In this document: positions 1-42,198 of the stretch, in pieces
Numbering within the stretch: position 1 is the stretch's first letter
Layout of the letters: each line of letters opens with the position of its first letter
From: a virus
DNA length: 42,198 nucleotides
Virus record (IMG/VR): IMGVR_UViG_3300045996_000343
Span: 1 to 42,198 of that record
Reading direction: 5' to 3' (one strand)
Notes under the pieces: model-generated
Databases searched by the model: none
Seen by the model: only the letters and a program-made list of their open reading frames with translations
What the model was told of the DNA's origin: nothing
Program-made: the position numbers and the translations under genes

Positions 1-123
1 TTTCCATGCGTCTTAGGCGCTTGCCCATGACTGCCTTAAACCGCTTGTAGTAGTCGATAGGCGGCTTGAACGTCTGGTTCTGCGCCATCAGCCAATCAAC
101 CTTGTCTTGCCCGATCTTTGCGA
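1..123. repeat. Terminal direct duplication (copy 1)
   Basis: These 123 bases are identical to the last 123 bases of the window (42076-42198). The ninG-like reading frame continues in register across the joined ends. This is what an assembler leaves when it closes a circular or circularly permuted genome, so the unique genome is about 42,075 bp. A true short terminal repeat cannot be excluded from sequence alone. Confidence 0.9.
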
Positions 124-538
124 TCAGCCGTGGGCGGTAGTCGTGGATGTTCCCGCCCTTGTCCTTGTTGCACGATGAGCAAGATTTGTGAATATTCCAG
201 AGGTGGAATTGCACCGCCGACGCTGCGCCGTGGCTCCTGAAGTGCGAGCCGTGCCACTGGCCTCCCCACGTTGCCGGGAGATGGCAGGAGATGCACCCAT
301 CGTTGCGGTCCCGTAGGCGGGCGATCTTCTGCACGATCTTTCGGCACTCGTCCTCCCACTCGGAACGCTTCTTGATGGCCTCTCGCCTGGCCCGCGTCTC
401 CTTCTTCTCCTTGGCCTTGTCTGCCTTCAGCTTTCGCATGGCGCACCGCTGGGAGCAGACGGTGGCAAAGGAACTGCGCGGGATGAACTCCCGTGGGCAC
501 ATGGCGCAGACCTTGGGGCGAAGCTGGATGGACAGCAT
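1..538 (-). CDS. ninG: NinG/Rap-like recombination protein (main part, continues at 42075)
   Basis: The protein begins at the ATG at 538 and runs off the window start; across the circular junction it continues to a TGA at 42056-42058, giving 185 residues. Visible are an N-terminal Cys cluster (CAMC then CSQRC), a long Lys/Arg/Glu-rich helix, and a Zn/HNH-like part with CISCH, HGSHF and CSSCNKDKGGN. This is the layout of lambda NinG (Rap), a Holliday-junction-directed recombination nuclease. It sits after ninB and a small membrane gene, like a lambda nin region. Family call is strong; activity is inferred. Confidence 0.88.
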   Translation of the reverse strand, partial: MLSIQLRPKVCAMCPREFIPRSSFATVCSQRCAMRKLKADKAKEKKETRARREAIKKRSEWEDECRKIVQKIARLRDRNDGCISCHLPATWGGQWHGSHFRSHGAASAVQFHLWNIHKSCSSCNKDKGGNIHDYRPRLIAKIGQDKVDWLMAQNQTFKPPIDYYKRFKAVMGKRLRRME

Positions 539-539
539 T

Positions 540-701
540 TCAGCGGCGGAAGATGCAGGTTTTCCCGATCCACTCGCCTTGCTGCTTCATGCACTCCATC
601 CGCTCAACGTGCGTCAGGCCGTCGCTGTAGAACAGCCCGCCGAACATCAGCGAAATGATGAGAACCACTGCGCCAATTGCCCACTTGAATTCGTCTTCCA
701 T
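540..701 (-). CDS. Small single-pass membrane protein
   Basis: A 53-residue protein starting MEDEFKWAIG, with one hydrophobic segment at about residues 8-24 (AVVLIISLMFGGLF) and a charged tail containing two Cys. The ATG at 701 is preceded by GGAGAAATC, a good ribosome site. It lies between ninB (ends 710) and ninG (starts 538) in the same operon. Function unknown; it could be a superinfection or envelope factor but nothing shows that. Confidence 0.7.
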   Translation of the reverse strand: MEDEFKWAIGAVVLIISLMFGGLFYSDGLTHVERMECMKQQGEWIGKTCIFRR

Positions 702-709
702 GATTTCTC

Positions 710-1027
710 CTATTGACTAAGTTCAACGCCATTCGTGGCGCACCACATATGCAGCCACTCCACAAAATCACTTGCGTCCTGCTTGGTGAACTTGCGGGAC
801 TGCAATCCAACCTCCACCACTCCATCCCCTGTCAGGTTGGGGATAACCTTGCCCCTTGGTCGCTTCGTCTCTTTGGCGAAGGCGTCCAGCAACAATCTTT
901 TCCAGCTCTCCGCGTCCCACTTCGACCCGAGGTGCGAGGCTTGCTCCGCGATTTCCGCGATAGCCGCGTGGTACTTTTCCTCTTGGCTGCGGGACTTCAG
1001 GGGGCGCTCCATGACTGCGTTACTCAC
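710..1027 (-). CDS. ninB: NinB-like recombination protein
   Basis: A 105-residue protein if the GTG at 1027 is used, which overlaps the previous stop as GTGA; ATG 1012 is the alternative. The core MERPLKSRSQEEKYHAAI, the SWKRLLLDAF stretch, and the C-terminal LQSRKFTKQDASDFVEWLHMW match the NinB family (lambda Orf), which loads or assists recombinases on SSB-coated DNA. Position next to ninG supports the call. The phage also carries an annealing protein at 10.7 kb, so NinB probably works with that pathway. Confidence 0.85.
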   Translation of the reverse strand: MSNAVMERPLKSRSQEEKYHAAIAEIAEQASHLGSKWDAESWKRLLLDAFAKETKRPRGKVIPNLTGDGVVEVGLQSRKFTKQDASDFVEWLHMWCATNGVELSQ

Positions 1028-1182
1028 TGAAAGGACCTCGCAAGTTCTTCGTTGTGCCACTCGATCAACAAGGTTTCGTGGAACTGCCTGCCCTGCTGTC
1101 TCGCCATCCAGATTTGCCAGCGGAACCACAGAAGAACATGGGCGTTGTGCAACTTCTGGATGTCTTCAAGAAGGCTGACCAT
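1024..1182 (-). CDS. Small protein of unknown function
   Basis: A 52-residue ORF (MVSLLEDIQK...LARSFQ) starting inside the 3' end of the upstream gene (1166-1363) and ending in a GTGA overlap with ninB. It is rich in Trp, His and Gln (WFRWQIWMARQQ), without a signal or membrane segment. The tight overlaps on both sides and unbroken coding direction are the reason for calling it. I recognise no family. Confidence 0.6.
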   Translation of the reverse strand: MVSLLEDIQKLHNAHVLLWFRWQIWMARQQGRQFHETLLIEWHNEELARSFQ

Positions 1183-1363
1183 CGCCCTGCTCCCACATCT
1201 GCAACTTCCGGGGAATCTCCGACAGTTGCGTAGCTGTCACCGATGCCTCACACCCTTGGCTGTAGAGGTAGTTCTGGATGCGGTCGGCGGCGATGTCTGT
1301 AATCGGCACCTTCACCGGCAAGGGCTTCTTGTGCTCAATGGTCAGGATCACGATGGTTTTCAC
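1166..1363 (-). CDS. Small early protein of unknown function
   Basis: 65 residues starting MKTIVILTIEHKKPLPVKV, predicted as a small alpha/beta fold (strand, then ITDIAADRIQNYLYSQG helix, then a strand). Its ATG overlaps the stop of the upstream gene by 4 bases, indicating translational coupling in the replication operon. The general pattern resembles small phage proteins found between helicase and nin genes. No function can be assigned. Confidence 0.68.
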   Translation of the reverse strand: MKTIVILTIEHKKPLPVKVPITDIAADRIQNYLYSQGCEASVTATQLSEIPRKLQMWEQGDGQPS

Positions 1364-1635
1364 TTCTTGACCTTTGGTTCGTATGGAGTGCAGTAGCCGG
1401 GCGGGATGTCGAACACGTTTGGTTCAGGAGTGCGGCGGTCAATCACATGGCCGTTTTCCTCCGCGTAGATCACCTTCCCGCCGTCAACCATCAGCTCGCG
1501 GAACTGGTCAACAATCTGGGCAATCGTTGGCATGGCGGCGCGCATGGTGTCCACGTGGCGCTTTCCACCCCAAGGGCAGTTGCGCTCCGGGCAGTTCGGC
1601 TTCGTCCAGTGGTTGCAACCGCAGCGGTTAGACAT
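1360..1635 (-). CDS. Cys-rich small protein downstream of helicase
   Basis: 91 residues from ATG 1635 (MSNRCGCNHW). The first 22 residues carry CGC, a C at 14 and a C at 19, suggesting a small metal site; the rest is helical (MPTIAQIVDQFRELM) then an extended acidic/Pro-rich tail. The start overlaps the end of the helicase gene (TAA at 1628-1630). A longer start in the same frame would lie wholly inside the helicase gene and is rejected. Likely a replication-linked accessory protein; function unknown. Confidence 0.7.
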   Translation of the reverse strand: MSNRCGCNHWTKPNCPERNCPWGGKRHVDTMRAAMPTIAQIVDQFRELMVDGGKVIYAEENGHVIDRRTPEPNVFDIPPGYCTPYEPKVKK

Positions 1636-2569
1636 ACGCCCTCGGCTTGTTCTTCTCAAAGCCGTTCTCGTGAAACTGAAGGGAGCGGTCGTCAAACCAC
1701 AGGGCGATGTGCCCTTCCCAACCGTCGTCCGCGTTCCTTTGTTTGTCCAGGTAGACGATGTGATCCGGCCCGGTGTCGCCTTCCTTCAATTCGGGAAGGC
1801 GGAACACCACCGCGAAGTTGTCGGTCTGGTCAACGATGGTCCCCGACCCCCGGTTGTCCTGCTTGCCGGGTCGTTTGGACTCGTCGCCGGTCTTCTTGGC
1901 GTGGGTAATCAGGTGGATGTGGGTGGGGTGGCCGTTCTGCGTCAGTTGCCGGGCGATGTTCTGCAGCTCGCCGGTAAACCGCTTCTGGCCGTTGTAGTCA
2001 TCCTCGTCCCCAATGACTTTCATCATCGAGTCAATGACGAACTGGCGAACCCCCATCACTTCGGCGCAGTAAGTGATGACCGCGTACACCCGCTCAGGAG
2101 TCACTGAACCCTGCTGGTCGTACAGCCACAGCTTGTCGGCGCAGAAGTCCAGGAACTTGGTGAGGTATTCCGGGGTAGGCTTTGCAACTCCCACAGCCTG
2201 CCGGGACAGGCGGGCCAGCGTCTTGCCGGGCATCATCTCGAACGACAGGACCAGGGCCAACTCGCCTTGCCGCAGCAGGTTCAACAGGACGAACCCGGTC
2301 AACATGGATTTGCGGTGGCCGTTGTAGCCTGACCAGATCGTCATTTCCCCGTGCCGGATGCGCCACTTGTCGCTGACCTTCTCCCACGGCAGGGTCAGGC
2401 CCTTGGACTCGACGGAGCCGTAAAACTCGTCTTCCAGGTTCTTCGCGTACTCCCGTGCTTCGCGGATTTGGGAGATATCCCGGTCACGCTGGGCCATGTA
2501 GGCTTCAAAGTCCACCGGAGGCAGGGTCAACTGCTTCTCCAGGATGGTCCTGACCATCAAGTCGCTCAT
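1628..2569 (-). CDS. Replicative DnaB-type helicase / RecA-fold ATPase
   Basis: 313 residues from ATG 2569, which overlaps the initiator stop as ATGA. Walker A is GYNGHRKS at residues 81-88, Walker B-like FVID at 177-180, and there is a HAKK stretch near 230, as in the DnaB/RadA core. It lacks the N-terminal DnaB domain (E. coli DnaB is about 470 residues), as in phage helicases of this class. With the initiator upstream it should unwind the phage origin and load the host primase and polymerase. Confident on fold, less on exact partner use. Confidence 0.88.
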   Translation of the reverse strand: MSDLMVRTILEKQLTLPPVDFEAYMAQRDRDISQIREAREYAKNLEDEFYGSVESKGLTLPWEKVSDKWRIRHGEMTIWSGYNGHRKSMLTGFVLLNLLRQGELALVLSFEMMPGKTLARLSRQAVGVAKPTPEYLTKFLDFCADKLWLYDQQGSVTPERVYAVITYCAEVMGVRQFVIDSMMKVIGDEDDYNGQKRFTGELQNIARQLTQNGHPTHIHLITHAKKTGDESKRPGKQDNRGSGTIVDQTDNFAVVFRLPELKEGDTGPDHIVYLDKQRNADDGWEGHIALWFDDRSLQFHENGFEKNKPRAYV

Positions 2570-3270
2570 AGGGCGGTCCTCACTCCGTAGGGGTCGTGGT
2601 CGTTGGCGGCGTCTGCGCCTTCCCACCGTCGGTTATTCAGGTAGACCAGTGGAGCGGGGATGTACTGCCCGCCATCCTTGGTCCACATCGGGGAGCGCTT
2701 GAGCGCGTCAACGTGCGAGCAGATCGCATCCGTCTGCGCTTCGGCCCCAGCTTTGCGCCAGACCTCCAGGCACTTCCCCCTCGCCTCTTTGCGGAGGCTT
2801 TTGGGCCATGCATCCCAAAAACGCGCGAACCCCGGAGGTGTGTTCTCTTCTTCTCTTCTCTTCTCTTCTCTGGTAACGGTTTTCGTAACGGAGGTGGCGT
2901 TACTCTCTGCGTTACTTTCGTCGTTACTTTTCCGGTGTTTTGCAACACGCTCGTTCGTAAGTGCGCGATTCTTCGCGGTTTTTCCGTTGTGGCGTTCAAA
3001 GTGGGGGATCGTCATGACGGCCCCGCTCTGACTCAACCACCCAGCGAACACCATCGCCTCCGCGAACCCGGTAACACCCGCGACACGATCCACTAACGGA
3101 TAAGTAACGCCGACAGCGTTACCGTCTTCGGTGTGTGCATCGAACCAAGCCCACACCCGCAGCAGCTTGCCTACCACGGAGTCGGCGTCTATGCCGAGCA
3201 TCCCCGCGATCTGCCAAACCTCCGGCTTGTCCGGCAGGTTGACGCTCATCTTCAGCCAGTCACCTGCCAC
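2566..3270 (-). CDS. Replication initiator (lambda O-like)
   Basis: 234 residues. The N-terminal part (MAGDWLKMSVNLPDKPEVWQ, then VVGKLLRVWAWFD and VDRVAGVTGFAEAM) is the winged-helix domain typical of phage initiators; a charged, low-complexity linker follows (KHRKSNDESNAESN, EEKRREEEN), then a C-terminal domain with FARFWDAWPKSLRKEARGKCLEVW and YLNNRRWEG that is seen in O/DnaT-like proteins and binds helicase. In lambda O the origin lies inside the gene; the linker-coding stretch (about 2850-2930, GAAGAGAAG-type short repeats) is a candidate here. Confidence 0.85.
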   Translation of the reverse strand: MAGDWLKMSVNLPDKPEVWQIAGMLGIDADSVVGKLLRVWAWFDAHTEDGNAVGVTYPLVDRVAGVTGFAEAMVFAGWLSQSGAVMTIPHFERHNGKTAKNRALTNERVAKHRKSNDESNAESNATSVTKTVTREEKRREEENTPPGFARFWDAWPKSLRKEARGKCLEVWRKAGAEAQTDAICSHVDALKRSPMWTKDGGQYIPAPLVYLNNRRWEGADAANDHDPYGVRTAL

Positions 3271-3583
3271 AGAGGTTCCTCTCGCGTTCCATCTTCAGCA
3301 CCAACTGAGGACGGTTGCCCCGCTCGATCAGGGCGTCAGCCTCTGCGAGCCAGCAGGAATCGCGCTCGCCAACGTCTGCAAAGCTGCCGGTTGTCTTCCA
3401 CCTTTGATGCGCGGCCATCATGGATTCGGCGCAGTAGTTGATGTAGTCCTGTAAGGCTGTGTCGCTCATGGATGACAGCGCTTGTAGGCTTTGTCGGACG
3501 AACGGCTGAACTACGGTTGTGGAAAACTCAGGCGAGCGCGAATCCGTGTCGTCGCTGGCGTCAAGGGAAAGAACGGGGATCAT
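3260..3583 (-). CDS. Early protein of unknown function
   Basis: 107 residues (MIPVLSLDASDDTD...). Acidic, Ser/Thr-rich start, then a helical region (LQDYINYCAESMMAAHQRWK) and a C-terminal part with RDSCWLAEADALIERG. Overlaps the initiator start by 11 bases. The 14-nt intergenic stretch before its ATG is identical to that before the gene at 3816, giving both the same GGAG site. No recognised domain. Confidence 0.7.
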   Translation of the reverse strand: MIPVLSLDASDDTDSRSPEFSTTVVQPFVRQSLQALSSMSDTALQDYINYCAESMMAAHQRWKTTGSFADVGERDSCWLAEADALIERGNRPQLVLKMERERNLCGR

Positions 3584-3600
3584 GTTTTGTCTCCGGGTTA
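3581..3600 (-). repeat. Duplicated translation-start sequence (copy a)
   Basis: A 20-bp block running from stop codon TAA through CCCGGAGACAAAAC to ATG is exactly repeated at 3814-3833. It contains the ribosome site for the gene starting at 3583. Confidence 0.9.
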
Positions 3601-3816
3601 GCTCTGTTCTTCGGCGCAGGCTTGGATGGCCTTAGCGAGCATCAGGGCCATGTCCTTGGGCAGCGTGAAATCCACCTTGCCCCAGAACTTCTCCGAATCT
3701 TCTGTCTTGGCAAGCACTCGCACGTAGCCGGGGCAATCGGCAGACGGCTCGACATGCAGAGGTTCGTACTCGTCACTCCAGACGATCCGCACAACATCAA
3801 TTCCAGCTTTTTCCAT
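3598..3816 (-). CDS. Small early protein of unknown function
   Basis: 72 residues from ATG 3816 (MEKAGIDVVRIVWSDEYEP). Chosen start follows CCCGGAGACAAAAC. Strand-rich N-terminus, then GKVDFTLPKDMALMLAKAIQA as an amphipathic helix. It looks like a compact alpha/beta protein. No catalytic motif is visible. Confidence 0.72.
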   Translation of the reverse strand: MEKAGIDVVRIVWSDEYEPLHVEPSADCPGYVRVLAKTEDSEKFWGKVDFTLPKDMALMLAKAIQACAEEQS

Positions 3817-3833
3817 GTTTTGTCTCCGGGTTA
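3814..3833 (-). repeat. Duplicated translation-start sequence (copy b)
   Basis: Identical over 20 bp to 3581-3600, from TAA to ATG. It provides the ribosome site of the gene starting at 3816. Confidence 0.9.
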
Positions 3834-4061
3834 GGCGGCGAAGCGGTCGCCACGGCAAAGCGGCTGCTTCAGCGTGGACGCCTTGCCCTCGTAGGTCATG
3901 TGCCGCCAGTGCCACCACTCAGCGCCATCGAAGCCGCAGTTGACGCAAACGCAGTCCTCATCCCAGCGATGCTCTCCGGCGCGCGGTGCAGCCTCGGAAA
4001 GACTCTCCGCCGTGCCGCCGGACGAGCCGGACGAGCCCAAATGATCTGAATTGGTATTCAT
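3831..4061 (-). CDS. Small zinc-binding-like protein with repeat-derived N-terminus
   Basis: 76 residues from ATG 4061 (a GTG at 4070 is the alternative). Residues 10-27 (SSGSSGGTAESLSEAAPR) are encoded by a copy of the dispersed 44-bp repeat; the rest holds CVCVNCGFDGAEWWHWRH and a later Cys, a compact Cys/His-rich motif common in small phage proteins. The repeat-encoded part is low complexity and probably a disordered extension. Function unknown. Confidence 0.75.
   Translation of the reverse strand: MNTNSDHLGSSGSSGGTAESLSEAAPRAGEHRWDEDCVCVNCGFDGAEWWHWRHMTYEGKASTLKQPLCRGDRFAA
3991..4043 (-). repeat. Dispersed 44-bp repeat R1 (reads on minus strand)
   Basis: Read on the minus strand it has the left core TTTGGGCTCG and right core GGCGGAGAGTC followed by TTTCCGAGGC. 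This copy has a 9-base internal duplication (GGCTCGTCC) compared with the others. It lies in the 5' coding part of the gene that starts at 4061. Confidence 0.85.
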
Positions 4062-4066
4062 GGTCT

Positions 4067-4201
4067 TCACACCCTCGGATGGTTATGAGGATCGTTGTGA
4101 TCCTTCTTATGGCTAGAGCAGAAGAACCAGACAGCACCGAAAAGGAATCCAACGATGCAGGCGGTCATCCAGACGTAATCGGGGATTTCAGGCAGGGTCA
4201 T
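4067..4201 (-). CDS. Small membrane protein between two inverted repeats
   Basis: 44 residues (MTLPEIPDYVWMTACIVGFL...), one transmembrane segment at about residues 10-28, followed by a His/Lys/Asp-rich cytoplasmic or periplasmic tail (SSHKKDHNDPHNHPRV). ATG 4201 follows AAGGAGACGGT, a strong ribosome site. It is bracketed by repeat copies R2 and R1 in opposite orientation, the same arrangement as the membrane gene at 12214. Function unknown. Confidence 0.72.
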   Translation of the reverse strand: MTLPEIPDYVWMTACIVGFLFGAVWFFCSSHKKDHNDPHNHPRV

Positions 4202-4515
4202 ACCGTCTCCTTATTTGGGCTCGTCGTGTCGGACGGCGGAGAATCTTTCATAGGCACGGGAAGCCACAGCAGGGTTTCGTCCTTGGCGTCTTCTCCAGGG
4301 TCGCGGATGGGGCGAAGGCAGTCATCACTGATGGTGTGTTCCTTCGGATCAGGGATGCCGGGCGACACCGCCTCGTAGTTCCACTCCGGCCCGCCATAAA
4401 GCTGCGACGAGGATGGATCAACCGAAATGCACTGGACGAGTGAGCCAACAAGAGCCTCTTGTCCGGGAATGTCGGTTCGGACAATCACCGCCAAATCTCC
4501 AGGCTTGCAGTTCAT
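4198..4515 (-). CDS. Early protein of unknown function; C-terminus from repeat
   Basis: 105 residues (MNCKPGDLAVIVRTDIPGQE...). The N-terminal 75 residues look like a small beta-barrel type domain known in many phage accessory proteins (GDLAVIVR, GSLVQC, WNYEAVS, DDCLRPIRD). The last 17 residues (MKDSPPSDTTSPNKETV) are encoded by repeat copy R2 read in reverse. Overlaps the next gene as ATGA. No function assigned. Confidence 0.75.
   Translation of the reverse strand: MNCKPGDLAVIVRTDIPGQEALVGSLVQCISVDPSSSQLYGGPEWNYEAVSPGIPDPKEHTISDDCLRPIRDPGEDAKDETLLWLPVPMKDSPPSDTTSPNKETV
4212..4255 (+). repeat. Dispersed 44-bp repeat R2
   Basis: Plus-strand orientation: TTTGGGCTCG, 16-nt spacing, then GGCGGAGAATC and TTTCATAGGC. 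It overlaps the 3' end of the minus-strand gene at 4198-4515 and lies just upstream of the next start. It is inverted relative to R1. Confidence 0.88.
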
Positions 4516-4880
4516 GCGGCCTCCAACATCTCAAGGCGGGCTTTCAGCTCGCGAATTTGCACATCCTTAGACCGCTCCACCAGGTCACGGCCAACCCGCC
4601 AGGCTTCGTACTGGATCGGTGCCAGGTTCCCGCAGAAGTCCATCAGGGCTACTCGCTTGTTTGGGGGGAAGTTCCCCCTGCCCTTGCGAATGCGGGAGAA
4701 GTGGCCCTTGTCGATTCCAAGGTGCTCCCGGATGGTTTCGTCGGAGAGGTGAGACAGGTTCATGCAGAGGTTCAACGCCTCCAGCTCAGACTTGCACGCC
4801 TTGATGAATTCCACCGGTACTTCTTGCGGACCCTTCACCAAGGCTATGAACGGCATCTCTCTTTGAGAATGGTTGTCCAT
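4512..4880 (-). CDS. HTH regulator in the CII position
   Basis: 122 residues from ATG 4880 (MDNHSQREMPFIALVKGPQE); a longer frame to 5027 lacks a good start. A helix-turn-helix is plausible at SDETIREHLGIDKGHFSRIRKG, followed by NFPPNKRVALMDFCGN and a C-terminal coiled helix (RSKDVQIRELKARLEMLEAA) likely for oligomerisation. Second regulator gene after the Cro-like gene, as CII in lambda. Its target is unknown. Confidence 0.72.
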   Translation of the reverse strand: MDNHSQREMPFIALVKGPQEVPVEFIKACKSELEALNLCMNLSHLSDETIREHLGIDKGHFSRIRKGRGNFPPNKRVALMDFCGNLAPIQYEAWRVGRDLVERSKDVQIRELKARLEMLEAA

Positions 4881-4932
4881 GGTTGCCCTTGGTTGACTTC
4901 GGATTTGGCTAAATAAAAAGGAGACTGCAGGC

Positions 4933-5379
4933 TTAGCGAAACGCGGAGCCCAAACGATGATCGACAGCACCCACCACCAGCAGACCAGCAATGGCCGGAT
5001 GAGCCGTGGGAGCTGCGGGAAGGGCAACGACAGCAGGCTTGGGAGCGGCAGGGCCGTCGCGGGCGATCATTGCGGCGTTGGGGTCGATGACTACCGGCGT
5101 GATCGGCGGGCGCGTGTAGGGGTTGCGCAGAAGGTCGTACATCTGCTGTGCGGTCAGCCCTGCGCCCCATTCGGCGGGCTTCTCTTCCTGCGCATCCGCG
5201 AAGTACACGGACATGGGCTGCTCGGTAATGGCGGGCTTGTTTTCCACCGGCTCGGTACTCACGAATTTGCCGTCGGTGCCGCTGGTGATGAATACGCGCT
5301 GCACGTAGCGCCGCTGAAGGGTTGCGCTCATCCACGGGTTTGCCGGGGTGGCATATTCAAAGGTGAGTTCTTCGTTCAT
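4933..5379 (-). CDS. Early protein of unknown function
   Basis: 148 residues (MNEELTFEYATPANPWMSATL...). ATG 5379 follows CCGGAGAAGACC. The middle is acidic and Gln-rich; the last 45 residues are Pro/Ala-rich (RDGPAAPKPAVVALPAAP) and end in a short hydrophobic stretch (IAGLLVVGAV), possibly a disordered linker plus weak membrane contact. Lies between the Cro-like and CII-position genes. I recognise no family. Confidence 0.65.
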   Translation of the reverse strand: MNEELTFEYATPANPWMSATLQRRYVQRVFITSGTDGKFVSTEPVENKPAITEQPMSVYFADAQEEKPAEWGAGLTAQQMYDLLRNPYTRPPITPVVIDPNAAMIARDGPAAPKPAVVALPAAPTAHPAIAGLLVVGAVDHRLGSAFR

Positions 5380-5405
5380 GGTCTTCTCCGGTTGGATAAG
5401 GGGGA

Positions 5406-5618
5406 CTACTGGGCGGTCGCCTTCTTTGCCAGCTTCAAGAGGTGCGGCCAGAACTTGCGCAGGGTGTCCACGGTCGGCCCCTGCTTGCTGGAGTTGCGGA
5501 TGTTTGACAGCGTGGAAAGCGGGACGCCGGACAACTTGGCTAGCGCCTGCATGTCTCCGTGTTCCAGCGCCTTAAGCCGTTCGCGCACAGCGTCTGCGGA
5601 GGGAATTTGAGTAGCCAT
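5406..5618 (-). CDS. Cro-like HTH regulator, probably leaderless
   Basis: 70 residues from ATG 5618 (MATQIPSADAVRERLKALE). A helix-turn-helix is clear at MQALAKLSGVPLSTLSNIRN, followed by PTVDTLRKFWPHLLKL, in the Cro/C1 fold. It is divergent from the repressor at 5718 and first in the leftward operon. The promoter -10 (TAGGAT) ends about 7 nt before the ATG, so the message probably starts at or next to the start codon. Expected to shut off the repressor and autoregulate. Confidence 0.8.
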   Translation of the reverse strand: MATQIPSADAVRERLKALEHGDMQALAKLSGVPLSTLSNIRNSSKQGPTVDTLRKFWPHLLKLAKKATAQ

Positions 5619-5717
5619 ACCGCAAATCCTACCGCATCCGGTAGGTTCGTGCAACCGAATTCGGAGGGTGTTTCACGCTACCGTTCGTCTACCGTTTATG
5701 GAGGGGTGAGGTTTTCA
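5618..5717. promoter_or_regulatory. Divergent switch region with palindromic operators
   Basis: 100 bp between the Cro-like and repressor genes. Leftward promoter: TTGCAC, 17-nt spacer, TAGGAT. A perfect palindrome CCTACCG-CATC-CGGTAGG (5628-5645) overlaps its -10 and spacer. A second related site CAACCG-AATT-CGGAGG lies at about 5653-5669, and half sites CTACCG occur at about 5688 and 5697. The rightward repressor promoter is weaker (TTTCAC region). The same operator form is found at the 6.9-kb promoter. Confidence 0.75.
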
Positions 5718-6035
5718 GTGGACAGCAAGTCAGTGCTGTGGAAGTCCGTGTCCGCCTTAATGCTTAAGCATTACGGGAGAGAAAACCTGACCCGGTTAGC
5801 CGCAGACTGCAAGATTGGCCCCGGCAGTGCGACCAGGATTAAGGAGGGGAAGACCTCCGTTGGCTTGGACATCGTGGACAAGATCGCCAAGCACTTTCAC
5901 CTGCAGCCGTGGGAGCTGCTTGTCCCAAGCTTCGACCCCGCCAACCGCCCCACCCTTCAGGCCGTCACAGAGGCCGAGCGCAAGCTATGGGAACGTCTGC
6001 GCGAGGTTGCCAAGGAAATCAAGGAGGCAGAATGA
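5718..6035 (+). CDS. Immunity repressor-like HTH protein (CI position)
   Basis: 105 residues from GTG 5718, chosen because GGGGTGAGG lies just upstream and no in-frame ATG precedes it; ATG 5760 is possible. The HTH spans about NLTRLAADCKIGPGSATRIKEG, followed by VGLDIVDKIAKHFHLQPWELL. A charged C-terminal helix (TEAERKLWERLREVAKEIKEAE) may dimerise. There is no LexA-type autocleavage domain (no Ser-Lys module), so induction would not be by RecA-stimulated cleavage. It could equally be the minor regulator, with 6350-6640 as main repressor. Confidence 0.72.
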   Translation: MDSKSVLWKSVSALMLKHYGRENLTRLAADCKIGPGSATRIKEGKTSVGLDIVDKIAKHFHLQPWELLVPSFDPANRPTLQAVTEAERKLWERLREVAKEIKEAE

Positions 6036-6349
6036 TCCGCATTGCTCTTGTTTCTTTCGTCCTGGCTGGGTGCGCTGCCAGTCCGCAGCACATGGCCGCA
6101 CAGTCGAACTTCGATGTGTGCCGGTTCTCCATGGGCGGTCCACATGCCGCTGTAGCCGACGCAGAGGCCCGCGCTAGGGGGTTGGACTGCACGCCCTACT
6201 ACCCAGCCATCAACCAGCGCCAGGCGAACCAGAACGCGGCTACGCAGAACTTCATCCGGTCTATGCAGCAACCGGCCCCAGCCATGCGCCCTCCGGTCAA
6301 CTGCACCAGCTACCGCATAGGCAACACCGTACAGACGCAGTGCAACTGA
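6032..6349 (+). CDS. Lipoprotein coupled to the repressor (lysogenic conversion candidate)
   Basis: 105 residues. Signal peptide MIRIALVSFVLAGCAAS with lipobox LAGC (Cys 14), so it should be lipidated and placed in the envelope. The mature part has several Cys and a Gln/Asn-rich middle (NQRQANQNAATQNF). Its ATG overlaps the repressor stop by 4 bases (ATGA), so it should be made in the lysogen. That placement suggests surface alteration or superinfection exclusion; this is inference. Confidence 0.78.
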   Translation: MIRIALVSFVLAGCAASPQHMAAQSNFDVCRFSMGGPHAAVADAEARARGLDCTPYYPAINQRQANQNAATQNFIRSMQQPAPAMRPPVNCTSYRIGNTVQTQCN

Positions 6350-6640
6350 TTAGACGGTAGCTGTTGTGGGGCGGAACACGGCCCCCATGATGGTTGACTG
6401 GCCGACCGGGATGGTTCTGATCCCGTAGACTAGGTAATCCAGCGACACCCCCAGCAGCGGGCCGAGTGCATACCACTCGTCAGCCTTCGGCATGGACTTG
6501 CCGCGCTCCCAAGAGGACACCGTTTGCGCCTTCAGCTCCAGGTGCACAGCAATCTCTTCTTGCGTGAACCCGCTAGCAAGGCGTGACTCCTTCAGCCGCA
6601 GCCCTATGGCCTTGCGCCTATCTTCCCTGGCTTTTTTCAT
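6350..6640 (-). CDS. XRE-family HTH regulator
   Basis: 96 residues from ATG 6640, preceded by GAGG; a longer in-frame start to 6694 has no support. Classic XRE domain: IGLRLKESRLASGFTQEEIA, LKAQTVSSWERGKSMP, LGPLLGVSLDYLVYG. Convergent with and abutting the lipoprotein gene. It faces away from the 6.9-kb promoter that drives the accessory operon. Either a second repressor or the main repressor; the two cannot be separated without experiment. Confidence 0.82.
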   Translation of the reverse strand: MKKAREDRRKAIGLRLKESRLASGFTQEEIAVHLELKAQTVSSWERGKSMPKADEWYALGPLLGVSLDYLVYGIRTIPVGQSTIMGAVFRPTTATV

Positions 6641-6991
6641 TGGTAACCTCGTGACAACTACTGTACTCCTGTACAGCCAAATCCGGTAGTTCACTGGAAT
6701 CCTACGCGACCTCGCGGCATCGTCCTACATACCCGAATCATCCGCTGGTGTATCTGCGCGCAGATTTGAGACGGCTCAGCCCGTCGTTCTCCACCCTATA
6801 CCAAACGGTCCACTGAGCAGATTTGGGGACTGTCAGTTCTCCTAATACGGATGTACTAGCGTCCCACTACGCCGTTCATCCACTGGTGCACAAATTTGCG
6901 TTTGACCTACCGAATACGGTTGACACGCGCTCCGAATTCGGTAGACTGCGTTCTATCGGCTCTAACGAGCCAAACACTGGAGAGAAGCGAG
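6641..6991. promoter_or_regulatory. Control region between XRE gene and rightward operon
   Basis: 351 bp without a gene. It contains a TACTGTACTCCTGTACAG-type inverted repeat just upstream of the XRE gene (about 6658-6676), a half site CCGGTAG near 6683, several CxAATxCGG-like elements (near 6733 and 6843), and the operator-covered promoter at 6906-6947. The rest shows nothing I can assign. Confidence 0.6.
6906..6947 (+). promoter_or_regulatory. Rightward operon promoter with two operators
   Basis: TTGACA (6920-6925), 16-nt spacer, TAGACT (6942-6947). An operator CCTACCG-AATA-CGGTTGA (6906-6923) overlaps the -35 and a second, CGCTCCG-AATT-CGGTAGA (6928-6945), fills the spacer and -10. Both match the palindrome at 5628-5645, so the same repressor probably silences both outward promoters. 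Confidence 0.78.
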
Positions 6992-7261
6992 ATGAGCGAA
7001 CAGCGCGTCTACAAAGTGCCAGCCCTGTTCTGGCTCGATCACGAGGATCGCAGCCCGTGTGACCGCCCCGAGCAGATGGCGGAGCTGCAAAGCATCCAGG
7101 GTCGCGTGGCTTACATCATGGCGAACGCGGAGCAGTTGGAGTGCCTGCGCAGCGATGCCGAGTTCTATGCGGGGGACAACGTGGATGACTGCAAGAGCAT
7201 TCAGCGCAGCGCAAGGGCCACGCTGGAAGCGCTTGCAAAAGCCAAGAACGAAACGCGATGA
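6992..7261 (+). CDS. First gene of the rightward accessory operon
   Basis: 89 residues (MSEQRVYKVPALFWLDHEDR). Start preceded by GGAGAGAAGCGAG. Mostly helical, acidic, with an ARATLEALAKAKNETR end. No signal, membrane segment or metal motif. It is the first product from the repressor-controlled promoter at 6920, so it would be made immediately on infection or induction. No family recognised. Confidence 0.72.
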   Translation: MSEQRVYKVPALFWLDHEDRSPCDRPEQMAELQSIQGRVAYIMANAEQLECLRSDAEFYAGDNVDDCKSIQRSARATLEALAKAKNETR

Positions 7262-7446
7262 ACAAGCCGACCCCGTTGACCCCATCCCAGCGGTCTGCCT
7301 TGGAATTGTTAGCGCGTGGGCGCAGCCTCCGTGGCCTCGCGCATGGAGTGACGATTAACCACCTGAAGATGAAGCGGTTAATCGAGGACAGCGACACGAT
7401 CACCGAAGCGGGACGCGCTGCCATCGCCAAGGCTACGGGAGCCTGA
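7258..7446 (+). CDS. Small HTH-like protein
   Basis: 62 residues (MNKPTPLTPSQRSALELLAR...), start overlapping the previous stop as ATGA. The sequence LTPSQRSALELLARGRSLRG and ITEAGRAAIAKATG resembles a compact winged-helix type domain found in many small phage proteins. Could bind DNA; target unknown. Confidence 0.66.
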   Translation: MNKPTPLTPSQRSALELLARGRSLRGLAHGVTINHLKMKRLIEDSDTITEAGRAAIAKATGA

Positions 7447-7447
7447 C

Positions 7448-8146
7448 ATGGCCTACCAACCCCACCCTACTGGAGATGAGATGACCAACAGCGGCTCCAA
7501 GCGCAAGCCCTGTCAGCCAGTGGTGGCCGGGGAGCGTTTCGGTCGGCTGGTTGCGGTGCGGCTCGTCTCCAGCACCGGGCCCGCCAAGTGGGATGTGCTT
7601 TGCGACTGCGGGGCATCGAAGACTATTGCTGCTCGGTCGCTCAGAAAAGGTAGCAGCCGTAGCTGCGGTTGCCTACAGCGAGAGCTGATGGCGGCGCGGA
7701 ATGCAACGCATGGCCGCACCTACACGTCGATGTACACCCTGTGGGGCAGCATGTTCAACCGCTGCTGCCGGCCCACCCATGAGAGCTACCCGGCCTACGG
7801 CGGGCGTGGCATCAAGATTTGCGAGCGCTGGAAGTCTTTCGAGAACTTCCTGGCCGACATGGGTGAGCGCCCGACTCCACAGCACTCCCTTGACCGCATC
7901 GACGTAGACGGTGACTACGAACCCGGGAACGTCAGGTGGGCGACCCAGAAGGAGCAGTGCAGGAACAAGCGGACGAACCGTCTGATTGAGATCGACGGGG
8001 TGAGTCGCTGTGTATCGGAGTGGTGCGAGATCTTCGGCACCCCCGTGAGGCGAGCGTTCGGCCGTCTCCAAACAGGCTGGAATCCGATCGACGCTGTGCG
8101 GATGGCAAAGCAGCCCAGCCTGCGCCGCCACTACGGCCCCAGATAA
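7448..8146 (+). CDS. HNH-type homing endonuclease-like protein
   Basis: 232 residues (199 if ATG 7481, which has GGAG upstream, is used). Order: GERFGRLVAVR strand region, CDCG...SCGCL Cys cluster, then HGRTYTSMYTLWGSMFNRC, YGGRGIKICERW, SLDRIDVDGDYEPGNVRWAT and a C-terminal region with VSEWCEIFGTP that looks like a DNA-binding repeat. This is a widespread family of free-standing phage HNH-like nucleases. It may be a selfish insertion rather than a phage function. Active-site assignment is by family pattern. Confidence 0.8.
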   Translation: MAYQPHPTGDEMTNSGSKRKPCQPVVAGERFGRLVAVRLVSSTGPAKWDVLCDCGASKTIAARSLRKGSSRSCGCLQRELMAARNATHGRTYTSMYTLWGSMFNRCCRPTHESYPAYGGRGIKICERWKSFENFLADMGERPTPQHSLDRIDVDGDYEPGNVRWATQKEQCRNKRTNRLIEIDGVSRCVSEWCEIFGTPVRRAFGRLQTGWNPIDAVRMAKQPSLRRHYGPR

Positions 8147-8164
8147 GAAACAAAGAGGATTCCC

Positions 8165-8326
8165 ATGCAAACCATCCTCCGCGACCAGCGCATCCCTGAT
8201 TGCCTCGGAGCGCAAAAAGACAGTTCGGTCAATTTGACCGTTCCCACCGATAGGCCGGAGAGTCGCGCATCGACCGCTGGCGTGCGGGTGCTGGGCGAAG
8301 CCAACAAGGAGCCGAAGCATGGATGA
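8165..8326 (+). CDS. Small protein containing a repeat copy
   Basis: 53 residues (MQTILRDQRIPDCLGAQKDS...), start preceded by AAAGAGGATTCCC. Residues 23-36 (NLTVPTDRPESRAS) come from repeat R9. Overlaps the next gene by 8 bases. Basic tail. Low complexity and no recognised domain, so it may be a minor or non-functional product. Confidence 0.5.
   Translation: MQTILRDQRIPDCLGAQKDSSVNLTVPTDRPESRASTAGVRVLGEANKEPKHG
8231..8274 (+). repeat. Dispersed 44-bp repeat R9
   Basis: Left core TTTGACC, 16-nt spacing, right core GCCGGAGAGTC then GCGCATCG. The most diverged copy on the left side; its right end matches R4. Confidence 0.65.
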
Positions 8327-8633
8327 GCCGATCTACACCGAAAAGCAGATGCAGGAGCGGCTGGGGCTGGCCCGTGCCGCCGCGCGTGAGAAGGCATGGC
8401 GCGACCTGATGCGCCGCTTCACCTATGCCCAGCGGAAGCACTTCGCGCACCTGCTGGCGCATGACTACACGATCACCGCCATCGAGTTCGAGGACGCCTA
8501 TGGGATGCGTCCCGACCGCATGGCGGGGGCCGTGAGCCGCGAGGACGCGAGCAAGTCGCTGGCCGAAGAACGTCAGCGGCGGTGGGCCGAGAAGCAGGAC
8601 GAGCCGCCGACGGCCGATGGAGGCCAGCAATGA
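8319..8633 (+). CDS. Accessory protein of unknown function
   Basis: 104 residues (MDEPIYTEKQMQERLGLARA...), highly helical and charged, Ala/Arg-rich (AAAREKAWRDLMRRFTYAQRKH). C-terminal tail acidic and Pro-rich. Overlaps its neighbours on both sides. No motif supports a function. Confidence 0.7.
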   Translation: MDEPIYTEKQMQERLGLARAAAREKAWRDLMRRFTYAQRKHFAHLLAHDYTITAIEFEDAYGMRPDRMAGAVSREDASKSLAEERQRRWAEKQDEPPTADGGQQ

Positions 8634-8941
8634 ACCTCGTCACCTTCCCTCCCCACTCCGACACCCTCGGAGCGCATGAGAACTACTCCGTACTGACAGA
8701 CCAGGCAGACGAAGCCGACATCCGCCGCCGCGCCGAAGAAGACGCAGGCGTCAGGACTCGGCCAGCTCGCAAGGAGATTGCCGCTCTGGCAACGAACCTC
8801 ACCGAGCAAGAGGTGTGCGCCCTGATTTCCTCTGTGATCGGGGTCATCAACAAGTGCGGCTGGAACCATACATCCGAAGCGGTTACGGCTATGGAGTACC
8901 TGCTGGACGCGCATACCACCCTTGAAAGGGCATCGCTGTGA
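8630..8941 (+). CDS. Accessory protein of unknown function
   Basis: 103 residues from ATG 8630, overlapping the previous stop as ATGA (an upstream in-frame ATG at 8582 would lie inside the previous gene). Helical: DEADIRRRAEEDAGVR, then LTEQEVCALISSVIGVINKC, then SEAVTAMEYLLDAH. It resembles small phage helical bundle proteins; function unknown. Confidence 0.7.
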   Translation: MNLVTFPPHSDTLGAHENYSVLTDQADEADIRRRAEEDAGVRTRPARKEIAALATNLTEQEVCALISSVIGVINKCGWNHTSEAVTAMEYLLDAHTTLERASL

Positions 8942-9075
8942 ACTGCTGCACCAACGAATGCCGGGAGGGCCGGGATTGCCCTTACCGCACCACCTGGAAC
9001 GGACCTGCCCTGCTGTGGGGTGCCGTCTTCAGCTTGGCTTGCTGGTCTGCCCTTGCTCTGGTGTTGCTGTCGTGA
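8938..9075 (+). CDS. Small Cys-rich membrane protein
   Basis: 45 residues from GTG 8938, GTGA overlap with the previous gene. N-terminal Cys cluster (NCCTNECREGRDCPYR) followed by one transmembrane segment (about residues 22-44, ALLWGAVFSLACWSALALVLL). Small phage proteins with an N-terminal xCREGRDCPxR motif and one membrane segment recur in phages of proteobacteria. Function unknown. Confidence 0.72.
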   Translation: MNCCTNECREGRDCPYRTTWNGPALLWGAVFSLACWSALALVLLS

Positions 9076-9209
9076 ATCGCGCCCTCTTTCCTTTGGTCCG
9101 ACTGTGGAAGCTGTCCATCTATCGGTGGGCGCTCAAGGAAATCCACCCTATGCACCCGGATGTGCCCTACCTCGTCATGGAACTTCACCGCTGGGAGAAC
9201 ACGAAATGA
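9072..9209 (+). CDS. Small protein of unknown function
   Basis: 45 residues from GTG 9072, overlapping GTGA upstream and ATGA downstream. Contains LVRLWKLSIYRWALKEIHPMHPD, an amphipathic basic/aromatic helix. The chain of 4-base overlaps supports it as a real gene. No family recognised. Confidence 0.62.
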   Translation: MNRALFPLVRLWKLSIYRWALKEIHPMHPDVPYLVMELHRWENTK

Positions 9210-9508
9210 ACGACCTGCATTCGGCAATCATGAATCTGCGCCACAAGGCTCACGACGACTGCATGACGCCGACCGAACGCATGGGCTATGCCGCCGGACA
9301 CCGTGACGCTCGCCACGCTGCTGCTGAACTGGCGTCCGAATCTGTCTCCACTCTCCAAGCACGTATCACCGAACTGGAAGAAGCACTGAGAGAGGCGGTC
9401 AGGCTTTACGCGAACTACGGCCTTGTCGCTGGAGCGATCGATGGCGAGCCGATGGCAGCTGGCAAGTGGATCAACGCTGCCCGCGCCGCACTGAAGGAGC
9501 CGAAATGA
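9206..9508 (+). CDS. Helical accessory protein
   Basis: 100 residues (MNDLHSAIMNLRHKAHDDCM...). PTERMGYAAGHRDARHAAAELA then a coiled-coil segment (SVSTLQARITELEEALREAV) and a short C-terminal domain. This arrangement is common among phage accessory proteins of unknown function. ATGA overlap on both sides. Confidence 0.72.
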   Translation: MNDLHSAIMNLRHKAHDDCMTPTERMGYAAGHRDARHAAAELASESVSTLQARITELEEALREAVRLYANYGLVAGAIDGEPMAAGKWINAARAALKEPK

Positions 9509-9699
9509 ACGACGAATTCGTAGATCGCGGTCCATTGACCCACCCCGTGGAGTTGTTCTGCAGTTCCTGCCGGGATGGAGTCTGCCCCGTGCCCTACTCA
9601 TGCGGAGTACCAGCCGAACAAACGAGGGGCATCAAGTCCCTGGCGGTTCTTACTGCTCTTCTTAGAACTACGAAAGGCAAAGGCAATGAAGACCGTTAA
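9505..9699 (+). CDS. Small Cys-rich protein
   Basis: 64 residues (MNDEFVDRGPLTHPVELFCSS...). Cys at CSSCRDGVCPVPYSC could form a small zinc site. The tail (KSLAVLTALLRTTKGKG) is basic. Overlaps the next gene by 13 bases. Function unknown. Confidence 0.62.
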   Translation: MNDEFVDRGPLTHPVELFCSSCRDGVCPVPYSCGVPAEQTRGIKSLAVLTALLRTTKGKGNEDR

Positions 9700-10027
9700 T
9701 TCAGATTTGACCTCGGACTCCGTGACGGCGGAGAGTCTTGCAAAGAAGCCGGGTCGGCTGCGCTGGAAGAAGCATGAACGCGAAACCGGTCTGCGCGCTA
9801 TCGGAGCTGGCCCGCGTGGCAGCGATTACACGGACGGGGTTACGAAGTACGCCACGGTTTACGCCCACAGCCACCGTCATACGGGAAAGCGCGGGTGGTG
9901 GTGGACTGCGCGCGTTAACGGCGGGTTCATCAACCACTCCGACCTTGAGGGTCTTGACGAAGCCACCGCCAAGCAGCAAGCGCAGGAATACGTAAAGGCG
10001 CAGCTCGGCAAAGCCAGCCATGACTGA
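9687..10027 (+). CDS. Accessory protein with repeat-encoded N-terminus
   Basis: 113 residues from ATG 9687. Residues 6-21 (SDLTSDSVTAESLAKK) come from repeat R8. The rest, RLRWKKHERETGLRAIGAG through VTKYATVYAHSHR and RGWWWTARVNGGFINH, is a compact beta-rich domain with many aromatics; EATAKQQAQEYVKAQL is a terminal helix. The TAESL stretch is shared with the genes at 4061 and 15573, which are otherwise unrelated. Function unknown. Confidence 0.74.
9704..9747 (+). repeat. Dispersed 44-bp repeat R8
   Basis: TTTGACCTCGGACTCC, then GACGGCGGAGAGTCTTGC, with 16-nt core spacing. Lies within codons 6-20 of the gene starting at 9687. Confidence 0.88.
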
Positions 10028-10190
10028 AGACAAGCTGCTTGAGCTTTGCCGCGACATCGCTGGCGAACTGAAGGATGAGGACTACTTCAACCGCTGCCCG
10101 ATCTGCGAAGGGTTGGGCATCGTCAACGACCAAGCCGGAACCGCCGTCCAGTGTCCGGACTGCGAAGGCGACGGATTCACCGCTATCTAG
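10020..10190 (+). CDS. Small double zinc-knuckle protein
   Basis: 56 residues (MTEDKLLELCRDIAGELKDE...). Two CxxCxGxG units (CPICEGLG and CPDCEGDG) spaced about 20 residues apart give a DnaJ-type cysteine-rich zinc module. A helical N-terminus precedes it. It may bind nucleic acid or a protein partner; nothing more is visible. Confidence 0.72.
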   Translation: MTEDKLLELCRDIAGELKDEDYFNRCPICEGLGIVNDQAGTAVQCPDCEGDGFTAI

Positions 10191-10198
10191 GAACGACC

Positions 10199-10735
10199 AT
10201 GAGCGAACGCGCGCTGGCTGAATGCTTTGGAGGCGAGTGGAAGCCGCACCCTGCGAACCATTCGTATTTCTTTTCAAGAGAAGGGAATGCCGCAAGCATC
10301 ACCGAGCGTGGAGGCAAGACCTACGTGAAGCTCCTGAAGGGTTGCAGATCGGGGCAGCAAGGATACCGAGCCATTTCGCACCCAATCGGCGGCGGTCGGT
10401 ATGGGCGCATCTACATCCATCGCGCTGTGTGCGAACTGTTCGTAGGCGAACCGCCGTCTGCCGGGTTGGTCGTGCGTCACCTTGACTGCAACAAAGACAA
10501 CAACAGGGCGAGCAACTTAGCCTGGGGAACCCACGCAGAAAACGCTCTGGACGGCGTGCGCAATGGTCGGATACGCAAGGGGCCAGATAGCCCTAACACC
10601 AGCGTCTCCCCGAATGAGGCTCTGAGCATGCGGCTGATGCGCAATAACGGATACACGTACAGAGAAATCGGCGAGGCATTCGGCGTTTCTCGCATGACGG
10701 CCACTCGCATAGTCAACCACAAGGAATGGGTATGA
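10199..10735 (+). CDS. HNH homing endonuclease with C-terminal HTH
   Basis: 178 residues. GRIYIHRAVCELFVGEPP, VVRHLDCNKDNNRASNLAWGT and HAEN are the HNH_3-type nuclease core; the C-terminal part (SPNEALSMRLMRNNGYTYREIGEAFGVSR, MTATRIVNH) is a helix-turn-helix. This is the typical architecture of phage free-standing homing endonucleases. Sits directly before the recombination genes. Confidence 0.85.
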   Translation: MSERALAECFGGEWKPHPANHSYFFSREGNAASITERGGKTYVKLLKGCRSGQQGYRAISHPIGGGRYGRIYIHRAVCELFVGEPPSAGLVVRHLDCNKDNNRASNLAWGTHAENALDGVRNGRIRKGPDSPNTSVSPNEALSMRLMRNNGYTYREIGEAFGVSRMTATRIVNHKEWV

Positions 10736-11325
10736 GCGAACTTTTGAAGATCAACGTAAGTGGGCACATAGAGTCCAAAAACGGCCTGAGTTACCTCTCC
10801 TGGGCTTGGGCGTGGTCAACGGTCCTGACCATCGACCCCGACGCCGAATGGGAGGCGAGCGAGTACAAGGCCCCTGACGGCACTGACTGGCCCTGTATGT
10901 TCCTTCCCGATGGGTCGGCCATGGTCAAGGTGTCCGTCACCATCAAGGGCAAGTCCAAGCGCGCCCTGCTGCCGGTCATGGATCACCGGAACAAGGCCAT
11001 CAAGAACCCGGACGCCTTCGCGGTCAACACCGCCGTCCAGCGCTGTCTGGTCAAGGCGATTTCCATGCACGGGCTGGGCCTCTACATCTACGCCGGGGAA
11101 GACCTCCCGCCGATGGACACCGCAGCCCTGGACGAACTCCTGACTGACATCGTGGCCGCACATGAGGCCGGCAAGACGCTGGAAGCCGTGGCCCTGTGGT
11201 ACGGCAGCGAAACGATCCGCATGAGCAACGAAGCCCGCGAGTACGCATGGGGACAACTGCGGGAATGGAGCGCCATCCGCTCCGCGATTAAGCAAAACAA
11301 ACCTGAACTGAAGGAAGCAGCGTAA
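10732..11325 (+). CDS. Single-strand annealing protein (DUF1071 type)
   Basis: 197 residues from ATG 10732 with AAGGA upstream (an ATG 6 nt earlier is less well placed). The SYLSWAWAWSTVLTIDPDAEW opening, PCMFLPDGSAMVKVSVTIKGK, and NPDAFAVNTAVQRCLVKAISMHGLG are hallmarks of the DUF1071 family, placed with phage recombinases of the Sak/Rad52-like group. It should anneal complementary single strands for homologous recombination. Directly followed by an SSB-like gene. Confidence 0.82.
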   Translation: MSELLKINVSGHIESKNGLSYLSWAWAWSTVLTIDPDAEWEASEYKAPDGTDWPCMFLPDGSAMVKVSVTIKGKSKRALLPVMDHRNKAIKNPDAFAVNTAVQRCLVKAISMHGLGLYIYAGEDLPPMDTAALDELLTDIVAAHEAGKTLEAVALWYGSETIRMSNEAREYAWGQLREWSAIRSAIKQNKPELKEAA

Positions 11326-11663
11326 TGGAAGTCTCTATCAAGTGGTTCAATGACCAATTTAATGTGCTCCTGGCATCTAAGGCCGGGGCCGAGCCATTCC
11401 TAGAGATTAAGGGATGTAGGCTCGCAAGCGGCTCCAACGGGCCCTTCGTTGGCTGGCCTGCGACCAAGAACGCGTCCACCGGGAAGTGGTGGAACCACTG
11501 CTACGCATCCGAGAAGTTCAATGCCGTTGTTCTGGAGAAAGCCCAAGCCACCCAGCAACAGGCTCCGCGCGGCGGCGGAGGCGGCAGGCAGCGCCAGGAG
11601 GATGTGGACTCCGATATACCGTTTAGCGATCCGCTCAAGGGGAAGCTGTGGGCGATCCAGTAA
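11325..11663 (+). CDS. SSB/SpoVG-like single-strand DNA-binding partner
   Basis: 112 residues; ATG shares a base with the upstream TAA. Core FLEIKGCRLASGSNGPFVGW and STGKWWNHCYASEKF resembles the SpoVG-type beta fold. A Gly/Gln-rich linker (about residues 72-92) leads to DSDIPF at 95-100, like the acidic tail of bacterial SSB that recruits repair proteins, here followed by 12 extra residues. I infer an ssDNA-binding partner of the annealing protein. Confidence 0.65.
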   Translation: MEVSIKWFNDQFNVLLASKAGAEPFLEIKGCRLASGSNGPFVGWPATKNASTGKWWNHCYASEKFNAVVLEKAQATQQQAPRGGGGGRQRQEDVDSDIPFSDPLKGKLWAIQ

Positions 11664-12103
11664 AGCGCTGCTTCAAGTGCCTGTCTGAGAAGCCGTTGGC
11701 CGAGTTCTACCGGCACGCTCAGATGGGAGACGGGCATCTGAACAAGTGCAAAGAATGCACCAAGCTAGATGTCAGAAAGCACCGCCAGGAGCATTGGGAG
11801 CAGGTACGCGCCTACGACCGTATGCGCGCATCCCAGCCGCACAGGGTGGCGCTTCGGAATCGAGTGATCGCGGAGTACGAGGCCAGGTTTCCAAACCGTA
11901 AGAAGGCAAACACTGCTGTTGGCAACGCCATACGGGATGGGAAGCTGAAGAAGCAGCCCTGCTGGGTTTGCGGTGAGTCTGCCGTTGCCCACCACCCGGA
12001 CTACGACAGGCCGCTAGAAGTTGTGTGGCTATGCCAGCCGCACCACAAACAGACCCATGCGCTAGTGGCGAACGACGCGGACTATGAAAAGACCGCCTTC
12101 TAA
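11648..12103 (+). CDS. HNH-like nuclease with N-terminal zinc finger
   Basis: 151 residues from GTG 11648, overlapping the previous gene by 16 bases. N-terminal CFKCLSEKPLAEFYRH and CKECTKLD form a CxxC...CxxC finger; C-terminal CWVCGES, AHHPDYDRPLEVVWLC and HHKQTH make an HNH-type metal site. Phage proteins of this kind are common and are annotated as HNH nucleases or zinc-finger proteins. A copy of the 44-bp repeat spans its stop codon. Confidence 0.75.
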   Translation: MGDPVKRCFKCLSEKPLAEFYRHAQMGDGHLNKCKECTKLDVRKHRQEHWEQVRAYDRMRASQPHRVALRNRVIAEYEARFPNRKKANTAVGNAIRDGKLKKQPCWVCGESAVAHHPDYDRPLEVVWLCQPHHKQTHALVANDADYEKTAF

Positions 12104-12224
12104 GCCAGATTCTCCGCTGTCAGGAAAGGCGCTACCAAGTGAAAAAGATGGATTTTGGGGTTTGGAGGCTATGGTGAAAAGACTAGAGAACGATGGGGTG
12201 AAGGAGAACGGCAATGCTTGTTGA
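12084..12224 (+). CDS. Small protein with repeat-encoded N-terminus
   Basis: 46 residues (MKRPPSKPDSPLSGKALPSE...), start 20 bases before the end of the previous gene. Residues 6-20 are encoded by repeat R3 read in reverse (PDSPLSGKALPSEK). The rest (WGLEAMVKRLENDGVKENG) is a helix with charges. Overlaps the next gene by 11 bases. Moderate support only. Confidence 0.5.
   Translation: MKRPPSKPDSPLSGKALPSEKDGFWGLEAMVKRLENDGVKENGNAC
12098..12141 (-). repeat. Dispersed 44-bp repeat R3
   Basis: Read on the minus strand: CACTTGGTAGCGCC, then GACAGCGGAGAATCTGGC. Core spacing 16 nt. It spans the stop codon of the HNH-like gene (12103). Confidence 0.8.
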
Positions 12225-12372
12225 CCCAGACGGCCTTGCGCTGGTGTGCATCGCTTGCGGTGCAATCGGCTTTCTCATTGGGTGGGTGGGTGGCGTTGTC
12301 GAAGGAGCGCAGCGCGAACGTGCCCATGGCGCGTCTCCTCTCCCCGATGATTCAGGGGGAGAACAGCCATGA
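12214..12372 (+). CDS. Small membrane protein between two inverted repeats
   Basis: 52 residues (MLVDPDGLALVCIACGAIGF...). One transmembrane segment at about 8-30 rich in Gly (GAIGFLIGWVGGVV), then a hydrophilic tail (EGAQRERAHGASPLPDDSGG). RBS AAGGAGAACGGCA before ATG. Repeat R3 lies upstream and R4 directly at the stop, in opposite orientation, as for the membrane gene at 4067-4201. Function unknown. Confidence 0.74.
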   Translation: MLVDPDGLALVCIACGAIGFLIGWVGGVVEGAQRERAHGASPLPDDSGGEQP

Positions 12373-12422
12373 AGGCAGATTTGGGAGCGGCCATCTGCAC
12401 GGCGGAGAGTCACGCATCGTGA
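12369..12422 (+). CDS. 17-residue ORF encoded by repeat R4
   Basis: ATG overlaps the previous stop (ATGA) and the ORF ends in TGA overlapping a GTG start, giving MKADLGAAICTAESHAS. Nearly all of it is repeat sequence. It may only serve to carry ribosomes to the next gene. Confidence 0.4.
   Translation: MKADLGAAICTAESHAS
12378..12421 (+). repeat. Dispersed 44-bp repeat R4
   Basis: GATTTGGGAGCGG, then CACGGCGGAGAGTCACGCATCG; 16-nt core spacing. Its GGAG lies 11 nt before the GTG start at 12419 and could act as ribosome site. Confidence 0.85.
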
Positions 12423-12643
12423 CGGACGCCGAACTGCAGCGGAAGCTGGAGAAGCTCGTCGCGCTGGCGAATGAACTGGACGCCGAGGCGAAGGCGCGCT
12501 ACGGCCCGGAGGGCTTTCTGTTCTATGAAGCGGGTGGCAACTTCCACATCATGGATGGTGACAGCGCGGCATTCAATCGCCGCCAGCGGCACATCCGCGC
12601 AAGCTCCCACGCTCTATGCCACATGGGAGCAGGCGCATGGTGA
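12419..12643 (+). CDS. Accessory protein of unknown function
   Basis: 74 residues from GTG 12419, GTGA overlap with the mini-ORF. VTDAELQRKLEKLVALANELD is a helical N-terminus, then ARYGPEGFLFYEAGGNFHIMDGD, a small beta part, and RRQRHIRASSHALC. The upstream in-frame region is better explained by the membrane protein in another frame. Flanked by repeats R4 and R5 in opposite orientation. Confidence 0.66.
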   Translation: MTDAELQRKLEKLVALANELDAEAKARYGPEGFLFYEAGGNFHIMDGDSAAFNRRQRHIRASSHALCHMGAGAW

Positions 12644-12656
12644 ACGGAGCGTGACC

Positions 12657-12767
12657 ATGCAACAACCTATGCCAGATTCTCCGCTGTCACGAAGTCCGAG
12701 CCCAAATGAAAAAGCATCTCCCCTCCCCCTTCTGACTCCCAGAGTTATCTATATAGCCTATGAGTGA
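12657..12767 (+). CDS. Short ORF largely encoded by repeat R5
   Basis: 36 residues, N-terminal part MQQPMPDSPLSRSPSPNEK from the reversed repeat and a short hydrophobic tail (LLTPRVIYIAYE). RBS is poor (GGAGCGTGACC). Whether it is translated is doubtful; the shared DSPLS pattern with 12084 may just reflect the DNA repeat. Confidence 0.35.
   Translation: MQQPMPDSPLSRSPSPNEKASPLPLLTPRVIYIAYE
12666..12709 (-). repeat. Dispersed 44-bp repeat R5
   Basis: Minus-strand reading: CATTTGGGCTCGGACTTC, then GTGACAGCGGAGAATCTGGC. 16-nt core spacing. Same right-end variant as R3. Confidence 0.88.
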
Positions 12768-12784
12768 CAAACAGCCTTCAATTC

Positions 12785-12828
12785 AATGTGGGCTCGTCCT
12801 CCTTCCATTCGGAGAATCTAGCTATGAG
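12785..12828 (+). repeat. Dispersed 44-bp repeat R6
   Basis: TGTGGGCTCGTCC, then CATTCGGAGAATCTAGC. Core spacing 16 nt. Its GGAG sits 9 nt before the ATG at 12824 and is the only visible ribosome site for that gene. Confidence 0.8.
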
Positions 12829-13036
12829 CGCCCGTGACCGCGTAGACCTCAGTGAAATCTGGAGAGCTGAAATGCTGTCCGTCGAGGACATAGCAAAGAT
12901 GTGGAAAGTAGACCGCACCTACGCTCGGGACAAGCTTACAAAGAGCGAGGGCTTCCCCTCTCCTGCCCCTGGGTCTACTCGTAGGTTTCAGAGGTGGCTG
13001 CGTTCTCAAGTTGAGGCGTTTGCGAGAGGGGAATGA
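12824..13036 (+). CDS. AlpA/excisionase-like DNA-binding protein
   Basis: 70 residues from ATG 12824 (MSARDRVDLSEIWRAEM); GTG 12764 in frame would add repeat-encoded SSSFHSENLA. MLSVEDIAKMWKVDRTYARD, then GFPSPAPGSTRRFQRWLRSQVEAF is the winged-helix layout of AlpA/Xis-type proteins (helix, turn, FPxP, wing, W). Close to the integrase, so excisionase is a fair guess. Confidence 0.72.
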   Translation: MSARDRVDLSEIWRAEMLSVEDIAKMWKVDRTYARDKLTKSEGFPSPAPGSTRRFQRWLRSQVEAFARGE

Positions 13037-13043
13037 TTCTTTT

Positions 13044-13087
13044 TATCTGACCTCGGCTTTCCTGATGGCGGAGAATCTTGCCGAGGC
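13044..13087 (+). repeat. Dispersed 44-bp repeat R7
   Basis: TATCTGACCTCGGC, then GATGGCGGAGAATCTTGCCGAGGC; 16-nt core spacing. Located in the 5' leader of rtcB. CCTCGGC and GCCGAGG could pair across the copy. Confidence 0.88.
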
Positions 13088-13130
13088 CGCGCGAACAACG
13101 AAAGGACGATATGCGAGTAATCAAGGATGA
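13065..13130 (+). CDS. 21-residue upstream ORF overlapping rtcB start
   Basis: ATG 13065 lies inside repeat R7 and gives MAENLAEAARTTKGRYASNQG, ending at 13130, past the rtcB ATG at 13111. The first nine residues match the TAESLSEAA peptide of other repeat copies. No ribosome site is visible in front of it. It could regulate rtcB translation, or be an accident of the repeat. Confidence 0.35.
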   Translation: MAENLAEAARTTKGRYASNQG

Positions 13131-14316
13131 GGGTTCACTGCCGATCAAGGCGTGGACTGACGAAATCGAGGAATCCGCGATGGCCCAACTGCGGAACCTT
13201 GCCAAGATGCCCTTTATCGCCAAGAACGGCGTAGCCGTTATGCCGGACGTTCACGCCGGGATCGGTGCGACCGTAGGCAGCGTCATCGCCAGCCATAAGG
13301 CCATCATCCCGGCTGCGGTGGGCGTGGACATCGGCTGCGGCATGAACGCCGTGCGGCTGTCCCTCAAGGCGTCGGACCTCCCGGAATCGCTCAAGGCGAT
13401 GCGTGACCAGATCGAGCGGGATGTCCCTGTCGGCTTCTCCCAGCACCGCAAGGATGATGACATCGAGGCGAACTGGCGGGACGAGCTAGGAGAGCGCGGC
13501 GACCTGTGGAATAGCTGGACGGACCTGAACGCGAAGTTCCCAGCCCTCAAGACGAAGACCGAGAACGTCCTTGGGCAACTTGGCACCTTGGGCGGTGGCA
13601 ATCACTTCATCGAGGTTTGCTTGGACGAGAATCAGGATGTGTGGATCATGCTGCACTCCGGTTCGCGCGGGACCGGCAACGCCATCGGGCGCTACTTCAT
13701 CGAACTGGCGAAGGAGGCGTGCGAGAAGTGGCACATCAACCTGCCGGACAACGACCTCGCCTACTTCCCCGAGGGGACGACGCTGTTCGATGACTACACC
13801 ACCGCTGTTCATTGGGCGCAAGAGTACGCATTCCAGAACCGCGCGGTGATGCTGGAGCGAGTGATTGCCGCCGTCCGCAAGGCCATCGGGAAGCCCTTTG
13901 AAGTGACCTCGGAGGCGATCAACTGCCACCACAACTACGTGGAGCGGGAAAGCCACTTCGGGCAGAACCTGTGGGTGACGCGCAAGGGGGCTATCCGTGC
14001 CCGTGAGGGCGATCTAGGCATCATCCCCGGCAGCATGGGCCAGCGCAGCTACATCGTGCGCGGCAAGGGCAACCCGGAGTCCTACTGCTCTTGCAGCCAC
14101 GGCGCAGGCCGGGTGATGAGCCGCACGGAGGCAAAGCGCCGATTCTCACTGGCCGATCTTGTCGCCCAGACGGAGGGGGTGGAGTGCCGAAAGGACGAGG
14201 CGGTGATTGACGAAATCCCCGGAGCCTACAAGTCCATCGACGCCGTGATGGAGAACCAGCGCGATCTGGTGGAGGTCGTCCACACGCTAAAGCAGGTGCT
14301 GTGCGTTAAAGGTTGA
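13111..14316 (+). CDS. rtcB: RtcB-type RNA ligase (3'-phosphate/5'-OH)
   Basis: 401 residues from ATG 13111, with AAAGGACGAT upstream. All core motifs are present: PDVHAGIGATVGS (45-57), VDIGCG with metal Cys 76 (72-77), GGGNHFIEV (161-169), HSGSRG (182-187), NCHHNY (271-276), PGSMG (306-310) and SHGAGR with the guanylated His 330. RtcB seals 2',3'-cyclic phosphate and 5'-OH RNA ends, so it can repair tRNAs cut in the anticodon loop. A tRNA-Pro gene follows 6 nt after its stop. Length is close to E. coli RtcB (408). Confidence 0.95.
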   Translation: MRVIKDEGSLPIKAWTDEIEESAMAQLRNLAKMPFIAKNGVAVMPDVHAGIGATVGSVIASHKAIIPAAVGVDIGCGMNAVRLSLKASDLPESLKAMRDQIERDVPVGFSQHRKDDDIEANWRDELGERGDLWNSWTDLNAKFPALKTKTENVLGQLGTLGGGNHFIEVCLDENQDVWIMLHSGSRGTGNAIGRYFIELAKEACEKWHINLPDNDLAYFPEGTTLFDDYTTAVHWAQEYAFQNRAVMLERVIAAVRKAIGKPFEVTSEAINCHHNYVERESHFGQNLWVTRKGAIRAREGDLGIIPGSMGQRSYIVRGKGNPESYCSCSHGAGRVMSRTEAKRRFSLADLVAQTEGVECRKDEAVIDEIPGAYKSIDAVMENQRDLVEVVHTLKQVLCVKG

Positions 14317-14322
14317 GAGTTT

Positions 14323-14400
14323 CTGTGCGTAGCTCAGTCCGGTCAGAGTTCTCGGTTTGGAACCGAGGGGTCGCAGGTTCGAATCCTGCCGCACAGACCA
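14323..14400 (+). tRNA. tRNA-Pro (anticodon UGG), complete with CCA
   Basis: Perfect 7-bp acceptor stem CTGTGCG/CGCACAG, D arm GCTC..GAGT, anticodon stem CTCGG/CCGAG around TTTGGAA (anticodon TGG at 14358-14360), T arm GCAGG-TTCGAAT-CCTGC, discriminator A and encoded CCA (14398-14400). It starts 6 nt after rtcB and lies 185 nt before the integrase start. It can be a functional tRNA, the attP core (phages often integrate in tRNA 3' ends), or both. Confidence 0.95.
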
Positions 14401-14585
14401 GCTTCCCGCATTTTCCCCGCAATTTGCGGGCGATTTGCGGGGTAAGTACAGGTCCTCTCTCCGGCATTCCTATAGGGCGCGGTGTTTGTCAATACATCGC
14501 TTTCCCCTGTGATAGCCGTCAGCAACGGCATAGCCTTTCCCGCTCGCGTCCCGCAAACTTCCCGCACTCATGCGGGAGGATTCGG
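14401..14585. other. Putative attP arm region and integrase promoter
   Basis: 185 bp between the tRNA and integrase. It holds repeated TTCCCGCA/TGCGGGA words (14403, about 14549, 14558, 14570) and the inverted repeat CCCGCAATTTGCGGG near 14415-14430, as expected of integrase arm sites or IHF-linked attP architecture. A possible promoter is TTGTCA (14486-14491), 16 nt, TGTGAT (14508-14513). Roles are inferred. Confidence 0.6.
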
Positions 14586-15551
14586 ATGTACGTCAGACCA
14601 TACGGCAAGGGCCAGTTCAGGTGCGAGGTCGAGAAGCTAGGGGTTCGGGAGTCTCAGGTGTTCGACCGCAAGGGCGATGCCGTCAAGTGGGGCAACCAGC
14701 GGGAGCTTGAGATTGAGGCCGAGAAGACCGGACGAGGGGTGACGTTCGGCCAGGTTGCGGGACGGTATTTGCGGGAAGTGACGCCCGGCAAGAAGTCTGC
14801 CACGGACTTTGAAACCCGACGGATGGGCTACTTCAAGGCGTTTTTTGGGGAGTCCACCCCGATCCTGTCCATCACCCGGAAGACCATCGCCAAGTGGCGG
14901 GACCACCGGCTACAGACGGTCACCGGGTCTACCGTGAACCGGGAAGCCAACCTCCTGTCCAACCTGTTCCGTAAAGCCCGGATGGATTGGGAGTACATCC
15001 AAAGTAATCCCATGGAGGGGATTGACTGGCCGGACGAGGAAGACCCTCGCACTGTGGTTTGGAACTGGCGGCAGATCAGAAAGGTTCTGCGGTACTGCCA
15101 AAGCTCCCAAGGCATCAAAACCCAACAGTGCGGGATAGCCTTTCACATTGCCCTGCGGACAGCCATGAGGGCTAAGGAAGTGCTCCTGGCCACCAAGCGC
15201 GGGCAGCTCGCCGTGATAGACGACAGCAAGACGACCAAGAAGGGGAAGGAAATCACCATCCCACTGACCCACCAGGGACGCAGGGTCATGGAGCGGTACG
15301 CCGGTACGCCGTGGCAGATCGAGGCCAACGAGCTGTCCGTGCTGTTCCACAAGGCTTGTCTCCAGTGCGGAGTCAGGCAGAAGCACGTAGACGGACCCAC
15401 GTATCACGACTCACGCGGGACGGCGCTGACCCTGCTTGCTCGGAAGATGCCGGTGGAGAAGTTGCAGCGGATCAGTCGGCATCGGAACATCAATACGCTA
15501 ATCCGCGTGTACTACCGCGCGACCAATGAGCAGATTGCAGCGAGCCTGTAG
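14586..15551 (+). CDS. int: Tyrosine recombinase integrase
   Basis: 321 residues from ATG 14586 with GGAGGATTCGG upstream; a longer in-frame start would run through the tRNA. Arm-binding and core-binding regions precede the catalytic domain with R195 (TAMRAKEV), a Lys in SKTTKKGKEI (215-221), H274 and R277 (HDSRGTAL), H299 (SRHRNINT) and nucleophile Y309 or Y310. Together with the adjacent tRNA this is a standard tRNA-targeting integration module. Confidence 0.93.
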   Translation: MYVRPYGKGQFRCEVEKLGVRESQVFDRKGDAVKWGNQRELEIEAEKTGRGVTFGQVAGRYLREVTPGKKSATDFETRRMGYFKAFFGESTPILSITRKTIAKWRDHRLQTVTGSTVNREANLLSNLFRKARMDWEYIQSNPMEGIDWPDEEDPRTVVWNWRQIRKVLRYCQSSQGIKTQQCGIAFHIALRTAMRAKEVLLATKRGQLAVIDDSKTTKKGKEITIPLTHQGRRVMERYAGTPWQIEANELSVLFHKACLQCGVRQKHVDGPTYHDSRGTALTLLARKMPVEKLQRISRHRNINTLIRVYYRATNEQIAASL

Positions 15552-15572
15552 GCATCCTTAAAGGAGAAAGAG

Positions 15573-15809
15573 ATGGAAGACCAAAACCATAAGGCAGATG
15601 TGGCAGTGCCCACCGTGACGGCGGAGAGTCTTTCCGAGGCTGCGCAGACGTTCATCATCAGTGACCCGTTTTGCGCAACCAAGGGCGGTGACATCGTTGC
15701 GCGCGGCTTCAAGACTGCGGTCAACGCTCAGAAGTGGCTGGATAAGAAGATAGCAGCCGACCCCGATGGATACGCGGGCTGCTATGTCGAGCCCGACTAC
15801 CGCCGATAG
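15573..15809 (+). CDS. Accessory protein bracketed by inverted repeats
   Basis: 78 residues, strong RBS AAAGGAGAAAGAG. Residues 9-25 (DVAVPTVTAESLSEAAQ) come from repeat R10 and the stop lies in R11 in the opposite orientation. The remainder, IVARGFKTAVNAQKWLDKKIAADPDGYAGCYVE, is a compact alpha/beta domain common in small phage proteins. Function unknown. Confidence 0.72.
   Translation: MEDQNHKADVAVPTVTAESLSEAAQTFIISDPFCATKGGDIVARGFKTAVNAQKWLDKKIAADPDGYAGCYVEPDYRR
15597..15640 (+). repeat. Dispersed 44-bp repeat R10
   Basis: GATGTGGCAGTGCC, then GTGACGGCGGAGAGTCTTTCCGAGGC; 16-nt core spacing. Right end identical to R1 over more than 15 bases. Confidence 0.85.
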
Positions 15810-15843
15810 ATTCTCCGCCCGATCAAGCGGACGAGCCCAAGTG
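15800..15843 (-). repeat. Dispersed 44-bp repeat R11
   Basis: Minus-strand reading CACTTGGGCTCGTCCGC, then GGGCGGAGAATCTATCGG; 17-nt core spacing. Covers the stop of the gene at 15573-15809, opposite in orientation to R10. Confidence 0.82.
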
Positions 15844-15900
15844 AAAAGGAAGGCATCCCGGTATCCTGCCTTTACCGATATTGGCAGTACAACCATCCTT

Positions 15901-15920
15901 ACCGTTTAGCGGTAAACGGT
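15901..15920. promoter_or_regulatory. Perfect 20-bp palindrome before gene 15939
   Basis: ACCGTTTA-GCGG-TAAACGGT, an 8-bp inverted repeat with a 4-bp centre, 18 bp upstream of the start at 15939. The half site ACCGTTTA also occurs once in the immunity region at about 5691-5698. Could be an operator; on RNA it would form a stable hairpin before the ribosome site. Confidence 0.65.
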
Positions 15921-15938
15921 CAACCAATGGAGAGAGAG

Positions 15939-16169
15939 ATGGAACTACCTGAATTGCCCAATACAAAGCACGTAAGCACCTGGAAGGGTGAGCAAGACCG
16001 TTTCGACATCTACGGCTACACCGCCGATCAGATGCGAGCCTATGGAGAGCAGTGCATCCTGCTAGAGAGGGAGCGCGCGGCAAAGGTGGTGGAGGCCCTG
16101 GAAGGCGGCGGCGCTGGTGAACGATGGGCTGCGTGCAGGATTGCTGCCGAGGCCATCAGGAAAGGCTAG
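15939..16169 (+). CDS. Accessory protein of unknown function
   Basis: 76 residues from ATG 15939, preceded by GGAGAGAG (ATG 15927 has no site). Contains YGYTADQMRAYGEQCILLER and a helical C-terminus WAACRIAAEAIRKG, a pattern frequent in small phage accessory proteins. Convergent overlap of 4 bases with the membrane gene at 16166. Function unknown. Confidence 0.72.
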   Translation: MELPELPNTKHVSTWKGEQDRFDIYGYTADQMRAYGEQCILLERERAAKVVEALEGGGAGERWAACRIAAEAIRKG

Positions 16170-16309
16170 CGAGCCTGCATCCAGACGCCAGCTTGAGCAA
16201 CCGCATAGCCCACGAACATGATCCCCACTCCCATGTTCCCCTTGGCCCACTGCTCTACACCGATCCAGATGTAGGCGACTCCGATCAGGGCTATCAGGGT
16301 GTGGCTCAT
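16166..16309 (-). CDS. Small two-helix membrane protein
   Basis: 47 residues (MSHTLIALIGVAYIWIGVEQ...). Two hydrophobic segments, about 4-18 and 28-42, separated by a short polar turn (EQWAKGNMG). Ribosome site weak. Small proteins with the IGVAYIWIGVEQW pattern recur in phages. Could act on the membrane during infection; holin role is less likely because a holin sits in the lysis cassette. Confidence 0.7.
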   Translation of the reverse strand: MSHTLIALIGVAYIWIGVEQWAKGNMGVGIMFVGYAVAQAGVWMQAR

Positions 16310-16352
16310 AACGTATACCTACATGGAACGGGCGTTCTGTTCACTTTTACGC

Positions 16353-17327
16353 TCAAACGTCGATGACCTGGCCGCGAAACTCAATCCTGCCTTCAGAGTG
16401 AACCTTAACCACCTCGGGGAATAGCAGATGACCGTCAACGAACGTGAGAACGACGAAACCGCTACGCCAGTTCGTCGGGCCAGCTTCGAGGTAGTTCTCG
16501 AACTGCGGCCCCAGCGGGTCAGCGAGGGTGCCAGTGTCCACCCCGTACCGGGTTCCGTGATAGTCGTCAAATGGAGTGACCTTAAGACTATGCAGGTGCC
16601 CGGTCACGATGTTCACGCCGCTGTTCACCGTGTTGTTATGCGTAGCGTGGACGCCGCCCTTGTAGCGATGTTTGATGACCGTCCCTGGACCGTTCCAGAC
16701 CGCCCAACATGGGTGCCATGCGGGGAAGTGGTCCTTGAGGGAAAAACCTTTGACGTGTTCGTATTGGGGTGCGTTGGCAGCGAGCCGGTTTTCAAACCGC
16801 GCATCGTGGTTGCCCAAGCACCAGACGAGTCGCACGTTGTGCCGGGCTTTCTTCGCCGTTTCCTCAATCTCACCTAGAGCAGCGTCACAGGCTTTCAGTT
16901 CCTCAATGATCGAAGGCGTAGAGTCCCAGCCGATCCGGGGGAACCTGCTGATACTGGCCCCGTCGAAGGCATCCCCGTTGTTGATGACGGCTTGAGGCTT
17001 CAGGTGCTCGATGCACTTCAGCAGGCCAAGGAAAGCAGTAGTCCGAATGCCAGGCCAGAAGTGGGCGTCACTAAAGGCGATGATCGTGCCATTCAGGATG
17101 CCGAGGTCTAGTCTCTGGGGGTGCTTGTGGGCTGTGTGCCGGTGGGCATGGGCTGCGGCTTGGGGACTGTCGGCGGCTAGCTGGATGCCTAGCTTCAGCT
17201 CCAACCGCCTGCGCCTGTGATGAGCGTTGCGCTCACTCACCTTTAACACGCTAGCCACCTTGGCGGCTGACTTGTGGGTCTTCCAGAGTTCAACAAACTC
17301 CGCATCCGAGCATTTTGCGACGGCCAT
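16353..17327 (-). CDS. Metallophosphoesterase with N-terminal HTH
   Basis: 324 residues from ATG 17327, which overlaps the upstream stop (TAATG); a longer in-frame start is in the shadow of that gene. N-terminal helix-turn-helix (AAKVASVLKVSERNAHHRRR). Catalytic motifs of calcineurin-like phosphoesterases: DAHF (87-90), NGDAFD (117-122), GNHD (172-175), a His near 230 and GHLH (243-246). It could cleave nucleic-acid or cyclic-nucleotide phosphodiesters; substrate unknown. A nucleotide-signal or DNA-processing role is possible. Confidence 0.88.
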   Translation of the reverse strand: MAVAKCSDAEFVELWKTHKSAAKVASVLKVSERNAHHRRRRLELKLGIQLAADSPQAAAHAHRHTAHKHPQRLDLGILNGTIIAFSDAHFWPGIRTTAFLGLLKCIEHLKPQAVINNGDAFDGASISRFPRIGWDSTPSIIEELKACDAALGEIEETAKKARHNVRLVWCLGNHDARFENRLAANAPQYEHVKGFSLKDHFPAWHPCWAVWNGPGTVIKHRYKGGVHATHNNTVNSGVNIVTGHLHSLKVTPFDDYHGTRYGVDTGTLADPLGPQFENYLEAGPTNWRSGFVVLTFVDGHLLFPEVVKVHSEGRIEFRGQVIDV

Positions 17328-17596
17328 TATTGTTTCCCGAACTGCTCTAGGAACTGGTGCAGCAGATTCCCCTGCGCATCCACTTCCTTTTCGCAATGCT
17401 CGTCTTGCCCCGTGGTGAACCGGATGGCGTGTTGGAGTTCGTGGCAGAAGGTCGCGGCCTTGACCTGGGCCGACAGGTCGGAGCGGAGACGAATCTTGGC
17501 CGTCTCGTTGTCGCAGTGCCCCATGTCGGTGATAGCGTCGGATTCCTCCACCGTCCATCGGATACCGGCGAGGGTGAAGGTCTTTGGAATCTTCAT
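17327..17596 (-). CDS. HExxH zincin-like small metalloprotease
   Basis: 89 residues from ATG 17596 (MKIPKTFTLAGIRWTVEESD). HELQHAI at about 57-63 is the zinc site, with a downstream acidic Glu (CEKEVDAQ) as third ligand. This is the small phage metallopeptidase pattern, near SprT/ImmA-like folds. Overlaps the phosphoesterase gene. An ImmA-like role in repressor cleavage would be attractive but is unproven. Confidence 0.8.
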   Translation of the reverse strand: MKIPKTFTLAGIRWTVEESDAITDMGHCDNETAKIRLRSDLSAQVKAATFCHELQHAIRFTTGQDEHCEKEVDAQGNLLHQFLEQFGKQ

Positions 17597-17597
17597 G

Positions 17598-17909
17598 CTA
17601 AATAGTCGTCTCGCGAAACTTGGACAGCTCCAGCATCGCCCTAGAGCCATCCTCGAAAACGACCAGGACTAGTTCCTCATTGGAGGCGAAACAACCGTAG
17701 GCAACTATCGTCCCCTTGGTGTCCAGAATCCTCGCGTTTTGGAACCTGTCCCGGAACTCCTCCGGGATGTGGGACAGCGTTTCTGCATGGGTGCACATGG
17801 ATTCGTACAGCCTCAACTCCTGCGACCCGTCTGAGCTTTTCAGCATCAGTTCTGCATTGGCAGACACGGCAAAGCTGGCAGCTACTAGAGCCGCAATGAT
17901 TGAACGCAT
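17598..17909 (-). CDS. Secreted small protein
   Basis: 103 residues from ATG 17909 with GGAGG upstream. Signal peptide MRSIIAALVAASFAVSANA with likely cleavage after ANA. The mature part (ELMLKSSDGSQELRLYESMC...) is beta-rich with a Cys pair (CTHAET, YGCFASN). First gene of a minus-strand trio with the HExxH and phosphoesterase genes. A periplasmic role, possibly superinfection related, is inference. Confidence 0.75.
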   Translation of the reverse strand: MRSIIAALVAASFAVSANAELMLKSSDGSQELRLYESMCTHAETLSHIPEEFRDRFQNARILDTKGTIVAYGCFASNEELVLVVFEDGSRAMLELSKFRETTI

Positions 17910-17938
17910 GGGAAACCTCCAGAGGGGAGAGCTAGGGG

Positions 17939-17982
17939 AACTTGGCTTCGGACTACGTGACGGCGGAGAATCTCGGATCGGC
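17939..17982 (+). repeat. Dispersed 44-bp repeat R12
   Basis: AACTTGGCTTCGGACTAC, then GTGACGGCGGAGAATCTCGG; 16-nt core spacing. Sits between the divergent secreted-protein and HTH genes. Confidence 0.85.
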
Positions 17983-17984
17983 GG

Positions 17985-18004
17985 TGTTGCTCTATGTAGC
18001 AACA
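17985..18004. promoter_or_regulatory. Operator palindrome overlapping a -35
   Basis: TGTTGCT-CTATGT-AGCAACA, a perfect 7-bp inverted repeat with a 6-bp centre covering the -35 of the promoter at 17987-18015. Fits autoregulation by the HTH protein that follows. Confidence 0.72.
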
Positions 18005-18015
18005 TGGGCTATAAA
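17987..18015 (+). promoter_or_regulatory. Sigma70-type promoter for HTH gene
   Basis: TTGCTC (17987-17992), 17-nt spacer, TATAAA (18010-18015). The predicted start, 7 nt on, coincides with ATG 18022. Confidence 0.72.
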
Positions 18016-18021
18016 CTACGG

Positions 18022-18165
18022 ATGACAGGACAGGTAAGCGGCAAGACAGAACGCGCCCTAAAACTGGTGCTCAAGGGCTGGACGGCCTATGCCGCAGCCA
18101 AGAAGGAGGGCATCGCCCTATCAACCATCTACCGCGCTATCAAGCGCGAGAAGGAGAAGAAATGA
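18022..18165 (+). CDS. Small HTH protein, probably leaderless and autoregulated
   Basis: 47 residues from ATG 18022 (MTGQVSGKTERALKLVLKGW); ATG 18004 and 17908 in frame lack good sites. AYAAAKKEGIALSTIYRAIKR is a resolvase/transposase-type helix-turn-helix. The promoter places the RNA start at this ATG, and a 20-bp palindrome covers the -35. Could repress the rightward genes or the minus-strand trio. Target not known. Confidence 0.68.
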   Translation: MTGQVSGKTERALKLVLKGWTAYAAAKKEGIALSTIYRAIKREKEKK

Positions 18166-18407
18166 CCAAACCGATGGCTACCGCCCGCTTTGAGGCTGGT
18201 CGATTGCTGTGCGGTCATGTCCGCGACTATCTTGCGGTGTCCAAGCTGAAGGGCAAGGACATCAACTGGCATGAGGGCTCTGGCTGGATCAGCCGCACCT
18301 TCACCATCCACGGCCCACAGGACGATGTACTGCCCGTCTATCGCGGGCTTGTGCGCTGGGCGGAAGACCTTGAGCGGCTGGAAGACTCGCAGGGTAATCT
18401 CGGATAG
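18162..18407 (+). CDS. Accessory protein of unknown function
   Basis: 81 residues, ATGA overlap with the HTH gene. MATARFEAGRLLCGHVRDYLAVSKLK, then SGWISRTFTIHGPQDDVLPVYRGLVRW, an alpha/beta protein. Small phage proteins of this length with a W-x-S-R-x-F strand are common and uncharacterised. Confidence 0.68.
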   Translation: MTKPMATARFEAGRLLCGHVRDYLAVSKLKGKDINWHEGSGWISRTFTIHGPQDDVLPVYRGLVRWAEDLERLEDSQGNLG

Positions 18408-18616
18408 GCGGGCTTCTATAGAAGCGAGCTACCGCTTAAAATCGAACAGTGGTGAATGCGTAGGCTGATACGCAAAGGGTGGGCCTTCTGGTCAGTCCGC
18501 ACCAAGGGGCTCCAACTGGGATTCGCCACCCAGTGCCGCACCACGCGATGCGGAGTGCCTTGGAATATTCTGTGGAGGCGGGCAGAAAGCCGGAGATCAG
18601 CACCGGCCACCACACC
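18408..18616. other. Convergent intergenic region
   Basis: 209 bp between the plus-strand gene ending at 18407 and the Rz stop at 18617. Contains a perfect palindrome GCTTCTATAGAAGC (18413-18426) just after the stop and no convincing T-tract terminator. An ORF running rightward from 18456 is a shadow of Rz. Nothing else is seen. Confidence 0.5.
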
Positions 18617-19060
18617 TTATTTAGGCCACGCTTCCCTAAGCGTCTTCACTTCGGAAGCAGCTCGATCAGCTTCTTCTGCCAAGCCTCGATATTCAGCCGT
18701 GCAGCTTCCGAGTACGTCTGCGAGTGCTCTGACAGCGTTGTCGGCGGCGGCTCTGGATTCCTCGGAGTAACGTCGGAGGGCGTCGATGGTGTCGCGCATC
18801 CCGTCAGCAGCCAGACGAGCACGCTCAGCATCGCGCCGTAGAACAGCAGTTCTCCCCACGGCAGCTCTTGCAGCTTCGTCCACCCTCGACTGGCGGAGCG
18901 TTTCCAGTTTGCGGGCGTCAGCGTTTGCTTCAGCCACTGCCACAGTCCATTCGTTCCGTACATTCTGTTTGCCCTTACGGTATGCGGTGAAGTGAGAGAA
19001 GGCCAAGCCACCAGCCACGATCAGTGCAGCCCACAGCCGCCAATTGAGTAGGAGGGTCAC
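18617..19060 (-). CDS. Rz: i-spanin Rz
   Basis: 147 residues. One N-terminal transmembrane anchor (LLLNWRLWAALIVAGGLAFS, about 3-22) followed by a long periplasmic coiled coil (EANADARKLETLRQSRVDEA onward), as in lambda Rz. Last gene of the lysis cassette, with its o-spanin nested in another frame. It fuses inner and outer membranes at the end of lysis. Confidence 0.92.
   Translation of the reverse strand: MTLLLNWRLWAALIVAGGLAFSHFTAYRKGKQNVRNEWTVAVAEANADARKLETLRQSRVDEAARAAVGRTAVLRRDAERARLAADGMRDTIDALRRYSEESRAAADNAVRALADVLGSCTAEYRGLAEEADRAASEVKTLREAWPK
18646..18831 (-). CDS. Rz1: o-spanin Rz1, embedded in Rz
   Basis: 61 residues entirely within Rz in another frame. Signal MLSVLVWLLTGC with lipobox LTGC (Cys 12), then Pro-rich TPSTPSDVTPRNPEPPP and a C-terminal helix (ARLNIEAWQKKLIELLPK) able to pair with Rz. 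This is a classic embedded Rz1. Confidence 0.93.
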   Translation of the reverse strand: MLSVLVWLLTGCATPSTPSDVTPRNPEPPPTTLSEHSQTYSEAARLNIEAWQKKLIELLPK

Positions 19061-19560
19061 GACATCACCTGTTGTCTAGCCTGCTCATGGAAGGCGTCCC
19101 AAGTCTCACGGTGGGGTTTCCCAGGGTTCCAGCAGCGCAAATAGCACTGCCACGCTTCCTCATGGCTTGCGTCTACCTTGGGCAGCGGTCGAGGGTCCGC
19201 CCACAACAGCAGGCGTGACCAAGCAGCAGCCAGAACATCGTCCGTCTCGATGGCCGCATGGATGGCGTGCGAGTTGAACTCAACTCCACGCTCCTTACAC
19301 AGCATCTGCGCTAGGTCGCGAGTGACTACGTTGGTCATCACGCACAGCACTCCGCCCGTGCGTTCGTGCTGCCAATACGACTTGGCCGGGCCTTTGATGT
19401 ACGGCTTGCCCTTGACGATCTGGTAGCGGTAGAGGAAGCGGGATTCCTGCAGGCCAGCACTTAGCAGCATCACCCTTGCCGCATCGGAATCCATCTTTGC
19501 CGGTAGCAGCTCCAAGGCGGGGTTGATCGCCTTGTGGATGATGGCGTCGAGAAGGATCAC
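19057..19560 (-). CDS. Putative endolysin (muramidase/transglycosylase-like)
   Basis: 167 residues. N-terminal MILLDAIIHKAINPALELLP, then SAGLQESRFLYRYQIVKGKPY, where Glu in QESRF fits the catalytic acid of lysozyme-like enzymes, and SYWQHERTGGVLCVM. No signal peptide, so the holin would be needed. Start overlaps the holin stop by 4. The family is common in podoviruses in this lysis position; the reaction is inferred. Confidence 0.75.
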   Translation of the reverse strand: MILLDAIIHKAINPALELLPAKMDSDAARVMLLSAGLQESRFLYRYQIVKGKPYIKGPAKSYWQHERTGGVLCVMTNVVTRDLAQMLCKERGVEFNSHAIHAAIETDDVLAAAWSRLLLWADPRPLPKVDASHEEAWQCYLRCWNPGKPHRETWDAFHEQARQQVMS

Positions 19561-19760
19561 GCCTTGTCCTGCTGGATCAGCCTACCAACCATCCCAAGCA
19601 CCAGAAGGGCGACAGCGATACCCACCACCGCCCACACAGGCAGCGCGTCCTGAAACTTGGAGGGAAGCACCGCCCACGTTCCGAGGAATGCGATGTTGAT
19701 CGCGGGAATCTGGATGGAGAGCCACTTACGGGCCTTGCGCCAGTCAGTAACGAGTTTCAT
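19557..19760 (-). CDS. Holin
   Basis: 67 residues. Two hydrophobic segments (about 18-33 and 41-60), a positively charged N-terminus (TDWRKARKW) and a charged end (RLIQQDKA): a class II holin. Overlaps the next gene by 4 bases and precedes the endolysin. Confidence 0.82.
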   Translation of the reverse strand: MKLVTDWRKARKWLSIQIPAINIAFLGTWAVLPSKFQDALPVWAVVGIAVALLVLGMVGRLIQQDKA

Positions 19761-19993
19761 GCCTTGTCCGCCTTCCTGTCGATCTTGTTTTCGATCCTGT
19801 CCAGCACATCCCGAATCTCACGAACCGCGTCCTTGAAGTCATGTTTCGTTATGTAGTCCCGCGCCAATTCCTCCCGGAGTCGGGAGAGGTCTGTGCGTAA
19901 CTCTTTGACAGCCCCCCACAGCTCGCGGGCAAACCAGCCCATGACAGCAAGCGAGGCTCCCGCCCCCACGTTGATGACGGTTTGAAAATCCAT
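19757..19993 (-). CDS. Membrane-anchored coiled-coil lysis-cassette protein
   Basis: 78 residues. One N-terminal membrane segment (VGAGASLAVMGWFARELWGAV), then a charged coiled coil (LRTDLSRLREELARDYITKHD) ending in EIRDVLDRIENKIDRKADKA. This form is seen next to holins as antiholin or accessory holin (XhlA-like). Which role is unclear. Confidence 0.72.
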   Translation of the reverse strand: MDFQTVINVGAGASLAVMGWFARELWGAVKELRTDLSRLREELARDYITKHDFKDAVREIRDVLDRIENKIDRKADKA

Positions 19994-20003
19994 GGGGGAA
20001 GCC

Positions 20004-20204
20004 TCAATCTCCGGTGTTTGCGCGTTCGCGCTGGTAGGAGCTTTGGCAGTGGTGATGCCCTAGCCCGAGAAGTAGCCAGAGGCCGTCAATACGATCCCTC
20101 CAGAATGTGTCGCCCGTCTCCTGCGCTACCTTCCACGAATAGGCAGAAAACGTCATGCCACAAGGCCCCCATCTGCGGCACAGGGATACATAGAACTTCC
20201 GCAT
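20004..20204 (-). CDS. First gene of lysis cluster, unknown function
   Basis: 66 residues from ATG 20204 (MRKFYVSLCRRWGPCGMTFS); a GTG 12 bases upstream is in frame. Rich in Trp, His and Cys (WKVAQETGDTFWRDRIDG, LGHHHC). Begins about 10 bases after an intrinsic terminator. I recognise a recurring small phage protein but no function. Confidence 0.68.
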   Translation of the reverse strand: MRKFYVSLCRRWGPCGMTFSAYSWKVAQETGDTFWRDRIDGLWLLLGLGHHHCQSSYQRERANTGD

Positions 20205-20214
20205 AGGGCCTCGC

Positions 20215-20244
20215 ACAAAAGAAAACCCGCCAAAAGGACGGGTT
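20215..20244 (-). terminator. Intrinsic terminator, minus strand
   Basis: AACCCGTCC-TTTT-GGCGGGTT followed by TTCTTTT on the minus strand. It lies after the late virion genes and before the lysis genes, so the lysis genes need read-through or their own promoter. Confidence 0.82.
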
Positions 20245-20292
20245 GCGTTGAATCTCGGTGGCTATTAAGCTCAGCCACCCAAGGGAGAAACC

Positions 20293-20538
20293 ATGATCCG
20301 AGCAGCGGTCTTGTGCGCCTTAATCGCCGGTTGCGGTGGCGGGGATGATCCCGACCCCTCCATAGAAGCATCGAGACGCGCTGCCATGGAATCCGCAGAG
20401 GAAACCTGCTCCACCCGTACCGGGCTTGGTCACATCTACATCAAGGAGCGCCAGAGATTCCACCCTGACGGCTCCTTCCGTGACCTTTCCATCCTCTGCC
20501 AGTGCGGGGATGGTTACTTGTTCTGGGCTAAGGGGTAA
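20293..20538 (+). CDS. Small lipoprotein on the opposite strand
   Basis: 81 residues. MIRAAVLCALIAGCGGGDDP has a lipobox (IAGC, Cys 14). The mature part has Cys at ETCSTR and CQCGDG. RBS GGGAGAAACC before ATG. It is a plus-strand gene set between minus-strand lysis and virion genes, with its own convergent arrangement: moron-like, a candidate for envelope alteration. Confidence 0.76.
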   Translation: MIRAAVLCALIAGCGGGDDPDPSIEASRRAAMESAEETCSTRTGLGHIYIKERQRFHPDGSFRDLSILCQCGDGYLFWAKG

Positions 20539-20547
20539 GATGCCCTG

Positions 20548-20670
20548 ATGGACTACATCGAGTTCAAGATGTGGAAGGCCCTGGCAATCATCGCCCTGGC
20601 CTTCCTTGCCGGACTATTCGGCTTTATTGGCCCGCGAGAAGGGGAAGGCCGCGATAAGCGCCCTGACTGA
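20548..20670 (+). CDS. Tiny membrane protein overlapping virion gene end
   Basis: 40 residues (MDYIEFKMWKALAIIALAFL...). One transmembrane segment (about 10-28), then a charged tail (GPREGEGRDKRPD). Follows the lipoprotein gene by 9 bases, no strong ribosome site. Overlaps the convergent end of the virion gene by 47 bases. Likely cotranscribed with the lipoprotein. Confidence 0.55.
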   Translation: MDYIEFKMWKALAIIALAFLAGLFGFIGPREGEGRDKRPD

Positions 20671-22288
20671 GCAGACCCATGGGGGCGGCTTCGTCCAGTA
20701 GCGCCGTTCCATTGCCAAGCAACCCACGCTGCGCGCCCTTGGAGAACATATAGGCGCGGGCCAATGGCGGGAGTGCGTAGTTCGTCGCACCAAGGGCCAC
20801 ACCAGCCGGACCCATCGCAGCAGCACCCAGCCCGCCAGTAAGCATCGAACCCATCGGCTTCAAAGCATTGACGCCAGGCGAGCCGATCAGGTGCGGAGGT
20901 TGGGCGGCTTTGTTGAAGGTGTTGCCGAACTGCGCAACCGTCTTCAGATCGCCAGACAGAGGCTTCCCCTTCTGCAACTCCCGAGCCAAAGCGCGAGCGT
21001 CCACAGTACCCGCACCTTCCCTCAAGCCCTTCTCCACAGTGAAGCTCTTGGCGATGTTCTGCCGAGCAGCACGGTAAGCGCCCAATAGGTCTTTCTGACC
21101 AGCAGCGCCCAGAGCGTCGTCAATCGCTCCCTCGTAGGCCGAAGCCAGAGACTTGTAGGTCTTACCCAGGGCCTTGTCACCCTTGCCGAAGGCTTCGTCC
21201 GCACTCTCCCGAAGTACCCGGATGGCGTCCACCGCGTCCCCAGAATCGAACGCTGCGGACTTGTGGGCGTTGACCAGATCCGTGATCTGCGCCTTTTCCT
21301 TGCCGAGCGCTGGGATGGTCCCTTTGCCGGTGAAGTTCTTGACGATATCGTCTAGCGAGTCGTTGAACTTCTGCCCAGCAGGAATCGTGCCGAAGTTGCG
21401 GACAGGCTCATACCCGGCCTGATGCTGGACTCCACGGTATGCAGCCATCGCTTCTTTGGTAAGCGGAGCATCGGGAGCCATCCCGAGAGACTTGCGGACA
21501 AGGGAGTTCGTCACTTCCTGGTTCTGCGTCGATGCCATTTGGGCAGTCTCAAACTTTCCCGACAGGGATTCCACCGTCCGGTTGCGGAAGGACGGATTCA
21601 CCTGAGACGGGGGGATAAGATACCCAGCATCCATCGCCTTGCGGGCGGTGTCGAGCATTTCCGGGGTTGCGTTGGGACTGCTGCCACGAAGGTAGCGCCC
21701 TGCACTTCCGGCCATCTGCGTAGCGCCAGGCAAAACACCACCGATCATCGCGCCGGTCCCGGCATCTGACGGGTTCACCAGTCCAGCGGTAGCTCCGCCC
21801 ACCGTCGCACCAGTCCCGAGGCGAGCCACAGTCCCGGCACCCGTACCGGCCAACTCTCCGACACGGAAACCGCCCGTTTGCAGGCCCCTAGCGACCCCTT
21901 CTAGGATGGGTTCGATCCCCGCGCCATACCGGGAGGCGGCAAGAGCTTGGAAGGGTTTCGCGATGGCTCCGCCGATGCCAGCGGTCCCGGCAATCTCCGC
22001 GCCGAGCTTGCCGCCCTTATAGGCCAGAGAGTCCGTGTCGGCACCCATTGAGCCTAGCGCTTGATCCATCATCGCGCGACGGTCGTTCCTGCCGATGTAG
22101 TCGTTCTGCACGCCGACTGCACGCGCGGCAGCATCCACCGGCATCATCAGGGTTGCACCGATGGACCCGGCCCCACGGACAGCACCAGCGGCGACGTTGC
22201 CAACCTGCTGCTTTACCTTGTCCGTGAAAGACGTTTCAGGCGGCAGGATTTCATACCGGCCTTCAGGTTCCAGGATTTCGTAGGGCAT
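20624..22288 (-). CDS. Internal virion protein
   Basis: 554 residues (MPYEILEPEGRYEILPPETS...). N-terminal membrane-active or Gly/Ala-rich region (VGNVAAGAVRGAGSIGATLMM, GAGTVARLGTGATVGGATAG), then a long helical part (GKTYKSLASAYEGAIDDALG, AYRAARQNIAKSFTV). Such large proteins at the end of podovirus late operons are ejected into the host on DNA entry. Order and composition support the call, not a named family. Confidence 0.78.
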   Translation of the reverse strand: MPYEILEPEGRYEILPPETSFTDKVKQQVGNVAAGAVRGAGSIGATLMMPVDAAARAVGVQNDYIGRNDRRAMMDQALGSMGADTDSLAYKGGKLGAEIAGTAGIGGAIAKPFQALAASRYGAGIEPILEGVARGLQTGGFRVGELAGTGAGTVARLGTGATVGGATAGLVNPSDAGTGAMIGGVLPGATQMAGSAGRYLRGSSPNATPEMLDTARKAMDAGYLIPPSQVNPSFRNRTVESLSGKFETAQMASTQNQEVTNSLVRKSLGMAPDAPLTKEAMAAYRGVQHQAGYEPVRNFGTIPAGQKFNDSLDDIVKNFTGKGTIPALGKEKAQITDLVNAHKSAAFDSGDAVDAIRVLRESADEAFGKGDKALGKTYKSLASAYEGAIDDALGAAGQKDLLGAYRAARQNIAKSFTVEKGLREGAGTVDARALARELQKGKPLSGDLKTVAQFGNTFNKAAQPPHLIGSPGVNALKPMGSMLTGGLGAAAMGPAGVALGATNYALPPLARAYMFSKGAQRGLLGNGTALLDEAAPMGLLSQGAYRGLPLLAGQ

Positions 22289-23779
22289 TTACTTCTCCGG
22301 CATCCAAGACATGCCGTTAAAAACCAGCGTCTTCCCGGTCACGGTGTCCCGAGCCCGCGCACCTTTAGGGGCGGTCTTCGGGAGCGTGTTGACAAGATTC
22401 GCCTTGGGAGCCTCAAAGCTGGACGTAGCGCCACCCTGGCCGCCCTGCGCTTGGCTAACCACATTGCGCCAGTTGGTGTAGTGTTTCTCGATCTTCTCCA
22501 GCGCCTGATTGAGTTGAGACGGGCTCTGCATCTGGTCGAGAGAGGCAACGGTTGATTGCAGGGCAACCAATTCCTGCACAGCCACAGCACCCAACGCGCC
22601 GCCAGTAGGCGACTCTTGCCGCATCTGCTGGAGGCGATCAAAGCCGAGGTTTGCTTTGACGGTCTGGAGCTTGTTCGACAAGTCGCGCGCTTCCGTCGCA
22701 GGGACGTTCGCAAGAATGCCGCCAACGCCAGCGGTGTTCATTCCTACCATCTTCTTGGCGTCTCGCACCTCCTGAAGCACGGAATCCGCCTGCGCAACGG
22801 CGCTCTTCTGGCGAATCGCATCCTTCTCGGCTTCTTTGGACGCCTTTGTCTCAATGGGTTGGCCGTTCTGCGTAGCAGCCTTGAACTCGCCGGTTTGCAT
22901 GTTCACCAAGCCGCCGCGAGTAGCGTCGTACTGCCATTTCCCGGCGCTTGCCGTTTCCCGCGCCCGTGCATCCGCCAAGTCCTGACCGCGCTTGGTCAGG
23001 CCGTGATTGGCCCAGCCCAGCGCGTTGGAGGCTTTCGCTTCCGGCGACATACCCATTGGCAGGGACATGCCAGCACGCGGGATGACAGCGGCTTGACGGT
23101 CGCCGAGGTTGACCAGTTGCGCAGCTTCAAACTCGGTCATGGGCTTACCCACCGGTTGGCCGAACTTGTCGAGTTGCTGCACCATCTTTTCCCCGTTGGG
23201 GCCTGGCACATTGACAAGGCGAGCGACCTCCTGGCGACCGATGCTGTCGATAGCCGCGTACTTCTGAATCATGTCGGGGTGCATACCCATCAGCGCAGCC
23301 CGGTGGGCATCAAAGCGGCCACCACCTTGCGGCTGCATCTGTGGCTGCATCTGCGGAGCCTGCATCGGAGCTTGCATGGGCTCCATTGGAGACTCGCCCT
23401 GCCCCTCAGGCATCGGCATGGCCTGCGGCATCCGCTGGGGCATGGCTTGCGGCATTCCTTGGCCTTGCGGCTGACCGCCAGGAGGTTGCATCCCGTACAG
23501 GCTAGGCAGGGCTTGCTGAATTGCGCGTTGGCGCTCAATTTCAGCTTGTTCCTGCGCGGCCTTCTGCTGGCGTGCTTGTGCCTCCGCCTGCATGTTCTGA
23601 ATCTGCATGGCGCGGTATTGGGCTTCCTGCTGCAACTGCTTGGACTTGACGCCAGCGTCCCCAGCAGCGAGCAACCCGCCGCCGAAGTCGCCTTTCACCA
23701 TGTGCCCAAAAAGGGCCATGTTCTGCGCGTAGCGGGGATCGTCCGTGCTGGACGCAAAGACTTGATCGAGCAGGCCCAT
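22289..23779 (-). CDS. Structural protein, Gln/Pro-rich (internal virion type)
   Basis: 496 residues from ATG 23779, overlapping the previous stop. MGLLDQVFASSTDDPRYAQN, then coiled coil, then a Met/Pro/Gln-rich stretch (PQAMPQRMPQAMPMPEGQGE; MQAPMQAPQMQPQMQPQGGG) at about 95-150, then helices to a C-terminal (KGARARDTVTGKTLVFNGMS). Low-complexity segment likely flexible. Likely ejected with the neighbouring virion proteins. Confidence 0.75.
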   Translation of the reverse strand: MGLLDQVFASSTDDPRYAQNMALFGHMVKGDFGGGLLAAGDAGVKSKQLQQEAQYRAMQIQNMQAEAQARQQKAAQEQAEIERQRAIQQALPSLYGMQPPGGQPQGQGMPQAMPQRMPQAMPMPEGQGESPMEPMQAPMQAPQMQPQMQPQGGGRFDAHRAALMGMHPDMIQKYAAIDSIGRQEVARLVNVPGPNGEKMVQQLDKFGQPVGKPMTEFEAAQLVNLGDRQAAVIPRAGMSLPMGMSPEAKASNALGWANHGLTKRGQDLADARARETASAGKWQYDATRGGLVNMQTGEFKAATQNGQPIETKASKEAEKDAIRQKSAVAQADSVLQEVRDAKKMVGMNTAGVGGILANVPATEARDLSNKLQTVKANLGFDRLQQMRQESPTGGALGAVAVQELVALQSTVASLDQMQSPSQLNQALEKIEKHYTNWRNVVSQAQGGQGGATSSFEAPKANLVNTLPKTAPKGARARDTVTGKTLVFNGMSWMPEK

Positions 23780-24738
23780 TACCACCACCCCCCAGCGTTA
23801 CCCATCTGGTAGATACCAGCCGCACCACCCAGAGCACCCATCCACCCGCCACCGGAGCTAGAAGTGTTCGTGGTCGTGCCGTTGCCTGCGAACTTCGCGT
23901 AAACGTCCGAAGCGTTTTGCATGGGCAGCCATTGGGTTTGCAACCCCTGCGTAATCAGCCCAGACCCCAGACCAGCCGTGGCGAGGTCTTGACCTCGTTG
24001 CGAGGTATAGAAATTCTGATCCCCCTGATACTGCTGCAGGCCACGGTCCATGCCTTGGTTGTAGTTCTGCAGGTCTTGACCACGCATCGTGATGTCCTGG
24101 CCGCGCTGACCAACAAAGGAGTTCGTATCAATGCCGTACTTCTGCATATTCCGGTTCGCGTCGTTCTCATACGCGGACCCGTACATATCGGCGAGGTTGG
24201 AGGACAAGTAGTTGGAGGCTTGCCCCAGCGCAGTACCTTGCGCGACACCTTGACGCGACCCACCCAGCCCACCGGAGGCGACAGAGTTACCCTGAATGCC
24301 TAGCAGGTTCTGTCCCAACATCTGGTTGGTCTGGTTCATGATCCCCTGGCCCTGCTGCTGCAGCCAAGGGTTAGACGGAGCCGTGGAGTTGAGTCGCGGA
24401 CCCATGCCGTAACCAGTGCCCTTGTCCGGGGCAATGGGACCGGTAGGCATCCCCATGCGTTCCATCCCGTAGCCAGTCCCCTTGTCAGGAGCGAACGGGC
24501 CGCCGTAGTTACTACCGCCCATGCCGAAGGAGTTGCCCGCCACGTTGGAGGTGGGCATGGCCGGGCCTTGCGGCATCTGTACTTGGTTGAACCCGTTGCC
24601 AGCGATGGGACTACCCAGAAGCCCGCTGCCCTGGTTGAACATCTGCTGCCCAAGGGAGATTGCCGGGCCTTGGCGTTGGGCGGGCGTCTTCTGGCCTGGG
24701 GTGGGACCAGTCGGCTTGTTGGGGGTGATGATTGCCAT
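23779..24738 (-). CDS. Structural protein, Gly/Gln/Asn-rich
   Basis: 319 residues. PGQKTPAQRQGPAISLGQQM and repeats of PDKGTGYGM (two, near 75 and 97), then NQGMDRGLQQYQGDQNFYTS and a Gly-rich C-terminus. Preceded by the covarying hairpin leader L3. Probably an internal virion or tail-linked protein with flexible segments. Confidence 0.72.
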   Translation of the reverse strand: MAIITPNKPTGPTPGQKTPAQRQGPAISLGQQMFNQGSGLLGSPIAGNGFNQVQMPQGPAMPTSNVAGNSFGMGGSNYGGPFAPDKGTGYGMERMGMPTGPIAPDKGTGYGMGPRLNSTAPSNPWLQQQGQGIMNQTNQMLGQNLLGIQGNSVASGGLGGSRQGVAQGTALGQASNYLSSNLADMYGSAYENDANRNMQKYGIDTNSFVGQRGQDITMRGQDLQNYNQGMDRGLQQYQGDQNFYTSQRGQDLATAGLGSGLITQGLQTQWLPMQNASDVYAKFAGNGTTTNTSSSGGGWMGALGGAAGIYQMGNAGGWW

Positions 24739-24769
24739 ATTTACTCCGGCGCTGTCGCAGCGTTAGGGG
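24739..24769 (-). promoter_or_regulatory. Hairpin leader L3
   Basis: CCCCTAA, then CGCTG-CGA-CAGCG, 11 nt (with CCGGAG), then ATG 24738. Same spacing and flanks as L1 and L2. Confidence 0.8.
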
Positions 24770-24775
24770 TTGATT

Positions 24776-26056
24776 TCAGAGAAGACCGCGCTTGGCTTTC
24801 TTCTTGTCGGTCTTTTTGTTGACGGTCCTCAGAAGACCTTGATTCAGCATTCCGGGGTTGCTCAGTTGCTGATTCATCAACCACTGAGACTGAGGAATCA
24901 AGCCGCCTTGACCGTACACCGGACCCTGCAGCCACTCAGGCAACTCCTTGGTGGAGGTGGTGGTTTGTTCCTGCCCCTCCGACCCACCCAGAGCACCGAG
25001 CAGGGGAAGTGCGATCTTCATGATGTCGGAGGTAGCCACAGACCCCAGGCCGGGGATGTTCACCGAGCCACCGAACATCCCGCCAGAGCCACCAGCACTA
25101 GAGCCGGAGCCGAACATGCTTCCCGTGCCCGTAGAACCGTAGCCAGAGGCCGTAGGAGCGCCCACACCCTGAAGCGGAACCGTCCCATACCCACCGGCAG
25201 CACCACCGGCAGCACCGTCCCACGAACCCACACCGGACTGGACACCTTCGCCCAGGAAAGCACCGTCCCCCCCGGTCGCGCCGACAGTGCCAACCCCGGC
25301 ACCGCCAGCCGCTGCAGCGTTCGCACCAGCAGCGCCAGCCGTACCAGCGTTCACGCCGAAGTTCCCTGAAGCGGCCAGCGCACCCTCGCCCATGGTCGCG
25401 CCAGTGCCTACAGCAGAAGTGCCGGTAGTAGCAGGGGCCATGTACGCACCCAGACCAGCAGCGGCCATCGAGGCAAGGACCGTCAACTGCCACCGATCCC
25501 ACGACTTGTCGCCCAGAGTGCTGGGGACGTTACCCCCGACGTAATCGCCTTTCCTGTCGAAGATGTCGAAGCCTTGGCCGTTGTACGCCCCCAAGTCGCC
25601 ATCCCAATCGGGGCGGTACGCAGTGGCGGAGTACGCCATCTCTCCTGGCTTTCGACCAGCACCATCCACCGCGCCGCCGAACATGAAGTCGTACTTACTG
25701 GACGCTCCTGCTTCTTGATCGACAGGGCCGCCACGGTAGTAGTTCCCGCCAACCATGTACTTCTTGCCGTCATCGCCCATGTACGTGTACGTCTTCATGG
25801 CGTCGTACAGCTTCTGAGACTCGGCCCCGTGAGGGTCGCCGTTGTCCATCCAGGTTCTGGACGGATCAACACCGTTTTTGTTGATGTCGTTGATGTACGC
25901 GACCTGCTCCGGGGTCAGTTGCTGACCCGTCTGCATATCCCGCCACTTGTCCTTATTGCCCCAGAAGTCGCCAATCCCTTGGTTGTACGGGTTCTGATGG
26001 TTGAGCCCGTCGGACGTGTAGAGCTTGCTGGGGTCGAATTGGTAGGGGTCTGCCAT
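24776..26056 (-). CDS. Large Gly/Ala-rich virion protein
   Basis: 426 residues from ATG 26056 (MADPYQFDPSKLYTSDGLNH), RBS AGAGGAAAAC. Begins with a polar, Asp/Asn/Tyr-rich domain (about 1-165), then a membrane-like and Gly/Ala/Ser-rich region (about 170-345), then a Lys-rich end (KKTDKKKAKRGLL). Membrane-interacting internal virion protein is likely. Confidence 0.72.
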   Translation of the reverse strand: MADPYQFDPSKLYTSDGLNHQNPYNQGIGDFWGNKDKWRDMQTGQQLTPEQVAYINDINKNGVDPSRTWMDNGDPHGAESQKLYDAMKTYTYMGDDGKKYMVGGNYYRGGPVDQEAGASSKYDFMFGGAVDGAGRKPGEMAYSATAYRPDWDGDLGAYNGQGFDIFDRKGDYVGGNVPSTLGDKSWDRWQLTVLASMAAAGLGAYMAPATTGTSAVGTGATMGEGALAASGNFGVNAGTAGAAGANAAAAGGAGVGTVGATGGDGAFLGEGVQSGVGSWDGAAGGAAGGYGTVPLQGVGAPTASGYGSTGTGSMFGSGSSAGGSGGMFGGSVNIPGLGSVATSDIMKIALPLLGALGGSEGQEQTTTSTKELPEWLQGPVYGQGGLIPQSQWLMNQQLSNPGMLNQGLLRTVNKKTDKKKAKRGLL

Positions 26057-26069
26057 GTTTTCCTCTTGA

Positions 26070-26324
26070 TTAGCCAATGAATACCCAAGCGGTATTGCTT
26101 CCGTTCCTGCGGTACATCCCAGACCCAGAGCCAGGGTCCCAATTCGTCCCGTCAGCGATTACTGTCATGTGCGCATAAACCTTGTCTGGCTCCGCTCTAC
26201 GCACCTGGTATCTAACGCTCATGAATCCGCTGTTGATCGCGTTGTAGATGTCCTGGATGACCTGTTCCACCGCTCTAGCGTCGTACTCCGCAGGTAGCTT
26301 TCTCGGCTTCTCAAACAGGCTCAC
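26070..26324 (-). CDS. Small virion-region protein
   Basis: 84 residues (MSLFEKPRKLPAEYDARAVE...). Helix (VEQVIQDIYNAINSGFM), then VRYQVRRAEPDKVYAHMTVIA and GSGSGMYRRNGSNTAWVFIG. Resembles small tail-assembly proteins encoded after gp10-like genes. Function unknown. Confidence 0.65.
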   Translation of the reverse strand: MSLFEKPRKLPAEYDARAVEQVIQDIYNAINSGFMSVRYQVRRAEPDKVYAHMTVIADGTNWDPGSGSGMYRRNGSNTAWVFIG

Positions 26325-28042
26325 CGCTTGCCTCCAGTGGTGAAGTCCAGATCAGCGGAGCGGACGCGGACTTGGTAGTACGGGAAGCTCGATGGGGCTG
26401 CGGAGGTCGTGATGGAGAGCTTCACCGCCAAGTACCGTCCACCCGTTGCGCGAGCGTTGCAGTAGTCCGTGGTGCCGGGGGTGTAGGTCACTCCCGTGGC
26501 GTAGGTCGGGGCCGTGTCGGTGAACTTGTGCGAGCCGTGGGAGACGGTGTAAGCCACCGTGTAGCCGGTCACGGTGTCAATCAACCACCTGGACCGCTGG
26601 AGGTTCTTGAATGTGTCCGCGCTGCCTGCGTCGATGCCTTTGCGCTCGATGTAGTAGCTTGTGATCGTGGTTGCGTTGTCATCAAGAATGACCAACCCAG
26701 CCGAAGAAGACCCGCCAGTGGAGTAGAGCTTGAGGTTATCTTCAGTGTTGGAGCGGACGGAGATGGCGTCGTTCTTGTTAGACACCGACACCTTGCCCCA
26801 AGTGTCGTCTACCCAATTCCAGATCAGGGCGTCACTTGACTGGAATCCAGCCGCTACGGGCGGGTCGATATAGCCAATCCAGACCTCGTTTTGGCGAGCA
26901 TGGGCGACAACCCACGAAATGCTGACAGCCTCCCCGCTACCCGACGTTCTTCCTCGACCGAGGATGTTCTGGACCTTCCCGATGGAAATGTCCTTCGTGA
27001 CCCCACCAGAGTGGACGCGAATGTGCCTGTCCCGATCCACGAACACATGCCCACCGGGGAAGTCAGCCACCATCCGAGCGGCATACAGCCCCTCGTCTCC
27101 GGGGAGTTTGGTGAACTGGAATACATCGTTACCGCCGATGTACCGCATCACCAACCTACCCTTGGTGCCGTAGACGATCAGGTCATCCCCAAGGGGTTGA
27201 GCCCAGACCATCTCGCCAATCTCAGGCTTGTCCACATCACCGGCCTGGTTCGTCAGGGACGCGGTAAACCCGTTGTGCGGGACGGTTCCAGGCTCCGACG
27301 CATTGCTCCAGCAGATGCGGAACGGGTATTCGACAGAGCTGATCGTCGGGGCCAGTTGGACGATGTAGTTGCCGAACGGGACCGAGACGCGGGCAGTGTA
27401 CGAGCCCACCACCTTGCGGATCGGGATAGAGGTATCCCCACCCCAGTAGTAGCACCCGCCCGTAGTGGAATTGAGGATCAGAACCCCGCTCAACTCACCG
27501 CCGCGCGTGACGCTGACATGGTTGTCGGCGGCCACAGAGTACATCCCGAAAGCGGTAGCAGGGCTAGTAGCGGGGGCAGATGCGACCGTGTAGGTAAAGA
27601 CCGTCGCACTGGTAACGGTGATCGCTACAGATTCTGCGTTGTATGTCGATGGAGTGAATCCCCACGCAGAGATGATGTCACCAGTGGTCCGGTTGTGGGC
27701 GACCGCCGTGGTGATCGTGACCGTAGTTCCTGCAGCCGTGGCGTTGGAGATGACCCGGCCTTCGGTCTTGCGGGTGATCGCGGTCGGAGTGGTCGAACCA
27801 CCAACCGTGTAGACCTCCGTAGCGTCGTCGGTCGAGCAGACAATGTAGGTGTTCGTTGAGGTGTAGAGCTGCGCCAGGTCACCACCCGTATTCCCGGTGA
27901 AGGACACTCCGGTGGAAGTCGTCCCGCCCACAAGCTCCGCAAACCCGCCACGAAAGCGGAACCCGGAGCAGTCGGTGACGAACCCATCCGCAGCCTCAGA
28001 CCCTAGTGCGTCGGTGAGGCCCTGACCGAACGTGACTTTCAT
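26321..28042 (-). CDS. Tail/packaged-DNA stabilisation-like protein
   Basis: 573 residues (MKVTFGQGLTDALGSEAADG...). Beta-rich with many Thr/Gly/Val, motifs DCSGFRFRGGFAELVGG, VVGSYTARVSVPFGNYIVQL and a C-terminal IDTVTGYTVAYTVSHGSHKF. Length and position after the adaptor gene fit a P22 gp10-like tail-machine protein that closes the portal. Family call is by pattern only. Confidence 0.72.
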   Translation of the reverse strand: MKVTFGQGLTDALGSEAADGFVTDCSGFRFRGGFAELVGGTTSTGVSFTGNTGGDLAQLYTSTNTYIVCSTDDATEVYTVGGSTTPTAITRKTEGRVISNATAAGTTVTITTAVAHNRTTGDIISAWGFTPSTYNAESVAITVTSATVFTYTVASAPATSPATAFGMYSVAADNHVSVTRGGELSGVLILNSTTGGCYYWGGDTSIPIRKVVGSYTARVSVPFGNYIVQLAPTISSVEYPFRICWSNASEPGTVPHNGFTASLTNQAGDVDKPEIGEMVWAQPLGDDLIVYGTKGRLVMRYIGGNDVFQFTKLPGDEGLYAARMVADFPGGHVFVDRDRHIRVHSGGVTKDISIGKVQNILGRGRTSGSGEAVSISWVVAHARQNEVWIGYIDPPVAAGFQSSDALIWNWVDDTWGKVSVSNKNDAISVRSNTEDNLKLYSTGGSSSAGLVILDDNATTITSYYIERKGIDAGSADTFKNLQRSRWLIDTVTGYTVAYTVSHGSHKFTDTAPTYATGVTYTPGTTDYCNARATGGRYLAVKLSITTSAAPSSFPYYQVRVRSADLDFTTGGKR

Positions 28043-28635
28043 CGCGGACGGACCTGCAGGGGACCGGCGTACTTGCGGTCCTCGTTGTTCTGATTGATCC
28101 GGTCACAAGCCGCGTTGAACAGAAGCCCGAACTTCTGAGCTTTCGCATCGTCTTCCGTCAAGATGCAGGCGTGCATGGCCGAGCCATACAGGTACGCATC
28201 AGGGAAGTTGGTAAGGATTGTGTTGGTGGCGTTGGACCCAGACAAGACGGTGAAGCGAATAGCTCCCGTGATGACGATGGAGCCAGAGCCCATCGGGGTC
28301 GTCTTGATCGTGCTGCCGGTCAAGGTGTAGTAATACCCATCGCCGGAGTCGTTGGCCCGCAGGAAGTCGTAGACATCAGGGGTGACGTAGCGCAACTCAC
28401 GATCAGGTGAACCATCCCAATACACCGAGCGGGCAGAGACGAACCCCGTAGGGAGAGGGCCGGAGCCGTTGGTGATAGTGACCGTGGAAGCCGTCTCTGC
28501 CTCCATCAGCTTGCACTTGGTCTGCAAGGAGGATTCGCAGAGAGTCACCGCATCCACGATCTGGGATGTGAGGTCGGTACGGTTGATGAGGTCGGCAACC
28601 GCTGCCTTGAGTTCCGTATAGGTGGACAGGGCCAT
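28039..28635 (-). CDS. Head-tail adaptor protein
   Basis: 198 residues (MALSTYTELKAAVADLINRT...). Helical N-terminus with ELKAAVADLINRTDLTSQIV, central beta part (LPTGFVSARSVYWDG), and a conserved AYLYGSAMHACILTEDDAKA end. This is the usual pattern of the phage adaptor next to gp10-like proteins. ATGA overlap with the downstream tail gene. Confidence 0.78.
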   Translation of the reverse strand: MALSTYTELKAAVADLINRTDLTSQIVDAVTLCESSLQTKCKLMEAETASTVTITNGSGPLPTGFVSARSVYWDGSPDRELRYVTPDVYDFLRANDSGDGYYYTLTGSTIKTTPMGSGSIVITGAIRFTVLSGSNATNTILTNFPDAYLYGSAMHACILTEDDAKAQKFGLLFNAACDRINQNNEDRKYAGPLQVRPR

Positions 28636-28638
28636 GGG

Positions 28639-28941
28639 TTACACCTTGCCGGGCCAGATGCGGAAGTCTTTGAGGTTCGGGTCGTTCAACATCGCCTTGA
28701 TGTGGAACTCATTGCCCAACCACTCGTTGAAGGTGATTCCGTGCAGGTTGCAATACTTCTCGATCACAACCTTGGGAATCTTGGCGGCGTGCTTCATCTC
28801 GGAAGACCCGTGGCGTCCTTCGTTGTGAAGGGCTTTGGTCATGTCCGCAATCGGGGTGCAGTCCTGCACACGTTCAAAGATGGTGTTGCCATCCTCTTCG
28901 TGCATCAGGGTCTGGACTGGCCCGTTATTGAGCACTCGCAT
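28639..28941 (-). CDS. Virion-region protein of unknown function
   Basis: 100 residues (MRVLNNGPVQTLMHEEDGNT...). Contains ERVQDCTPIADMTKALHNEG and IPKVVIEKYCNLHGITFNEW. Preceded by leader L2 and a terminator. Conserved small gene between capsid and adaptor in many podoviruses; possibly a head-completion factor. Confidence 0.66.
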   Translation of the reverse strand: MRVLNNGPVQTLMHEEDGNTIFERVQDCTPIADMTKALHNEGRHGSSEMKHAAKIPKVVIEKYCNLHGITFNEWLGNEFHIKAMLNDPNLKDFRIWPGKV

Positions 28942-28972
28942 TGGTTCTCCAGCGCCGTCTCGGCGTTAGGGG
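28942..28972 (-). promoter_or_regulatory. Hairpin leader L2
   Basis: CCCCTAA, then CGCCG-AGA-CGGCG, 11 nt (CTGGAG), then ATG 28941. Different stem bases from L1 and L3 but the same pairing. Confidence 0.8.
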
Positions 28973-28996
28973 AAAAGAAAAGGCCCCGAAGGGCCG
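28971..28996 (-). terminator. Intrinsic terminator after capsid genes
   Basis: GGCCC-TTCG-GGGCC followed by TTTTCTTTT on the minus strand. It would reduce transcription of the genes below the capsid pair. Confidence 0.82.
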
Positions 28997-29004
28997 TGAG
29001 TGGC

Positions 29005-29592
29005 TTAGTAGTCGCCCAGGAACGCGAACGTCAGGCGGATGGTGCCCGTCCACGTTTGCGTAGCGTCAGCGTCCACATCGGTCGTGGTCGCGTATGCGCT
29101 GTTGAGTCGCATCGCCTTGGCGGCGCTGGTGCCGTCGAACTGCGCCGCAGCGGCCAGGGCCGCCGAAACCGCCGTACCACCAACGTTGATCGTCGCAGAC
29201 GAGGTGAACGCGGTGGACGGCAGCAGATCAACCATCGTGCCGGTGAGGGACACGTTGGAAGCCGCCACCGTACCCAGAGCAACAGCACCCGTAACGCTGG
29301 CGTTCAGGGTCGAAGCAATGGTGGAGGTCGTCTTCTGTTGCAGCGTGGCCGTGCAGCCCAAGACGTTGATCCGACCTTCGGGGAAGGTGTAGATCAGCGT
29401 GCTTTGGTACTCCGTGCCGTTGACGACCGCTTGCGGCACGTTGTCCAGCGTGAAGACCATTTGGTAGAAGGGGCCGAACTGCTCCACCTTCCAGCCAATA
29501 GAGCCCGTAGCGGGTTGAGTCACGGAACCAACACGGGTGGTGTCGTCCGTGATCTGCATCCCGTTCAGGGTGGGATTGATCGAATAAGCCAT
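29005..29592 (-). CDS. Capsid-adjacent structural protein (decoration type)
   Basis: 195 residues (MAYSINPTLNGMQITDDTTR...). Beta-rich with GSIGWKVEQFGPFYQMVFTL and TFPEGRINVLGCTATLQQ, then Ala/Thr/Ser-rich tail. Second gene after the scaffold and capsid pair, where head-decorating proteins are common. The ribosome site lies in a hairpin (29597-29611). Name is inferred. Confidence 0.72.
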   Translation of the reverse strand: MAYSINPTLNGMQITDDTTRVGSVTQPATGSIGWKVEQFGPFYQMVFTLDNVPQAVVNGTEYQSTLIYTFPEGRINVLGCTATLQQKTTSTIASTLNASVTGAVALGTVAASNVSLTGTMVDLLPSTAFTSSATINVGGTAVSAALAAAAQFDGTSAAKAMRLNSAYATTTDVDADATQTWTGTIRLTFAFLGDY

Positions 29593-29596
29593 GTTT

Positions 29597-29632
29597 GTTC
29601 CTTGTAGGAACGAGGGGCCGAAGCCCCCCGCT
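29597..29632 (-). promoter_or_regulatory. Tandem hairpins, one covering a ribosome site
   Basis: GTTCC-TACAA-GGAAC (29597-29611) holds the AAGGAA ribosome site of the gene at 29592 in its 3' arm. Upstream is a GC-rich hairpin with a TTCG loop (29612-29632; stem GGGGC/GCCCC) without a T-tract. Could tune expression relative to the capsid gene. Confidence 0.72.
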
Positions 29633-29637
29633 CATGG

Positions 29638-30561
29638 TTAGGCGATGTCGTACACAGCGCCCAGGGCCTTCGGGTTCTTCACCTCCAGGGACCACTCACC
29701 GATCAGCATGGCCTTCTCGCTGTCGCCGGTCGCCGCGATTTCCTTCTTGAACAGCGGACGCAGCCAGGCCAGGGCCAGCTTGTCCGACTGCAGGACGAAA
29801 ACGTCACGGGTGCGCTGGAACAGGTTCGGGACAGCCTTGAGCGTGCCGAAGTCGGACACGTACACATCGACGGCGGCGGTGACTTTCTTGTCCTCGCTGT
29901 TGTCGTTGCGGTTCGCGCCACCAGTGAAGCCGGAGAAGGCTTGTTTGGCAGCAGCGCCCATCGTGATCGTGTCCGGCTTGCCGCCAGCGATGAAGACCAG
30001 TTGCAGGACCGACTTCAACTGCGCTTCCGTGAAAGCGCGGGTCGTGCCGTCCGTGACACCCGTGTTGCCGGTGTAGGACGCCAGGGTCGTACCGGCATCC
30101 TTGGACACGTTGTCCACAGCCCAACCCAGCAGGCCGCGAGACTTGCGGGGCGAGGTGGCCAGGACATCGTTCTGGGTGATGCCAAACTCCATGTCGCGGC
30201 GGATTTCCAGACCCTTGAGCGCGGTCTGGTAGCCCATCTCCGACTTGCGGCCAGCGGAGTTCACGGCTTCTTGCGAGCCGGAAATCACGACAGCCTTGGT
30301 GGAGATTTGGCAACGGTTCGTCAGGCGAACAGTAGGCACAACCGCAGCGGCGGAGAAGTCGTCACCTTCAACCGCAGCGTTGGACGCAGCGGCGGCGAGG
30401 GCTTGGGTTTGCCACTCATGCAGGGTGGCGGTGGCCTTGGTCTTGGAGCACATCGAGTAGACCGGGGTGTCGGTCGGGTCGATGCGGTCGATGATGTCGG
30501 TCAGGTCTTCACGGTTGCCGATGGCGGCGGTCGTGAGGTAGGTATTGGTAGGGGCGGTCAT
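29638..30561 (-). CDS. Major capsid protein
   Basis: 307 residues (MTAPTNTYLTTAAIGNREDL...). DLTDIIDRIDPTDTPVYSMC, TLHEWQTQALAAAASNAAVE, VRLTNRCQISTKAVVISGSQ and MEFGITQNDV are typical of the SU10-type/DUF5309 HK97-fold capsid family. Position between scaffold and decoration genes agrees. Length slightly under 310 is normal for the family. Confidence 0.88.
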   Translation of the reverse strand: MTAPTNTYLTTAAIGNREDLTDIIDRIDPTDTPVYSMCSKTKATATLHEWQTQALAAAASNAAVEGDDFSAAAVVPTVRLTNRCQISTKAVVISGSQEAVNSAGRKSEMGYQTALKGLEIRRDMEFGITQNDVLATSPRKSRGLLGWAVDNVSKDAGTTLASYTGNTGVTDGTTRAFTEAQLKSVLQLVFIAGGKPDTITMGAAAKQAFSGFTGGANRNDNSEDKKVTAAVDVYVSDFGTLKAVPNLFQRTRDVFVLQSDKLALAWLRPLFKKEIAATGDSEKAMLIGEWSLEVKNPKALGAVYDIA

Positions 30562-30592
30562 GTTGACTCCGGCGTCTCTCGACGTTAGGGGT
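30562..30592 (-). promoter_or_regulatory. Hairpin leader L1
   Basis: CCCCTAA, then CGTC-GAGA-GACG, 11 nt (CCGGAG), then ATG 30561. Confidence 0.8.
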
Positions 30593-31551
30593 TACTTGAA
30601 AAAGCCTTCCAGAGCCTTGGCGGCATCCAGAACGCTTCCAGACTTGGCAAGTCGCTTCATCGCAACGCTGCGTCCGTCTGATGGGCTTGTCTCACCGCTA
30701 CCGGGTCGCTCGACCTTCTGGGGAAGGTTCTGCACCTGTTTTGCAGCGGCTTTCGCTTTGGACATCATCTGGTCGTACAGCATCGCCTTTCGGCTGATGA
30801 CGACAACGCGATGATCAGTGATGTTTCCGACTTGAGCGTCGTCCAGCCCTTGGGCTTTCAGATACTCCTTGATCGCGGCCTTGTCAGCGGTGGCCTTGGC
30901 TTCGTCCTTCCATTCAGGGAGCTTGGCAAGAAGTTCTTCCTGCTGCGTCTGAAGGTAGGTGTGCATCTGCACTGCCTGCTCCTGCTGATGCCTGGCGTAC
31001 AACTGCTGCTGCGCCTGCGCGATTTTCTGAAGCTCGGCTTGTCTCGAATTGGCGAGGGCCTGCTGTTTCAGGTATTCGTGCGGGTCAGTCTCAAGCAGCG
31101 TCTTCCAGTCAATGCGCGACTGCTCTGAGAGTTGCGCCTGAAGGACGTTCTGGGCTTGTTGAAGGCCCTGCGCGTACCTCTGACGTTCCTCTAACGCTTG
31201 TTGGGTCGCAGCTTCCGCAGCTTTACGCTGCTCTGCGGCCTCCATCGTCTTTTTCGTGTAGTCAGCCTGCCTCAGCCCGTTCTTGTAGTGGTCTGCCAGT
31301 TCCGCCTTAGTCAGTTCGACCGTCTTGCCATCGACAACGATGGTGACTTTCTCTGGTTCGGCGTCGGTTTCTTCTACCGTCTCTGGTTCGGCGTCGGCTT
31401 GGGTGTCCTCGGGAAGCTCGGGGGCTTGTTCCGGGGATTCCGTTGCTTGCGCTTCGGGTTTCTTCTCGGGCTCGGGAGCCGCGAAAAGGTTTGCTGCCTC
31501 AAATACGCTGAGGCTTGCGTTGGATTCCGTTGCCGGAGTGTCCGTTGCCAT
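30592..31551 (-). CDS. Scaffolding protein
   Basis: 319 residues. Acidic N-terminus (PEPEKKPEAQATESPEQAPE, EVTDAEPEKVTIV-like), then long coiled coils (LRQADYTKKTMEAAEQRKAA, QARQQLYARH-like Gln-rich helices), and a basic C-terminus (KSGSVLDAAKALEGFFK). This is a typical phage capsid scaffold, immediately upstream of the capsid gene. Confidence 0.85.
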   Translation of the reverse strand: MATDTPATESNASLSVFEAANLFAAPEPEKKPEAQATESPEQAPELPEDTQADAEPETVEETDAEPEKVTIVVDGKTVELTKAELADHYKNGLRQADYTKKTMEAAEQRKAAEAATQQALEERQRYAQGLQQAQNVLQAQLSEQSRIDWKTLLETDPHEYLKQQALANSRQAELQKIAQAQQQLYARHQQEQAVQMHTYLQTQQEELLAKLPEWKDEAKATADKAAIKEYLKAQGLDDAQVGNITDHRVVVISRKAMLYDQMMSKAKAAAKQVQNLPQKVERPGSGETSPSDGRSVAMKRLAKSGSVLDAAKALEGFFK

Positions 31552-31595
31552 TTAACTTCCTTCGGGGGCGCATCACTGCGATACCCTGCTCCGAT

Positions 31596-31613
31596 TAAGC
31601 CCATATGGGCTTA
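31596..31613. promoter_or_regulatory. Perfect 18-bp palindrome before scaffold gene
   Basis: TAAGCCCATATGGGCTTA reads the same on both strands. It sits in the 90-bp gap between gene 31642 and the scaffold start. No T-tract follows on the minus strand, so it may be a protein site or an RNA hairpin. Confidence 0.7.
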
Positions 31614-31641
31614 GAGGCTGGGAGCTGTCAGCCGTCTAACC

Positions 31642-31803
31642 TTAGAGCGCGATCCTCTCGCCACTCTGCAAAACATAACCCGCAGGCCCTTGCTCCGTGC
31701 GGATGCCGCCGAACTTCGGGCTATCAACCACTCCATCGGCTTGAGGGTGGATGACACAGGCAATGCGGCGGTCCCAGCTATTCAGGGAGTGGACAATCGC
31801 CAC
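31642..31803 (-). CDS. Small virion-region protein
   Basis: 53 residues from GTG 31803, overlapping the previous stop (TAGTG). AIVHSLNSWDRRIACVIHPQ and TEQGPAGYVLQSGERIAL. Too small to assign. A longer frame is in the shadow of the upstream gene. Confidence 0.6.
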   Translation of the reverse strand: MAIVHSLNSWDRRIACVIHPQADGVVDSPKFGGIRTEQGPAGYVLQSGERIAL

Positions 31804-32093
31804 TAGTTCATCCCAGCCCACGCCTTGACCTTCTCCGCCATCGACTTCTGGTGCTGAATCTCCGCCAGCGCCAGCTTGCCCGTCTCCATCGTGGTTGTGA
31901 GACTTGCCTTCACCTTGGACAGCATCGTCAGGGCCAGGAACAGCTTTTCGCGGCCTTCCGCGTCTCTTTGGGGCGAGTTCTTCCATGCTTGGGTCAATTC
32001 CTGTTCGATTAGGTCAAAGGCTCGGGAGAACTCCTCGTTCTCCAGAATCTCTTTGGCGCGGGAGCCTCTGTGAAGGCGTTCTTCGTCGGTCAT
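31803..32093 (-). CDS. Virion-region helical protein
   Basis: 96 residues (MTDEERLHRGSRAKEILENE...). Helical throughout; DLIEQELTQAWKNSPQRDAE and GREKLFLALTMLSKVKASL are a recurrent pattern in podovirus genes between portal and scaffold. May be a head-assembly factor. Function unknown. Confidence 0.75.
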   Translation of the reverse strand: MTDEERLHRGSRAKEILENEEFSRAFDLIEQELTQAWKNSPQRDAEGREKLFLALTMLSKVKASLTTTMETGKLALAEIQHQKSMAEKVKAWAGMN

Positions 32094-32863
32094 AGGGCCA
32101 TCAAAAGCATTTCAATGTCTTCCTCGTCGTCCCACTCAGGAACGGCCGCAGGGGCTTCTATCGCCGGTTGCTTGGCCTCTGGTGCCTTGCGTACCGTCGC
32201 CTTCTTGATTACCTGCGCGACAACCTCTTTGGGGTTCTCCGCTTCGATCGCTCTTTGTCTCGCCTGCTCCGAGTTGAAGAGGAACCGCATTCCGCCTATC
32301 TCGGCGTAGTAGCGTTTCTTCTTCGGCGGGCTGAAACCAACAGGAGCGGACTCGCCACCCTGCACCGCTTGCTCGATGGATACAACAACATCGTCCAGCA
32401 ATACTGCAACTTCCTCGCCATGTTCGAGCGTCTGCGATACAGAACACCCGACTCCGTCCAACATAACGGAAAGGTCTTGGTCATACGTCGAGACTTTCGA
32501 CTGTGTGACCGATACTTCTACTGCGTCCAGCGTGACCGCTAGAGTTTGTCCGTGCCCCGCTCCCTGCGAGGCTGCGAAAGTAATGCCCTCCAGAATTGCG
32601 CCCACCGTCTGAGGATGGGTCGCCGTCTGACTACTCGCTACCGTCACCCCATCCAGCACCGCCGAAACGGTCTGGCTGTAGGTCGAAACCTTGGACTGCG
32701 ACACCGCCACAGTCACGCCGTCTAGCGTGGCCGAGATGGTTTGCGGGTGCGTTGCCGCCTGGGCTGCCGCTACCGCGATCCCATCCAATGTGGCGGTCAG
32801 GGATTGGCTGTAGCTACCTCCTGCTACGGCGTCCTGCGCTGCCACCAGCGTGATGTAGGACAC
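32090..32863 (-). CDS. Protein with seven tandem 21-23-residue repeats
   Basis: 257 residues from GTG 32863. Residues about 13-170 are seven repeats of the type xxQTxSAxLDGVTVAxSQ, for instance SATLDGVTVAVSQ, SAVLDGVTVASSQ, VAVLLDDVVVSIEQ. This suggests a beta-solenoid or stacked beta hairpins, often host-surface binding. The C-terminal part has KKKRYYAEIGGMRFLFN and an acidic end. Probably a virion fibre or decoration protein. Confidence 0.78.
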   Translation of the reverse strand: MSYITLVAAQDAVAGGSYSQSLTATLDGIAVAAAQAATHPQTISATLDGVTVAVSQSKVSTYSQTVSAVLDGVTVASSQTATHPQTVGAILEGITFAASQGAGHGQTLAVTLDAVEVSVTQSKVSTYDQDLSVMLDGVGCSVSQTLEHGEEVAVLLDDVVVSIEQAVQGGESAPVGFSPPKKKRYYAEIGGMRFLFNSEQARQRAIEAENPKEVVAQVIKKATVRKAPEAKQPAIEAPAAVPEWDDEEDIEMLLMAL

Positions 32864-33313
32864 TTACGCGCTCCAAATCTCGAAGCAGAACCCTCCAAAT
32901 GCGTCGTTGGCCGTGGTGTTGTTCGGCCCACCGTACTTAAGCCCGGTAGCCGCCACGATGGTTTCCACTCCGTAAGCTGCGTCCCACGTAAGAGACGCGC
33001 TCGGCGTCAGCCCAGAAACAACCGCCACAGCCTCTGCACACATCAGCGTCGTTGCGGCCAGGTTCCCGCCTCCCAGCATCGGGGGGCGGCGCATTCTCAC
33101 TGTGGAACCCTCCAACACTCCAAGCTGAATCTGCGGGAACGTGGTCGCTCCGTGCAATGTTCCCTGCAGCCTGACCAACACACGGCCAGAGGCCGGAACC
33201 GTGAACGCGATCCGCAGGTTCGTCGTATCCAGCGCCGTCATTGCCAGTAGCGCCGTGGTCGCCTTGTTTACGGCAACCGCAGGGTCGTACAAGCATGCGC
33301 CCAGCAGGGCCAT
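32864..33313 (-). CDS. Putative virion surface protein
   Basis: 149 residues (MALLGACLYDPAVAVNKATT...). Beta-rich: LRIAFTVPASGRVLVRLQGT, TFPQIQLGVLEGSTVRMRRP, SASLTWDAAYGVETIVAATG. C-terminal FGGFCFEIWSA. Resembles small jelly-roll-type domains encoded near tail fibre genes. Function unknown. Confidence 0.68.
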   Translation of the reverse strand: MALLGACLYDPAVAVNKATTALLAMTALDTTNLRIAFTVPASGRVLVRLQGTLHGATTFPQIQLGVLEGSTVRMRRPPMLGGGNLAATTLMCAEAVAVVSGLTPSASLTWDAAYGVETIVAATGLKYGGPNNTTANDAFGGFCFEIWSA

Positions 33314-33685
33314 TTACGCATTACCCTCTGTAATCGTCGCCGCCGAGGTCGTGATTACGTCATTGATCGCAATCGTCGCGTTGGTGATGACAATATTCGT
33401 GCCAGAGGTGCCAACCGTCAGTCCCTCAATCACCATCGTGGTGCCATCCGTCTTGAACAGGCGGGCAATCGCAGCCGTGCCCGCTCCAGTGGCCGTCGCA
33501 CTGCCAACCGCGTTAAACGTCAAGACCCCACCGGAGACAGTCCCCAGCGTGGCCGCACAGGTGGCGGTGTAAAGAACGGCTCCATAAGCAGCGGTGTAGA
33601 CCGTCAGCTTTGCCGTCGCTCCTGCCTCGGTGACGATGGCTGTAGACCTGGCGTTGCGCAGGGTCGTGTTAAGACTGATCGCCAT
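33314..33685 (-). CDS. Small virion protein, Thr/Ala/Val-rich
   Basis: 123 residues (MAISLNTTLRNARSTAIVTE...). Strand-rich, Thr/Ala/Gly/Val-dominated, with GLTVGTSGTNIVITNATIAI. The start overlaps the portal stop. Similar in character to the protein at 37742. Structural role inferred. Confidence 0.7.
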   Translation of the reverse strand: MAISLNTTLRNARSTAIVTEAGATAKLTVYTAAYGAVLYTATCAATLGTVSGGVLTFNAVGSATATGAGTAAIARLFKTDGTTMVIEGLTVGTSGTNIVITNATIAINDVITTSAATITEGNA

Positions 33686-36108
33686 TATTCAATCCCCGTC
33701 GCTTTCCCATCAGGGCCGCGAACAATGTTGCGGGGCCGATTCATCCCCTGCAAAGCCTGCTGGAAGCCCTGCAAAGTGGTTGCAAGGACCGTGTTGGAGT
33801 CGGGACCAGAGGCTACGGGTTTGTCGTCCTTCACCGCAGCGTCCGAGGCTTGCTCTTGCGCCGCGCTCAGTTGGGTTTGTGCCGTCAACTGCGCTTCATT
33901 GAGCTTGGCGTCTGCGTTGATGCGGGCAATCTCAATCTGCACTTGCGCCTGGAGCTGCGCCTTCTCGCGCTCCATCTCCATGCTCTGTTGGTGCTTGAAC
34001 TGCTCAAGCTCCATTTCCATCTGCATCTTGACCTGTTGCTGCTGCGCCTCGACCTCTTGCCGATTCCGGTCCACTTCGGTCTGCATCTGCATCCGCTCAC
34101 GCTCAAGCTGGTTGTCCGCTTGCTTGGCATGCATGTCGGCTTGAGTCTTGGCTTGGATAGCCTGCATGTCGGATTGAGCCTTCACCTGGACCTTCATCTG
34201 CTCAATCTTCATCTGCCCTTCCATCGGGTCGGGCATCTTGAAGTTGGGATCGGGCTCGCTGAAGAACTTGTCCGCGCTCTTGAAGCCCATCGCCTTGGCA
34301 AGCTCTACGCTGCTTGCGTACAGGTTCTGCGGCTTGGCAATGCCAATTTGCATCCCCTGCGCTTGGGCATTCTGCAGAGCCATCAGGTGCTGAATCTGCT
34401 GGTCCTTCGACCCAACACCCAAGCCAACGTTGATGGACACATCGAACTGGTTGCGCCACTCGCGCGGGTCCATGTCCACCCAGTTGCCAGACAGCCGGAT
34501 CGAGGCTTTCTTGTCCTGGTACTGGCAGACCAGCTTGAGCATCATCTTGAAGAGGTCAACAAACCCCTCCGCGAAGTTGCGGGCGATCAGGTCAACCCGC
34601 ATATCCGCCTTGTTTGTGACGATGTTCGCCTTGGTCGCAGTCTCCGGCTTGTTCAGTGCAGAGGGGTCGTTGCCCTGGGACTGACGGGACCAGCCCGTAG
34701 AGTCCTCGTTGTAACCCTTCATGTACTCCAGCATGCCCATCGTCTCGCCGATGTTGCCCTTGCCCTGGTCCAGACGGCCAGCCATGCCGGGCGACTTCAT
34801 GCGAACCACGCCGCTGGGGCGCGAGTTCAACAGGTCGTCCAGATTGACCTGGCCCTCCACCGCGAAGTAGCGCCCGTTCACCTCCAGATAGGTGTTGTCC
34901 AGCACAGCCCGCAGAAGGGCAGTTTCCGTCAGCTGCCCGGTCATCGCCAGGTCGGCAATCGATAGGCCGAAGAACTTGTGCGGCTCGGGAATCGGACAGA
35001 TCGAGACGAAGGGGACCTCGTCCACAATCTCGTTGGACAGAATCCGCCCACCGGCCCGGCAAATCTTCCTCAGCTCCGCAATGCCGTCGCCGTCATAGTC
35101 CACCCGCATGTAGCACTCAGTCAGCCACACCCGACGCTGAGACTCATCACCGGAGTTGTCGTCCTCCATGATGTATTCGTCATCAAAGGCCATGCGCTCG
35201 GCAAATTCAGCATTGGCCCACTCCCCGCCATCGTTTCCAAGTTCCTCCACGTTTGAGTAGCCCATGGAGCGAAGCTCGGAATAGGTCCGACGAACCCTGT
35301 GTCCCACAAAGGGCGAGTCCTGAATGTTCTTGGCCTTGCGCGAGATAAGGAACTCTTCCGGGGGGACGTTCTCGATGGACAGCTTCCCGCCCGTCTTGGT
35401 CCGCTTGCAAGCAATGTCGTACAGCATCGCCGGAGGCTGGCTCTGTACCTGCTGCATCTGCATCTGAAGCTGTTGAACGGCTTGAGCGGCTTGCGGGTCT
35501 TGCTGCGCGGCTTGCATGGCCTGGTCCATCTGGGCCTGCATCTGCTCCAGCGTTTGTTGACGCTGTTTCGCGTCTTCCTCGTCGGGATAGGTCTTCTGCT
35601 CGATGACCTCCACTTCCTTGTCATCCATGATCTGAGCCAACTCAACTTCCGTGAGGGCTCGATACTCTTCCCGCTTTTCCTCGTCCCGCGTGTCCCACCA
35701 GACCTTGACAATCCCTCGCTTCAACTTGAGGGCGTCTTTGAACCAGTTGTAGACAACCGAGTGGCCGCTGTTCTTCTTGAAGAACAGGTAGTTCAAGTAA
35801 TCAGTAGCGTTCTTGGCCTTCGGCTCGTCTTCCGGCTGGGTGGGCTCAAACTCAACGACCGTATCCCCACCCGTGAACTTCACCATGAGCTGAGGAAGCA
35901 TTGCCTCGATGGTGTTGCGCACGACAGGGACGACCACAGACGAACGGCCCATGACCTCGGGGGGAGACAGGTCGCCGGTAGCCTCAGCGTAGAAATACGC
36001 CTCTGCCTTCCTGCGCTGCTCCGCGAGCTTTCCGCCGTAGTAGCCCACGGCTTGGCGCATCTCTGCGTCAGTCAGGGCTAGCAGGTCGTCGTTGGTGAGC
36101 TTTGCCAT
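33685..36108 (-). CDS. Portal protein (P22-type)
   Basis: 807 residues. N-terminal domain with DLSPPEVMGRSSVVVPVVRNTIEAMLPQ (read in parts), then a Gln/Met-rich stretch (about 190-230), DYDGDGIAELRKICRAGG, IVDEVPFVSICPIPEPHKFF, and a very long Gln/Glu-rich coiled coil at about 620-760. This length and order is that of P22-like portals with an extended C-terminal barrel helix. Forms the dodecameric DNA gate. Confidence 0.9.
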   Translation of the reverse strand: MAKLTNDDLLALTDAEMRQAVGYYGGKLAEQRRKAEAYFYAEATGDLSPPEVMGRSSVVVPVVRNTIEAMLPQLMVKFTGGDTVVEFEPTQPEDEPKAKNATDYLNYLFFKKNSGHSVVYNWFKDALKLKRGIVKVWWDTRDEEKREEYRALTEVELAQIMDDKEVEVIEQKTYPDEEDAKQRQQTLEQMQAQMDQAMQAAQQDPQAAQAVQQLQMQMQQVQSQPPAMLYDIACKRTKTGGKLSIENVPPEEFLISRKAKNIQDSPFVGHRVRRTYSELRSMGYSNVEELGNDGGEWANAEFAERMAFDDEYIMEDDNSGDESQRRVWLTECYMRVDYDGDGIAELRKICRAGGRILSNEIVDEVPFVSICPIPEPHKFFGLSIADLAMTGQLTETALLRAVLDNTYLEVNGRYFAVEGQVNLDDLLNSRPSGVVRMKSPGMAGRLDQGKGNIGETMGMLEYMKGYNEDSTGWSRQSQGNDPSALNKPETATKANIVTNKADMRVDLIARNFAEGFVDLFKMMLKLVCQYQDKKASIRLSGNWVDMDPREWRNQFDVSINVGLGVGSKDQQIQHLMALQNAQAQGMQIGIAKPQNLYASSVELAKAMGFKSADKFFSEPDPNFKMPDPMEGQMKIEQMKVQVKAQSDMQAIQAKTQADMHAKQADNQLERERMQMQTEVDRNRQEVEAQQQQVKMQMEMELEQFKHQQSMEMEREKAQLQAQVQIEIARINADAKLNEAQLTAQTQLSAAQEQASDAAVKDDKPVASGPDSNTVLATTLQGFQQALQGMNRPRNIVRGPDGKATGIE

Positions 36109-36143
36109 GTATCGGGTCGCTTCTCAGCGATGCCTTTCGTGTT

Positions 36144-37424
36144 CTATGCCGTTGTCAGCTTGGGGTAGTTCAAGGAGCCGCCCCATGTCTCGTTGGTCAG
36201 TTGATCGGCCACCAGCGCCAGGTAGCGGAAGCCGTCCGCGCCGTTGCTGTGAACGTCATGCAACGGACCCTCTGCCGTCTGCGTCGTCTGGTTCACCCTG
36301 CGCCGATAGCGCTTCAAGCACTCCACTAGCCCCGGCAGTTCCGGGTCGCTCGACGCACATCCAACTTTGTCGATGTAGACCCGAGGGAACAGAAGCCGCG
36401 CTTGCCTGATGCCCTGCTCTACATCCATGTTCGGCGTCGGTTGCACTGAACAGCCAAGCCCGACCAGCACATCTGCATCCGACTTGCCGGTCTGCCGGTG
36501 ATTGGCAAACCCGTCATGCGGTAGCCAGTCATCGCCCCAGTTCCAGCCCTTAAACCGTTCTTCGCGCCTGAACTCAGCGACGTAGTCGGCCGTGGTCCGG
36601 TGCGTCCCGGTCACATACCCCACGCAGGTAATCGCTGATCCAAGCCTTTGAGCCAGGATGACGGCCATTGCGTCGTTCCAGCCCAAGTCCCAGATGCGAT
36701 GCACCTTAAGAATCGGGTCCATCGGGAAACGGCCAATCCGCCCACTCGACTCCGCCAGGGATATCTCGTTGAAGTAGATCGCTCCCTGCACCGCTGGCAG
36801 GCACTTGCCGCGCCAGATGTGGTTGTATTCCTCGGGCGGAAGGCGCTTCTCGTCCTTGGCCCGCTCCTTCTCCAATTCCTCCGGGAACCACGGGTTGTCC
36901 TCGTAGTTCACCTCCACACTGATCGAGTCGTCATCGTCCAGCATGGCCCGGCGATGCGTCTCGTCGGTGTCTAGCTGCGGGTTGTACGTAACCCAAATCT
37001 CAGACCCATCCTCACGAATCGTCGGAACCAGAATCTTCCATGACCGCGCGGTGATCGTCTGACCCTCTTCCAGCCAAACCCGCGTGCATCCTTCAAACGA
37101 CTTGATCGAATCGACCGTCAGGTCCGACAAGCCAGCGAAGTAGAAAGCCGTCCCGTTCTTACCCCTGATTTCATGCTCTAGGACTTGGTAGAAATCTCCC
37201 AAACCCAACGCTGAAATCTGGTCCTTCAAGAGCTGGTGGACAGACTGCTTGATTGACTTCTGAATCTCTCGGGTGCACAAAACCCGGTGCGGCTTCTCTA
37301 CTCCTTGTAGCAGGAGAGCCCTTGCCACACTCCATGACTTGCTAGACCCTCGCCCCCCGCGTAGGAACTTGTACCGCTTGGGCGTGAACAGGCATTTCAG
37401 CTTGTCCGGGAACTTGACGGTCAC
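36144..37424 (-). CDS. terL: Terminase large subunit
   Basis: 426 residues. Walker A GGRGSSKS (23-30), Walker B VWLEE (116-120), coupling motif TYNP (146-149), and nuclease Asp in IWDLGWND (D246, D251). Start overlaps the small subunit stop by 4. Drives ATP-dependent packaging and cuts the concatemer. Type fits headful packaging, which agrees with the circularly permuted ends. Confidence 0.93.
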   Translation of the reverse strand: MTVKFPDKLKCLFTPKRYKFLRGGRGSSKSWSVARALLLQGVEKPHRVLCTREIQKSIKQSVHQLLKDQISALGLGDFYQVLEHEIRGKNGTAFYFAGLSDLTVDSIKSFEGCTRVWLEEGQTITARSWKILVPTIREDGSEIWVTYNPQLDTDETHRRAMLDDDDSISVEVNYEDNPWFPEELEKERAKDEKRLPPEEYNHIWRGKCLPAVQGAIYFNEISLAESSGRIGRFPMDPILKVHRIWDLGWNDAMAVILAQRLGSAITCVGYVTGTHRTTADYVAEFRREERFKGWNWGDDWLPHDGFANHRQTGKSDADVLVGLGCSVQPTPNMDVEQGIRQARLLFPRVYIDKVGCASSDPELPGLVECLKRYRRRVNQTTQTAEGPLHDVHSNGADGFRYLALVADQLTNETWGGSLNYPKLTTA

Positions 37425-37699
37425 GGCCGGACAAACTCAATCTTGATCGAGTGCCGAAGCGGGTTGTCCTCGTCTCCAGCAATTTGGACCGGTATGAGCT
37501 TGGGATAGATGCTGGCCCAGAACGCGCGTTCGTTCGCCGGGTCTTCCTGCGCCCAAGTGATTAGGCGGTCTACCCCACCCAACCCCTCGGCTGCGAGCGC
37601 AATCGCCTCCTTGGCCGTTTTGGTGGTCTTGCTGAGGGCTCCTTTCGGCTTGCCTGGGTTACCAGGTCCGAAACGTCCCGAATTTTTCGGTTTGTCCAT
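37421..37699 (-). CDS. Small terminase subunit-like protein
   Basis: 92 residues (MDKPKNSGRFGPGNPGKPKG...). Basic, Gly/Pro-rich N-terminus (FGPGNPGKPKGALSKTTKTA) and short helical core (EAIALAAEGLGGVDRLITWA). This is the short TerS-like form common next to TerL of this family; it lacks a full HTH of the classical type. Confidence 0.78.
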   Translation of the reverse strand: MDKPKNSGRFGPGNPGKPKGALSKTTKTAKEAIALAAEGLGGVDRLITWAQEDPANERAFWASIYPKLIPVQIAGDEDNPLRHSIKIEFVRP

Positions 37700-37741
37700 A
37701 GGTGCGGGTGCTTTCGCGTGTCCGCCTTGGTTAGTGGCTAC

Positions 37742-38068
37742 TTAGTGAGACTGAGCGCCGCTCACACTGGCGTTGGTTCCGCTGATGGCGGTTACGTTCA
37801 TGCGGATGGCGTCGTAGCTGTCTTGGCTGGTAAAGCCATCCTCAGTCACGGTCGTGGAAAGGGTCAGGGTGATCGTGCCAATAGTCACCCATGCAAGCTC
37901 ACCGCTGTTGGAACCTTGAATCACGATGGTGGCCGCGCCTGCGCCTGCTGTGGTCGAACCCCATGCGGAATAGGTCTTGTTTCCAGACCGTCCGCTTACT
38001 GCGGCTTGAGCACCGGTCGCAATGATTGCGGAGCCAAGGCTTTCTTTGAGTACGTTGACGTTTGACAT
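37742..38068 (-). CDS. Small structural protein
   Basis: 108 residues (MSNVNVLKESLGSAIIATGA...). Thr/Ala/Ser/Gly-rich beta protein (TIVIQGSNSGELAWVTIGTI). RBS GGAGCGTAAGAA, which overlaps the end of the mini-ORF upstream. Role inferred from place and composition. Confidence 0.68.
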   Translation of the reverse strand: MSNVNVLKESLGSAIIATGAQAAVSGRSGNKTYSAWGSTTAGAGAATIVIQGSNSGELAWVTIGTITLTLSTTVTEDGFTSQDSYDAIRMNVTAISGTNASVSGAQSH

Positions 38069-38071
38069 TTC

Positions 38072-38125
38072 TTACGCTCCTGCCGCTACGGTCGTTGCAT
38101 CGACCAAAAGCCATTGGTTTGACAT
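38072..38125 (-). CDS. 17-residue ORF before structural gene
   Basis: MSNQWLLVDATTVAAGA, with a strong site (CGGAGACAACT) before ATG 38125 and a stop 3 bases from the next ATG. May couple translation or be a remnant. Starts with MSN as does its downstream neighbour. Confidence 0.45.
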   Translation of the reverse strand: MSNQWLLVDATTVAAGA

Positions 38126-38143
38126 AGTTGTCTCCGAATCTCG

Positions 38144-39730
38144 TTAGGTGGTGCTGTCAACAATCAGGCCGAGCGTGGCGAGCTTGCTGAGAAGACTGGT
38201 GAGGGCTGCGTTGCCGCCCTTTGAGCCGGTCACGGTTTGTTGGGTGGCTGGAGATGCTCCGTAGAACCCTACTGGGTCAGCTGCCTCCAGCCCGATCTGC
38301 GCCCGTTCCGTGGTCAGGTCGTTTGTCCGCAGCTTCGTGAACGACGGGACTTCGCTGTTGTCTTTGCAGTAGTAGAGAAAGCCTTGCCCGTAGAAACTGG
38401 CCGTAGTGATCTGCTCCGCTCCCGAACTCGGCGTCTCGTCGTTCAGGATGTTGGTGTAGCTGACGATCTGCCCGGTGCCCAAGACGACTGAGGGGCGCGA
38501 AATCCCGGTAATCCTCACCAACCCAGCATCGAATGTTCCAAAGCCGTCTGCGCGGTAGCCGTGAATTTCGACGTGAGCCCTGCCCCCGCCAATCCCTGAG
38601 CCGGAAATCTCAACAAGACAGTTGTTGCTCTCGGACTTTGGCGAGACGATGGATAGAGCCTGCGCCCCGTCCAGAGAAATCAGAGATTGGTTACTGTCGC
38701 CAGAGAACCCAAAGATACGAGCCGATCCGCTATTCCCGCGCCCACCAAGCGCCGCCGACACTCCCGACGCAAAGGTAAGGTTCGGGTGGTTCCTGAACGC
38801 AATGCCCGCGTGGTGAATCCGCCCATTGGCCGTCAGACTCGCTGTGAGAACGACGAGGCGACGATACCTGGTGGTTGTCACCACTCCACCAATCACAGTC
38901 CTGTCCGAAATCGTCGCAGTAGCCGGGGGCGCTCCGGTTACTGTGTAATTGGAGCCATTGATTCTCAGAACGTCACCGCTTGCCAGCGTGTCTAGATCAG
39001 TGGAAGCCGCCGCCTCAAGGTGCAAAGACGTAGATGCGTTGACGTTCCAGTAGACGTAGACCGAAGCACCAAACGCGCTTGCCGGTCGGGTGACTGCATC
39101 ACCAAGAATCGTGTTTTGGCTTTGCCCTGCGTGCGATCCGTTACAGTGGACAAAGGTGGGGACTGCTGAAACCCCACCGCACAACCAGTTGTGCTTTCTG
39201 AACCTCAGAACCTGCACATGCTCGAACAGGCAGGACTCATTGGGCGACCAAAGAACAATCCCGTAATCCGGCACTCGCTCAGGGTTTGATGCGAATAGGG
39301 CCGAATCCATGTTGGCTCGAACTTGGAAGTTCTTTCCAATCCCGGTCCAGAACCCCGCCGTGATACTTGCGTGCCCCGAATACCCATAAAGGTACTTGTC
39401 AGCCGTCAATACGCCCTGATCCGGGTACAGAGTCGGCCAGTCAACCGACAAGTCAGGGTAGAAGATCACTCCCAGACTTGAGTGCGGAGTCCCCATCCCC
39501 CGAATGGTGGTGATTTCCGTCCACACCAAAGGACGATTGACCTTGATGAAGGCGGGAGTGGGAACGACCAACTCTCGTCCCTGCGCGTCGTCTATCGCCT
39601 CCTGGACTGCCGCAGTAAAAGCAGTGATGTCTACCCCGGTCCATACGTTCGTTCGCATGGCCCTTGCTTGGGCGTCGGTCAGGCAGTCGTTTAGCCTGAG
39701 CGTTCCTCCGGGGTAGCTTCTGGCCGCCAT
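38144..39730 (-). CDS. Tailspike-like protein (beta-helix)
   Basis: 528 residues. N-terminal particle-binding part (YPGGTLRLNDCLTDAQARAM), then a pectate-lyase-type right-handed beta-helix (FEHVQVLRFRKHNWLCGGVS, IFGFSGDSNQSLISLDGAQA, VEISGSGIGGGRAHVEIHGY, FDAGLVRITGISRPSVVLG). The C-terminal TVTGSKGGNAALTSLLSKL, LGLIVDSTT is a short conserved tag of phage tail proteins. Likely host receptor binding or polysaccharide depolymerase. Confidence 0.85.
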   Translation of the reverse strand: MAARSYPGGTLRLNDCLTDAQARAMRTNVWTGVDITAFTAAVQEAIDDAQGRELVVPTPAFIKVNRPLVWTEITTIRGMGTPHSSLGVIFYPDLSVDWPTLYPDQGVLTADKYLYGYSGHASITAGFWTGIGKNFQVRANMDSALFASNPERVPDYGIVLWSPNESCLFEHVQVLRFRKHNWLCGGVSAVPTFVHCNGSHAGQSQNTILGDAVTRPASAFGASVYVYWNVNASTSLHLEAAASTDLDTLASGDVLRINGSNYTVTGAPPATATISDRTVIGGVVTTTRYRRLVVLTASLTANGRIHHAGIAFRNHPNLTFASGVSAALGGRGNSGSARIFGFSGDSNQSLISLDGAQALSIVSPKSESNNCLVEISGSGIGGGRAHVEIHGYRADGFGTFDAGLVRITGISRPSVVLGTGQIVSYTNILNDETPSSGAEQITTASFYGQGFLYYCKDNSEVPSFTKLRTNDLTTERAQIGLEAADPVGFYGASPATQQTVTGSKGGNAALTSLLSKLATLGLIVDSTT

Positions 39731-40215
39731 TACGGAACCAGCCAGACCTCGTAACTCTCCAGGGTGATCGTCTCACCGGTGTTTGCGAGGGTTCCACTCA
39801 GGGTGAAGTTTTGGGTCGCGGTGGTGTCAATCGCCAACGGCGTGGGAGCAACAGTGGTCGAACCGATAGGAGAGCCCGCAGTAGTGCCCTGGCTGACGGT
39901 CTGGACGTTTGTTACCCCACGGTTGCGCACTCGGCGAATATCCGAAAAGGTTGCCGTGGTGGTCAGGGAAACACCGGCCACCGTGGAACCCCCGAACTTT
40001 TGGGTCAGCGTCTTGGAGTTGGCGCTGTTGGTGTAGGTCCAGGTCGAATAGATCAACAGGCCACCATTCAAGCCCATCGCACCACCGGGGACAGCAATGG
40101 TCGCAAGCACGGTTTCCGACAATGTGCCCGTAACACTCGCGGCCACACCTGACGCAGCCAGGAGCGTCATCCCTCCGGTAATGCCGGTCTTTCGCGGATC
40201 GGTTGCTACCGTCAT
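39730..40215 (-). CDS. Putative virion/tail protein, first late gene
   Basis: 161 residues (MTVATDPRKTGITGGMTLLA...). Beta-rich, Thr/Ala/Gly-rich, ending EVWLVP. First gene below the terminator at 40230, overlapping the tailspike start. Function unknown, probably tail-associated. Confidence 0.68.
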   Translation of the reverse strand: MTVATDPRKTGITGGMTLLAASGVAASVTGTLSETVLATIAVPGGAMGLNGGLLIYSTWTYTNSANSKTLTQKFGGSTVAGVSLTTTATFSDIRRVRNRGVTNVQTVSQGTTAGSPIGSTTVAPTPLAIDTTATQNFTLSGTLANTGETITLESYEVWLVP

Positions 40216-40229
40216 TGAGGCTCCAGAAT

Positions 40230-40253
40230 GAGAAAAGCCACCCGTAGGTGGCT
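40230..40253 (-). terminator. Intrinsic terminator before first late gene
   Basis: AGCCACC-TACG-GGTGGCT followed by TTTCTC on the minus strand, a perfect 7-bp stem. Second of two in the late leader. Confidence 0.85.
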
Positions 40254-40397
40254 GTGAAGTTCCGATAGTGGAACGGCAATATGCCGGGGAAGCTCTGTGA
40301 CGAGGGCGGCATCAGACTTACGCCCTCTAACCGGGCGGCTGATTCCAATATGGTGTCTAACGAGCTTCCCCCGTGCTGGGGTGGCGGGTGCCAGAAT

Positions 40398-40431
40398 GAA
40401 GAAGGCCCGCTATCCATGAGGATGCGAGCCC
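40398..40431 (-). terminator. Intrinsic terminator in the late leader
   Basis: GGGCTCGCATCC-TCAT-GGATAGCGGGCC, with one bulged base, followed by TTCTTC on the minus strand. Suggests a tR'-like block to be overcome by the Q-like protein. Confidence 0.72.
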
Positions 40432-40788
40432 TTTGTGTTTGGACGGTGTATTACAGCCCCAGACCGTCAGGCCATAGTTGGGTTTGCCCGCTGTCCCTGC
40501 GATGGTTCCACCTATCCCAAAGGAAGCTGCATGGGCCTCTTATCGGTGGTCGCCTGATACAGACAGAGCAAAAGGGTAGCGTCTAGACGTAGGCTTCACT
40601 TCGGACTTTCATCCCCCGGCTTCGTTTCCGCACACTTAATGGGCGTTGCGCTCAGGTCTAGCTAGGCCGCTACTCTTTTGCACTTTCCGAAGGCACCTAT
40701 CCAACGAAAGAGGCGCCCTTATTATTAACGGAGGATGCCCCTCCACTTTGCAGGTGCGCCATCCTGCCAGAACTTAAAACGTATGTCT

Positions 40789-41316
40789 TTACCGTTCGTC
40801 GGACAAATTAAACCTCGGAGCCAGCATCGCCATAGCCGCACTACCTGCCGCAGCCTGTGCCCGGTCTATCTCTTGTGACAACCAACGGGCCAGGTCGCGC
40901 GTTTCATGGGGAAATTGACGGTCGAAGTTGAGTTTCCCCGTCGCTAGGCAGTGGGAGCACTCATCCCCTTGGATCGGGGTGTCCTTGATGACCGTGTAGC
41001 CCGTCCCTCCGCAGGGCAGGCAGATGCCGTGCCGGTAATATGCCAAAACAGCCTTAGAGAGGTCTTCAGCCTCCACGCGGGAGAACTTCAGGCGAAGGGT
41101 GCGGGACCGCTTGAATGCCATCTCCGTCAGCTCCATGACCACCGGGCCGGGCTTGCCATCGGCAAACAGGCGGGTCAGGGCGATTCCGAGGGCGTGCCCG
41201 TTCTTTGCTGCCAGCCCTGAGGCTCCGAGAACGTCCGTGTCGGAGAAGGTGGTTCGCTCGTCCACCGTGAGGTTGTCCGAGTTGACCGCTTGGGCGTAAC
41301 GTTCCGTGATTCTCAT
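40789..41316 (-). CDS. Late antiterminator Q-like protein
   Basis: 175 residues (MRITERYAQAVNSDNLTVDE...). Helical N-terminal part, then a zinc finger CLPCGGTGY and CSHCLATGK (about 99-130), and a helical end (DLARWLSQEIDRAQAAAGSA). The finger plus gene position (last early gene, before late leader with terminators) match phage Q antiterminators. It should let RNA polymerase pass the two terminators. Confidence 0.78.
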   Translation of the reverse strand: MRITERYAQAVNSDNLTVDERTTFSDTDVLGASGLAAKNGHALGIALTRLFADGKPGPVVMELTEMAFKRSRTLRLKFSRVEAEDLSKAVLAYYRHGICLPCGGTGYTVIKDTPIQGDECSHCLATGKLNFDRQFPHETRDLARWLSQEIDRAQAAAGSAAMAMLAPRFNLSDER

Positions 41317-41340
41317 TCCTCTGCCCCTCTCTTGTAGTTG

Positions 41341-41805
41341 TCAGGCCATCAACCCAGCAAAGGGGTTGAACTGCTCTTTCCATGCCCGGTAAGTCCGAAC
41401 CTTGGACACCAGGTCGCGGCTGACTCCAAGCTCTTGAGCAAGGTCAATTCCTCGCTTGTCGCTCCCCCTGATGTACCGGGCCTTTTCCATCGACAACTTG
41501 CCGAACTTGGCTTGGTTGGTGCGGGAGGAAGAAGCCGACTTCTTTGCCTTCACGGAAGGCCGCGCGTTGGATATACGAGCCACTTCGCTTTTGTTCGTCA
41601 GTTTCATGTGGGCGACGTTCAGGCACATCGATTGACCACAAGTCACCGTCAGGAGCTGGCTCTTAGTCAACGGCCCCTTCTCAGCCTCCCAAACAACCCT
41701 CCTTGCGCTGCGCTGCCTGTACTTTGGGTGTCCCTTGGCGTTGGTTGCGCCTTGCCACAACTGGCAGTCTCCGCACTCCAGGCAGCGAAGCCGGATCAGT
41801 TCCAT
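41341..41805 (-). CDS. HNH endonuclease-like protein with HTH
   Basis: 154 residues from ATG 41805 (MELIRLRCLECGDCQLWQGA). N-terminal CLECGDC, then RVVWEAEKGPLTKSQLLTVT and CLNVAHMKLT resemble the HNH core of phage homing enzymes; C-terminal YIRGSDKRGIDLAQELGVSR, DLVSKVRTYRAW is a helix-turn-helix. GGAGG lies upstream. Likely a free-standing homing endonuclease. Confidence 0.78.
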   Translation of the reverse strand: MELIRLRCLECGDCQLWQGATNAKGHPKYRQRSARRVVWEAEKGPLTKSQLLTVTCGQSMCLNVAHMKLTNKSEVARISNARPSVKAKKSASSSRTNQAKFGKLSMEKARYIRGSDKRGIDLAQELGVSRDLVSKVRTYRAWKEQFNPFAGLMA

Positions 41806-41807
41806 AT

Positions 41808-42059
41808 TCACGCCAGCCTCCAAATCCGCCAGCCCTGCCGGTCAACCTTGCGAATGGCGAACTTCTTTTCAGGTCTGCGCACCTTGAACTGCTGGGCGGC
41901 TTTGAAGTCCTTCATCTCAGGCGTCATGGTGGATTGACCGGGCTGGAGCTTGTCCAGGGTCTTTGTCCACTCCGTCTGAGGGTTGCGGGCCACTCCGCCT
42001 TTGCCCTTGCTGTCGATGTCGGGAACGGGGATTCCTTCTTCGATGGTGTAAGTTGTCAT
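41808..42059 (-). CDS. Nin-region protein of unknown function
   Basis: 83 residues (MTTYTIEEGIPVPDIDSKGK...). ATGA overlap with ninG. TKTLDKLQPGQSTMTPEMKD, then VRRPEKKFAIRKVDRQGWRI: an alpha/beta domain common beside NinB/NinG. Function unknown. Confidence 0.72.
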   Translation of the reverse strand: MTTYTIEEGIPVPDIDSKGKGGVARNPQTEWTKTLDKLQPGQSTMTPEMKDFKAAQQFKVRRPEKKFAIRKVDRQGWRIWRLA

Positions 42060-42198
42060 TCCTGCTCAATCCTCTTTTCCATGCGTCTTAGGCGCTTGCC
42101 CATGACTGCCTTAAACCGCTTGTAGTAGTCGATAGGCGGCTTGAACGTCTGGTTCTGCGCCATCAGCCAATCAACCTTGTCTTGCCCGATCTTTGCGA
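42056..42198 (-). CDS. ninG: ninG C-terminal part (second window copy)
   Basis: The bases 42075-42056 encode the true end of NinG (up to KRIEQE), read on from position 1 of the circle. Bases 42076-42198 repeat the coding at 1-123. Joined, the gene is 558 nt (185 residues plus stop). Confidence 0.85.
   Translation of the reverse strand, partial: AKIGQDKVDWLMAQNQTFKPPIDYYKRFKAVMGKRLRRMEKRIEQE
42076..42198. repeat. Terminal direct duplication (copy 2)
   Basis: Exact copy of bases 1-123; see the first entry. Marks the closing point of a circular map. Confidence 0.9.

Follow-up and report, generated by a model that had tools for sequence, protein, structure and literature searches.

Short repeats bracket small genes in alternating orientation between positions 12100 and 12716 of a phage contig of 42,198 nt, the whole of which was analysed and is hereafter called the window. 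Such an arrangement raises the question of whether single genes are moved, or turned around, by recombination at the copies, as the initial annotation proposed. In the reading that we favour, with a probability of roughly 60%, the repeats would be multi-copy boundary linkers of swappable early-gene slots, which take part in homologous exchange and also act as translation adaptors. The carriers are a hyper-mosaic group of probably temperate phages.

A profile search located 12 copies of a repeat of ~45–60 nt in the window (span 3,993–17,979). They sit at gene boundaries of the non-structural half, and none lies among the structural genes. The consensus in one orientation is about TTTTTCAYTTGGGCTCGTCC-N(~8)-TGACGGCGGAGARTCTTTC. 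Nine bases, CGGAGARTC, form a core that is invariant in every copy except for the variable R, and this 9-mer occurs 12 times in the window, each time within a copy (12/12), where simple arithmetic predicts ~0.6 occurrences. Against the 42-kb target, nhmmer gave E-values of 1e-10 to 1e-14 per copy with nothing else close, although these values are flattering because the profile was made from the same copies. Four relatives contribute a further 46 copies, and the core is kept in 58/58, at every codon position and in both orientations, and is almost absent elsewhere; as the core had served as seed for the search model, strongly degraded copies were perhaps missed and the invariance perhaps overstated. 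The repeat family is confirmed as real, far above chance. Isolated cores outside recognised copies, at L179 13481(-) and P5 3478(+), are possibly degenerate copies. The two ends of the window (1–123 and 42076–42198) are an identical 123-nt repeat, and the contig is therefore a circular or terminally redundant assembly.

Carriers were found by an exact 17-mer scan of viral contigs combined with a gapped pattern. They are G002 (37.6 kb), G003 (29.4 kb), G005, G011 and the more distant G004 (46 kb, 65.6% G+C). The IMG/VR records G005 and G011 share overlaps of 127 and 94 nt (100% identity) at their two ends and are pieces of one circular 42.4-kb phage, P5, which is colinear with the window; the comparison set consists of the window, G002, G003, G004 and P5. 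In G004, a largely unrelated phage, positions 26517–28323 hold several of the same linkers in succession (up to 100% identical over 44–47 nt), separated by other genes, which suggests transfer of slot arrays between phage groups. Outside the carriers, the relatives of the terminase large subunit (TerL) and of the single-strand annealing protein among viral contigs had no convincing copies, and the same was true of G012 (41 kb), the closest TerL relative for which most of the genome is available. The TerL of the window (36144–37424) is 79% identical to that of G012 but 32–33% to those of P5 and G003, which are otherwise colinear with the window; packaging genes are thus swapped as well. Among 50,697 records of known phages the consensus repeat had no real match (two hits at E=4 only), and the R3–R5 region had no match in plasmids. 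Bacterial and archaeal genomes (84,980 species) likewise gave no real match; two exact-pattern hits were judged to be chance because the profile gives E=0.9 for one and does not list the other at E<=10. A 175-aa protein encoded at 40789–41316 of the window is 97–98% identical in G003 and P5 and has no Pfam or PHROG match.

According to local transcription, the 58 copies divide into 36 START copies, whose inner side leads into a gene start, and 22 END copies, whose inner side leads to a gene end. The features of the window are as follows.

710–1027 (-): ninB, recombination mediator family (PF05772), with a repeat-free 5′ end
~3993–4052 (-): repeat copy R1, START type for gene 3831–4061(-); its leader MNTNSDHLGSSGSSGGTAESLSEAA is in frame with the gene; inner edge at 4001
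4067–4201 (-): small membrane-like gene, 44 aa, between END and START copies; 89–91% conserved in G003 and P5
~4212–4253 (+): repeat copy R2, END type for gene 4198–4515(-)
8223–8272 (+): repeat copy, START type, slot C; outer flank 93–98% conserved in P5 and G004, inner side unrelated
9697–9745 (+): repeat copy, START type, slot D, the recombination module
10732–11325 (+): Sak single-strand annealing protein (PF06378, E=2e-43), in slot D
12100–12151 (-): repeat copy R3, END type
12214–12372 (+): small membrane-like gene, 52 aa, between END and START copies
12372–12419 (+): repeat copy R4, START type, left side of slot E
12419–12643 (+): cassette gene of slot E, 74 aa, no family
12667–12716 (-): repeat copy R5, END type, right side of slot E
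12776–12822 (+): repeat copy, START type, slot F, the integrase module
13039–13085 (+): repeat copy, START type, upstream of RtcB
14586–15551 (+): tyrosine integrase (PF00589), in slot F
15573–15809 (+): cassette gene of slot G, whose first ~25 codons pass through R10
15588–15638 (+): repeat copy R10, START type, left side of slot G
15802–15852 (-): repeat copy R11, END type, right side of slot G
17940–17979 (+): repeat copy, START type, slot H; genes 18022–18407 are absent in P5

The succession R3(-), membrane gene 12214–12372, R4(+), gene 12419–12643 and R5(-) is as the initial annotation described it, and so is the mirror arrangement of R2, membrane gene 4067–4201 and R1 on the minus strand. 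Gene 15573–15809 had been placed between R10 and R11; R11 does begin at its stop codon, but the gene starts upstream of R10. Alternation of orientation is present but incomplete, with successive copies in the same direction at 8223(+) and 9697(+) and at 12776(+), 13039(+) and 15588(+). Slot F also holds an RtcB RNA ligase and a tRNA-Pro (TGG) gene (13111–14400), and relatives of this RtcB were not found in G002, G003 or P5. The integrase, of the phage-type tyrosine family, adjoins the tRNA-Pro. Three genes of HNH/endonuclease type lie in the early region of the window (7448–8146, 10199–10735 and 11648–12103), and the first has relatives located elsewhere in P5 and G003, a pattern typical of homing genes.

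Comparison of copies in the same slot across phages gave 37 pairs, in which the outer flank is conserved (77–100%) whereas the inner side is at background in 36. Ungapped identity drops to random within 10–15 nt of the edge, and the switch between conserved and replaced DNA lies at or just inside the core. The sole exception is a PAPS-reductase-like gene that occupies the same slot in G002 and P5. Slot E (R4–R5) holds the 74-aa gene in the window, the PAPS-reductase-like gene in G002 and P5, and a DNA methylase in G003. In slot D (9,697–12,108) the window has Sak, G002 has ERF, P5 has a YqaJ-domain gene and G003 has a Gp157-like gene, and from 12,776 slot F carries different integrases in the window, G002 and G003. 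With PADLOC, the PAPS-reductase-like genes gave matches of SspD/DndC/BrxP type; apart from these there was one marginal match to Cas8g and nothing else.

The same-slot pairs share exact linkers of 39–120 nt that reach beyond the repeat. At R4, exact identity with G002, G003 and P5 extends over 55–76 nt and ends exactly at CGGAGAGTC; the copy at 12776(+) lies in an exact linker of 81–120 nt common to the same three phages, with an unrelated inner side. The copy at 9697(+) falls within the N-terminal coding part of gene 9686–10027, and its outer flank is 97% identical to P5, again with the inner side unrelated. Only the first 23 residues of gene 15573–15809 are common to P5. When ends of homology blocks were counted, 17/109 fell no more than 10 nt away from one of the 12 inner edges, where rotation predicts 1.8 (p ~6e-4), an approximately nine-fold enrichment; block ends are also present elsewhere, the genomes being mosaic throughout.

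Some genes differ by presence or absence. The membrane gene 12214–12372 is replaced in G002 and P5, and only its last codons are left in G003, where hardly any sequence separates the counterparts of R3 and R4. The START copy of P5 at 18,395 joins directly to position 18396 of the window, skipping two window genes (17.97–18.4 kb), and this slot H junction between P5 and the window crosses a 10-nt direct repeat, AATCTCGGAT. As judged from the aligned genomes, genes have been replaced, and some gained or lost, at repeat copies between phages. The movement of genes suggested by the initial annotation is thereby upheld: the same genes are not carried between the same copies in all relatives. Short linkers of ~32–79 nt that are free of the repeat and 93–100% identical between phages occur at 6952–7000, 7414–7492 and 16303–16352 of the window. 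They also border unrelated genes, and exchange is therefore not limited to repeat copies.

The initial annotation had also asked whether the same small genes sit between copies elsewhere; the same cassette gene was not seen in two slots in the window and the compared relatives. Fragments of the repeat itself present a different picture. The same right half is combined with several left halves across copies, and a 21-nt piece of slot C is found in slot G of G003. The copies at 17940 of the window and 18395 of P5 share both flanks and differ in one decamer, and the P5 decamer matches that of the copy at 8915 of G002, which is of the other type. Repeat fragments therefore appear to be exchanged between slots.

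START and END copies are reverse complements of each other, yet they can be distinguished. START copies read CGGAGAGTC in 27/36 cases and END copies CGGAGAATC in 17/22 (p = 1e-4), and a T-tract precedes CAYTTGG in 17/22 END versus 4/36 START copies (p = 5e-7). Among START copies, 26/36 have an ATG or GTG in the leader frame with no stop codon between it and the edge; in the other two frames this holds for 7 and 5 copies. The leader starts 43–109 nt before the inner edge in most copies, Shine-Dalgarno sites are present at 27/36, and the predicted peptides resemble M...DHLGSSxLTAESLAEA. The leader continues into the gene in 21 copies and stops soon in 14, often overlapping the next start codon. 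At R4, the leader MKADLGAAICTAESHAS stops in GTGA, which starts gene 12419–12643. In the NinX-like gene of G002 the domain begins at residue 20, just after the leader (profile 2–114/114), and a PNKP phosphatase domain begins right after the leader, at residue 21 (profile 3–143/143). The 5′ end of ninB is free of the repeat in the window, whereas in G003 the ortholog carries a fused leader from a START copy, and the two proteins agree from about codon 3–5 of the window protein onward.

Of the END copies, 13/22 show a start codon in the last 9 nt ahead of the edge, and 10/22 have ATGA at the edge. Their mini-ORF (MKDSPPS..DEPK-like) stops at exactly +36 in 11/22. At R2, gene 4198–4515(-) ends in MKDSPPSDTTSPNKETV and a stop codon through the copy, followed by the Shine-Dalgarno sequence AAGGAG and the ATG of the membrane gene 4067–4201(-). 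The START frame has no third-position entropy peak indicative of codon-level selection on the leader, and a purely protein-level constraint on the leader is therefore not supported. A hairpin or attC-like structure at the copies was rejected, because RNAalifold of 20 copies gave 0 consensus pairs, and so was a promoter of sigma-70 type or a terminator, with no match above shuffles. A search for sites of sigma-70 type between 3.5 and 18.5 kb returned two (3.3 expected), neither of them in a copy.

The comparison shows that a cassette comprises a single gene or a few, headed at the 5′ end by a START copy and often closed at the 3′ end by an inverted END copy, and that the linkers stay in place while the cassettes are replaced between phages, the switch falling at or just inside the core. 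We propose that replacement occurs by homologous recombination during co-infection or with prophages. Single-strand-annealing proteins (Sak, ERF), together with NinB, may act on the linkers of 39–120 nt exact identity, with occasional short-tract conversion between copies in different slots. The copies would persist because they give an arriving gene a working translation start and stop. Candidate recombination proteins are Sak in the window, ERF in G002, the YqaJ domain in P5, and NinB, of which the window protein has 85–90% relatives in G002, G003 and P5. The reported pairing minimum of Red-beta is 23–27 nt, and phage recombinases of the Rad52-like type reportedly generate mosaics from homology that is short and diverged (PMC3945230). 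We infer homologous exchange because the linkers are longer than this minimum and the phages carry annealing proteins and NinB.

Several points weigh against this proposal. Homologous recombination leaves unexplained both why the END copy is an inverted START copy and why nine core bases (except R) are invariant while the rest varies. In addition, no cassette was seen in two slots and the cassette donors are unseen. It is because of the inverted symmetry and the invariant core that we retain, at a lower probability, an enzyme acting on CGGAGARTC. The copies would then be inverted recognition sites of a dedicated site-specific recombinase, transposase or homing endonuclease that exchanges cassettes. 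The constancy of the core at any codon position and in both orientations, the switch at this very place, the inverted copies at both cassette ends and the HNH and GIY-YIG genes in several slots are all compatible with such an enzyme, but we consider it unlikely: no enzyme gene is common to all carriers in the comparisons made, no inverted cassette was found, the copies are slot-specific and do not travel whole with the cassette, and the seeded search may have exaggerated the constancy of the core. A more specific version, in which the enzyme recognises inverted pairs of CGGAGARTC and replaces single genes in fixed slots, the site also being a translated socket on both strands, is rather doubtful.

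Purely regulatory or translational repeats, comparable to the start-associated sequences of mycobacteriophages, at which mosaic boundaries are incidental since boundaries favour gene edges anyway, would account for the conserved leader and mini-ORF frames and for the Shine-Dalgarno sites. We regard this as distinctly improbable, because translation does not need END to be the reverse complement of START, the exact linkers extend past the repeat, copy fragments are exchanged between slots, and the copies match sigma-70-type promoters and terminators no better than shuffles do.

An assembly artefact, in which co-occurring related phages were wrongly joined at shared linkers, deserves mention because most relatives come from one metagenome (3300045996), and all from very few, because exact shared stretches reach 120 nt, and because the two P5 contigs, G005 and G011, are broken inside such a linker. 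Branching at a linker, however, already requires real genomes with different adjoining genes, and most linkers differ by several percent between phages. Moreover, G001, a contig obtained independently from a different metagenome, shows the arrangement of G003 as a 99.94% copy of 12.9 kb (12,892 nt). We therefore consider an artefact very improbable. Least credible are invertible cassettes that flip genes on or off by recombination between the inverted copies flanking single genes: no reversed cassette was found, 54/54 copies with a called gene beside them have it in the direction of local transcription, and START and END copies stay distinct, a difference that frequent inversion would erase, so that this part of the initial annotation is not borne out. 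A transposon with terminal inverted repeats that moves as one unit does not fit, because, in the 37 same-slot pairs, the switch lies at the inner edge and the outer part stays with the slot.

The linkers can be compared with several known systems. Integron attC sites carry the boxes RYYYAAC (R″) and GTTRRRY (R′). The likeness lies in single-gene cassettes between imperfect repeats with a variable centre; unlike attC, the repeat here is without these boxes, its conserved parts being CAYTTGG and CGGAGARTC, is without a conserved hairpin and alternates in orientation. The start-associated sequences (SAS/ESAS) of cluster K mycobacteriophages (PMC3203893) likewise recur at gene starts in multiple copies, only in the non-structural half, and are common to unrelated genes. 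However, SAS lie 3–7 nt upstream of the start codon and nearly always in one orientation, whereas the present repeat occurs in both orientations, lies inside the ORF and, in inverted form, marks the ends of genes. For lambdoid phages, short conserved boundary sequences are discussed in PMC3029335; they share homologous recombination at short common sequences between modules, whereas in the present phages a single repeat family is found at roughly a dozen junctions of each genome, mostly as inverted pairs.

The promoter-early stem-loops (PeSL) of T4-like phages are mobile regulatory cassettes (Arbiol 2010 and Comeau 2014, as cited in PMC4503421). Insofar as that citing account describes them, they are alike in being repeated short motifs between early genes, with gene shuffling between related phages. 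They differ in that the repeats here match no sigma-70-type promoter or terminator, have no conserved hairpin, flank genes as inverted pairs and are themselves predicted to be translated. In the nin region of lambda and P22, ATGA overlaps link the genes to one another (Kroger and Hobom 1982, according to PMC8022706). To the extent of that description, the nin region resembles the present region in its chains of small genes with ATGA stop/start overlaps that vary between phages, and NinB in the window and the NinX-like gene in G002 are present here. The nin junction is ATGA, whereas here it is a repeat of 45–60 nt with an invariant 9-nt core. By analogy, the junctions appear to work like PeSL cassettes and nin genes, that is, as recombination-prone boundary sequences; what is new beside the nin genes is a long, repeated and inverted junction that is predicted to be translated.

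A common account of phage mosaicism is illegitimate joining with subsequent selection, because boundary sequences can seldom be seen (PMC3029335). In these phages the boundary is visible: one repeated sequence delimits about a dozen slots, and the points of exchange can be read almost to the base. The repeat also appears to settle a practical difficulty, namely how a gene that has just been acquired is to be translated. What boundary sequences and phage annealing recombinases contribute can thereby be tested directly, and the repeat junctions provide a sequence handle for finding new accessory genes.

Follow-up and report, generated by a model that had tools for sequence, protein, structure and literature searches.

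The 573-bp stretch between a candidate late antiterminator gene and the first gene of the late operon (positions 40216-40788, minus strand, of the window, i.e. the whole 42,198-nt phage DNA analyzed here) is probably the late-operon leader of a lambda-like temperate phage, controlled at its terminators and carrying a new RNA element, termed D. Judged by sequence comparison, D is a real, narrowly distributed RNA element that belongs to no Rfam family. The first-pass annotation had described the stretch as a structured RNA in the position of the lambda late leader. As a late leader it is retained as the best-supported reading, with covariation found in segments A and D, but the structured length was overstated and the identity of the Q gene is weak.

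Genome organization and the Q-like gene

The two ends of the window share a 123-bp repeat (1-123 and 42076-42198), and the window is therefore regarded as a circularly closed, probably complete phage genome. Across this join, the minus strand encodes a replication initiator, a DnaB-like helicase, an HNH protein and the candidate antiterminator P0001 (40789-41316, 175 aa), followed by the 573-bp stretch, a 161-aa protein, a 528-aa protein and TerL, with an SU10-type portal, scaffold and capsid beyond TerL. The plus strand carries an integrase, tRNA-Pro and an RtcB ligase. This gene order is that of a lambda-like temperate phage. The first late-operon gene, P0002 (39730-40215, minus strand), encodes the 161-aa protein, which had zero matches in Pfam and is not assigned to a family; its homologs are 55% identical in contigs L077/L078, whose TerL is 53% identical to that of the window, and 33% identical in L087. 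Its ribosome-binding site UGGAGCC (40219-40225, minus strand) follows directly 3' of the second terminator, T2, and UGGAG is kept in all relatives. Just 3' of the genes for the 161- and 528-aa proteins, which differ among relatives, 59 bp (38078-38136) are identical to relative L082 and form the conserved edge of a swapped cassette.

The designation of P0001 as Q-like, made in the first-pass annotation, draws on its position directly 5' of the leader, a CxxC...CxxC zinc-finger motif and a weak similarity between its zinc-finger region and phrog_127 'anti-termination protein Q-like' (E 0.22, 0.03 per genome). On the other side, the Pfam Q families PF06530, PF03589 and PF06323 were not matched, nor was any other Pfam family at E<=10, and the assignment is accordingly a weak one. 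PF06530, PF03589 and PF06323 are the three Q families named in PMC7171158. The protein is 97% identical in relatives L082-L084; its AlphaFold model (pLDDT 47) was too poor for a fold search. A 140-aa protein in the Q position of L077 (L077:1561-1983, before T1) carries LLNQW..GGLGY..HWW..YY. It appeared Q21-like by eye and was rejected, with PF06530, other Pfam, PHROG and NCBIfam models unsupportive.

The window yielded no strong promoter. Between the Q-like gene and the terminators, a simple sigma-70 matrix scan gave the candidate TTGTCC-17-TACGTT (40778-40806, minus strand), which constitutes weak evidence, with a rank of 10 among the minus-strand candidates of the genome. The candidate of the relatives at the same place differs (TTGGCG-18-TAGGAT), being top-ranked in L082 and weaker, at rank 7, in L084.

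Conserved elements of the probable leader

Six phage contigs were available for comparison. L082, L083 and L084, which were retrieved by the Q-like protein search and not by a terminase search (80 loci), contain the whole region; L083 and L082 are nearly identical in the leader. Their alignment with the window revealed that segment A, the terminators T1 and T2 and element D are conserved, while the middle is non-homologous. Of the RNA claimed to be structured over 573 bp, these four parts stand, whereas about 240 nt in mid-stretch proved to be a variable insert. Leader length ranges from 304 nt in L077 to about 380 nt in L082 and 486 nt in L084. The coding strand has no frame open throughout and no frame is conserved in the relatives, in agreement with the earlier statement that the stretch is non-coding. 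Its overall stability was modest relative to shuffled sequences (z -2.2 on the minus and -1.9 on the plus strand), and its 150-nt windows ranked 114th to 1594th of 1682 in a genome-wide fold scan. A 149-nt frame picked after inspection (40235-40383) reached z -4.65, which none of 200 shuffles attained, and its counterparts in relatives gave z -3.46, -3.46 and -3.58.

Segment A lies proximal to the Q-like gene; over the Q gene and this segment, identity is about 90%. It consists of three stem-loops on the minus strand. Stem-loop a (40750-40767, GCAGG/CCUGC), with its 3' arm within the invariant block ACCURCAAAGUG, shows one compensatory pair (C-G to U-A); in stem-loop b (40730-40744, GGAGG/CCUCC), both partners differ at two pairs (G-C/G-U/A-U and A-U/C-G); and in stem-loop c (40690-40718, GGCGCCU/AGGUGCC), the 3' arm is conserved and the 5' arm varies, both partners differ at two pairs, and L084 has a G.G mismatch. 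Altogether 5 of 23 pairs changed on both sides among three sequences. Segment A is missing from L077, where T1 begins only about 55 nt after the preceding gene, and copies of the A motif upstream of other operons were not above chance.

T1 (40402-40433, minus strand) is a terminator-like hairpin conserved in L082-L084 and L077. Its U-run is poorer in the window than in relatives, and it is strong in L082 and L077. Between T1 and T2, the minus strand encodes D, a folded RNA of about 125 nt, of which a 66-nt block is identical across the window and L082-L084, in contrast to the about 90% identity over the Q gene and segment A. Its P1 domain (40286-40371) comprises a 10-bp closing helix (40362-40371/40286-40295), a 3-bp inner helix and a variable apical hairpin, with pair probabilities of 0.9-1.0. 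The closing helix is perfect, as first described, and 10 bp were reached in only 2 of 60 shuffles. The perfect 7-bp hairpin said to be enclosed by it is likewise present (40302-40327, read from the sequence), but relatives lack it and the lowest-energy fold is in competition with it; hairpins with GAAA loops also occur in the stretch as reported. P1 is followed by HP2 (40275-40285, GGCAUAUUGCC), which is invariant in the window and L082-L084 and broken or missing in L077, and by HP3 (40259-40274, GUUCC-ACUAUC-GGAAC), invariant in L082-L084 and remade with compensation in L077. An invariant CUUCAC linker then leads into the intrinsic terminator T2 (40236-40259, AGCCACC/GGUGGCU-UUUCUCAUU), which is predicted as a terminator in the window, L082, L084 and L077. 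Two of the seven pairs of its stem vary with compensation, one of them with three pair types. In L084, D and T2 are intact although the downstream gene is an unrelated 576-aa gene, which argues against their being just the leader of a single gene family.

An alternative hairpin, CCCC-AGCAC-GGGG (40369-40381, minus strand), would be mutually exclusive with P1, and L077 can form the equivalent CCCC-UCUU-GGGG. One may speculate that this conserved alternative is a folding intermediate or a switch.

CUUCAC directly before T2 (window 40236-40259; L077:2239-2268) is invariant in D-bearing phages and was not found before the other AGCC..GGCT phage terminators examined. The pattern CTTCACAGCC-terminator-GGAG was discarded after it matched terminators of unrelated phages; among loci not retrieved by this pattern, TTCAC precedes D-type terminators only.

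The distant homolog L077 provided a further comparison. With the L077/L078 leader, blastn detected nothing, its matches lying inside the 161-aa gene only. Closer examination of L077 revealed, before the 161-aa homolog and in unchanged order, T1, a P1-closed domain, HP3, a CUUCACAGCC block and T2, and its minimum-energy fold on its own adopts the same architecture (z -3.58). Model R1, built without L077 and run with filters off, found the D of L077 as the sole extra match in 67 kb (12.2 bits, E 0.25), directly 5' of the 161-aa protein homolog. The alignment score of T1-D-T2 between L082 and L077 was 8 sd above shuffles, while the core sequence alone showed marginal similarity, reached in 104 of 2000 shuffles. 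In the structure alignment, which had been fitted to the model and contains only three different sequences of D, 94.5% of cells pair and 11 of 33 pairs changed on both sides, a result not reached in any of 500 shuffles; sliding the partners lowered pairing to 36-49%. P1 is the strongest case of covariation, with 4 of its 10 pairs compensated and none broken in L077, in addition to one of the three pairs of the inner helix. Covariation had been proposed beforehand as a check of the structured RNA, and segments A and D both exhibit it.

Database searches point to a narrow distribution. In Rfam scans of the stretch, including the covariance models of the large phage RNAs GOLLD and ROOL, no family reached the gathering score and no match up to E 10 was credible, and scans of the relatives likewise gave no family; sub-threshold matches to nuclear RNase P and ftsZ-DE were judged to be chance. 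Searching the phage database with blastn returned short matches only, mostly to the T2 hairpin of unrelated phages. Around terminase homologs (80 loci), D was missing from all except L077/L078, and DNA patterns derived from A and D had true matches only in L082-L084 and the fragment L127. The sole bacterial genome match, L125, shares the pattern only and was dismissed as chance.

Segment B and the hammerhead-like core

The middle of the stretch, segment B (40440-40681, minus strand, 242 nt), has no counterpart in relatives, where sequence and length are unrelated (about 165 nt in L084, about 62 nt in L082 and none in L077), and it folds at chance level (z -1.3 and +0.8). The long-range helix in it that was first reported as 14 bp (40668-40681/40568-40581) is present with 13 of 14 pairs, the exception being one A.C mismatch. 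All other pairs have probabilities near 1, and 14 bp with one mismatch were reached in none of 60 shuffles. Likenesses of segment B to a cobalamin riboswitch and a group II intron, seen by eye, were without model support.

Segment B of L084 contains a hammerhead-like core (L084:4684-4731), first spotted by eye and recovered by a descriptor search with three paired stems (ACGA-CUGAUGA-UCGCC..GGCGU-GAAAC-UC-GGAA-GAGUC-UCGU, with a U10.1-U11.1 mismatch). The loose descriptor had 73 matches per 474 Mb of random sequence on one strand (0.15 per Mb per strand), which makes a chance match inside the 486-nt L084 leader unlikely. Rfam models did not report the core on L084, for which the mismatch may be the cause. 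In the window, no hammerhead was found with strict or relaxed descriptors.

At 13078-15551, the window also carries the RtcB RNA ligase gene immediately 5' of a complete tRNA-Pro (14323-14400) and the integrase. RtcB seals the end types produced by tRNA cutting or by ribozymes. The idea of a circular RNA made by RtcB and a ribozyme was dropped, as RtcB was not found in the relatives, which are partial contigs.

The U10.1-U11.1 mismatch is a described natural hammerhead variant (PMC3088659). Hammerhead ribozymes in phage intergenic regions (PMC3088659) share with the L084 leader the core CUGAUGA...GAAA...UC and three stems; in contrast to them, the candidate described here occurs in one relative only, is absent from the window and is passed over by Rfam models.

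Proposed working of the leader and comparison with known systems

We propose that transcription would start no further downstream than the end of the Q-like gene, so that the transcripts would run into both terminators, T1 and T2, upstream of the first virion gene. Late in infection, RNA polymerase would read through both with the help of an antiterminator, for which the neighboring Q-like protein is the most likely candidate. If no antitermination took place, RNA synthesis would stop at one of the two terminators and leave a 6S-like RNA. Its stable 3' part would be D, which is compact, measures about 125 nt, is followed by T2 and is probably maintained by selection as an RNA fold. This leader reading is favored by the gene order on one strand, the covariation, the retention of D-T2 across the gene swap and the fact that both terminators also lie on the late strand of the relatives.

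The terminated and perhaps processed leader could instead accumulate so that D-T2 acts chiefly in trans, regulating phage or host messages in the manner of StxS. We consider this possible but unlikely: D is compact, ends in an intrinsic terminator and is conserved better than nearby coding DNA, the hammerhead-like core 5' of D in L084 could release it, and StxS, processed from a late-promoter transcript terminated in lysogens, is a precedent (PMC7873438), yet D is always found in cis to the late operon. Equally tentative is a role of D as a new phage RNA beyond terminator control, either as a released trans-acting RNA, which a hammerhead ribozyme would free in some relatives, or as a structure sensed co-transcriptionally through a CCCC/GGGG switch.

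A less likely alternative is that segment A is a put-type RNA antiterminator acting on polymerase alone, such that read-through of T1/T2 would be independent of the Q-like protein. Three compensated stem-loops and the invariant ACCURCAAAGUG block placed before terminators are in line with such an element, but L077 lacks segment A and yet keeps T1-D-T2, no second copy precedes other operons, and the promoter candidate seen in the relatives overlaps with stem-loop a. The odds are poorer still for an element acting at the DNA level, i.e. a site where packaging starts, an anchor for recombination of the swapped tail cassette or palindromes bound by proteins. D does flank a cassette with differing genes that has conserved DNA at its other side (38078-38136), but the compensatory changes keep RNA pairing and not sequence, T2 has the polarity of a terminator, and no pointer was found to the packaging signal suggested earlier. 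Ordinary intergenic DNA with chance hairpins is a highly improbable account, which agrees with most of the 573 bp folding no better than the rest of the genome and holds for the unconserved segment B, but is disfavored for A and D-T2 by the conservation and covariation of A, T1, D and T2.

With these results, the late-leader position of lambda-like phages gains an RNA element that has covariation support and is absent from Rfam. The part of the stretch worth testing is delimited to 40216-40440, which excludes the conspicuous long helix of segment B.

By analogy, the best-supported reading is that the region would work like the Q/6S region of lambda. With the late leaders of lambda (6S RNA) and of the Q21 and Q82 types it shares a candidate antiterminator gene, a short terminator-bearing leader and the late operon on one strand. 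Intrinsic terminators lie before the late genes (T2 in all relatives as in the window, T1 in strong form in L082 and L077), and virion genes (TerL, portal, scaffold and capsid) follow on the same strand. Lambda 6S RNA is about 194 nt, in contrast to a leader of 300-570 nt with a variable insert here, and a conserved folded RNA between two terminators further sets the region apart from lambda, as does a Q family that is not recognized. Since the Q-like protein matches no Pfam Q family, we do not claim membership in the lambda-type Q regions. The put RNA of HK022 (PMC9378689) has in common with segment A cis-acting phage stem-loops that could affect termination, but the layout of the putative element differs, with three separated stem-loops before the late operon. 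StxS is a stable sRNA processed from the terminated late-promoter transcript of Stx phages (PMC7873438), a known case in which the late-leader position proved to hold a regulatory RNA; what it shares with D, as predicted here from sequence, is that the RNA forms the 3' end of a late leader cut short by termination.
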